Positions 1 to 44,217 of a stretch of 44,217 nucleotides of DNA are shown piece by piece. Origin of the DNA: Elusimicrobiota bacterium (lineage in GTDB: Bacteria; Elusimicrobiota; UBA8919); assembly GCA_040757695.1 (NCBI GenBank), contig JBFLWK010000001.1, positions 17,665 through 61,881 on the forward strand, written 5' to 3'. Numbering within the stretch: the first letter of the stretch is position 1; every line of letters starts with the position of its first letter. The notes under the pieces are model-generated. The model worked only from the letters and a program-made list of their open reading frames with translations. It searched no databases and was not told the origin of the DNA. The position numbers were made by a program, and so were the translations under genes.

Positions 1-150
1 AGCAAATAGCAAATAGCAGAGAGAGGAAAGAGGAGAGAGGATAGAGGTTAGCAGTTGGTTTTCTATCCGCTATCCGCTCTACGCTATCCCCTATTCGCTC
101 TACGCTATTTTTTAATCGCTTAATCGCTAAATCGCTAAATTGCTGATTTT
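1..150. repeat. SSR-filled hairpin repeat at the left window edge (element E1)
   Basis: This 153-base stretch downstream of the last operon gene holds no gene. It is built from short tandem units: AGCAAAT twice, AGAGAGG-like purine units, then TATCCGC and CTACGC units, then AATCGCT about four times. Bases about 13-92 are nearly the reverse complement of about 7768-7834, including roughly 57 bases with one mismatch. It is therefore a dispersed inverted copy of the element inside the FliF-FliG-like gene. I see no convincing intrinsic terminator for the operon here. Confidence 0.75.
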
Positions 151-153
151 TTT

Positions 154-2496
154 TCATCTTGCCACAACTATTGTGCCGTTGCATACATTTTTCCCGTTTT
201 TTATCTGATATATATACACGCCGGGCAACACAATTTTACCGTCTGACTTTTTGCCGTCCCACGCAAACCATGAAAAATCCTTTTTTGTCAGTATAGCGAC
301 TTTTTTACCAGTAATATCAAAAACTTCGCCTTCGACATTTTCTTCTGTGATACCTGTGAATATAAGATTTATCTCATCGTTAATACCATCGTTATTTGGT
401 GTAAAAATTTTTTTCGGGAATGCAGATATGAGTTTCAATTTTGGTGTTTCAATTTTACCGGTATAAAACAAACCCAGTTTTGTCGTCTGGATTGTGATAC
501 TTTTGTCTTTTTTACCGCCGAGTGCGACATATTCTACGCTGTTGTGCCAGTAGACGCAGTCGTCATCAGTTTCAAAAGTAATCTTTACCGGGGTTGGAAA
601 TTGAAAATTGGGTATCTCGGTTAAACTGGAATTATTCAATGGTTTTATCTCGTAAATCTGACCAGTTTTTGTAATTGATATAATAACATCAGAAAGTGTG
701 GACTGAGCCGCAGCCGGGATTTCTATAAGTAAATCCTGCTGTTTTGAAAGCAAGCACTGGTTAGGTTCACTGGGATTTACAGCGATAGAGTTTGCGCTTT
801 CGTTACCGAATTCGTCAACTGCCCTGATAACAGTCCACAAGCCACTGACTGCGGGTGTAGATGTTGTGGTTGTATATCCTGCAAAAGTTTGGGCAGCGCC
901 TATATTTTTAATATCTGCGGATTGATATATTTTATATGTTGCGAAATCAACTATTGGAGTGCCGTCTTCATCCAGCAGCACAGTGTCCCAAGAAATTATT
1001 CCGTCGGTAATTTTGACATTTGCAGGTGCAGATGGCAAAACCGGTTTTACATAAAACGAGCCTGTCAGCGTAGAGGTTGTCACTGCAGGTGAGATATACT
1101 CGTCAGATGCTATTACTTTCCAGTAGTATGTTGTATTTTCTATCAGATTTGTTGTGAATAAAAAACTCGTATTTGTAGTAGTTGTTGTTAGATAAGTTGA
1201 AAAATTAGAAGTTGATGAATAATATATTGTATAATTGATATTCCATGGCGGGTCCGGGTCATCAGAGGCATTCCAAGAAAATGTCGGGCGTTTCAGGACG
1301 GTTTCGTTATTAGGTGATAACAAGTTAAAATCTGTTGGTGCTGAATTGGCTATATTTATATGGACAACACTGCTTGTAGAATATGTTATACCTAAGTCCA
1401 TATCTATCGCTTTTGCCCGCCAGTAGTATGTTTTATCGTCGGAAAGTGGCTCAACAAAAGTGTAAGATGAATATGAAAGCGGTCCTTTTTCGCCTGGCGG
1501 ATATGGAAAATCGCTATAAAAAGAATACTCTATAGAATATGAAGCGATACCTTCACCATCCGGGTCTGTTGTATCTTGCCAATCAAACGATGGCTTTGTA
1601 GTTGTTACAATTGTCCCATTTGAAGGTGAAACAGTTGCAAAATCAAATGGTGGATTATTGAATGGTGTCGCGGATGGTTCCGGCGATGTTATATCTATTG
1701 CTGACCAGCCGGTAGCATTTTCATCTCTTGTTTTTATCGCAAAATAATATGTTGTACCATTTGTAAGTGCTGTAACTGTATAACTTTGCGATACAGATGG
1801 CGATGTAGAAGTTGGGATAACAACCCGATATTGTGTAAGTATGCTATTCCAATCATTTTCGTTCACAATCTGCTGCTGTATAGAATATCTAACCTCAAAC
1901 TGTCCATTGGTAATAGGTCCAATTGTGTTATCATCGCCTGGTGCTGTCCATGTAAGTATTGCTTTTTTATAGCCTGGCGTAACTGACAGGTTGGTGATTG
2001 TATCTGGTGAAATCCATTTCACGATATTGGCGGCACCGAGATTTATACCTGCGACATCAATTGATGAATTCCAGACCGACCAGCCACCACTACCTGACGA
2101 TATTATTGCAAAATAATACCACTGGTTAGGTGCAAGCCCTGTGAGAAGCCGTGATTCTAACTTATTTCCTGAGACAAGTCCTGTCCATGCGTGTGGATAT
2201 GGTGTAGCAATTGAAAATCCTGCTCTTGTAATAACCTCTTTGGTACTATATGTAACCATATAGCCATAGACGGTAGCGAGTGTCCCGTCTTTCCCGGGTG
2301 CAGTCCATTGCAGTACAAGTTCACCCTCGTTACTACCGGGCAGTGCGGTTAAGTCCGAGATATTTGCAGGCACTGCAAAGAGGCAGATAGGAGATAGGAG
2401 ATAGGAGATAGATAAAAAAACAAAAAGCAAAGTTGGGATAGTTTTGCTTTTAGTTTGGAATTTGGAATTTGTGATTTGGAATTTGTCTTTTCTCAT
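154..2496 (-). CDS. Secreted fibronectin type III-like multidomain protein with FlgD-Ig-like C-terminal domain
   Basis: The product is a predicted exported surface protein of 780 residues. A lysine-rich N-terminus and a hydrophobic core (about residues 19-41, ending ICLFA) form a signal peptide. Five fibronectin/Ig-like beta domains follow at roughly residues 44-150, 163-278, 285-385, 389-483 and 489-583; the second carries typical FN3 signatures such as LTWTAPGDD and TYYFAIKTRD. A ZU5-like linking domain (about 588-688) precedes a C-terminal FlgD-Ig/CHU_C-like domain (about 691-780) with FTPNNDGIND near its start and GVYIYQIKNG near its end. Such domains often serve as type IX-like sorting signals. 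I chose the ATG at 2496 because it overlaps the upstream stop as ATGA, as in the D-C gene pair; a GTG at 2517 would add seven residues. It is the last gene of the operon. Tandem repeats encode much of its N-terminus. Adhesion or matrix binding is inferred, not shown. Confidence 0.88.
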   Translation of the reverse strand: MRKDKFQITNSKFQTKSKTIPTLLFVFLSISYLLSPICLFAVPANISDLTALPGSNEGELVLQWTAPGKDGTLATVYGYMVTYSTKEVITRAGFSIATPYPHAWTGLVSGNKLESRLLTGLAPNQWYYFAIISSGSGGWSVWNSSIDVAGINLGAANIVKWISPDTITNLSVTPGYKKAILTWTAPGDDNTIGPITNGQFEVRYSIQQQIVNENDWNSILTQYRVVIPTSTSPSVSQSYTVTALTNGTTYYFAIKTRDENATGWSAIDITSPEPSATPFNNPPFDFATVSPSNGTIVTTTKPSFDWQDTTDPDGEGIASYSIEYSFYSDFPYPPGEKGPLSYSSYTFVEPLSDDKTYYWRAKAIDMDLGITYSTSSVVHINIANSAPTDFNLLSPNNETVLKRPTFSWNASDDPDPPWNINYTIYYSSTSNFSTYLTTTTTNTSFLFTTNLIENTTYYWKVIASDEYISPAVTTSTLTGSFYVKPVLPSAPANVKITDGIISWDTVLLDEDGTPIVDFATYKIYQSADIKNIGAAQTFAGYTTTTSTPAVSGLWTVIRAVDEFGNESANSIAVNPSEPNQCLLSKQQDLLIEIPAAAQSTLSDVIISITKTGQIYEIKPLNNSSLTEIPNFQFPTPVKITFETDDDCVYWHNSVEYVALGGKKDKSITIQTTKLGLFYTGKIETPKLKLISAFPKKIFTPNNDGINDEINLIFTGITEENVEGEVFDITGKKVAILTKKDFSWFAWDGKKSDGKIVLPGVYIYQIKNGKNVCNGTIVVAR
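2390..2486. repeat. SSR repeat element inside signal-peptide codons (E2)
   Basis: The stretch begins (plus strand) with GGCAGATAGGAG and continues with four AGATAGG units. After a short spacer come tandem TTGGAATTT units ending ATTTGTCTTTTC. Its GGCAGAT and ATTTGTC ends resemble the ends of the other elements in the window. It lies in frame within the N-terminal codons of the fibronectin-like gene and encodes both the KFQITNSKFQT segment and part of the hydrophobic core. Confidence 0.65.
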
Positions 2497-5400
2497 ACTG
2501 CTGGCGAGTTCAGCCACCTCCAGAATTTTGCAAAAACCGAGTCAACCTTTTTGTCTAATTTTTTAATATCTTCTGTTGATTGTTTGTTCTCCAACAGTTT
2601 ATTTTTAGCATCCAGAATCGCTTTTTGGAATATCTGTATATTTTTAAATGTTTCAAGTTCTTTTGTTAGCCGGTCTATTTCAGCCAAGTTTTTAGTATTT
2701 GCATTCAGCAATGTTTCTTCAACCATTTTTCGTTCAGATTGATTTTTGTTTTCTATTGCTTCTATTTTTTTTAGAAACTCGGCATCTAATTTTTTTCTTT
2801 CTTGTGCTAATTTGGTTTCCAGTTCGTCTTGTAGTATTAAGAGTTTTTCATCTTTTTGTTTATTTTGGGCTTCTAACAGTGCGAGTTCATTTTCAAATTC
2901 CTGTTTTAAGAAATTCAGTTGCTCATTGTTTGTAGCAATCATTTTTTCATACTTCTGGGTTGCCATTCTTATCTGCTCGTCTATTGTTGATTGGCTTGTT
3001 TTCAATTTTAACTCCATCGCTTCAAGTTCCGCTTTCTTAACTGCGAGCACTCGTAATTCATCTGCCGATTTTGTACGTAATGTTTCCGTTTCTTTCTGTG
3101 CGGCTAATATCTCTTTTTCTAACTCGGTGATTGTTGCTTCTTTATCTACTGCGACTGCTTTTAACTCGGTTTGATAGGCGGCTGTCAGCTGGTTGATTTC
3201 TGTTTCTTTCATTTTGACAAGGTTTTCTATCTCTGATTTTTCAGTTTCCAGCTTTTTTATTTTATCTGTATAAACATTTATCTGATGTTCTAAAGTTTTA
3301 AGCTCGGTTGTTTTGCTGGTTAGTTCGTTAGCAAATTTTGTTCGTTCTGCAATAAGATCTGCGGATAATCTATCAATTTTTTCTTTTAATCCTTTTTCAA
3401 TATGAACCATTTCAGCAAGTCGGGTTTCGTAATTGTTTTTCAGGTTTTGTAATTCCTGTTCTTTTGCTAAAATAGTTGTTTTATCGTTTTTGATTTCTTC
3501 TAAATATTGTTTATTTCTGTACGATGCCTCGTTTGTAATATCAGCAATTTTTTTCTCAAGATACGATTTCTCAGTATCCAGTTTTTTTTGGGAATCCTGC
3601 TGGGCTAATGTCTTTTCTGACTCTATCTGTTTGATTCTGGTTTCATAATCAGTTTTAACTTTTTCGGTTCTTATATGCCATTCTTCATCTCTGGTTCTCA
3701 TGCTTTTTTCATACTCTACTTTTTTAGTTTCTAATTCAATTCTATATTTTTGTTCAAGTTCATCTCTGACAGAAACCAGTTCGTCAATTCTTCGCTGGTT
3801 TTCAGCCCTAAGTTTTTCTATTTCCTGTCTGTATCGTTCTTCAAGGTAATCAATTTCTTTTATCTGCTCCTTTTCAAGCGAACTCAATCTTGCGTAATAA
3901 TTCTGTTCCAGTTTGGTTTTATCATCCAACGATGCAGAAAGCCGTTTTGTGTATTCAGTAGTCAACACTTCTATCTCACTTTTATATTTCATTTCCAATT
4001 TTATATTTTCATTTAATGCATCTGCAAGTCGTTTCTCCAATTCAGACCGGATAGCAAGTTCTCGTCTTTCAAACTCGCTTGTAACGAGTGCAATTTTTTC
4101 ATCTTTTTCTAAAAGCGCTTCTTCATAAAACTCGTGTTGTTTCCGTAGTTCGTCCTGGAAAGACGATTTAATAGACATTATTTCTTTCTCTTTGTCTGAA
4201 ATTATGCTGTCAAGTTTTGCATGGTCTTGCAAGATTGTTTGATTTTTCTGGTTTAGTTCTTCTTTCAATTTTGCTATCTCTAACTGATTAGAGTTATTTA
4301 ACAGGGTGATTCTGTTATTATAGTCCACTTCTATTTTTAGCCGTTCGGCATCTTTTTCGCGTAATTTGCTTTCATAGTCGTTTCTGATATTTGTAGTTCG
4401 GGCATGCCATTCAGTTTCTTTTTCGCGTAGTGCTTTTTCAAACTCTGCTTTTCTGAATAGCAGTGTTGTTTCTATTGCTTTTTTCTCAGTTTCAAGTTCG
4501 GCTAATTTCTTGTTGTAGTTGTCTTTCAGTTTTTGAGTATCTGATTTCATTTCTGCTTCAAGTCGGGTTTTATCACTGTTATTAAACGAAATTTGTTTCT
4601 CGTATTCTGTCTGTAAGAGTGTTTCTCTATCCTGGAACTGTTTTTGCAATGCTGTAATTTCTTCTTCTTTAAATTTCAATTTTTCTAATAGTATTTTTCG
4701 TTCACCTTCAATTTGAGAGTTGAGTGTAATATATTTACCTTCTAAATCTGACATTGCGGTTCTGGCTTGGTTAAGTTTTAACTCGTATTCCGATTTTATA
4801 TTTGCTTCTTTCAGTAAAATTTCGGCTTTTGCGGCTGTTAGTTCGTTTTGCAGTTGTATCAAATTTTTGTTATAATTTTCTTTTGTCTCGTCTAATTTAG
4901 CAATTAAGTTGTTGATTTCAGATTGTTTATTAAAAACCTTTTCATTAAACTCTTTATTAAGCCGTTCTTTTTCCTGCTCTATTTGTTTCAGCAATGTTTC
5001 TTTTTCAGTTTGTAATGTATCCGCTTTGCTGATATAGTTCTTTTCTTTCTGTGAAAATTTCAGATACACATTAGCGATTTTATCTTCATACTGTTTTCGC
5101 AGGAGTTGTAATTTTTCTGCCAGCGTCTGTTCAAGTTTCAGTTTCATTATTTCTATTTCTTGGACAGTATTTTTCTGGATAGTTTTTAACTGCACATCTT
5201 TCATTGCGGATTCTAATTGAGCAGAAGTTGCCTGTTCTTCTTTTGCTTTCAGCGCCTGAAAGAATGTTTTTTCCTGTGCGGTTTCCAGTCGGGCTTGGAG
5301 TTCTTTCAGTGTCTGTTCAAGCCGTAATTTTTCGTCACGGCTTTCTGCTTCTTTTTTTGTTTTTTCTTCTTCTTCTTTTAACTGCCGTGCTGCGAATTCG

Positions 5401-5738
5401 TCCATTACTGTTTGTGATTCTTTCTGCAGTGCTGTTATTTTTTCTTCCCATAATGTTTTTTCGTTATCGTGTTTATCTTGTATTTCTTCAAGCATTTTCA
5501 GCATATCAAGTCGTGTCTGTTCCATTTCCTGAAACTTTTTTTCATAATCAACGGAAGGAGTAGCAGGTAAAGATTGAGACACAGTTGGCATTGGATAAAC
5601 ACCGGGCAACGAGGGGGCGAGTGGTGAAGAAGTTATATCGGGTAGTGGTAAATCCGGTGGTGGAGGTGGGACCAAATTGTTGTTAGAAGGTAATGGTGGC
5701 ACAGTGCTACCAAAAATTTTTGTTTTTTCGTCTTCCAT
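2493..5738 (-). CDS. Long coiled-coil protein with proline-rich head
   Basis: I do not recognise a named family. The 1081-residue product has a proline-rich head (about residues 10-55, including a PPPPP run), then an almost unbroken charged heptad-type coiled coil (about 62-1055) rich in E, K, L and Q, and a short tail with an FAKFWRWL patch near the C-terminus. There is no signal peptide or membrane helix, so it should be cytoplasmic. Two segments about 240 residues apart (near residues 443 and 685) share the pattern EWH-x-RT followed by DYE, indicating internal duplication. The ATG at 5738 has a strong Shine-Dalgarno GGAGG six bases upstream. It lies between the rotor-like fusion gene and the fibronectin gene, and its stop overlaps the latter's ATG. 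A filament, scaffold or tether role is plausible by analogy with coiled-coil cytoskeletal proteins, but that is inference. Confidence 0.85.
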   Translation of the reverse strand: MEDEKTKIFGSTVPPLPSNNNLVPPPPPDLPLPDITSSPLAPSLPGVYPMPTVSQSLPATPSVDYEKKFQEMEQTRLDMLKMLEEIQDKHDNEKTLWEEKITALQKESQTVMDEFAARQLKEEEEKTKKEAESRDEKLRLEQTLKELQARLETAQEKTFFQALKAKEEQATSAQLESAMKDVQLKTIQKNTVQEIEIMKLKLEQTLAEKLQLLRKQYEDKIANVYLKFSQKEKNYISKADTLQTEKETLLKQIEQEKERLNKEFNEKVFNKQSEINNLIAKLDETKENYNKNLIQLQNELTAAKAEILLKEANIKSEYELKLNQARTAMSDLEGKYITLNSQIEGERKILLEKLKFKEEEITALQKQFQDRETLLQTEYEKQISFNNSDKTRLEAEMKSDTQKLKDNYNKKLAELETEKKAIETTLLFRKAEFEKALREKETEWHARTTNIRNDYESKLREKDAERLKIEVDYNNRITLLNNSNQLEIAKLKEELNQKNQTILQDHAKLDSIISDKEKEIMSIKSSFQDELRKQHEFYEEALLEKDEKIALVTSEFERRELAIRSELEKRLADALNENIKLEMKYKSEIEVLTTEYTKRLSASLDDKTKLEQNYYARLSSLEKEQIKEIDYLEERYRQEIEKLRAENQRRIDELVSVRDELEQKYRIELETKKVEYEKSMRTRDEEWHIRTEKVKTDYETRIKQIESEKTLAQQDSQKKLDTEKSYLEKKIADITNEASYRNKQYLEEIKNDKTTILAKEQELQNLKNNYETRLAEMVHIEKGLKEKIDRLSADLIAERTKFANELTSKTTELKTLEHQINVYTDKIKKLETEKSEIENLVKMKETEINQLTAAYQTELKAVAVDKEATITELEKEILAAQKETETLRTKSADELRVLAVKKAELEAMELKLKTSQSTIDEQIRMATQKYEKMIATNNEQLNFLKQEFENELALLEAQNKQKDEKLLILQDELETKLAQERKKLDAEFLKKIEAIENKNQSERKMVEETLLNANTKNLAEIDRLTKELETFKNIQIFQKAILDAKNKLLENKQSTEDIKKLDKKVDSVFAKFWRWLNSPAV

Positions 5739-5751
5739 TTCTGACCTCCAA

Positions 5752-5832
5752 AAAAGGCAAGTTAAAGGTAAAAGGTTAAAGGCTAAAATTTTGGTTTTAC
5801 TTTTAACCTTTTATTTTTCCATTTAACCTATC
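5752..5832. repeat. Intergenic hairpin repeat (E3) between rotor-like and coiled-coil genes
   Basis: The 98-base intergenic gap is nearly filled by an imperfect inverted repeat. AAGTTAAAGGTAAAAGGTTA on one arm faces TTTTACTTTTAACC on the other. The left end is GGCAAGTT (plus strand), like the GGCAGRT ends of the other elements. It lies just upstream of the strong ribosome binding site of the coiled-coil gene. It has no GC-rich stem with a clean U-run, so I do not call it a terminator. Confidence 0.65.
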
Positions 5833-5836
5833 TTTT

Positions 5837-7882
5837 TTATTTTGCTGCCAGTCTTTTTTGTTTCTCAGTTGCAAGCCAATCTCTTAACTGTGTATTTGAT
5901 GGATTAGCAGCGAGTGAGCGTTCATATGATTTTATTGCTTCTTCAATCCGTCCTTTTGAATAGAGACAACTACCAAGATACTGCCACGCCTGCCAGAAAT
6001 TCGGGTTATACTCTACAGACCGCTGAAAATAATGTATTGCATCATCAATTTTCCCGGATGAATACGCAGTAATACCGGCATTATAATACTCTATAGCACG
6101 CTGTGGAGATACTTGTGGTTGCTGAGTTTGGGGTGGGGATTGAGTTTGCTGGGTTTGTTGCTGAGACGGCTGCGGTTGAGTTCTATATTCATCACCAATA
6201 TCCAGTTTCTGTAGCCGACCTTCTATCACAACCGCTGTCCCTTTTTTTTCTTCCATTCGGAGCACTATTTTTCGTTCAGTTTCCATTCTTTTGATTATTT
6301 TTTCAATATCACGCTGTGCTTCTTCTATCTGCTGTGGGCTCACAGGCCTGCCGAAATCCATTTCCTCTTTTAATAATAGCCGACCACCTTCTGACATATT
6401 CGCAAGCACCTTCTGCATAACTGCATCCATCCCGGCACCTTTTAATGCAATTGCTAACTGGTCTGTTTTTACCTCACGCATAATAAACTGAACTGTCTGG
6501 TCTGGCAGGTTTGCTATATCCTCAAACATAAATACATTCTCACGAACTATTTTAGCCAGTCGTGGCGATTGTTTTTCTAATGTGGATAGCATTTCTTTTC
6601 TGATACGGTTTTCAACCTGACCTAAAATTTTTATGAATGCATCCATCCCGCCGACGAGGAAATCAATATTTTTCTTTATCTTATCGTTAATTTTTGTCAC
6701 ATCTTCTTCGGATGTTAGTTTAACATTTGCGAGACAAACCGCAGTTTGGAGTTGTAAATCAGACGGCAGTGCTGCGACAACTTCGGCCGCAAACTCCGGA
6801 TTAAGATAAGTAATAACTAATGCGATTACTTCCGGCGTTTCTTCCTGTAGAAGATAAATCAGATTTTTAAGATTTTCTTTTGTGATATATTCAAACGGTT
6901 TTTCTTTCTTTTTCATTTCTTCTTCCTCCTCTTCTTTTATGGTGACCGAAGCACCTGCTGCACCACCGACACCACCACCGCCACCACCGCCACCACTGCC
7001 AGCACCTTCACCTTTAGTTTCACCTTTACTTTCAGTTTCTGATTTTGACAGTACTGTGAACTCGCCACCTTTTCGGCTTTCTTTGAACGCATTTGCAAAC
7101 GATTGCAAAACACTGTGGAGCGGTCCCATCAAGACAATCAGAAAAATGATACCCAGAATTAGCGGTACAAGAACTTTTGGCTCTAAAAACGGTGCCCAGA
7201 ATGATGTTGTTGTGAATGGCGCTTCTTTTATTTCTAATGTGAACTTGCCACCACCAACATCAGAACCAACCGATTGAGTAATTGCCTCTTTAATAATTAG
7301 TTTCTTGGCTTCCTGTATGCCTTTATCCAGCAGAATTGTTACTTTTAATGCTCTCAACATTGTAGAAACAATTATTCGTTCAGCTTTCTGTGCCTTACCG
7401 GCTGATTTTTCGCTACCTGCAGCGGGCTGTTGAACTTCCGGCGCTACTTCTGCTTCAAACCCTGGCAAAACTTTCGGTTTCGGTTTAACGCCTAAAAATG
7501 GATTCGCCTGCTCAGCAGTACCTTGTGCTTGTTCAGTTTTACCACTCAATTTGACACTCTGTAATTCCGCTGATACAAATACAACTGCTTTACCGGGTCC
7601 GACTATTTTTTCTACAATCTCTATGATACGTTTCTCATAGTCCTTCTCAATCCGCATTTTTTCTTGTAATAGCGTAGAACTATCCGGCTCAACACTATAG
7701 AGGCAGGTAGAAAGGTAGAAAGGTAGAAAGGTAGAAAGTAAAAGGTAAAAAGTAAATAGCAAATAGCGGATAGCGTAGAGCGGATAGCGGATAAAAAACC
7801 AACTGCTAACCTCTATCCTCTCTCCTCTCTCTGCTATCCGCTCACCTCTATTCGCTATTCGCTTAATTACTGATTGATTCAT
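5837..7882 (-). CDS. FliF(RBM3-TM)-FliG(M,C) fusion with C-terminal TPRs; flagellar-type rotor protein
   Basis: This 681-residue protein reads like a flagellar MS-ring C-terminus fused to the switch protein FliG. Residues about 36-63 are a signal peptide or first membrane helix. Residues 80-223 resemble the FliF C-terminal periplasmic domain (IVEKIVGPGKAVVFVSAEL, later ALKVTILLD and APF). Residues 235-257 are a membrane helix. A glycine-rich linker (295-311) leads to a FliG middle domain (about 338-425; ETPEVIALV in place of the usual EHPQ motif, then GGMDAFIKIL) and a FliG C-terminal domain (about 430-540; FMFEDIANL, REV, ALKGA, NMS, PVS, EEAQ). Two TPRs fill 594-665 after a Q/P-rich spacer. 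Charged positions matching E. coli FliG K264, D288 and D289 are K481, E506 and E507; R281 and R297 are replaced by G499 and S515. The FliG N-terminal domain, which binds FliF in flagella, is not visible, as expected for a fusion. The ATG overlaps the upstream stop (ATGA). Confidence 0.9.
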   Translation of the reverse strand: MNQSVIKRIANRGERIAERGERIEVSSWFFIRYPLYAIRYLLFTFYLLLSTFLPFYLSTCLYSVEPDSSTLLQEKMRIEKDYEKRIIEIVEKIVGPGKAVVFVSAELQSVKLSGKTEQAQGTAEQANPFLGVKPKPKVLPGFEAEVAPEVQQPAAGSEKSAGKAQKAERIIVSTMLRALKVTILLDKGIQEAKKLIIKEAITQSVGSDVGGGKFTLEIKEAPFTTTSFWAPFLEPKVLVPLILGIIFLIVLMGPLHSVLQSFANAFKESRKGGEFTVLSKSETESKGETKGEGAGSGGGGGGGGVGGAAGASVTIKEEEEEEMKKKEKPFEYITKENLKNLIYLLQEETPEVIALVITYLNPEFAAEVVAALPSDLQLQTAVCLANVKLTSEEDVTKINDKIKKNIDFLVGGMDAFIKILGQVENRIRKEMLSTLEKQSPRLAKIVRENVFMFEDIANLPDQTVQFIMREVKTDQLAIALKGAGMDAVMQKVLANMSEGGRLLLKEEMDFGRPVSPQQIEEAQRDIEKIIKRMETERKIVLRMEEKKGTAVVIEGRLQKLDIGDEYRTQPQPSQQQTQQTQSPPQTQQPQVSPQRAIEYYNAGITAYSSGKIDDAIHYFQRSVEYNPNFWQAWQYLGSCLYSKGRIEEAIKSYERSLAANPSNTQLRDWLATEKQKRLAAK
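7708..7866. repeat. Composite SSR repeat in the N-terminal codons of the rotor-like gene (E4)
   Basis: On the plus strand the element starts GAGGCAGGTAGAAAGG, continues with about four AGGTAGAA units, then AAAGTAAA units, AATAGC/GGATAGCG units, and finally their reverse complements (CTATCCGCT, ATTCGCT). It is in frame. On the coding strand it encodes the RIANRGERIAERGERI-type repeat and the hydrophobic LLFTFYLLLSTFLPFYL core. About 7768-7834 has a near-identical inverted copy at the left window edge. Confidence 0.7.
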
Positions 7883-9534
7883 TTAGCCTCGCTTTTCAGC
7901 TCGCCTTCAAACATTTTCAAGATATCAAGCACATCCTTATCAGTTGGGTCTATTTCAAGTACTTTTTTCCAGGTAGCAACCGCTTTCTCTTTCAAGTCCA
8001 TCTGATAATAGCAGGAACCCATTCGTTTTAATGCGAGCACATTCTTCGGGTCAATAATCAATATTTCCTGACATTCGTTGATTGCAGCATCGTATTGTTT
8101 CTTTGCGAAGTACTCGCGTGCTTTTTCCTGCTTCTGCTCTATCAGATTGAGTGCCGGTGCGGTAGTAAGTTTTGTGCCTGCTATTGGCGTTAGTGTCTGT
8201 GCGGCTTCTTTTTCTACATCGTTTAACAGCCGTCTTAATTTCTCATGCTGAGGTTGTAGCGTATAAGCATGTCTTAATGCCATCACCGAACTATTCAAAT
8301 CACCTTCAATATAGTAAGCGATACCAGTTCGGATTGATTCTGCTTCTGTTGTTGTTCCTTTTTCAGCAGCAATCCAGCCGGAGACAATTTGGATTCGTGG
8401 TAGCGCTCTGGCTAAATCCTCGTTTGTCGGGTCCACACTATACGCTTTTGATAAACGGTCCATTGCAACCAGATACTCGCCGATTTTGTACGCATCCATA
8501 CCTTCTCGGAAGTATTTTGCCATCTCTTCAAACTTGCCGGTTGATGCAGATTTACCGAATCGCCAGCCAGCGGAAACCCGTGTGGACGAGCCTAACTCAT
8601 GAAACGCCATTGCAAAATCAAGCGTATAGTCCCTGTAGCGTCCGCCACAGCCCGCAGTGGTTTCTCTAATACCGCTATCGCCAACATCAAACCCGAACCG
8701 TGCTGCAACATAGTCCATCGCCCAGTATTCAGCGCCTACATGATAATTTGGGTTCGCCCGCATTCCCTTTTCAATATCAAGCGCAATTGTTAAGCGGTCT
8801 TTCAGCGCTTTGTACGCACCACCAAGTTTCAGAACTATCGGGAAACTATCATCTGTATCACCCATTTTTATTGAGATTAGATTCTGGATATCCAGCCCGA
8901 TTTTTAATTTTGGATACACATCTTTTATGATGAGTGCTGCATCGGATGTCATGAATGCAACCTTATAGATATCAATCACATGTGAAACATATTTTATAGT
9001 AGTGCCGAATGTAATTTTTTTAGACAGGTCTTTCCCGTAAGAGCCGCAGTAGGCTGTCTGTGCATCCTTAAAAGTGCCCAGCACCCTAAAATCTACAACA
9101 TCATTTTCTGTATTTCGTTCTATTGTAACCTTTTCAAACCCGCCTGATGTAAGCGAGACAATAGAAATACCGAATACACCAAGTTTGGTTGTCGGATGCG
9201 CATATGAGATAAAACTGTATGCGGTATCATACCATAATTTTGCGTAAAGCCCTGTGAACTCTTTACGTTCTAATTGAGTAAGCCCTGCGGGATTCCAGTA
9301 TGTTGCGGATGCATCGTCTGATATTGCGATAAATGCTTTACCCATAGCGAGCGCTCGGGCACCCGCACCCCAGGATAGAAACTGGGCAGGTTGTCCGCCG
9401 GAAGCCGCGCCGTAAAGGCAGGTGCCTAAGTGGATAAGTGAATAAGTGAATAAGTGAATAGTAAATACAAACCACTTAACCACATAGCCACTTAACCACT
9501 TGTTTCTATTCATTTGGTATTTTTTTGTTTTCAT
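7879..9534 (-). CDS. PorV/PorQ-family outer-membrane beta-barrel protein with C-terminal TPR repeats
   Basis: The product (551 residues from the ATG at 9534) has a signal peptide ending near CLYG-AASGG. It then carries the family signature GARALAMGKAFIAISDD followed by SATYWNPAGL, typical of PorV/PorQ (UPF0164) outer-membrane barrels. Amphipathic strands continue to about residue 330, ending SAGWRFG. The last roughly 200 residues hold about four TPRs, for example EYFAKKQYDAAINECQEIL and YYQMDLKEKAVATWKKVLEI. PorV shuttles type IX secretion substrates to surface attachment in Bacteroidota; a related role for the proteins here with FlgD-Ig-like C-termini is inferred. I chose ATG 9534 because AAGGA lies ten bases upstream. 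The longer frame to 9597 would start at TTG and run through the terminator hairpin. It is the first gene of the operon, directly behind the riboswitch, and its stop overlaps the next ATG. Confidence 0.88.
   Translation of the reverse strand: MKTKKYQMNRNKWLSGYVVKWFVFTIHLFTYSLIHLGTCLYGAASGGQPAQFLSWGAGARALAMGKAFIAISDDASATYWNPAGLTQLERKEFTGLYAKLWYDTAYSFISYAHPTTKLGVFGISIVSLTSGGFEKVTIERNTENDVVDFRVLGTFKDAQTAYCGSYGKDLSKKITFGTTIKYVSHVIDIYKVAFMTSDAALIIKDVYPKLKIGLDIQNLISIKMGDTDDSFPIVLKLGGAYKALKDRLTIALDIEKGMRANPNYHVGAEYWAMDYVAARFGFDVGDSGIRETTAGCGGRYRDYTLDFAMAFHELGSSTRVSAGWRFGKSASTGKFEEMAKYFREGMDAYKIGEYLVAMDRLSKAYSVDPTNEDLARALPRIQIVSGWIAAEKGTTTEAESIRTGIAYYIEGDLNSSVMALRHAYTLQPQHEKLRRLLNDVEKEAAQTLTPIAGTKLTTAPALNLIEQKQEKAREYFAKKQYDAAINECQEILIIDPKNVLALKRMGSCYYQMDLKEKAVATWKKVLEIDPTDKDVLDILKMFEGELKSEAK
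9417..9515. repeat. SSR hairpin repeat in signal-peptide codons of the PorV-like gene (E5)
   Basis: On the plus strand it begins AAAGGCAGGTGCCTAAGTGG, with about four TAAGTGAA-type units, an AT-rich loop, then CCACTTAACC units on the other arm, forming a long inverted repeat. It is in frame and encodes the hydrophobic segment WFVFTIHLFTYSLIHLGTCL of the signal peptide. The junction CCTGCCTTTACGG (coding strand) is identical over 13 bases to the junction of the element in the riboswitch (plus strand, about 9778-9790). Confidence 0.7.
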
Positions 9535-9551
9535 AATTCGCGTTTCCTTAT

Positions 9552-9587
9552 AAAAAAACCGAGTTGACGGGCGATACCGAAACTCGG
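9552..9587 (-). terminator. Intrinsic terminator of the riboswitch expression platform
   Basis: On the minus strand CCGAGTT (9587-9581) pairs perfectly with AACTCGG (9565-9559), followed at once by seven T residues. It sits between the aptamer and the ribosome binding site of the PorV-like gene, where a transcriptional riboswitch terminator belongs. TACCGAAATT at the aptamer 3' side (about 9688-9679) can pair with AGTTTCGGTA in the terminator (about 9584-9575), giving a ten-base-pair antiterminator with one wobble. Ligand binding would hold the aptamer strand and favour termination, so an OFF switch is predicted. Confidence 0.8.
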
Positions 9588-9598
9588 ATGATAACAAC

Positions 9599-9676
9599 AG
9601 ATGGCAGATAATAGATTGGAGTATGGAGATTGAAGCAAAGACACTACTCCTATCCTCTATCTCCTATCTGTCTCTT
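9599..9676. repeat. SSR hairpin repeat between aptamer and terminator (E6)
   Basis: On the minus strand GACAGATAGGAGATAGAGG faces CTCCATACTCCAATCTATTA then TCTGCC, forming an imperfect hairpin with ends GACAGAT and ATCTGCC. The plus-strand segment TCTATCTCCTATCTGTCTCTT is nearly identical to the end of the element in the fibronectin-like gene (TCTGCCTCTT). It lengthens the distance between aptamer and terminator. Confidence 0.65.
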
Positions 9677-9705
9677 CTAATTTCGGTAACCCGGCATCTA
9701 TAACT

Positions 9706-9782
9706 GCAAGTTAAAAGTTTAAGGTTAAAGGTTAAAATTTTTCTGTTTCAATTTTAATTTTAACTTTTTACTTTTAACCTGC
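9706..9782. repeat. Hairpin repeat inserted in the second arm of the riboswitch (E7)
   Basis: On the minus strand GCAGGTTAAAAG (9782-9771) pairs with CTTTTAACTTGC (9717-9706) over twelve positions with one G-T wobble. The interior is TTAAAGG/TTAAAAT simple sequence. The ends are GGCAGGT and ACTTGC. The element prolongs the arm that normally carries the tetraloop receptor, leaving the GACGCAAAGCC and CCGGGTTACCG core blocks intact. Confidence 0.75.
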
Positions 9783-9812
9783 CTTTACGGATATTGGCTT
9801 TGCGTCCCCATT

Positions 9813-9910
9813 AAAGACTGTGTAATGTTAAAAGTGTAATGTGTAAAGTAAAAATTTAAAACCACTACTTACATTACACATAACACCTTACACATTTCAC
9901 ATCTTCTTCA
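9813..9910. repeat. Hairpin repeat inserted in the P1b loop of the riboswitch (E8)
   Basis: On the minus strand TGTGAAATGTGTAAGG and TTATGTGTAATG units face CATTACACTTTTAACATTA then CACA, forming a long imperfect hairpin. It replaces the small GNRA-type loop that usually closes the P1b stem. The stem itself (CCTATT with AATGGG) is retained and can continue into the insert through AAGA/TCTT. Confidence 0.72.
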
Positions 9911-9983
9911 AATAGGTTTGCTATTATCGTTTCTACAGCGATATAATTAAGCACCTCGCCAATTACATCGGCTCGGTACTATA

Positions 9984-10012
9984 ATTATAAAGAATTTTTT
10001 GTATTTTGTCAA
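9984..10012 (-). promoter_or_regulatory. Consensus sigma-70 promoter of the four-gene operon
   Basis: On the minus strand a perfect TTGACA (10012-10007) and a perfect TATAAT (9989-9984) are separated by exactly 17 bases. The predicted start site is near 9977, about 50 nt upstream of the riboswitch. The untranslated leader to the ATG at 9534 would be about 443 nt. No operator site was evident, so the riboswitch is probably the main visible control. Confidence 0.87.
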
Positions 10013-10021
10013 GTACTTTTT

Positions 10022-10098
10022 TGGGAACGCAGATTACGCAGATAAAAACGCAGATTGCCGCAGATTTTTTTAATTTTTAATTTTTAATTTTTAATTGC
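10022..10098. repeat. Tandem ACGCAGAT and TTTTTAA simple repeats (E9)
   Basis: Four ACGCAGAT-like units with variable short spacers are followed by about four TTTTTAA units. They fill the gap between the giant gene's stop and the operon promoter. I find no GC-rich stem with a U-run, so no intrinsic terminator for the giant gene is evident. The units are too short and too uneven to be a CRISPR array. Confidence 0.7.
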
Positions 10099-10100
10099 TT

Positions 10101-10440
10101 TTAATGGATGACACCTATTTTTCGTATTGCGGTTTTTGTACCATATGGACCAACTGCTCGTATCTGGGCGATATAGCCGCCACGTGCTACAAAATCACTA
10201 AGTTCGTTTTTACCATCCCAGATAACATCATTTGGACCTTGTTTCCCGCCCGGGGTGCCTTTCGGGAAACTTATTTCTAACACCTTATAGCCCAGCAAAT
10301 CATATATTGTGATTGTGACATCCGCATCCTGATTCAAGATATAAGTGATATGTGTTTTACCTTCTTCACCACCTTTTCGGGTATCAAACGGGTTCGGATA
10401 ATTAGAAACATTAGTTATAACTTCTGCGGGCAGCCCTGTT
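10101..10440 (-). other. C-terminal FlgD-Ig/type IX-like sorting domain of the giant protein
   Basis: The last 112 residues begin near VITNVSNYPNPFD and contain ITYILNQDADVTITIYDLLG, WDGKNE and GGYIAQIRA, ending RKIGVIH. This is the pattern of FlgD-Ig-like C-terminal domains that act as sorting or anchoring signals on secreted proteins of Bacteroidota-like and candidate-phylum bacteria. The fibronectin-like protein at 154-2496 ends in a related domain, so both may use the same export or attachment route. Confidence 0.75.
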
Positions 10441-13400
10441 GTTGCGGCTTCTGATGGCTCAGACCATGCGGACCATGCGCTTGCATTATTTTTGGCACGC
10501 ACACGGTATCTATAGAAATGTCCTGGTTTCTTATTGAGTACTGTAATTTTTGCATACCCACGTGGTAAGAAATCGCCTTCTAATGTATGTACATCTTTTG
10601 GTGATGCAGTTTGAGTATCATTATTCACATCATACCAGTGCCAGACAGGATTATTATCTTCTTGTTCTTGAATTTCATAACCTGAGACACCTGACTCGTC
10701 GTCTGTAGAGAATACCCATTCTACTGTGTACTGTGTAGCAGGCACTTTAGTAAGATATGTTGATGGGACGGGCTTACCGGGCACAGATGGTGGTGTTAAA
10801 TCTACCCTGACTGCTGCCAACCCGGGCAGTGATGGTATCCCGATGTTGTTAACTGACCGAACTGCGACATAATATGTTGCTTTATGTTCAAGTGGTTTAG
10901 GCATACTTGCAGCAACATATGTAGAAAGCCCTACTTTTTGATAGCCATCGCTGAAATCCGGTTTGTCTTCATCGCGTGTTACAGGCAGTGTTGCGATACC
11001 ATATTCATTTTCTACTATTGGGAATTGGAGCGGGTCTGGTGTCTCGCCTGGTATCCATGCAGCTTTGATTTCGTTTTGCGAACAAATCCATTCATCAACA
11101 AACACAATTGGTGTTGTAGCTTTAGAGAAATGGCGGATAACGCCAAGTGGCGACTCATATGGGAATGCAGATTCAGTTGATGAAATCGCAGTGAATGGGT
11201 CTATTGTAAACATACTGTATGCACCGATACCAATTCCAACCATATCGCCTTCAGTTGAGCGGCCTGTTGTATCGGTTCGGCCGATTTTACCGACGATAAA
11301 GTATCTTACAGGCGTAGTTGTTATTGTTTGTGTAGAGAAATAGAGTCGTGCGACACCATTTATGAAGTCCGCAGTTCCGTGAGTAACTGACGAGATAAAT
11401 TCATCGCCAGTAATAGTATAAAAGCCATCATTGTTGAGATCTCGGATTACAGATTCATTTGTATCCCACTTTTGGTTATTATTGTTGTCTGCATATTTCT
11501 CGCTGTTGCCTAGAGACACCAGATGCTCAATCGTGATAGTTTCCAACAACAGTATTGCGGCTGCCTCAGAGAGGTCACTGTAGCCAGCAAGAGTTCCTAA
11601 TAGTATAGGCTCGCCAGCGTCATAGATACCGTTGTTGTTAGAGTCTCTAACAACAGTTTTTTCTAATTTTTGCTTTATCCCTCTTACTATGCAGTAAATA
11701 TCTGCATACTTTTCATTATTGTCCGGAGACCTTAGTGGTGTACTTTCTGGAGGAGCATTTCCTAATAACACATTATCTGCAAGATTGGAGGGGACGCATA
11801 TCCCATCGCCATTATCCTTGTAAAGTCCTAACTCTGAAATATCACCATCACCAATCATAGAGAATGGCGGGTTGTAACTACCTATCTGCTCTATCATCAT
11901 CCCAGACCAGCCAACAGAATGGATATGTGTATTCATATCTAACGACATCAGTGCATACTGGCGGTCTTGCGTGAGCCCTGGCGGTATCAGGAACTTGCCA
12001 ATAGCGGAGACCTTGATAGGCCCGATTGCAGATGGTGAGGTCTCAAAAGTACCGAATGGCAGCACAACATCTTTTCTGTTATTTGACAAATCCAGCAGGA
12101 AATATGCATTAGAACCGATACTCATACCTAATGTATTATCCCGTAGTGCATTGGGTGAAATATCGTAAGCAATCAGATATGATTTCCAGGACAATGCACC
12201 TATTCTTTGTGGCTCGGTTAGATTTATCAGTTTAGAATTCCCAACGACATCTGCGGGGAAGAAATCAGTTCCAGATGATATCAGCGGGTCATCGCCAACC
12301 TGTAAGATACCATCTAAATTAGCATCACGGTATATTTTGATATACTGGACATCACGGTTAGTTCCACCACCTGCACCCTGCTGTGCCTGTTGAAATTTAG
12401 GTATCCGTTCAACCAATAATGATTTCCAGGTTGCTTCTGAAACTGCGGTTTTCATCTTTGCCCAAATCATTACTACATCGCGGTCGCCCTGTATCACAGA
12501 CGGTGGTGAGACATCGTATAACTCAATTGTAATCTCATCTGGATAGTCAATAATCAGTGAATTATCCGTCTGTGGCTGAAGTGGGAAGCCCTTGAACTCT
12601 ACATCATCAGGCGCTATCACAAAGAAATCAGTTGTATTCTCTATGAACAGTCCGATATCGTTACCTACAACTGCGGTTGGGTTTATATCAAATGTAACAA
12701 AATAGCGCTGGTTCCAGGATGGATTCTTTGATTTCTGTAATAACTCATACTCGTAAGAATAGATTGTCTGATAGGTACTTTCCGGGAAATTAATTGTTGC
12801 GATACCTTCTATGAGTTTATCAGTCCCTAATGAAAGTCTTTCGTCACCCTGACCGGGCACAGTAGATATTTCTAACTCGTTAGAGAAGTTAGTATCCTTG
12901 TAGACATTCACACCTGCAATATCTGAATCTATCGCAGAGCCGGTTTTTTTCACCCGAACTCCCTTCCAGATTGCTTGACGAGTTGCAGTTCTCAAATCCA
13001 GCGCAACCATCGCATAATCTGCGGTTGCCTGTAATACTGTTTTTTTCGCACGATTCTCGTATCTTACTTCCATAATATCGCGTGTTGGCTTGATTATTGG
13101 TGTTGCGGATTTGATTGGGAAGTTGGCATTTGAAACGCTATTGGGGTCGTTGACTTTTACTGCGAATACAGAACAGCCGATAGAATCGTCTTCTACTGCA
13201 GACTGTGAAATATCAAATGTAACATAGTAATAAGTTGGTGTTGTGGTAATTACTGCGAAGTTGCCGGGTACACCGGGCGTAATTTTCTCTTTCCACTCTG
13301 TATCATTCAAATCTATATATGCCATCCCTTCTGTGCCTTCATAACCTACACCGGGTGTACCAAACTTATACGGATAGTACATACCGGTTGAGATTACGAT

Positions 13401-16400
13401 ATCGTCTGGCGACCATTTCCCGTAATTCAGCCCTTCTGCATCACGCCATACTTTTATCTCAACTACATCAGAATCACGCACATTCCCGCCAGGCAGTGTT
13501 TCCCGCTTTAAGATAAGTTGTTTCCATTTCACATTATAGCCATCGCAAGATAGTATCAGTTTAAGCATAGGTACATTTGACTCAGATTGAACAAACGCTT
13601 TCCAGACAACTGCGGAGATATTATGTCCTGTAATAGAGGTATTAGCGAGTGTTGGGTCACCTCGGGAACAACCTAACAGATAATTATATGGTACTGCTGT
13701 AGATACACCGGTATAGTAAATGATTTCGTTATCTATTATTACCCGGCGACCGCCGACACCGGGCGCAGATTCTATTGAATGTGGCTCAAATGCTTCAGCA
13801 CCAGTATTTGCAGGGTCTATTGGTATCTCGGTTTCATCTAATGCGATAGACCCACCAAGTGAGCAGGCGGTTCTTGAAAGGTCTGTTTTATCAATTGTGA
13901 CCACACGTGGTGTTGCGATAAGTAATGCAAGGCTTGATTCAAACGGTAGATTATCCGAACCCATTGTATTCGGTGATACGATATTGAACTGCGCAGCCGC
14001 ATCCGCCGGCTGAGTAGAGCCACTCATTTCAAACCCGGCACCAATAAAGAAGTCAGGCACCGCTAAATCATTAATATCATACAGAATATAATAGAACTGC
14101 GTATAGGTTGAAATTATCTGTGTATAGTTAACAGGCCATGTAGCGAATCTTATATCCGCTTCTGCTGGGATACCGTAATTGTTGAATGTGCCACTACCTA
14201 TAATAATATCATTCTTATAATTGTATACACCATCACCATTATCTTTTGCGATTTTAACCAGTGTTACATCAGAGTCCCGAGAAGTGCCCAGCCGTCTCAC
14301 TTTCACACCTTTCCACGGTGCCCACGAGTTGACGGTTTTCATCTCAAACCGTGCCATAACCGCATCTGTGGTTCGCTGTTGCAGTGTCAGTGGCACTAAC
14401 GAGATAGGTTTGCAGATAACAGTATCTGCATACTCCATCACCGTCCCGCTAACTTTTCGTTCAAATGGCGGGATATCGTTATAGACCTCTACTTTATCAG
14501 GCGCTTGGACGGTTATGTAATCAGTTGTCTTTATATTAAACCCGGGCAGTGTTGGACCTGTAGATGCGAAGTACGAGAAATCAAATGTCACAAAATAGGT
14601 TTTCTTTAACTGGCTGGCTTTCAGGATTTCCTGACCATCAAACTGACCGTAAATTTGAAGTGTTGCTTGACCGGGTTCATCAGGTGCTTGACCAAATTGT
14701 CTGATATTAGATACCAGTTGGTCACTGGTGGGCTCAAACAAGCCGTTATCATTTATATCATACCAGACCTTAACTGCGGCTATATCAGCATCAGAAGAAC
14801 CCGGCTGACCGACTCTATCCAGTTTGAGTTGTTTCCAGATAGTTGCGTTATCATTCGTGTACATTCTGAATGCGCCGATTGCCTTATCCGTATCGCCCTG
14901 GACAACATTTTCAGGCGGGATACCTTCAGATTGCCGTGGCTCAATATAAAGCGTATCTATTGTTGCGGTAATTTGGGGTTGTGAAGATTCAAAATCTTTG
15001 TGGGTTGCCAATTCACCACCTATTATATCAAACGCATCAATAGGTATCTTGGCGCCAATTGTCTCGCCAATCTGTGCATTACTGCCTATCCTGTATGCGA
15101 TATAGTACCATCGTGTAGTCGGCGAGATCAGGTTTTCTACATCCCAGTTGGTTTGTGGATTATTATCGTCAGTAGTCGGGTCATCTACAACATCTATCCA
15201 TGTTGCAGTATATGTAGAGAATTCTATAGCGGATAACAGCGAGTCCTCAGTCGGTTTGAATATCCCATCTGAAGTAACATACAAGTCTGCATAGAGTTTT
15301 AGTAATGGTACATTTTGTGGTAATGTTAGTGCAGAACCACTGCCAATTGCTGAGACTCTGATTTTTTTCAGAATAGATGTGAACTCGTTGGTCCATAAAC
15401 CGAACTTTAAGAAGCCGACATTATCCTTGCCTTGTGAAACTGTAGGCCAGTTAGATGAATACCCGATTTCATACCATGCTGCAATATCGGTTGCTTCAAC
15501 AGTTACTAATGGTGGTGCGGTTCGTATATATGATGGATATGTATCAAACTGCAGATTATTCGCAGCCAGTTCTACTGAATCAGCGGTTTTGCTAAAATAC
15601 GCAGTATCTACAATTCGTAAGCCAACCTGTTTATCTTTCTGTGCAGTAATCGGGATCCTAACACAGACAAAGTAGTTGACTGGTGTAGAATAAATCTTTT
15701 GCGGGTTGCCTGTAAAATCAAGCCAGCAGTCTGCAGGTTGATTTAGTGCAGTGAGTGTTGTAGAAGTGATAAATGTATCTGTTGGCTCGCCATCTAAGAA
15801 TGTTTCACCATCAAACTTGGCATTCCCATTAGCATCTTTATAGAGTGCAATCTCGCCAATATCAGCATATGCGCCTGTAGACATTGTAGACATCGCAACC
15901 CTTAATTTCTGCCATTCAAACTTTGCAGCAGCTGTAGAGCCAATCACCTGCATTGTGATACGCATCATCTCTATAGGTGCTGGGGCGCCCTTCCGATACC
16001 CATCACCTTGATACAGCGCACCCGGGATACCAAGCGATTGTTTGGAAATTGCACGTTCAGGATTATCTGAATACATTGGGTCTTCAGGCGCTGTATCTTT
16101 AGGTGAGAATAGCGTACCTGTTGTAGGTAGGTCATCAGTAGATTGCGGACAATTCCCGGGATTACCTGTATAGCCAGTGATTATATCCGGCGAATTAGTA
16201 ACCCAGTCGGTTGCGCCGATTTTGAGTGTTTCTACATAGAGCGATTTTATCATTGCTGGATATACACCTTTAAGGTCTGCTGTAAACACCGCATTACCTG
16301 AAGTTGAAAACCCGTGTCCTGAAACATCCATAGATGCGGTACCAACATAATAGTTTCCATTAGTTTCATCACCTGTACAGATATTACCGAATTCATCTCG

Positions 16401-19400
16401 GGCAACTACATTAACCTGTGCGGGTGTATTGACCTCTGTTTTTTCTACCTGTTTCTCAACTGAGAAGTAGTCGGCTTTATTCGGTGTGATAGTAACTGCT
16501 TTAGTGCCTGCTTGAACCTCATAACCAAACTCACCTGTGGTAGGTTGGACTGTAATCACTGGTGTAGCAGCCCGTTCATCTTTATAATAGAACTCATATG
16601 AAAGCGACGAATTAGATGGTATCCCGATACTGTTCGCAGTCCAGTCCCATTTATCAGAGCCCGGCGGGTTTGCGGATGCCGGTCCGTTGCTGAATCTACC
16701 AGTATCTGCACTAGAGAATAAATCAGCATTGATAGTTCGCGTAGTGATACAGATATTGCCATATACATCACGCGGTCTGATAAAGAATCTAGTATCAGTA
16801 GTTGTGCCAACTGTATAGTTCGGATAGTACTGAACTGTTGTATTGGCAATCAATTTTCTGTAATTGAGTCCTGGCAATACTACTTCTAACGCTTGTATTC
16901 TGTTTGGAATGATTGTGATAGATGATATACCGATTGCCAGATTCCCAATAGTTCGCTGTGCGGTAAGCGTGGTAGATGCAGCAACCACATCGAGATAGTA
17001 GAAATAGGTTGTCTGTTCACCTGTGAGTATCTTACAACTCCCAGTGTATTCTGTCCAGCCACTATAATCTGAATAGAATTTCTTATATCCGGCACCATCT
17101 GATGTAAGGTTTAACACCTCACCACCGGCAACCTGGACGGGTCTGGGATTGTAGTACGCGTCTCTTGTCTGAACATAGATTGCAGTAGAAGTAGTGCCGG
17201 CGACTAATTCGCCTTGATATGTATTCACAAAGCCAACCCGAGAGACATCAACTGGTATAATTGTTACTGATTGATAATTAGACGAGATATCCCAACTCGG
17301 TGTTGCAATCAGTTTAGGTTTGCCAGTACCCTGGACTTCGGTTGAACAGGAATCCAGATAGTAGAATGTTGCAAAATACCAGTTTAGCGGGATTGTAACA
17401 GATGAAATTGTTGTTACAAACCCTTTTGTAGGATGCTGTAAAGATATTGTAGCGGTTGAATCCGAGAACCCGAATGTATCTACTGCGACATCATAGCCAA
17501 CAGTTCTATTTACAGCCAGATTAATTGTACAGGGTGCGGTAGAGTATGTGGGGTTATTGTAAGAATCCTGCAGTTCTACTTTGAATGTTACATTCCCGAG
17601 CCCTGACTGATATGGTTTGCCAGCAAATAGTGTTCGTGCAGGATTATCAAACGCAACTTTTACGGTATCCGCAGGGACAACTAACATATCATGTTTGGTT
17701 TGGAATTTGTCCGGCTCAAGTTCTATCTGAACTGACCAGCTACCGGTTCGGTTATCCTCGCCAATTGGGATTGACGACATCTCATCGTGATACCAGAATG
17801 CAGCACGGCTGTTGATATACTGCTCACCGCCAACATCCTCAGGCGCACCTGCTCTGCCTTCACCTGGATATGGTATTCGGACATCGTCAATATAGACGCC
17901 TTCCGCATCCAGAAAACCGTAATTCAACTGATATAATTTGCCTTGATTAGCGTGATATGTTTTTTCAGCAGATGGCAATGAAACCGAGATAAATGATTGA
18001 CCTTCCTCAGTTTCGTTATCAAACGCATCCTGTCTAACAATGATAAACTTTATGCGTTGATTATAATTCCCCGCAGTTGCGGTTGGTGACGATATAAATG
18101 CCAGTTTAGACGGTGTTCCACCAATCGTTAGCATTTTAGCAGAAATATTCTGTTTCATCAGGATATAATCAGTAACATCGGTTGGTGCAGGGATTGTACC
18201 TATCCAGACCCGTGCAAAATCGTCTTTCTTGGTTGATACATAATAGTATAACGCACCGAGTGTACCGCCAATCTTGCCATCTGCATCGGTTGTTGTAGAA
18301 GCCCAGACAACATTATTGATATCTCTAACTACGCCAACATTAGTTGAACTGCCGGTATCTACTACTGCAATATAACAGGTAATCCCACTGGAAGAGATAT
18401 TATTCTCATATTCGTCAATCAGTTGACCTGAAACCTGCTTTTTACCAACAGTGGCTGAAATTTCTACAGGGTCGCCGGCATCAATCTCAGGTGAAACAAG
18501 CGAAGCAGCAATCGGACCCGCAGTTATATCTATCAGCGGGTCTGTAGAATAGCCAGTTCTGTTGGTTGATATATTACTATTAGTAGTATCCTGTGCATGT
18601 ATCCAGCGAGTACCTCGTGCTTTTAAGATAAGCGGACCTGCCGGATGACCGCTGAACAATACTGTTGTGCCTCTATCCAGCGGTGTAAATGTGATATTGG
18701 TTGGTAGTGATGGCTCTTTTTTGCCTGTAAACATTTCTGCCGAAAACTCAACAGTACCTGTGTAGGTATTCACTCCAGTAGAGCAGATATTACCGTATTC
18801 GTCATAGACAGTCAGTCGTGGATACAGTGGCATACCCGCTTGCTTGGTTGTTAGCGGCTCGTCTGGTAGATTAGGCAGGAACTTCATATAATATGCTGGT
18901 TTTGGATAGATATACATTTCAGACGATGTAGACGGCTGATAGTTATAGCCACTCCCATCAATATCAGATGCACAGACAGTATTGGTTGACCACGCAGTTC
19001 TTAAGCCATTAGCGATATAGAATTCTCTGAAACCGCTATTTAACTGCCCATCAGGTGGCGAGATAAACAGCGGATCTTTTGAGGTGATTCTGACAAGTGG
19101 TGCGCCATCCGGATTCTGGGTGATTCTATTCCAGTAGTTATCAGTCGCATAGACAGTGATAGAGAATGCTTCACCGGCTATCTTGGTTTGCGGTGTGCCT
19201 GTTTTACCGCCGGTATTATCAGTATAGGGTGGTTTGCCAGGTACAGCGGTTTCACCGGGTAAGATAACCTGCAGTTTAGTTGGTGTTGATGCAATCACGC
19301 TGAATAGCGGTGTAGTATCGTTTAATTTATTTGTATCGTTTTTAGTCACTATGCACGCACTCGCAGCTGCAGTTGATGCCCTGTATAATACTGTATCGCT

Positions 19401-22400
19401 AAATGTTGCACGACCCTGGCTAAGCGTCTGGGTTGCCGGCTGAACATTATACGGGTCGTTGATTTCCAGCCACACTTTAGTTGAATTATCGTCAGTCCTG
19501 AGATTGAAGTAAGTATCTACAAGATTTACAGTAACTGTAAACTGAACACCAGCTGAGACTGAAGTTGGCGTACCGGTTTTGCCCGCAGTCTGACTGGAAC
19601 TGGCAGTATTGTACTCACCAAAACCGGGTACTGCGGTTTCACCCGGTATAAGTATCTGGAGCCCTGCGATACTGGTTGGTGTTACTGTGAATGTAGAAGT
19701 GTTAGAAGGCGAGTATGTTGGCGGTTTACCATCCATATCTTCGGCTTTGATATGCTGTGTACAGGCAGTTTTTAATGTCACACTGAATGTATACGAGCCG
19801 AAATCAAGCGTCTTGGTTGATGGCTCAGTATCGTAATTATCGCGTGGTGTTGTAATTTTGACATCCGGCATATTTTTACTATATCCAGTTTCTGTAACTT
19901 TGTTCCAGTTCGCATCTGTTAGATTTACTTTAATATCAAACGATTGCCCTGCAATTTTGTCGCTTACATTACCGGTTTTGCCACTACTGGAGCCCGGTAG
20001 TTCCTGCTGGTCAGGCACTATCAGTGCTTGTAGTTTCACAGGCGCACCAGCAACTACAGTAATTTCAGGTGTTGTATAAGATTCCTGTAGCCAGCCACCA
20101 ATCGCAATAACTGATATTGACGAAACCCGAGCAGTCACCATTGTGATATCAACCGTTTTTGTGCCACTGGGTTCTAACTGGAATGCAGATGGCTCTATAT
20201 CATACTCGTCGGTTGTTGTAAGTTGTGCTTGTGGCGATGAGGCAGTCACATTCCAGTAATAGTCGCAAGCCCGTGCTGTTATAGTGAATGGTATCCCTGC
20301 GGTCTGTATATACGGTGTGCCTGTTTTGCCTACTGGCTCTATATTCCATTTCCCAGGTACAGCGGTTTCGCCTGGTGTCAGAAGTTGTAATCTCATAGAA
20401 GCCCCTGCAACTACCGGGATATTCGCAGAAACATTATCTATCAGATACGGATATTGCGTATCAGTTGCTGTGATTGTGAAGCCACTACCGGTATTTTCTG
20501 CAGTAACAAAAGTCGCAACATAATATGTTGTACCGGTTTGTAATGTTAATGTTTTCGGGTCATCAGTATCATACTCGTCAGTTGTAGTCAATTCTATCGG
20601 AGAACTATCGGTTGAATTTATATTCCATCTGGTATCTACTGCGTTGATAGTAACTGTGAACTTTGTACCAGCGGTTTGTGTTGATGGTGTACCGGTTTTG
20701 CCGGCTGCAGAGCCCGGCAGCGCAGTTTCGCCAGGCACAAGCACTTGTAATTTAACTGCCGGTCCGGGCACAACTGCTACTTTAGTAGATGTGTACTGCG
20801 TGTAGCCGCCAAGCGACACTAATGCAGTTGCAGAACAATATCCAACCGTATAAGGTGTTACTGAAAATGTTCGGTATCCGTTAGATAATAGTGAAAGCGT
20901 CTGGTCGGATTCGTCATACAAGTCAGATAGTGAAACCGAAACAGACGGCTGTGCAGGTTTGATATTCCAGTTTGCATCACAGGAAACAACTACAATCCCG
21001 GTTGAATAGCCCGCAGTCCAATTCCCAGGTGTGCCGGTCTTACCATACGGGTCTGTATTCTTACCTGCAACTGCGGATTCGCCCGGTAACAGTATCAGCA
21101 GTTTCGCTGCTGCACCCGGTACACAGGTGACTACTGTTGAAGTATCTGATGTTAGCGTATAGCCGGGTTGATTTGTTGCAGCAATATAATGCGTAGTATT
21201 CGGTGAAAGCCCGACTGCACCAGTTTTAAGTGTTATGCTGAATGTTTGAGCACCCGCAGTCAGTCCTTTACCAGCCGGCTCTGTATCGTATATATCAGTT
21301 GTCTGTATCGTTACCTGCTCGCCACAGGTTAAGTCCCGGTTCCAATTAGCATCTACACCATTTACTGTTAGTGTGAATACAGTGCCAGCAGTTTGGTTTG
21401 TAGGTGTGCCGGATTTACCAACACCGGGGTTGTTCGCTTCACCCGGCAATAGTATCTGCAGTTTTACCGCTTCACCGGGCACTGTGGCAACCTGTGGTGA
21501 TGTAACCTCCGCAATACCAGCGTTATCCAAATCTTTCACAGTAACCGTATAAGTTGTACCACTCCAGAGCGATGCAGTGACCATTGTTACAGGATAATAT
21601 GTTGTGCCAGATTGCAGTATTGCATTTGGTGCCAAATCCTGCGAATAACTATCATTCACATCCGAAGTCCATATATCAACTGAATTAACAATTGTAGTAT
21701 TGATATTATATGCGACATCGCAAGCACTAACGGTTACTATGAATGGTGTGCCAGCGGTTTGTGTTGATGGTGTACCTGTCTTGCCTGTGAGTGCGCCAGC
21801 AACTGCGATTTCGCCCGGGACAAGCAGTTGTAACTGTGTATAAGAGCCGACATTTACCGTAACTGGTGTAGAGTAGCCAACTGTATAACTAGCTTCTGCG
21901 TAGCCGGTTGTGTATCTTAAGCCTGCAGTCCTGATAGTCAGCCAGAAATAGGTTGTGCCTGATTGTAATGTAGTAGTTGCGGGTTCAGTATCGTATTTAT
22001 CATCGGTATGTACCCAAACTTTGGTTGCCGCATCATCAGTGACAGTATTCCAGTAGTTATCACAGCCGTTGATTGTTGTCTTGAATGATATGCCAGCAGT
22101 TTGCGGTTGTGGTGTGCCGGTCTTACCTGATGGTGAGCCAGGAACCTGTGTCTCACCGGGAACAAGCAGTTGCAGTTTCGCTTTAGCACCCGGCACAACG
22201 GTACAATCTGCACTGTTATTCGGGTCGTTTGGATAATAGTTACCAGCATCTACTTCAGTTGCAGTTATTTTTGCAGATGTAGACACAGTTATCAGCGTCA
22301 CTGAGAATGTGGTTGCACCATTAGATAATGCTCTATCAGACGGCTCGGTATCATACAGGTCGTTTGTAGTTACTCTTACTGTCGCAGTTGATGCTGCATG

Positions 22401-25400
22401 GATATCTGGGTCAACAATTTTATTATAATACATATCCACACCATAAACGGTTACTGTGAAGGCAGTCCCAGCAGTTTGCGTAATCGGTGTGGCTGTTTTA
22501 CCAACCGGTGTAACATTATACTTGCCCTGAACCGCAGTTTCGCCCGGCAGTATCACTTGTAAGCAATATGGATTATTGGGCTGTACTTCTATATCAGCGG
22601 ATACTGCAGCTGTATAACCCACACCGGAAGCATTCAATTTAGTAGATGTTGATACAGTCACAAGTGTAATCATATTGATACTATCTAATATCAGAGTACC
22701 ATTTGAGAGTGCTAAATTGCGGTCGTTAGGTGCATATAGGTCTGTTGCCAAAACAGTGATAGCGGTTTCGTTATCATCTGTTTTTACATTATAGTATGCA
22801 TCACAGCCGTTGATAGTAACCACAAATGCGACACCAGCGGTTTTTGCAGAAACTGTGCCTGTTTTTCCTTGATGTGTGTAGTCGCCTGGAACTGCGGTTT
22901 CATTCGGCACAAGTATCTGCAGGCGGTCTTTTACATTTGGTACTATAGTAAATAGTGATGAAGTGTTTGCTAAATAATTATTACCGGGTGCGGTTGAATC
23001 GGTTGATGCAGTAATAGTCCAGTATGTTGCGGCTTTCACAAGTGCGGGCGAGAATATAGTTGTGCCTGCCTGTAACAGTAGCGAACCTGGCTCGGTATCA
23101 TATGGGTCTAAAGTTGCGATTTTTACTTTGGTTGCTGAATCTGTGGTAATTTTGTTCCAGTTGATATCACAGCCGTTAACTGTTATATTGAATGCTGTAC
23201 CTGCAGTTTGATTACTTGGCGTGCCTGTTTTACCATAGCCTTCAACACCGGTTTCACCCGGCAAAATTACCTGTAACTGATAGGGTCCTGATGGCTTCAC
23301 ATATACATAGCCACTGTAACTATTCTCATAGCCGATTGTATTTGATGCATAAACATATTGGTTGCTGTTTGCGAGTATCGGTGTGATTGTAAATATCGTA
23401 GTGCCGTTTGCTAGCGCACGGGTTTGTGTTGCTGGTGTATCATATGGGTCTGAGTACTGGATTGTAACATTCCCATCGCCCCCTGTGTATAACCGGTTAA
23501 ACTGCGCATCACAGCCGTTTACAGTAATTACAAACGAACTACCAGCGGTTTGATTCGCTATTGTACCACTCTTGCCATTTGCAGAACCTGGTAACGCGGT
23601 TTCGCCCGGTAGTAACACCTGCAATGCGCTTTTAACATTCGGCACAGTTGTATACGATTTAGAGGTTGTAGAGGTATACAGCGGGATTTTGCCATCTATA
23701 TCTTCAATAGTTATTTGGTGGATTGCTGGACCGGTCATAGTGCTATTATTAGCCAGTTTATGTGTTATATTAAATATCGTTGTCCCGTTCAACAGTGTTG
23801 CAGATGGCGGTGTAATCACTGCATATGGGTCAGTCCATTTATTCTGGTCTGATTCAGTAATTGATGAAATATAGACCGCTACAACTGGCGATGACACTGT
23901 AAGATTCCACCAATCATCTACACAACTTACTGTGATATTAAATGCTGAGCCTGCGGTTCTGGTAAGTGGTGAACCGGTTCTACCAAGTGGCTCTATATTC
24001 CATTTACCTTGAACTGCGGTTTCACCAGGGACTAATAGTTGCAGTTTGGTTGCATTATTCGCAACAACTGGTATGGTATCTGAATTATTCAAACTAAGCC
24101 CGCAGGTGGTGTTGGCAGTTAAAACTGTAGACTGCTGAGTAAGCAGTGTGATTGTGAAGTATGTAGAAGTATTATATGCCAGTATCGGTTGCGCTGATGG
24201 CTCAGTATCATATAGGTCGTCTGTAGTCAGATTCACAAGTATATATGTTGTGGTCTCTGATATATTCCATAACCCATCTGTTGTATAAACAGTTCCGACA
24301 AACGGCACACCGGCTGTCTGTGTTATTACACTGCCTGATTTACCGGTTGGTGAGCCACCATCATTTTGCTGGTTAGGCACAACTACCTGGAGGCGGGTTG
24401 GATAGCCTGGTTTCACAAGTATCCCTTTGGATGTTGTAGAAGTATAAATACCTGATGGAACAGTTACTGCTGTAACCGTCCAGGTGCCTTTTGTAATCAT
24501 AGTAACATCTATACCAGCAGTTCCGCCAACTGTTGAAACACCTTCTGCAGATGGGAATGGCTCGGCATCATATGGGTCCTGTGTTTCTATCCGAACTACT
24601 GTATTAGCAGTAGTGACTTTATTCCAGTGATTATCTGTGATATTCACAGTAACATTAAATGCGGATGCAACACCTTGATAACTCGGTGTCCCTGTTCTAC
24701 CTTCAGGTGAGCCCGGTAGCGCGGTTTCGCCAGGGACTATTAGTTGCAGTTTGGTTGGATCACCTACATTTACTGTTAGTGTTGGCGCAGTTGACGCCTC
24801 AAAATGATAATGCATAAAATAGTAATTGGTCGTTGTCGCACATAACTGTGAACTGCCTGCAGTAACAAGTGTAACTGGGAAGTCAGATTTCGTACCATTT
24901 GTAAGTGCGGCCTGTGCAGGCTCAGTATCATACAAATCGGTTGTATAAATTGCAACCAGTGGCATTGTAATATCCGGATTGGATGCTATTATATTGAACC
25001 TGTAATCCACCAGATTCGTAGTTACATAGAACGGACTCCCTGCGGTTCGGGTTGTTGGAGAACCATTCTTACCAGTTGCCGAGCCCGGATATGCGGTTTC
25101 GCCCGGTACCAGCACCTGCAGTTTCGCAGTGGCTGTATTAGGAACTACACTGAACTCATCAGTTGTGAAAGTAACGAAATTGTTCGCAGTTGCTCTGACT
25201 GTATAGGTTGAGATTGCAAACCAGGGTGTTAGCGTAAATGCTCTCTCACCTGCGGATAATGACTGGTTGGGTGTTGGCTCTGTATCATTCAGGTCGTTTG
25301 GTGTAGTAACGGTAACCTGTGAAGATACATTAACAAGGTTCCACCATTCATCAGTTGCCCGAACAGTTACTGTAAATGGTATAGCAACTGTTTGTGCAGA

Positions 25401-28400
25401 AGGCGTACCAGTCTTGCCATAACCTTCAACTGCGGTTTCGCCCGGTAGAACCACTTGCATTCTCAAAGTAGACGACCAGTTCGGGACAACCGTAACTGAC
25501 GATGCAGAATCGTTATACTGTGGTGCAACAGGATTAGCATCGGTAGCAGTAGAATATATCACTGTATTGGCAGTAAAGAATGTCCAGTTAAATGTGGTTG
25601 TGCCGTTTAGTAATGTTCTTGAAGATGCTTCTGTATCAAAATTATCGGTAGTATAAATTTTTGTAGACGGTGGCCAATCTGCACCAAGCCCGGGGTCAGA
25701 TGTGAATATATTCCAGTATCTATCACAGGCATTAACTGTGATTGTGAATTGCGTACCAGCTGTACGGGTTTCGGGTGTGCCTGATTTCCCACCGGTTGGA
25801 TACATTCCTTTACCAGCAACCGCGGTTTCGCCAGGCATAACCAGTTGGAGATATACCGGTGTCTCATTCCGCGGTAATACGGTTACTGCTTGGGTTGATG
25901 GTATTATACTGGCATTTGATAAATCAGTTGCACAGCAGGAACTAATTTTGGCAGTTCGTAAATCAAGCACAAACTGGGTAGTACCGGCTACAAGCAGTTT
26001 GTTAGTTGGCTCTGTATCATACAGGTCGTCTGTTGTAAGCGAGATATTATCGGTAACAGTCGCATTTGTATTATAGTTTGCATCAACTGCATTTACGGTC
26101 ACTGTGAATGGTTTCCCAGCGGTCTGCGACTGAATTGAACCAGTATTACCATATCCGGGAATCTGTGTTAACCCAGGTGGTAATAGATTCAGTTTTACCG
26201 CTGCACCAGCAACAAAAGTAACTGATGGTGAAGTTGAAATTGTAACAGGTGTACCATCCTGGTCTTCAGCCCAAATCTTCCAACCACCTGCAGTCACTAA
26301 TATCATACTAACATTAGTAGTCCCATTAGGCAGCACAAACGCAGACGGCTCATAACTATCATCATATGGGTCTGTAGTATAAAGTTTAACAGTTGCAATT
26401 GTGTTTGGCTGCCGATTCCATTGGTTATCACAGCCGTTAACAGTTATCCAGAATGGCATTCCTGCAGTTTGGGTATTGGGTGTACCTATTTTGCCAGTTA
26501 CTGTTGAGGTTCCGCAGATAATTGTCTCGCCAGGAACTGCTACTAAAAGCCGATTTTGAGTTGCAGGATTTACTGTTATAGTTGGTGTGTTTGTAGAACT
26601 GAGCACATAGCCAGTATCTGCTGTGACCGTAATTGAATGTGTCGCATAACTGATATTATAGCCCTGCATATTACCGGTTTTGAATGTTATATTGCGGGTG
26701 ATTGTCCCATTCTGTAACTGCACATGTAATAGTGATTCATCGTCATACAGGTCGGTTGTAGTAAGTGTAACCCATGGATTAGTATCTGTAACGATATTCC
26801 ACCAGTTATCTACCGCATTGATAGTAACTGTGAATGTAGTATTCACTATTTGCTGTGATGGTGTGCCGGTCTTACCATATGGCTGTTGATAGTATTTACC
26901 TGCTACCGCAGTTTCGCCTGGAACAAGTATCTGTAATTGTGTCGGTCCGCCATATGTTACCGGCACAAGCCGTGATATGCCGTTTTGATAGCTGCCAGCA
27001 ATCGCAGTTATCGTTGTCCCTGCTGACTTCTGAATCAATGTAAATACGAAATATGTTGTACCATTAGTTAGTGATAAATCACCAGGCTCTGTATCATATT
27101 CATCGTTAGTATCAACTGAAGTTATCACACCGGAATATGTAGTTGTGATATTCCATCTTAAATCAACCAGATTCACAGTTGCTACAAATGGCGCACCGGC
27201 TATCTGAGTAGATACCGTACCAGTATAACCGCTTGACGAACCCGGGACTGCGGTTTCACCGGGCACAAGCACCTGTAATTTTACCGGTGCGGATGAGATA
27301 CACAGAAACTCCGGTGTAGTATAACCCGTAACAGTCAGTGTGCTCAGGTATGTGCCAACTGGTGAAACGGTTATTGATGACATTTGCGCAGTGAATAATG
27401 TTATATCAAATGTCTGCTCACCACTATTCAGTGCTAACTGACTGGGTTCAGTATCAAAATTATCGTTTGTTGTTATCTTCACAGTATGTGTTGAGGTATT
27501 CACATAGTTAAAGTTCGGGTCTACGGACCGCACGGTAATTGTGAATGTATTATATACAGTTCTGGCAGTTGGTGTACCGGATTTGCCGGTTGCCGAACCT
27601 TCAAGCCAGTTCTCACCAGGCATTCTGATAAGCAATTTGGTTGCACCTGATGAAACAACCGTAATATACGGTGATGAATCCTCTGTATAACCCGCCGCAG
27701 TCGCAGTTGCTTTCCAGACACCGCGCGTAATAAACGAATGCGCAAATGTCTTCTGACCAAGATTAGTGATATTACCAGAAATCGCACTATCATATAGGTC
27801 GGTAGTTACAACTGATACACCTGCTACAGTCTCTTGAACGGTATTATTTGGCCAGTCGGTATACATCACACGATTCCATTGATTATCAACAGAATTAACC
27901 GTTAGTACGAATTGGATTCCTGCAGTTCTGTTTGATGGTGTGCCTGTTTTACCAGTTGTTGAACCCGGTGATGCGGTTTCACCAGGGAACAGAACCTGTA
28001 GTTTCGCATTATCTGAATTAGGTCCTATTTTTACAGTAGATGTAGATGAAACCAGCCCGCTCTTAGCAACTGTTAATACCCAATCTGATCCATTCACAGA
28101 ATCATTCACAGTCCTTAATGTTACCGGATAGTATGTGGTGCCATTAACTAATGTTTTATATGTAGTTCCTGTAACATTCGGGTCGTCAGTTGTCAAACCG
28201 ATATTCGCAGTGTTAGTGGTAACAATGTTATACCAAGAGTCAGTCGTATGACAGGTTGCAATAAATGTTTTACCAGCAGTTTGATTAGATGGTGTGCCTG
28301 TTTTACCGCCAACTGTTATGTTGCCGGGTTTATGTATCTCGCCAGGTATCAAGACCAGAAGTTTAGTTGGATTATTAGAAACTATCGTAGAAACACGAAC

Positions 28401-31400
28401 ATCAATCGGGAATACAATATCCGGTCTGATTATATTAGAATCGTCTAATGTAATAGTTGCGTAGCCGCTAGTAAGCAGTGTTAATGGAACAGTTGTTGTG
28501 CCATTAACAAGGTCTTTATACCACGGACCTGCTGCGTTGATATCTGTAGATGTAACCTTTATTCGTTCTGTAGAATATGCGATATTGAAATTGTCATCAA
28601 CTGCATTTGCTGTAATCACAAACTCATTCCCAGCAGTTTGATTAGCTGGCGAACCGGTTCTACCAGTTTCTGAGCCCGGAACCGCGGTTTCACCAGGTAC
28701 CAGTAACTGCAACTTGACCGCATCTGCCGAAATTACATTCACATTTGATTGTGTATAGGTTGATAGATACACAGGTCCTGCGGTGATATCTAATGCCTTG
28801 ATTGTATGTGCAGTATTCGCAGTCTTGAATGTCCACCAGAAGGTTGTTGTACCACCTATCAGCCACTGATTTATGTAGGTATCGTCGTAATTATCAGTTG
28901 GTGTTTCTACACGAACCTGTGAAGATATAGACACCGTATTCCAGTTACTATCACAACCTCTTACTGTTAACTGGAATGCATCCCCAGCGGTAAGCGTTGA
29001 CACATTGCCACTCTTACCAGTAGCCGAGCCAGGATTGTAGGTTTCACCAGGCATTATCACTAATAACTTCACAGGCACTGATGCAGACACCACAATATAC
29101 GGTGTATATGTAGACAACATCACAGGCGCTACTGTATTCTCGGTACATAATTGCGCAGTTGGTGTGGATTTCTTCAGTGTTACCCAGAAATATGTTGTGC
29201 CACTCTGTAATGTCTGGCTGCTTACAAATGATGCAAAGTCGTCATTCGTTGTCAGCCGAACCGCTGCATTATACAACCCGCCTGTTGTTGATTTGTTCCA
29301 ATACGGGTCACAACTATTCACTGTCACCTGGAACCGAACACCTGTTATCTGCTGACTCGGCGAACCACTTTTGCCATTTGTTGAACCAGGTACCGCAGTC
29401 TCGCCAGGACATAATGCTTGTAATCTGACTGCAGCAGATGCAACCACTGTCCAGTAGTCGCTGTAGCCACTTGTTAACGCCGCAGCAGTCGCAGTCGCTT
29501 TATGAACACTGCCAGCAGTTTTATTTGTGATACTGAATGTCCGCTGACCTTGTGATAATGTCTGGTTATCAGGCTCAGTATCGTATAAATCAGTTGTTAC
29601 AACAGATACTAAATCACTCCGGCTCTCATCTCGGTTAAAGTTCGGGTCTACGCCGTTGACTGTGATTGTGAATACAAGCCCAGCAGTCTGCGTTGTTATA
29701 CTACCACTCTTGCCATTTGCAGCGCCAGGTAATGCGGTCTCGCCAGGCAGTAATACTTGTAACTTCACCGCACCACTGGAAACCACTGTTATACTCGGTG
29801 ATGTATTTGCTGTGTATAACGGTGCTACACCGTCTTTATCAGTTGCTGTCATTGTCCAGGTGCCTGAAGATAAAATAGCTAATGTGTAATTCCTAACTCC
29901 ACTGACTAAATATGTATATGATGTTACATAACTCGCATACGGCGCAGAGACAGAAATCTGAACCGTTGTAGAATTCCCAAGATTGGTCACCCTATTCCAA
30001 TACGGGTCCACTAAATTCACAGTCACTGTATAATTCACACCTGCAGTCTGGTTCACTACACTACCACTCTTGCCTGTTCCGGAACCTTTTAATGCAGTCT
30101 CATTCGGTACTAATAACTGCAACTTCACTGCTGCGGATGATATCACCACAAAACTATCGCTTGTCTGACTTGCCATCGTACCACCATACTGCGTGGTCAA
30201 TGTATGTGAGGTGCCTTCGCCTGTCTTCAGTATCACTGTAAATGTTGTAGAGCCATTCGTTAAATTATGTGCGGTCTGTATCACCTCATAATCATCTGTC
30301 GCTGATATTACTTCTACCACAGGGCTCGTCCCAGTATTGACATTCCACCAGTTATCACAGCCATTCACAGTCACAATATACTGGATACCAGCAGTCCGCT
30401 GTGATGGACTGCCCTGCTTCCCATCGCCAGACGGCTCACTACCAGCATCCGGAGTCTCGCCAGGACACACTATCTGCAACTTCTCTGGATTATTAGGCAC
30501 TACATTCATATTATACTGTGTTGTGGATTGTAACAGCGGTGTAGCACCATCAACATCCATTGCGACAAGCCGATGGGTTGCTTTTGCGGTTACAATTGTT
30601 AAATCAAAGAAGGTTGTACCTGCTGATAATGGCTTATCAGATGGCTCTGTATCGTAGCTATCTTCAGGTGTGGTTACTCTTATTGCGTTATATCCAACAC
30701 CTTCAGCTGATGTTACCCTGTTAAATTGGTTATCACAGGCATTTACAGTCACTGTGAATAATACCCCAGCGGTCTGATTCAGAACTGTGCCTGTTTTGCC
30801 AGTTGTGGTAGAACCTTCTACTGCGGTTTCATTTGGCACAAGTATCAAGAGTTTGGTTGCAGATGAAGGCGTTACAGTAAACGCTGTTGAAATATCAGAA
30901 GTTAATGGTGTACCATCTTCATCAGTTGCTGTAAATTTTGCAGTTGTTGTTGTAGTTCTTAATGTGAACCAGAAATGTGTTGTACCTTGTGTTAAATCAA
31001 GTGGCTGTGTGATTGCTGATACAAAACTATCGGTTGGTGTAAGTTTAACATTCGCACCACCTTGAGGATATACCGTTGTTTTATTCCATAGTTTATCTAC
31101 TGAATTAACCGTTACCTTGAATGCATACCCTGCGGTTTGTGTCTGAAGTCCTGATGAGTCCTTACCAGTTGCAGAACCGCCTTTCTCAATCTCGCCCGGT
31201 AACAATACCTGTAATGCACAAGCGGTATTCGGCTTCACCTCAAAACTGCTGGAATAACCTTCATCTAACTCTGCTCCTGAATAGACAAACGCGGTTACAT
31301 AGTGTGTAAGTGCCGCCTGTTTCATTGTCACATTAAATGTCACAAAACCATTGATAAACCCTGTGTATGGTATTTCACTATCTGTTATATACGGATCTGT

Positions 31401-34400
31401 TACCCTTAAATCAATTGTTTGATTAGCAGATTCGTTACGGTTAAAGTTCGGGTCTACACCATTAACCGTTACTACGAATGTTTCACCCGCAGTTCTATAC
31501 GATGGCGTACCTGTTTTGCCTTCAGGTGATGCTAATTTACCAGCAACTGCGGTCTCGCCAGGTAGTAATACCTGCAACTTTACCGCACCACTTGATACTA
31601 CTGTTATACTTGGCGAGGTATTAGATGTATAAAGTGGCGCTACGGAGTCCTTGTCCTGCGCAGTAACAGTCCAACTACCACTTGATAATATCGCAAGTGT
31701 GAAGTTCCGCACACCACTTTGTAAATATGTGTAACTTGTCACATATGACGAGTATGGTGCTGAAACTGAAATTTGAACCGTGGTAGAATTACCAAGATTT
31801 GTTACTTTATTCCAATACGGGTCTACTAAATTCACAGTCACTGTATAGTTCACACCAGCAGTCTGGTTACTCACACTGCCTGTCTTACCATTGTTGGTAA
31901 CATCACCTTCTACTGCGGTTTCATTTGGTACTAAAAGTTGTAACTTCACAGCTGCAGATGAGAACACAACAAAATTAGAACAGGTCTGTGGCGACATCTC
32001 ACCTTCATATGTAGCAGTAAGATTCCGTGTAGCTGCTGCGGTTTTCGCTCTTAATGAAACCGTAAATGTGGTTGCACCCTGCGTTAATGCATGCGATGTC
32101 TGTATCACTGCAAAACTATCGTTGGATGTAACTGATACTATCGGCTCGGTTGATGTATTCAGGTTCCACCAGTTATCACATGCACGAACTGTGACAGTAT
32201 ATTGCAACCCGGCAGTTCTATTCTGAACAGTACCCGTTTTACCAGAACCTTGAACAGGTGTTTCATTCGGCACAAGTATCTGGAGTTTCTGCGGTGTATT
32301 CGGGACTGTTGTAATCCAGGTTGATGTATATGACTCGTAGTACTCGCCAACTTCATCTACATCAGTTGCAGTAATTAACGAGGTGGCAGCCCGAATTAAA
32401 GTAACATTAAATGTTTGAGCACCAAAGAATAGTGCAGCAGACGATGGCTGCGTATCATATGGGTCGTCTGTTGTAATCTCAACAGTCGTGCCTACTGTAA
32501 GCTCACCTTCGTTATATGCGTTCCAGTTGTCATCAACCAGATTCACCGTAACCGTGAATTCGCTACCAGCAGTTCTGTTTGTTGGTGTACCTAACTTACC
32601 AGCAGGCGCTGTATTTTTGCCAGGTTCCGCAGTTTCACCAGGTACTAATAGTTGCAGTTTCAACTGGTGCGCATCCGAGTTGGGCACAACAGAAACATTT
32701 CGGACTGTCTGTGATGACATCGTCGGCTCTGTAGCATCGTTATCTTCTACATAGAATGTTGTAGCAGTTGCTTTTCGTAATGTGATATCTACAGTCGCAA
32801 CACCACCAGATAGGTTCGGTGTCTGATTAGAATATATTGGTGAATACGGCTGGTCAACTGCATCTGCCGAAACCTTTACCTGCTGACCTGAAGATGATGT
32901 ATTCCATTTGATATCACAGGAATTGATTGTCACTTTAAACGAAATCCCAGCGGTTCTGGGTGTCGGACTGTTTGATTTACCATCTGTCTCCAGTGGATTA
33001 GTTGTTGGCGATTCGCCAGGCATTATCAGCCGCAAACGGTCTACTACGCCGGCTTTGACTGCAACCTGTGAAGATGCAGATGCAACATAATCAAGCCCGT
33101 TGGTTATCTGCATAGTTATATTCTGATTCCCAGCAGTTGTGAAGTTCACAGGATACATTCGGGTTGATTCTATTAACGAATATGTATATTCTGTGTCAAA
33201 ACTATCTGTTGTTTTAAGCCATACTTCAGGCATCCCAGTATCCGTCTGGATATTATACCAATCATCTACAAGATTGACCGTACAGTAATAAGTCACACCA
33301 GCATCAAGTTGACTGAATACCATTGATTTTCCGCCACCTGCACCTGCATATGGCGGCTTGCCAGAATCCAGTGTCTCACCAGGAACCAACAGATACAGCC
33401 GTGTTGCAAGATTCGGTTTCACATAGACTGATGTTGTATTTTCAGTAAGCCCTGCAGAAAGTGCCGAGATATACTGGGTTGCAGCAGTTACAAGTGTTAG
33501 TGTAAATGTTGTAGTGCCGTTTGTTAGAGCGCGGGTTGCGGGCTCTATATCATAAACATCAGTTGTGGTAATGGTAGAGACATTGGTTGCGGATTCATTA
33601 GTATTCCAGCATAAATCACAGGCATTCACAGTTACATCAAAATCTTCACCAGCAGTTTGAGTTGTTACACTACCACTCTTGCCATCTAACGAGCCTGGAT
33701 ATGCGGTTTCGCCCGGAACAACTAATTGAAGTTTAATAGCATCATTGTATGTCATTAGAATAGCAGTTGATGTATCTGATTTCGTGCCAGTTGAAATATC
33801 AATTCTTGTGCCAGTAGCACCAGTATTTTTTCTTAATTTAACACCTGTTACCTCAACAGAGCCGGTAGTGATATTGTAAATTCCTTCGCCATCTGTTGCA
33901 TATGGGTCGTCTGCATTTTTGATTTCAACAACCACAGGTGTGCCAGTATCTACAAGGTTCCAGTAATCATCAACCGCATCAACTGTAATTGAGAATGCGC
34001 TCCCGGCTGTCTGTTGAGTGACATTACCACTTCTACCGGTTGATGTTCCCGGTGCCCGACTTTCACCAGGCACTATAACCCGCAGGTCATACCACGGCAG
34101 TGGGTCTACAATAATTCCGGTTTGTGATGCCAACTGACCGTAACTTAACGGGTCGGTTTCAGAATCAACACCGTTGATATTCCCGCTTAAACCACGCGCA
34201 TAAACGGTTCTTGTACCCGGACACTGCGGGGTATTATTCGCTGCTTTCCTTAATGTAACCGAACTTGAAAATACTTTGTAGCCCAGGTCACTATCCTCAA
34301 GTGTGAACATAGCAGGTAAGCCATTCCCACCTGTTTCAGGCCCGTTAGGTGTATAGAATTCTATATTCCCAACAGCACCCAGTGCGATATTACCATCAGC

Positions 34401-37400
34401 ATCAAATACCTCAATTTTGATACCTGATGACTGCCCGGCAGTAGTATTAACAATCTGCGAGACTTTCATATACGCTGCTGGTTTTGTTACCCTGAACTGA
34501 TTCGCAATCCCTGCAGCAGAAGCATTTGCCGCCCTGTCCGTCGCTTTTGTTTTTATCTGATAGTATACGCCGGATTGCCAGTTGGCTTCTTTTTCGGCCT
34601 GAGTAGCACCAGGGAAGTCATATGTCCATCTGCTAATACTTGGATCGTAATCTGTTGGATTGAACCAGTTCTCACCTAACTGCCAGGTACCTGAAGTTGC
34701 CCAGACATACCAGTAAGATGTCGGATTATATAACGGGTCTCCAGTTGTCTTACAGAGTGCGATATAAATTTTTGTTGTATCGTTAATCCCGGAATTAGCC
34801 AGACTATCTACATTGTCAGACGCAGTCCCTGTAAGCCGTACTAACTCAGATGCTTGGTATGAAGTATTACCGCCTTCTGGTTTGGTAACTGTTGACGATG
34901 GTGGTTTTACATCATACAAGAACTGGTTAGATGTGATTGAGTTTGTGGACTGCTCGTTGCCAATTGAATCTGTCGCCCAGCAGCGTACCTTGTAAAACTC
35001 GCCATGCGTCCATGATAGGTCTGCATCATAATATGTCCATGTGCCTGACGATGCACCAACGAAAGTGCCATTCAGAACATATTCATTAGGACCTGCTGAG
35101 AAATCTGTACCATTAAAGTACAATGTTGTATTTACCTGTAAGATTGATAGTTTTACGGGTGATATAACACTGCTTGTTTCATCAGATGCAGTTCCTGAAA
35201 TTGTTGATAATCCACCAGTAGTGTAATATGTAGGCCATGGTGTCGGCTTCACAACTGCTGATTGTGGGACTGTATTATCATATATGAATGTTGAGGTTGA
35301 GGTAACTGTGCCGGGATTTCCAGCAGTATCAGTCGCATATGCATAGACAAAATATGTGGTATTGGTTGTCCATGCATAGCCGGTTTTGAAGTATTCATCA
35401 TTTTTTAACTGCCAGTATGTTGGTGTGCCGCCATTGTAGTTGTTTTCTGTATATCCAGAAACCCATTCGTTTGTTAATTGCGACCAGTATTTCAGCCCGC
35501 CTGGTGCAGGTGTGCGATGTATCACAACTTTTACATACTGGGCATCCTGGTCGGTTGGCGATGTCCACGCAGTACCTGAAATTGTCTCTAATGCTGATAC
35601 AGTTGCGATTGCAGTAGATGGTTTTAGAACAAGTGTCTCAGGTGCTGATGTATCATATTTGAATGTTGCAGTTGCATATGTTGTACCGTATTTAGTATTA
35701 GTTGCCGCATCATAAACTTTAGAAACAACCATATAATTGGCACCGCTGGTTAAATCGCTCTCATGACCTGAATAAGTCCATTTTACATAGTTTGAATAAC
35801 TTGATTGCGCTACATGCCATTTTTCTGTGGTGAACCATCTCGGGTCAGAACCCGGTCCCTGCCAGTAGTTGTTTGTAGCCATTTGTTTTATATAAAACTC
35901 TACTGCGGTTGACGGATTAACCATCCACTCGTCAGATGCGGTCCCTGAAATCGTAGGTAATGAATTATATCGTTTGGTTGGCGGGTCGCCTGCTGAAAGC
36001 GCCGCATCGGGCATCTTTGTTGCACAGTTCGGCTTTGTAGTATCATACCTGAATGTATGACCATTACCTGATGTCTCAATATTGCCTGAACGGTCTGTTG
36101 CCTTAGCAGTTACCTGATACAAGCCACCGTCATCCCATATGGGAATACCCGGCGACCGGGCGGTCATAAGTCCCGTCTTCGTCCAGTTAGGCGCCGGGTC
36201 GGTAGTCGCAACATCAGTAGAGGTTACTGTATTCCAATTGTTAAGCCCTTCATCCCACCAAGCTTCTGAGAAGCCGTTATTATTCAGCCGATGTAAAATT
36301 ACTCTGACACCTGTCGCAGGCACAATCCCAGACGGATTCGTGCCGGGGTCGTTTGATGTGCCAGTAACCTCATCTAATGTATTCAGATAGTCAACTGTCG
36401 GTGCAGTAGCAGACGAGATAGGATTGTTTTCATCATACAGGAATTGATTGTAAACAGAGGCGGATTCATTTCCTGCGATATCCTTGCCTCTCACATGAAC
36501 CCTGTATGTTTTACCACCAGTCCAGATATAATTTGGTGATACACCGGGTAATGTATATGTCCAGGTTGACCACGAGCCAAGATACTGTGAGCAGGTGAAC
36601 CATTTTTGTGTCTCAGCCCAACTCCCAACCGCACCCTGCCAGTAAGTCGCCGAATAGGTCATATCTTGTACTGATATTGAGACGACAATTACTGTGTAGG
36701 GATCGTTTGATGTGCCGGAAATAGTTGGTAGTGTCCTTGTAGCGCCGTAATACGCTTCTATTGGCATTGTAACCGCAGAAGTCGGTGCGGTAACATCATA
36801 TATAAATGAGATTGTATTGTTGGTTTCCTGCCTTAACCCAACATTATCTTCTGCAATTGATTTTACATAGAATCTATTCTGTGAGCACCCTGCAAACATT
36901 GTGCCGGTTGGAAATTGCCAGACACCTGTGCCGGTTGTCGCTGCGGTTGACTCAGTTGTTGTCCATGTAGAACCAGTCCAGTAATTTGTTGTTGCATCTG
37001 TAAGATATGTTATCATTACTTTTGTTGCATCCGTTTTGGGTCCGCTCAAAGTATCACCCGCGGTGCCTGAAATCGTTAATAATTCGTTAACAATCTCCTG
37101 CGGTGGCGGAACTACCGCAGAAGTTGGTGATGACCTGTCTATTGTGAATGTTCGCGAAGATACTGCAGTCTGTACATTAACAGGTTCGGCTTTGTCTACC
37201 GCAGATGAATAAATAATATAATAACTCGCATCATCGTATTTGGTATCATCTACCAATTTTGTCCATGGATATGTGCTTGTGGCATTGAACCATAACTGGC
37301 TAAGGGATGCAAATGCAGAATTATCATACCATCTTTGTGTTGTCTGATTATATATCGCTACCTTTATACCGGTTGTGCCTGAAATACCGGCTTTGTTATC

Positions 37401-40400
37401 TAATGCAGTGCCTGAAATTGTAGGTAAATTATGGATATATGAATTGTCTGCTGATGGCAGTGTCACCTTTGTTGTTGGTGGTGTCGCATCAAAATGGAAT
37501 GTCCTTGTAGATGAAACAATCTCCTGGTTGCTCGCTATATCAATACCATAAACATGAATATAATAATCTCCACCAGCAGCATGCCAAGATGGTGTCTGCC
37601 CTCCCATAAATCCAGGATAAGTCCATACAAGAGTATTTCCAGTTGGTACACCGGTTGAGGCAACAAGCCATCTGTCATTATCAGTACCTGTCCAATCAGC
37701 ACCATTCCAGTAGCCACCACTGGCAATATGTTTTACAGAAATTTTTACAGCAGAAGGTCCAGAGGCACTATCATATGATGTGCCTGAAATTGTAGATAGC
37801 ACAGATATTGTAGATGACTGCACAGGTGTGACAACTGCTGTTAGTGGCGGCGTATTATCAAATGTGAACACATTGCTTGATGAAATTATTTGCCAGTTTG
37901 TAGCGACATCCTGTGCCGAAGATCTTAAAATATAGTACTTGCCACTCTCTAAAATATCATCCCACGAGTTTGCAGATGCTCTTGTAGAATACCAGGTTGT
38001 CCATCCGCCAGATGTTTTTGCATCAAACCAGGTCTCTGTTGTTGCAGTGAACGATGCGACACCCGCAGGGTCATACCAGCAGCCCTGTGGCTCGTTTTGT
38101 TTCAGTGAAACTCTGACAATGGTTAAGCCCTTGGCATCAGACGCTGTGCCTGAAAGCGTTGGCAGTGTCTGATAACTGATATTATTCGCAGGTATAATTA
38201 CAACCGAAGTTGGCATAGTTACATCATATACAAAAGTATTGCCTGCTGATGGCGTCTCTTCATTACCCGCAATATCCTTTGCCTTACTCTTGATTCTATA
38301 CTGATGCATTGTTGACCAATGGTTATCATTCGGGAATATCAATTTCCAATACCAGTTCCCAGCAACAGAATATGTTGCTGCATAATTGTCCCAGTACTCA
38401 CTACCTGAAACCCATTGCCCAGTGTTCATATTGTAATATGTTGAGCCAAGCGTTACATCCTGTATCAAAACTGTTACTGTAGAAAGCGTTACCGCAGAGA
38501 GAATCTTATCCTCGCAAGTGCCTGACAGTGTAGTTAATGTATTATACGGCGGGTCGCCGACAAGCGGCATCGTAACAGTAGATGTTGGCTTCAAATTGTC
38601 ATACCAGAATACTTTGGTTGTATACGCAAACTGTGTCCCCTGCTCATTACCTGCACGGTCTTTACATTTTGTAACAACCGTATAAGATGATGCATGAGTC
38701 CAGAACAAATCATTATCAGAATAAGACCAATTCGGCTGATTCACAGTAGAAACCGATATCCAGTAGCTATCACTCTGCCAAGTTGTTTCATTAAAGTATT
38801 TATTCGTGGTTGATGAATTTGACGCATACCATAAAATATACATATCAATATTTGTCAGAGGTGTAGAAACTCTGGCACCTGTAAATGCCGGGTAATCTTC
38901 CGCAGTGCCTGAAATTGCTGTGAGTGTATTATTGTGATATGTCTTGAACGGCATCGTGATTGCTGTGAGCGGCTCGGTAGAATCAAACACAAACAGCGAA
39001 GCCCCCACATCAGACGGTGTCTCAATCAACGACGGATACGCATTGTTTGACGAGAATACAGTCACATAATATGACGCACCGGTTGTTAATTTCGCTTGCG
39101 TCAAATCAGTATACCACCACGCAGTAGTATCAGGTGAAAGCGTCGCCTGATTCCATATCGGCACACCGGAAACTACCCAGCTGGTTTCCTGCCAGTACTT
39201 CTGCGTTATCATATCTTTGATTGCTACAAATGTCTTTGCAACCCCGTCAGGATTGGACGCTTCACTTATTGTTCCGGCTACTTCTGAATATATCTTGTTA
39301 AATGAGCTATTCGCTGGAATTGTAACATATGAAGACGGCGTTGAAGTATGAATTGAGAAACTGGATGTAGAATATGTAAGCGAGTATTTGCCTGTCTTGT
39401 CTATTGATTTTGCCTCAAGCCGATACTGGTTGTTGTCAGTCCATTTTGTTGGGTCAAATCCATACCACCAGATAGTACAATCTGATGTTAAAGTTGGTGT
39501 GAACCACGCGTTTTCAGGTAAAGCCGGGTCACCATCAAACGCATTAACACCATTCCAGTATTTTGAAGGTGCTGTAATTCTTAAAATCCGAATCTTTACT
39601 GTGTCTACCTTCCCAGTTGAAGTTGCATCCGCAGCGGTACCTGAAAGTGTTAATAGTGATGACAGTTTGGAACTCCCTTCAGCAGGTGTGAGATTCTTTA
39701 CCGAAGGCGACGAGACATCTACCCAGAATGTTGTCGCTCTGAATAATTCAGTATTGTTTGATTTGTCTATTGCTCTTGAACGAAACTCTATCCTTACACC
39801 ATCATAGAGGAACCAATCAGGCATTGTATCACCTGCAGGATATGTCCATTTAAAGTTGGGTGAAGCGCCTGATTTTGTAGTCGCACGCCACGAATTCGCT
39901 TCATTAGCATTAAATGCATTCGTGCCATTCCAGTAAAAACCAGCATCTAAATTCTTGATTGCAACTTGAATGTAATCTACATCTGATTTATACACATTCC
40001 CCGGGTCAGTTGCAGTCCCGGAACTTGTTAAGAAATTGTCATGCCACTGCGCATATGGTAGACAAATTGTTGAACTGGGCTTCTGCGTATCATACTGAAA
40101 TATATTCGTTGAAATCGCAACTGCTATATTTCCCGCACGGTCTATACCTCTCGCATTTACCGTATACTGCTTGCCATCCTGCAAGTTCGGCGGTGCTGTA
40201 TAACTCCAAGAAGATGCACCTACATACCAGTTCGCATCAAACCACGAATTCGCACCTGCATTAAATGCATCAACACCATTCCAGTATGCATTCCCATCGT
40301 AAATCCGAACCTGAACTGATGAAACATCAGTATTGAATACAGAACCACTAACATCCGGCTTGTCATTAACTGTGCCAGAAATCGTCACAAGTGTTTTATA

Positions 40401-43400
40401 CGGACCATAATTTTCTGTATCTACCGGGAATACAATTGTGTTTACAGGTGGGTGTGTGTCGTATATTATGGTGTAGCCGGTTTTGGTATCGCCGTTCTCT
40501 TGCGTGCCTGTAGGCAGTGCATTATCTATCGCACGCGTCTTTATCAGATACTTCTTGCCACTGATACGGTGCTCGGCACTCGTCGCATATGTCCATGTAG
40601 ATATCTGGGTGCCTGATTTGGTTGCGAAATTACTCACATCAGTCCACGGCGTTATCACACTCCAGGTTGCACCATATGACGAGATCTGGATTTCTATATC
40701 AGATACGCCATCTGATTTCTGCGCACCTGATGGTGTGGTCGGTGTTACATCATCGGCAGACCCGCTTATCGTCGGTAAACTATTCACATAGCCACTAATC
40801 ACCTGTTGATTCGTCACCGTAGAGGTTGGTGGCGTCACATCCCACACGAAATACGACGAACTCCCGCCAGGCAACACCTCCTGGTTGGTGGACTCGTCGG
40901 TTGCGCTGGTATATACCCAGTAGGATACGCCATCGGTCAGTTTACTCTGCAGCAACTCAAAAGTCCATGGCGCAACTGCGGATGCATTATTAGGTGTCTC
41001 GGTTGTTTCTGAGAAATCGGGTGCGGCATCTTTGTAATACCAGCTACCCGCGCCGTTATTATTTTTTACATAGACCTTGACGACGGTGACTGAAGTCTCG
41101 GTATCTGATGAGGTGCCTGAGATGGTATCCATCGCTGTGAATGTTCTGTATGATTTTGTAGTTTGCGGGAATGATACGATAGAACTTGGTGCGACATTAT
41201 CTATCTTTATCGTTCTGGTAGATACATACAGCGGACTATTACCGGCTTTATCATATGCGATTGCTTCTATGAAGTATGATGTATTATTATCCAGTGTAGG
41301 TTTTGTAGCTGCCCAGTATGTACAGTATGGCGCCAGATAATTAGCGTCATACCATGCGTTTGTTGCGTAATATATGTTGTAATCGTTCGCACCCGGGTTC
41401 CAGTAGTACTCGCCACCCTGTCTGCGTATCCGAAGTTGTACTTTAGATAGACCTTGCGCCATATCAGGTGAGGAGCCAGTTGGGAAGTCCAGCGCAGTAC
41501 CTGAAATAGATGCTAAGTTCGTGGGATTCAGTGCGCCTGATTGTGGCGCTACTACCACTACCGTCGGTACTGAGATATCATATGTGAATGTATATGATGA
41601 TATTGCGGTTTGCACATTCTGTGCTCTATCTTTTGCCTCGCTATCTATCTTGTACTGCACACCATTTACCCAAGCCGAATACGGCAGTTTCCAAGATGCA
41701 GAATCCTGCGCTATTGTCCAGTCCTGCACTACAGACCAGTCTGCGCCAGTCCACGAGGATATCTTTACCGCAACACGTTCTAATAACGAGTATGTATCCG
41801 CTGCATTGCCTGATATGGTATTTAGCGGCGACTTCTCAAACTGGCTATTCGGCTCGGTGATATATGATGTTGGTGGTGTAGAATCATACTTGAATACTAC
41901 CGTAGAATACGCGACCTGAACATTGCCCGTCGGTATTACATTATCAGTAGCGCGTGTTTCTACACGGTATTCTTTGCCATCCTGCCATACGGGTGTTGAG
42001 GTGAATACGAACGGGTTGGTCGCAGCGGTATCCGTATTAAGCCAGCTCTCCGCGGTGCCTAACCAGTTTGTGCCATTCCAGTATACTGCTGGTGTGCCTG
42101 TAGAGATACGCACTTTTACATTGTTGACGCCCGCGCTATTCGGTGTAGATAAACTATCGTTAGAAGTACCTGAGATTGTCGCAAGTATTTTATTCGGGCC
42201 GTAATTCGGGTTTGTTGATTCGGGTGCTATTAGAGTACTTAGTGGCGGATGCGTATCATAGACCACCGTGTACTCGTTAAACACCGTCTGGATATTGTTG
42301 GGTATTGCGGTATCATATGCGCGTGGCTTGAACTTATACTGATGCCCACTCTTGAACGCATTACTTAAATTACTGTAACTCCACGAGCTGTTGCCTACAA
42401 CAAAATTGGTCGCAGTAGACCAGTAGACAGCTGGCTGGGAAACCCAGCCACTACCTGTCCAATAGGTAGTACCGAGTGTCAGGTTCTGGATTGATATTTC
42501 TACTGACGAGATACTGTTAGAATATGCAGCTTGTGGTGGGTCAGGTGTCGGTTGAACATCCGCACAACTACCAGTCGCAATTGTGATTGCTGAATACGCT
42601 TTGCCATCTACCACAGAGAGCACAGCGGATACTGGCGCGGTGGTATCATAGATAAAGAACGCGCATCTATCCGCAGAAGTCACTTCGGTTAACTGCGGCG
42701 ACGAGGTATCCACGGCATAACTCTCTACATAGTAGCTAGCGCCGTTAGTCAATTTCCCAGCAGTCAGTTCTGTATAACTCCAGTTGTAATATCCGTTATC
42801 CTGCGAGACGGTCCGCCAGGAACCCGCGGCAAACGCATTCCCGTCATATACCGCACCATCCGTCTTCCGTGTCACACGAACCTTCAACATACTTAACCCG
42901 CTCGCATCGTAGCCAGTCCCGGAGATAGATGCGAATTGCGAGATCGCGGTATTGTTCGCAGGCGTTATTACACGCGAGGTTGGCGAGGTGGTATCTATCA
43001 CAAAATTGCTCGTAGAATACATTGTAATATAATTGCCTGCTTTATCTGTCGATTTCGTCTCTATACGGTATGTCCCGCTATCCGTCCACGCACTGAACGG
43101 ATACCACCATATCGTACAGTCAGTTGTTAAGTTCGGTGTAAACCATGCTAATTCTAACTCGCTGTCTAAATAGTCAAACCCGCTGGTTGATGTCTTCCAG
43201 TAGTTAGGTGTAACATCGTCTGGCGGCTTACTTGCTTCCCGGATCCTTATCTGAACTGTATCTATCTTGCCAGTTGATGGCATATCCTGCGCAGTACCTG
43301 AGATAGTTGGCAGCACACTGATTGTAGGTGTGTATGTAGATGGCGAGACATTTAACACCGTTGGTGTTGTTATATCTACCCAGAAATAATGCGATTGATA

Positions 43401-44217
43401 CGGGTCTTCGGTATTCTTGGACTTATCCGTCACCTTGCTACGAACCTCTATCCTGTCGCCATCTGTTGACTGGTTGCCGCCAGCACCCCAGTTGGGTATG
43501 CTCTCGCCTGTTATTGGATATGTCCAGGTCTTTATCGCACCGGCGCCAGTTACCGTCGTTGTAGACCATTCTACAAGCACACTATCAAACCCATCGCCAT
43601 CCCAGTAATTACCGCCCTCTATCCTGAGTAATACCTCCACCTTCTCTATATCCGCATTCCCAGGATCTTGCGCAGTCCCGGAGATACTCGGAAACTTCTT
43701 GTGCCAACTCTGATTCGGCATCTTGATTGTCGTCGTCGGCTCCTGAGTGTCATACTCAAACTGAATCTGTTTCGGTGTCGTCTCTTCAGTCCCGGTATTG
43801 TCTATCGATTTGGTATATACGATATATGTCCCGTCTGTCCAGTTCGGTATCTGCTCGCTATCGTTCGGATATTTCCACTCACTACCTACTAACTTGCAAT
43901 CCCGCCACGCTGCCGGCACATCGTCTATATCAAACCCATCGCCATCCCAGTATTTGACAGTATTGTAGATCTTTACCTGCACCTTCTGGATGCCACTGTT
44001 GAATACACTGCCACCCGCTGTCGGATAGTCCTGCGCTGTCGCACTGAGCACGCTAACTGCATAATTAGGTCCGTAGTTCCCGCTATCCGACGGGAATACA
44101 ATTGTGTTTACAGGTGGGTGTGTGTCGTATATTATGGTGTAGCCGGTTTTGGTATCGCCGTTCTCTTGCGTGCCTGTAGGCAGTGCATTATCTATCGCAC
44201 GCGTCTTTATCAGATAC
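10101..44217 (-). CDS. Giant secreted multi-repeat surface protein (adhesin-like), 5' end beyond the window
   Basis: At least 11,371 residues are encoded without a stop, and the frame stays open to the right edge (YLIKTRAIDNALPTG is read there). The true start and any signal peptide are therefore outside. Domain order, N to C: about 26 Ig-like units of about 124 residues (44217-34494); one filamin/Big-like domain; about 42 units of about 120 residues with VPGET, QTAG and VD-x-x-WN signatures (34110-18905); about six filamin/Big-like domains (18903-16000); eight units with dockerin-like calcium loops (about 16000-11150); fibronectin-like domains; and a C-terminal FlgD-Ig/sorting-type domain starting near NYPNPFD. 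This all-beta, calcium-loop-rich build fits a fibre-like surface adhesin, comparable in style to giant proteins of candidate phyla and to SprB-type gliding adhesins; function is inferred. It ends about 90 nt before the promoter of the PorV-like operon. Confidence 0.93.
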   Translation of the reverse strand, partial: YLIKTRAIDNALPTGTQENGDTKTGYTIIYDTHPPVNTIVFPSDSGNYGPNYAVSVLSATAQDYPTAGGSVFNSGIQKVQVKIYNTVKYWDGDGFDIDDVPAAWRDCKLVGSEWKYPNDSEQIPNWTDGTYIVYTKSIDNTGTEETTPKQIQFEYDTQEPTTTIKMPNQSWHKKFPSISGTAQDPGNADIEKVEVLLRIEGGNYWDGDGFDSVLVEWSTTTVTGAGAIKTWTYPITGESIPNWGAGGNQSTDGDRIEVRSKVTDKSKNTEDPYQSHYFWVDITTPTVLNVSPSTYTPTISVLPTISGTAQDMPSTGKIDTVQIRIREASKPPDDVTPNYWKTSTSGFDYLDSELELAWFTPNLTTDCTIWWYPFSAWTDSGTYRIETKSTDKAGNYITMYSTSNFVIDTTSPTSRVITPANNTAISQFASISGTGYDASGLSMLKVRVTRKTDGAVYDGNAFAAGSWRTVSQDNGYYNWSYTELTAGKLTNGASYYVESYAVDTSSPQLTEVTSADRCAFFIYDTTAPVSAVLSVVDGKAYSAITIATGSCADVQPTPDPPQAAYSNSISSVEISIQNLTLGTTYWTGSGWVSQPAVYWSTATNFVVGNSSWSYSNLSNAFKSGHQYKFKPRAYDTAIPNNIQTVFNEYTVVYDTHPPLSTLIAPESTNPNYGPNKILATISGTSNDSLSTPNSAGVNNVKVRISTGTPAVYWNGTNWLGTAESWLNTDTAATNPFVFTSTPVWQDGKEYRVETRATDNVIPTGNVQVAYSTVVFKYDSTPPTSYITEPNSQFEKSPLNTISGNAADTYSLLERVAVKISSWTGADWSVVQDWTIAQDSASWKLPYSAWVNGVQYKIDSEAKDRAQNVQTAISSYTFTYDISVPTVVVVAPQSGALNPTNLASISGTALDFPTGSSPDMAQGLSKVQLRIRRQGGEYYWNPGANDYNIYYATNAWYDANYLAPYCTYWAATKPTLDNNTSYFIEAIAYDKAGNSPLYVSTRTIKIDNVAPSSIVSFPQTTKSYRTFTAMDTISGTSSDTETSVTVVKVYVKNNNGAGSWYYKDAAPDFSETTETPNNASAVAPWTFELLQSKLTDGVSYWVYTSATDESTNQEVLPGGSSSYFVWDVTPPTSTVTNQQVISGYVNSLPTISGSADDVTPTTPSGAQKSDGVSDIEIQISSYGATWSVITPWTDVSNFATKSGTQISTWTYATSAEHRISGKKYLIKTRAIDNALPTGTQENGDTKTGYTIIYDTHPPVNTIVFPVDTENYGPYKTLVTISGTVNDKPDVSGSVFNTDVSSVQVRIYDGNAYWNGVDAFNAGANSWFDANWYVGASSWSYTAPPNLQDGKQYTVNARGIDRAGNIAVAISTNIFQYDTQKPSSTICLPYAQWHDNFLTSSGTATDPGNVYKSDVDYIQVAIKNLDAGFYWNGTNAFNANEANSWRATTKSGASPNFKWTYPAGDTMPDWFLYDGVRIEFRSRAIDKSNNTELFRATTFWVDVSSPSVKNLTPAEGSSKLSSLLTLSGTAADATSTGKVDTVKIRILRITAPSKYWNGVNAFDGDPALPENAWFTPTLTSDCTIWWYGFDPTKWTDNNQYRLEAKSIDKTGKYSLTYSTSSFSIHTSTPSSYVTIPANSSFNKIYSEVAGTISEASNPDGVAKTFVAIKDMITQKYWQETSWVVSGVPIWNQATLSPDTTAWWYTDLTQAKLTTGASYYVTVFSSNNAYPSLIETPSDVGASLFVFDSTEPLTAITMPFKTYHNNTLTAISGTAEDYPAFTGARVSTPLTNIDMYILWYASNSSTTNKYFNETTWQSDSYWISVSTVNQPNWSYSDNDLFWTHASSYTVVTKCKDRAGNEQGTQFAYTTKVFWYDNLKPTSTVTMPLVGDPPYNTLTTLSGTCEDKILSAVTLSTVTVLIQDVTLGSTYYNMNTGQWVSGSEYWDNYAATYSVAGNWYWKLIFPNDNHWSTMHQYRIKSKAKDIAGNEETPSAGNTFVYDVTMPTSVVIIPANNISYQTLPTLSGTASDAKGLTIVRVSLKQNEPQGCWYDPAGVASFTATTETWFDAKTSGGWTTWYSTRASANSWDDILESGKYYILRSSAQDVATNWQIISSSNVFTFDNTPPLTAVVTPVQSSTISVLSTISGTSYDSASGPSAVKISVKHIASGGYWNGADWTGTDNDRWLVASTGVPTGNTLVWTYPGFMGGQTPSWHAAGGDYYIHVYGIDIASNQEIVSSTRTFHFDATPPTTKVTLPSADNSYIHNLPTISGTALDNKAGISGTTGIKVAIYNQTTQRWYDNSAFASLSQLWFNATSTYPWTKLVDDTKYDDASYYIIYSSAVDKAEPVNVQTAVSSRTFTIDRSSPTSAVVPPPQEIVNELLTISGTAGDTLSGPKTDATKVMITYLTDATTNYWTGSTWTTTESTAATTGTGVWQFPTGTMFAGCSQNRFYVKSIAEDNVGLRQETNNTISFIYDVTAPTSAVTMPIEAYYGATRTLPTISGTSNDPYTVIVVSISVQDMTYSATYWQGAVGSWAETQKWFTCSQYLGSWSTWTYTLPGVSPNYIWTGGKTYRVHVRGKDIAGNESASVYNQFLYDENNPISSATAPTVDYLNTLDEVTGTSNDPGTNPSGIVPATGVRVILHRLNNNGFSEAWWDEGLNNWNTVTSTDVATTDPAPNWTKTGLMTARSPGIPIWDDGGLYQVTAKATDRSGNIETSGNGHTFRYDTTKPNCATKMPDAALSAGDPPTKRYNSLPTISGTASDEWMVNPSTAVEFYIKQMATNNYWQGPGSDPRWFTTEKWHVAQSSYSNYVKWTYSGHESDLTSGANYMVVSKVYDAATNTKYGTTYATATFKYDTSAPETLVLKPSTAIATVSALETISGTAWTSPTDQDAQYVKVVIHRTPAPGGLKYWSQLTNEWVSGYTENNYNGGTPTYWQLKNDEYFKTGYAWTTNTTYFVYAYATDTAGNPGTVTSTSTFIYDNTVPQSAVVKPTPWPTYYTTGGLSTISGTASDETSSVISPVKLSILQVNTTLYFNGTDFSAGPNEYVLNGTFVGASSGTWTYYDADLSWTHGEFYKVRCWATDSIGNEQSTNSITSNQFLYDVKPPSSTVTKPEGGNTSYQASELVRLTGTASDNVDSLANSGINDTTKIYIALCKTTGDPLYNPTSYWYVWATSGTWQLGENWFNPTDYDPSISRWTYDFPGATQAEKEANWQSGVYYQIKTKATDRAANASAAGIANQFRVTKPAAYMKVSQIVNTTAGQSSGIKIEVFDADGNIALGAVGNIEFYTPNGPETGGNGLPAMFTLEDSDLGYKVFSSSVTLRKAANNTPQCPGTRTVYARGLSGNINGVDSETDPLSYGQLASQTGIIVDPLPWYDLRVIVPGESRAPGTSTGRSGNVTQQTAGSAFSITVDAVDDYWNLVDTGTPVVVEIKNADDPYATDGEGIYNITTGSVEVTGVKLRKNTGATGTRIDISTGTKSDTSTAILMTYNDAIKLQLVVPGETAYPGSLDGKSGSVTTQTAGEDFDVTVNACDLCWNTNESATNVSTITTTDVYDIEPATRALTNGTTTFTLTLVTAATQYISALSAGLTENTTSVYVKPNLATRLYLLVPGETLDSGKPPYAGAGGGKSMVFSQLDAGVTYYCTVNLVDDWYNIQTDTGMPEVWLKTTDSFDTEYTYSLIESTRMYPVNFTTAGNQNITMQITNGLDYVASASSQVAVKAGVVDRLRLIMPGESPTTNPLETDGKSNSPTPRTAGISFKVTINSCDIKWNTSSSGQQVKVSADAVDQPYSPIYSNQTPNLSGGVATVDITLRKATATTFYVEDNDATEPTMSSQTVRNVSVVPNSDAHQLKLQLLVPGETAEPGKNTAPAGKLGTPTNRTAGSEFTVTVNLVDDNWNAYNEGELTVGTTVEITTDDPYDTQPSSAALFFGAQTFNVTLIRAATSLITATDVDEVGEYYESYTSTWITTVPNTPQKLQILVPNETPVQGSGKTGTVQNRTAGLQYTVTVRACDNWWNLNTSTEPIVSVTSNDSFAVIQTSHALTQGATTFTVSLRAKTAAATRNLTATYEGEMSPQTCSNFVVFSSAAVKLQLLVPNETAVEGDVTNNGKTGSVSNQTAGVNYTVTVNLVDPYWNKVTNLGNSTTVQISVSAPYSSYVTSYTYLQSGVRNFTLAILSSGSWTVTAQDKDSVAPLYTSNTSPSITVVSSGAVKLQVLLPGETAVAGKLASPEGKTGTPSYRTAGETFVVTVNGVDPNFNRNESANQTIDLRVTDPYITDSEIPYTGFINGFVTFNVTMKQAALTHYVTAFVYSGAELDEGYSSSFEVKPNTACALQVLLPGEIEKGGSATGKDSSGLQTQTAGYAFKVTVNSVDKLWNKTTVYPQGGANVKLTPTDSFVSAITQPLDLTQGTTHFWFTLRTTTTTAKFTATDEDGTPLTSDISTAFTVTPSSATKLLILVPNETAVEGSTTTGKTGTVLNQTAGVLFTVTVNACDNQFNRVTSAEGVGYNAIRVTTPEDSYDTEPSDKPLSAGTTFFDLTIVTAKATHRLVAMDVDGATPLLQSTTQYNMNVVPNNPEKLQIVCPGETPDAGSEPSGDGKQGSPSQRTAGIQYIVTVNGCDNWWNVNTGTSPVVEVISATDDYEVIQTAHNLTNGSTTFTVILKTGEGTSHTLTTQYGGTMASQTSDSFVVISSAAVKLQLLVPNETALKGSGTGKSGSVVNQTAGVNYTVTVNLVDPYWNRVTNLGNSTTVQISVSAPYASYVTSYTYLVSGVRNYTLAILSSGTWTMTATDKDGVAPLYTANTSPSITVVSSGAVKLQVLLPGETALPGAANGKSGSITTQTAGLVFTITVNGVDPNFNRDESRSDLVSVVTTDLYDTEPDNQTLSQGQRTFSITNKTAGSVHKATATAAALTSGYSDYWTVVASAAVRLQALCPGETAVPGSTNGKSGSPSQQITGVRFQVTVNSCDPYWNKSTTGGLYNAAVRLTTNDDFASFVSSQTLQSGTTYFWVTLKKSTPTAQLCTENTVAPVMLSTYTPYIVVSASVPVKLLVIMPGETYNPGSATGKSGNVSTLTAGDAFQLTVRGCDSNWNTVSISSQVRVETPTDNYDDTYINQWLIGGTTTFWWTFKTANTAHTIKALDITAGPVYLSTYTQSNVNVISADAVKLQLLVPGETAVPGSETGRTGSPANQTAGNEFVITANAVDDNFNIAYSTERIKVTSTDINAAGPWYKDLVNGTTTVPLTLLTSGYATITLDDSNIIRPDIVFPIDVRVSTIVSNNPTKLLVLIPGEIHKPGNITVGGKTGTPSNQTAGKTFIATCHTTDSWYNIVTTNTANIGLTTDDPNVTGTTYKTLVNGTTYYPVTLRTVNDSVNGSDWVLTVAKSGLVSSTSTVKIGPNSDNAKLQVLFPGETASPGSTTGKTGTPSNRTAGIQFVLTVNSVDNQWNRVMYTDWPNNTVQETVAGVSVVTTDLYDSAISGNITNLGQKTFAHSFITRGVWKATATAAGYTEDSSPYITVVSSGATKLLIRMPGENWLEGSATGKSGTPTARTVYNTFTITVRSVDPNFNYVNTSTHTVKITTNDNFDTEPSQLALNSGEQTFDITLFTAQMSSITVSPVGTYLSTLTVTGYTTPEFLCISSAPVKLQVLVPGETAVPGSSSGYTGTVSTQIAGAPFVATVNLVDLRWNITTTYSGVITSVDTNDEYDTEPGDLSLTNGTTYFVFTLIQKSAGTTITAIAGSYQNGISRLVPVTYGGPTQLQILVPGETAVAGKYYQQPYGKTGTPSQQIVNTTFTVTINAVDNWWNIVTDTNPWVTLTTTDLYDDESLLHVQLQNGTITRNITFKTGNMQGYNISYATHSITVTADTGYVLSSTNTPTITVNPATQNRLLVAVPGETIICGTSTVTGKIGTPNTQTAGMPFWITVNGCDNQWNRQPNTIATVKLYTTDPYDDSYEPSAFVLPNGTTNVSMILVTAGGWKIWAEDQDGTPVTISTSPSVTFVAGAAVKLNLLPPGLTQIPGYGNTGSIQSQTAGKPFTVTVNAVDANYNTNATVTDNISLTTDDLYDTEPTNKLLVAGTTQFVLDLRTAKISSCCATDLSNASIIPSTQAVTVLPRNETPVYLQLVMPGETAVAGKGMYPTGGKSGTPETRTAGTQFTITVNACDRYWNIFTSDPGLGADWPPSTKIYTTDNFDTEASSRTLLNGTTTFNWTFFTANTVIYSTATDANPVAPQYNDSASSVTVVPNWSSTLRMQVVLPGETAVEGYGKTGTPSAQTVAIPFTVTVRATDEWWNLVNVSSQVTVTTPNDLNDTEPTPNQSLSAGERAFTLTPWFAISTYTVRATANNFVTFTTDEFSVVPNTATAKLQVLVPGETAYPGSATGKNGSPTTRTAGSPFYVTTNLVDYRFNIIASNPDITMPLVAIYTTDLYDTEPAQAALTNGTKSDFPVTLVTAGSSQLCATTTNYYFMHYHFEASTAPTLTVNVGDPTKLQLIVPGETALPGSPEGRTGTPSYQGVASAFNVTVNITDNHWNKVTTANTVVRIETQDPYDAEPFPSAEGVSTVGGTAGIDVTMITKGTWTVTAVTVPSGIYTSTTSKGILVKPGYPTRLQVVVPNQQNDGGSPTGKSGSVITQTAGVPFVGTVYTTDGLWNISETTTYILVNLTTDDLYDTEPSAQPILAYNTSTYFTITLLTQQSTVLTANTTCGLSLNNSDTIPVVANNATKLQLLVPGETAVQGKWNIEPLGRTGSPLTRTAGSAFNITVSCVDDWWNLTVSSPVVAVYISSITESDQNKWTDPYAVITPPSATLLNGTTIFNITHKLANNSTMTGPAIHQITIEDIDGKIPLYTSTTSKSYTTVPNVKSALQVLLPGETALPGSANGKSGTIANQTAGSSFVITVNGCDAQFNRLYTGGDGNVTIQYSDPYDTPATQTRALANGTTIFTITPILANSNQYVYASNTIGYENSYSGYVYVKPSGPYQLQVILPGETGVEGYGKTGTPSNQTAGTAFNITVNGCDINWNKITTDSATKVKIATLDPYDTEPGSLLLQAGTTIFSPALVKAATYWTITASTDSTAPGNNYLANTSSLFTIVPNVKDRLQILVPNETAVPGDYTHQGKTGTVSAKTAGVAFVVTINGCDAYYNVKTDDNETAITVLATDLYAPNDRNLALSNGTLILDSINMITLVTVSTSTKLNASGVGYTAAVSADIEVQPNNPYCLQVILPGETAVQGKYNVTPVGKTATPITQTAGTAFTVTVYGVDMYYNKIVDPDIHAASTATVRVTTNDLYDTEPSDRALSNGATTFSVTLITVSTSAKITATEVDAGNYYPNDPNNSADCTVVPGAKAKLQLLVPGETQVPGSPSGKTGTPQPQTAGISFKTTINGCDNYWNTVTDDAATKVWVHTDDKYDTEPATTTLQSGTTYFWLTIRTAGLRYTTGYAEASYTVGYSTPVTVNVGSYTQLQLLVPGEIAVAGALTGKTGTPSTQTAGTPFIVTVSACDVAYNINTTIVNSVDIWTSDVNDSYSQDLAPNAILQSGTTYYPVTMVTASLWSGTTYTVTVKDLDNAGIAEVTSPQVATVPGEAVKLQILLPGEANNPGVGKSGTPTNQTAGTVFTLTVNGVDANWNRDLTCGEQVTIQTTDIYDTEPAGKGLTAGAQTFSITLKTGAVGLSPNTTHYIAATNQPGYTLTSDTSTVVTCVPGAAAKLLILLPGESAVAGKNTDPYGKTGTPGNWTAGYSTGIVVVSCDANWNIKPAQPSVSVSLSDLYDESDQTLSLLSNGYRTFSVTPYTVGYCSATALVSLGGYTQYTSTKVAVVPGPAVKLQVLVPGETALPGSAAGKTGTPSTQTAGTKFTVTINAVDTRWNINSTDSSPIELTTTDEYDTDDPKTLTLQTGTTYYVATFVTAENTGSGFTITATDTQYPYLIDNVSANIPVVAGASMRLQLLTPGETAVPGKWNIEPVGKTGTPYIQTAGIPFTITARACDYYWNVTASSPQAQLTTTDEYDIEPSAFQLEPSGTKTVDITMVTARVSSISVIAIGGWLQESYTTPEITVVAGAPVKLQALIVPDQQELPGSSSGKTGNVSDKIAGQSFDIKVNLTDANWNKVTETGYSKNMPDVKITTPRDNYDTEPSTKTLDFGSYTFSVTLKTACTQHIKAEDMDGKPPTYSPSNTSTFTVTPTSIAGLQILIPGETAVPGFGEYNTASSSQTAGKTGTPTSVSAGVQFTVTVNLVDTYFNLRTDDNSTKVWLEINDPYNVQPATQTLSQGRATFSDTVLYRASTAAASACIVTKNDTNKLNDTTPLFSVIASTPTKLQVILPGETAVPGKPPYTDNTGGKTGTPQTKIAGEAFSITVYATDNYWNRITQNPDGAPLVRITSKDPLFISPPDGQLNSGFREFYIANGLRTAWSTNTVCASDIDGSGYNYQPSTSSEMYIYPKPAYYMKFLPNLPDEPLTTKQAGMPLYPRLTVYDEYGNICSTGVNTYTGTVEFSAEMFTGKKEPSLPTNITFTPLDRGTTVLFSGHPAGPLILKARGTRWIHAQDTTNSNISTNRTGYSTDPLIDITAGPIAASLVSPEIDAGDPVEISATVGKKQVSGQLIDEYENNISSSGITCYIAVVDTGSSTNVGVVRDINNVVWASTTTDADGKIGGTLGALYYYVSTKKDDFARVWIGTIPAPTDVTDYILMKQNISAKMLTIGGTPSKLAFISSPTATAGNYNQRIKFIIVRQDAFDNETEEGQSFISVSLPSAEKTYHANQGKLYQLNYGFLDAEGVYIDDVRIPYPGEGRAGAPEDVGGEQYINSRAAFWYHDEMSSIPIGEDNRTGSWSVQIELEPDKFQTKHDMLVVPADTVKVAFDNPARTLFAGKPYQSGLGNVTFKVELQDSYNNPTYSTAPCTINLAVNRTVGYDVAVDTFGFSDSTATISLQHPTKGFVTTISSVTIPLNWYFATFYYLDSCSTEVQGTGKPKLIATPSWDISSNYQSVTIIPVDVSRVGFVNTYQGELVAGTTSTAIYVQTRDAYYNPRPVQVAGGEVLNLTSDGAGYKKFYSDYSGWTEYTGSCKILTGEQTTYFYYLDVVAASTTLTAQRTIGNLAIGISSITIIPNRIQALEVVLPGLNYRKLIANTTVQYYPNYTVGTTTDTRFFIRPRDVYGNICITTRTINADLFSSADTGRFSNGPASANPPGSDKWDWTANSIGIPSNSSLSYEFYYKDERAATPVITVQPTTGEFGYEVQAGTKAVTITPNKADYFSVEKQVEKTEVNTPAQVNVVARDEFGNICTGDETNGNYYVGTASMDVSGHGFSTSGNAVFTADLKGVYPAMIKSLYVETLKIGATDWVTNSPDIITGYTGNPGNCPQSTDDLPTTGTLFSPKDTAPEDPMYSDNPERAISKQSLGIPGALYQGDGYRKGAPAPIEMMRITMQVIGSTAAAKFEWQKLRVAMSTMSTGAYADIGEIALYKDANGNAKFDGETFLDGEPTDTFITSTTLTALNQPADCWLDFTGNPQKIYSTPVNYFVCVRIPITAQKDKQVGLRIVDTAYFSKTADSVELAANNLQFDTYPSYIRTAPPLVTVEATDIAAWYEIGYSSNWPTVSQGKDNVGFLKFGLWTNEFTSILKKIRVSAIGSGSALTLPQNVPLLKLYADLYVTSDGIFKPTEDSLLSAIEFSTYTATWIDVVDDPTTDDNNPQTNWDVENLISPTTRWYYIAYRIGSNAQIGETIGAKIPIDAFDIIGGELATHKDFESSQPQITATIDTLYIEPRQSEGIPPENVVQGDTDKAIGAFRMYTNDNATIWKQLKLDRVGQPGSSDADIAAVKVWYDINDNGLFEPTSDQLVSNIRQFGQAPDEPGQATLQIYGQFDGQEILKASQLKKTYFVTFDFSYFASTGPTLPGFNIKTTDYITVQAPDKVEVYNDIPPFERKVSGTVMEYADTVICKPISLVPLTLQQRTTDAVMARFEMKTVNSWAPWKGVKVRRLGTSRDSDVTLVKIAKDNGDGVYNYKNDIIIGSGTFNNYGIPAEADIRFATWPVNYTQIISTYTQFYYILYDINDLAVPDFFIGAGFEMSGSTQPADAAAQFNIVSPNTMGSDNLPFESSLALLIATPRVVTIDKTDLSRTACSLGGSIALDETEIPIDPANTGAEAFEPHSIESAPGVGGRRVIIDNEIIYYTGVSTAVPYNYLLGCSRGDPTLANTSITGHNISAVVWKAFVQSESNVPMLKLILSCDGYNVKWKQLILKRETLPGGNVRDSDVVEIKVWRDAEGLNYGKWSPDDIVISTGMYYPYKFGTPGVGYEGTEGMAYIDLNDTEWKEKITPGVPGNFAVITTTPTYYYVTFDISQSAVEDDSIGCSVFAVKVNDPNSVSNANFPIKSATPIIKPTRDIMEVRYENRAKKTVLQATADYAMVALDLRTATRQAIWKGVRVKKTGSAIDSDIAGVNVYKDTNFSNELEISTVPGQGDERLSLGTDKLIEGIATINFPESTYQTIYSYEYELLQKSKNPSWNQRYFVTFDINPTAVVGNDIGLFIENTTDFFVIAPDDVEFKGFPLQPQTDNSLIIDYPDEITIELYDVSPPSVIQGDRDVVMIWAKMKTAVSEATWKSLLVERIPKFQQAQQGAGGGTNRDVQYIKIYRDANLDGILQVGDDPLISSGTDFFPADVVGNSKLINLTEPQRIGALSWKSYLIAYDISPNALRDNTLGMSIGSNAYFLLDLSNNRKDVVLPFGTFETSPSAIGPIKVSAIGKFLIPPGLTQDRQYALMSLDMNTHIHSVGWSGMMIEQIGSYNPPFSMIGDGDISELGLYKDNGDGICVPSNLADNVLLGNAPPESTPLRSPDNNEKYADIYCIVRGIKQKLEKTVVRDSNNNGIYDAGEPILLGTLAGYSDLSEAAAILLLETITIEHLVSLGNSEKYADNNNNQKWDTNESVIRDLNNDGFYTITGDEFISSVTHGTADFINGVARLYFSTQTITTTPVRYFIVGKIGRTDTTGRSTEGDMVGIGIGAYSMFTIDPFTAISSTESAFPYESPLGVIRHFSKATTPIVFVDEWICSQNEIKAAWIPGETPDPLQFPIVENEYGIATLPVTRDEDKPDFSDGYQKVGLSTYVAASMPKPLEHKATYYVAVRSVNNIGIPSLPGLAAVRVDLTPPSVPGKPVPSTYLTKVPATQYTVEWVFSTDDESGVSGYEIQEQEDNNPVWHWYDVNNDTQTASPKDVHTLEGDFLPRGYAKITVLNKKPGHFYRYRVRAKNNASAWSAWSEPSEAATTGLPAEVITNVSNYPNPFDTRKGGEEGKTHITYILNQDADVTITIYDLLGYKVLEISFPKGTPGGKQGPNDVIWDGKNELSDFVARGGYIAQIRAVGPYGTKTAIRKIGVIH
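10440..11130 (-). other. Fibronectin type III-like domains near the C-terminus of the giant protein
   Basis: Two FN3-like domains precede the C-terminal sorting-type domain. The first includes HKATYYVAVRSVNNIGIPS. The second starts PPSVPGKPVPS and includes YTVEWVFSTDDESGVSGYEI and FYRYRVRAKNNASAWSAWSE, which are typical FN3 edge-strand patterns. They resemble the domains of the fibronectin-like gene in the same neighbourhood. Confidence 0.75.
11150..16000 (-). other. Eight-unit array with dockerin-like calcium loops in the giant protein
   Basis: Each unit of about 170-280 residues starts with a WK-x-L/V strand motif (for example ATIWKQLKLDRVG). It then carries a calcium-loop motif such as DINDNGLFEPTSD, DNGDGVYNYKND or DANLDGILQVGDD, and ends with a YFVTFDI...IG motif. 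I count eight units, with calcium loops near 15830, 15260, 14750, 14230, 13420, 12890, 12310 and 11800. The last unit has two extra loops, including DSNNNGIYDAGE. Calcium-dependent stiffening is inferred from dockerin and EF-hand loops. Confidence 0.7.
13590..13885 (-). other. Phage-tail-like module inserted between calcium-loop units
   Basis: About 100 residues do not follow the surrounding repeat. They contain VIIDNEIIYYTGV, then LLGCSRGDP, then a TGHN-x-x-AVV end. This matches the pattern 'I-D-x-E-x-I-x-Y-T ... G-x-x-R-G ... H-x-x-G-x-x-V' seen in many phage tail and adhesion proteins. It is in frame and its borders are approximate. The identification rests on motif memory only. Confidence 0.5.
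16000..18903 (-). other. Filamin/Big-like Ig domain block of the giant protein
   Basis: About six to seven Ig-like domains share the signature 'V-x-x-x-D-x-Y-x-N' (for example LTVYDEYGNICS, VELQDSYNNPTYS, VQTRDAYYNPRPV, IRPRDVYGNICIT, VVARDEFGNICTG). This is typical of invasin/Big_1 or filamin-like repeats. The block starts with KPAYYMKF, close to the KPAAYMKV of the lone domain at about 34120-34490, so the two flank the large 42-unit array. Confidence 0.7.
18905..34110 (-). repeat. Array of about 42 VPGET/QTAG Ig-like protein repeats
   Basis: Units of about 120 residues carry, in order, KLQ-L-VPGETAVPGS, GKTGTP, QTAG, F-x-VTVN-x-VD-x-x-WN, T-DPYDTEP, a LxNGTT turn and a final beta segment ending near VVP. 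I counted 42 starts of the VPGET type. Unit-to-unit identity is moderate, with some blocks closer to each other than to neighbours (see findings). I do not recognise a named Pfam family with confidence. The VD-x-x-WN strand resembles the D-x-x-GN signature of Big_1/filamin domains. Confidence 0.8.
34120..34494 (-). other. Single filamin/Big-like domain separating the two main repeat arrays
   Basis: This segment starts KPAAYMKVSQIVNTTAG and carries IEVFDADGNIALG, the same D-x-x-GN strand signature as the block at 16000-18903. It also has a related end (SETDPLSYG against GYSTDPLID). It separates the ISGTA-type array from the VPGET-type array. Confidence 0.6.
40425..40551. repeat. Copy 1 of an exact 127-nt direct repeat
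   Basis: This segment within the giant gene is identical to the last 127 bases of the window (44091-44217), in the same orientation and reading frame, 3666 nt (1222 codons) away. The base before each copy differs (40424 c, 44090 a). Surrounding protein units at the same spacing are homologous but strongly diverged. Confidence 0.95.
44091..44217. repeat. Copy 2 of the exact 127-nt direct repeat, reaching the window end
   Basis: It is identical base for base to 40425-40551 and stops only because the sequence ends. The length equals the largest k-mer commonly used by de Bruijn graph assemblers, which suggests the contig ends where it runs into a repeat shared with another copy. Confidence 0.95.

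Follow-up and report, generated by a model that had tools for sequence, protein, structure and literature searches.

The minus strand of an Elusimicrobiota genome carries, ahead of an operon for PorV-like and FliG-like proteins, a GEMM-I riboswitch with A at the position that is G20 in canonical c-di-GMP-I switches, and we think it rather likely that this A20 switch responds to c-di-GMP in vivo and turns the operon off by transcription termination. As far as can be read from the DNA, the aptamer core, the A20, the switch on orthologous genes, the promoter, the terminator and the alternative pairing are established. The window, by which we mean the whole 44,217-nt stretch analysed, belongs to a 2.9-Mb genome that is 99% complete and whose closest named relatives are Elusimicrobia MAGs. 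The leader is flanked by the 3' end of an open reading frame of 11,316 codons (10101..44051) and by a run of four genes (9534..154). The 11,316-aa frame, also on the minus strand, terminates just upstream of the riboswitch promoter and had no Pfam match in its first 4,800 or its last 4,800 amino acids, both ends having been searched.

The element had originally been predicted at 9679-9928 on the minus strand. We trained a covariance model (R1) on leaders from 12 Elusimicrobiota relatives, with the window left out, and scanned the 44-kb window with it. R1 matched 9929..9682 on the minus strand (31.4 bits, E = 3.8e-9, the E-values of the tool being rough), which places the predicted coordinates right to within a few bases, and this match was the sole one in the window at E <= 10. 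That a held-out model yields a single match in 44 kb rules out a chance match. When R1 was run without a filter the window RNA came out as two pieces, because placing it at full length with its 80-nt inserts is penalised. The aptamer (9682..9929, minus strand) comprises P1 (C9929-G9684 and G9928-C9685), J1/2 (AUAAUA, 9927..9922), P2, J2/3 and P3. Its conserved blocks stand on the minus strand in the order originally described: the first, CGAUAAUAGCAAACC (CG-AUAAUA-GCAAACC), at 9929..9915, the second, GACGCAAAGCC, at 9806..9796, which includes C46 (9802) and A47 (9801) as well as the 5' strand of P3, and the third, GAUGCCGGGUUACCG, at 9698..9684. Core blocks in this order with P1, P2 and P3 present are the mark of GEMM-I (RF01051), as are P2 and P3 helices that covary in orthologous leaders. 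Both helices do so in the 12 training leaders, where 13 pairs of P2 and P3 are altered on both sides and 94% of cells are paired, compared with 74% after shuffling and 31-43% after sliding. P2 is paired in 100% of its cells, with changes on both sides in five of six pairs, and P3 in 100% of cells in its outer part and 82% in its inner part. From this sequence comparison the window element is confirmed as a genuine GEMM-I riboswitch, and hence as a member of a class of cyclic-dinucleotide sensors.

The signals on either side of the aptamer fall outside the span first predicted. A sigma-70-type promoter (9984..10012, minus strand), with TTGACA (10012..10007) and TATAAT (9989..9984) separated by 17 nt, fits the consensus at 12 of 12 positions, and the same promoter is found in two orthologous leaders (L080 and L081). 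Downstream, an intrinsic terminator (9552..9587, minus strand), consisting of CCGAGUU ... AACUCGG and then seven U, precedes the start codon at 9534 and is conserved in L059, L061, L044, L051 and L058. The switching (A) strand CGGGUUACCGAAA (9681..9693, minus strand), which is part of P3, J1/3 and P1 and includes C92 (9686), pairs at about -17 kcal/mol with the antiterminator (T) strand UUUCGGUAUCGCCCG (9568..9582, minus strand), which lies within the terminator hairpin. In the window and the five leaders just named, the C92-containing strand CGGGUUACCGAA(A/C) pairs into the terminator hairpin at -12.5 to -18 kcal/mol; in all six (five A20, one G20) the A:T duplex and the terminator are mutually exclusive, and masking the A strand lets the terminator form. 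Among 500 mononucleotide shuffles the duplex was matched in 5 for the window, in none for L059, L061 or L044, in 16 for L051 and in 11 for L058, and in the last two of the six leaders it is above chance only moderately. Within the window's family this expression platform is common to the A20 leaders and the G20 leader L044. No such terminator was seen in the family f6 leaders and L013, where the start codon lies within ~20 nt and control may be translational.

We infer that without ligand 9693..9681 would pair with 9582..9568, blocking the terminator and keeping the operon on, and that bound ligand would lock 9693..9684 into the aptamer, letting the terminator (9587..9552) form and switching the operon off. 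The OFF direction is the simple reading of minimum-energy folds, computed without kinetics. An operon that is off at high c-di-GMP would suit the usual motile-to-sessile logic.

The operon behind the switch, described in the original prediction as a rotor/adhesin operon, encodes PorV-like and FliG-like proteins. Gene 1 (7879..9534, minus strand) specifies a 551-aa PorV-family outer-membrane protein with C-terminal TPRs (PorV_fam NF033709, 132.7 bits against a cut-off of 90). The 681-aa product of gene 2 (5837..7882, minus strand) has an N-terminal hydrophobic segment, a transmembrane segment at ~235-255, FliG middle and C domains and then TPRs; its region ~65-230 looks like FliF by eye, a likeness without profile support. 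Gene 3 (2493..5738, minus strand; 1081 aa) matches no family, and homologues come next in L080 and L081, while gene 4 (154..2517, minus strand; 787 aa) combines fn3 domains with a C-terminus of the CHU_C / type IX sorting-like kind. The predicted products could fairly be described as a FliG-like rotor or scaffold, anchored in the membrane and linked to a type-IX-like outer-membrane route. The FliG-like protein is encoded outside any flagellar operon.

The A reported before GCAAACC is A9922 (minus strand), preceded by U19 (9923), and it is conserved at the orthologous site in seven genomes. We take A9922 to be the position of G20 in Vc2, by counting along the known Vc2 aptamer; the equivalence rests in part also on Rfam alignments. 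The bases at Vc2-equivalent positions 20, 47 and 92 are then A9922, A9801 and C9686, and A20 is likewise present in L059/L080 and L061/L081. An A at this position is one of the features of GEMM-Ib and departs from the G20 of canonical c-di-GMP-I switches. We parsed 51 Elusimicrobiota leaders automatically for their junction bases (one, L015, was misparsed and is actually G20) and found A20 in ~18 of them. Among leaders with U19, 13 of 14 are A20 (Fisher p ~3e-7, uncorrected for relatedness), a co-occurrence that points to the pocket being under selection rather than drifting. It is established that G20A enables the GEMM-I pocket to bind cGAMP (PMC7288161, PMC11352751). The J1/2 sequence AUAAUA of the window agrees with A11 A12 U13 A14 of the Geobacter cGAMP switch (PMC7288161), and the pair that closes P2 is G21-C46, as in c-di-GMP switches, where the Geobacter structure has C15-G40 (PMC6274999).

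A search of 60 genomes with the gene 1 protein gave 14 strong full-length matches (E <= 1e-108, the window's own counted), and a GEMM-I leader lies ~0.1-0.7 kb upstream of all 14 PorV-TPR orthologues (two in tandem), the window copy being counted through R1 and not through Rfam. At the orthologous site seven genomes have A20 (G000, G003, G005, G027, G029, G044 and G056) and seven have G20 (G001, G011, G034, G036, G040, G042 and G053), and a more distant gene 1 orthologue in GH52 has a G20 leader too; both bases are found over the same target gene. Since A20 genomes are found in two distinct families (f1 and f6) and both states occur within f1, the base at position 20 has probably switched more than once with its target unchanged. 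Leaders that differ at position 20 over one and the same gene make the question of whether A20 alone predicts cGAMP directly testable, and they warn against naming cGAMP sensors from a single base. A cyclic-dinucleotide switch ahead of a membrane-anchored FliG-like/PorV operon is thereby placed across much of an almost uncultured phylum.

Which cyclic dinucleotides the cells can make was read from their synthases. Of the 11 GGDEF domains encoded by the window's genome, eight read GGEEF and three GGDDF, and every one has Asp at the selectivity position; the eight canonical GGEEF domains provide c-di-GMP synthases. GGDEF proteins with Ser or Thr at that position make cGAMP (PMC9140294; see also PMC6456294 for the reading of this position). 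The search for such Hypr-type enzymes suggested with the original prediction came up empty: none was found among 81 GGDEF domains in 12 genomes (11 in the window's genome and 70 in 11 relatives, the majority of which carry A20 switches), and the Hypr partner expected of a GEMM-Ib switch is absent from the 11 domains of the window's own genome. Atypical domains in the relatives comprise one in G011 with Asn at the selectivity position, the degenerate L143 and L155, and L156, which is cut by a contig end. The orthologous family f6 GGDEF proteins L103, L113, L115 and L117 read GGDEI or GGDEV. The companion search for a DncV-like enzyme turned up one CBASS CD-NTase in the window's genome, where a CBASS-like pair (L095:1444-2894, on G000:C39) joins a CD-NTase (L095:1444-2295; PADLOC Cyclase, 368 bits) to a 2TM effector (259 bits). 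CD-NTases are encoded in G000, G027 and G044, and a search limited to the SMODS family gave no match in the A20 genomes G003, G005, G029 and G056. This CBASS nucleotidyltransferase is the only candidate source of cGAMP in the window's genome.

On the reading that we prefer, the physiological ligand would be c-di-GMP made by the eight canonical GGEEF proteins, with A20 being tolerated or the pocket being relaxed so as to take c-di-GMP plus cGAMP. We consider c-di-GMP rather likely to be the main signal because G20 is found on the same gene elsewhere, no Ser/Thr GGDEF domain occurs in the 12 genomes, and G20 is also the base in L001, L002 and L219, the remaining three GEMM-I leaders found in the window's genome. 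Vc2 variants with G20A retain c-di-GMP binding too. Several points run against c-di-GMP, namely the capacity of a G20A pocket to bind cGAMP, the Geobacter-like AUAAUA, the linkage of U19 with A20 and the presence of the CBASS nucleotidyltransferase.

These same points would fit a cGAMP-selective, GEMM-Ib-like switch, in which A20 would pair with the adenine of 3',3'-cGAMP, with the CBASS nucleotidyltransferase, or else an enzyme that escaped recognition, as its source, but we consider such a switch unlikely. A20 follows U19 as in the Geobacter structure, yet P2 is closed by G21-C46 in place of C15-G40; A20 recurs in the window's family, where three genomes have it, and in family f6, where all four PorV leaders do, yet G20 switches control the same operon in other genomes. 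With the three other switches of the genome being G20, two signals could be told apart in one cell. Ser/Thr GGDEF domains are absent from all 12 genomes, and the CD-NTase, although present in G000, G027 and G044, is paired with a 2TM effector in CBASS-like fashion and has no SMODS counterpart in four of the A20 genomes. The original prediction of a cGAMP or mixed sensor thus keeps the fit of AUAAUA to Geobacter U13-A14 and loses ground to the G20 switches on the same operon, to the 81 domains among which no Hypr GGDEF was found and perhaps to G21-C46; for the window switch, the genomic evidence leans against cGAMP. We are similarly doubtful that, in this lineage generally, A20 GEMM-I switches would be sensors of cGAMP (or of c-di-GMP plus cGAMP) that do without Hypr GGDEF enzymes, draw their signal from a CD-NTase or some unknown cyclase and share the cell with G20 switches for c-di-GMP. 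If this were true, the signal governing the FliG-like membrane machine would differ from that of the remaining GEMM-I genes. A promiscuous sensor that would sum c-di-GMP and cGAMP, a c-di-GMP switch triggered also during CBASS-type signalling, could draw on the cGAMP binding that G20A makes possible in Vc2 and on the co-occurrence of canonical c-di-GMP synthases and a CD-NTase in the window's genome, but a CD-NTase went undetected in several A20 genomes and we regard this explanation as decidedly improbable.

The Rfam scan proposed at the outset, run with the inserts in place, gave no GEMM match in the window, loose thresholds included, because palindromes of ~80-90 nt occupy both arms of the aptamer. 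The P2-loop insert (9818..9903, minus strand) is self-complementary, folds at about -30 kcal/mol and belongs to a repeat family with 13 genome matches; the P3-loop insert (9704..9782, minus strand), which likewise folds at about -30 kcal/mol, is a copy of a dispersed ~80-bp repeat with 57 genome matches, often at 76-90% identity along its length. miRNA families that appeared in the window at loose Rfam E-values derive from these palindromic inserts and were rejected. Switches above the RF01051 threshold occur elsewhere in the same genome (C117 and C93) and in many relatives. The RF01051 gathering score is 35, and A20 orthologous leaders whose arms are compact reach 59-61 bits; the A20 leaders directly upstream of the gene 1 orthologues in G005 and G003, whose arms are shorter, score 32 and 31.4 bits. 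The G20 leader L219 (G000:C50) bears a similar palindrome in its P2 loop (GCAGGTTAAA...TTTAACTTGCAG), as judged by eye, and the leaders L001 and L002 of the same genome each have a P3 insert yet lie above the Rfam cut-off. Dispersed palindromes seem to enter riboswitch loops repeatedly with the core left intact, and their presence in the loops of both arms is one way in which riboswitches escape Rfam. A decayed aptamer, its fold destroyed by the P2 and P3 palindromes and its leader constitutive or terminator-only, would explain the 80-90 nt inserts in both arms, the replaced P2 hairpin loop and the failure of Rfam to recognise the RNA, but is very improbable given that the inserts are self-complementary and confined to apical loops, that no core position has been lost, that promoter, platform and the two P1 pairs are likewise preserved, and that L001 and L002 exceed the cut-off despite their P3 inserts. 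The stretches coding for the signal peptides of gene 1 (~9520..9440) and gene 2 (at the start of 5837..7882) also have a palindromic or repeat-derived look and do not align with their orthologues, as if such elements had been inserted there too.

Among known systems, the window switch shares with c-di-GMP-I / GEMM-I (RF01051; V. cholerae Vc2) the block order, G21-C46, A47, C92 and the three-way junction of P1, P2 and P3, and both are found on surface or motility genes. It differs from Vc2 in having A20 instead of G20, a large P3 insert and a palindrome in place of the P2 loop; the GNRA tetraloop contact is therefore missing in the window copy. With the Geobacter GEMM-Ib cGAMP switch (PDB 4YAZ, Gs1761; pilM) it has in common A20 (A14) after a U (U13) and the equivalents of A11/A12, A41/A42 and C75/C76, as well as a transcription-termination platform. 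In contrast to that switch, however, P2 in the window is closed by G-C and not C15-G40, the base beside C75 is A and not G74, the genome is devoid of Ser/Thr GGDEF domains, and the predicted direction is OFF where pilM is ON. The classes c-di-GMP-I-GGC (RF03167) and c-di-GMP-I-UAU (RF03168) belong to the same clan as the window element, and RF03167 gives sub-threshold matches on two orthologous A20 leaders. Read at positions 20, 47 and 92, the window has A-A-C, whereas the consensus sequences of RF03167 and RF03168 have G-G-C and U-A-U, respectively.
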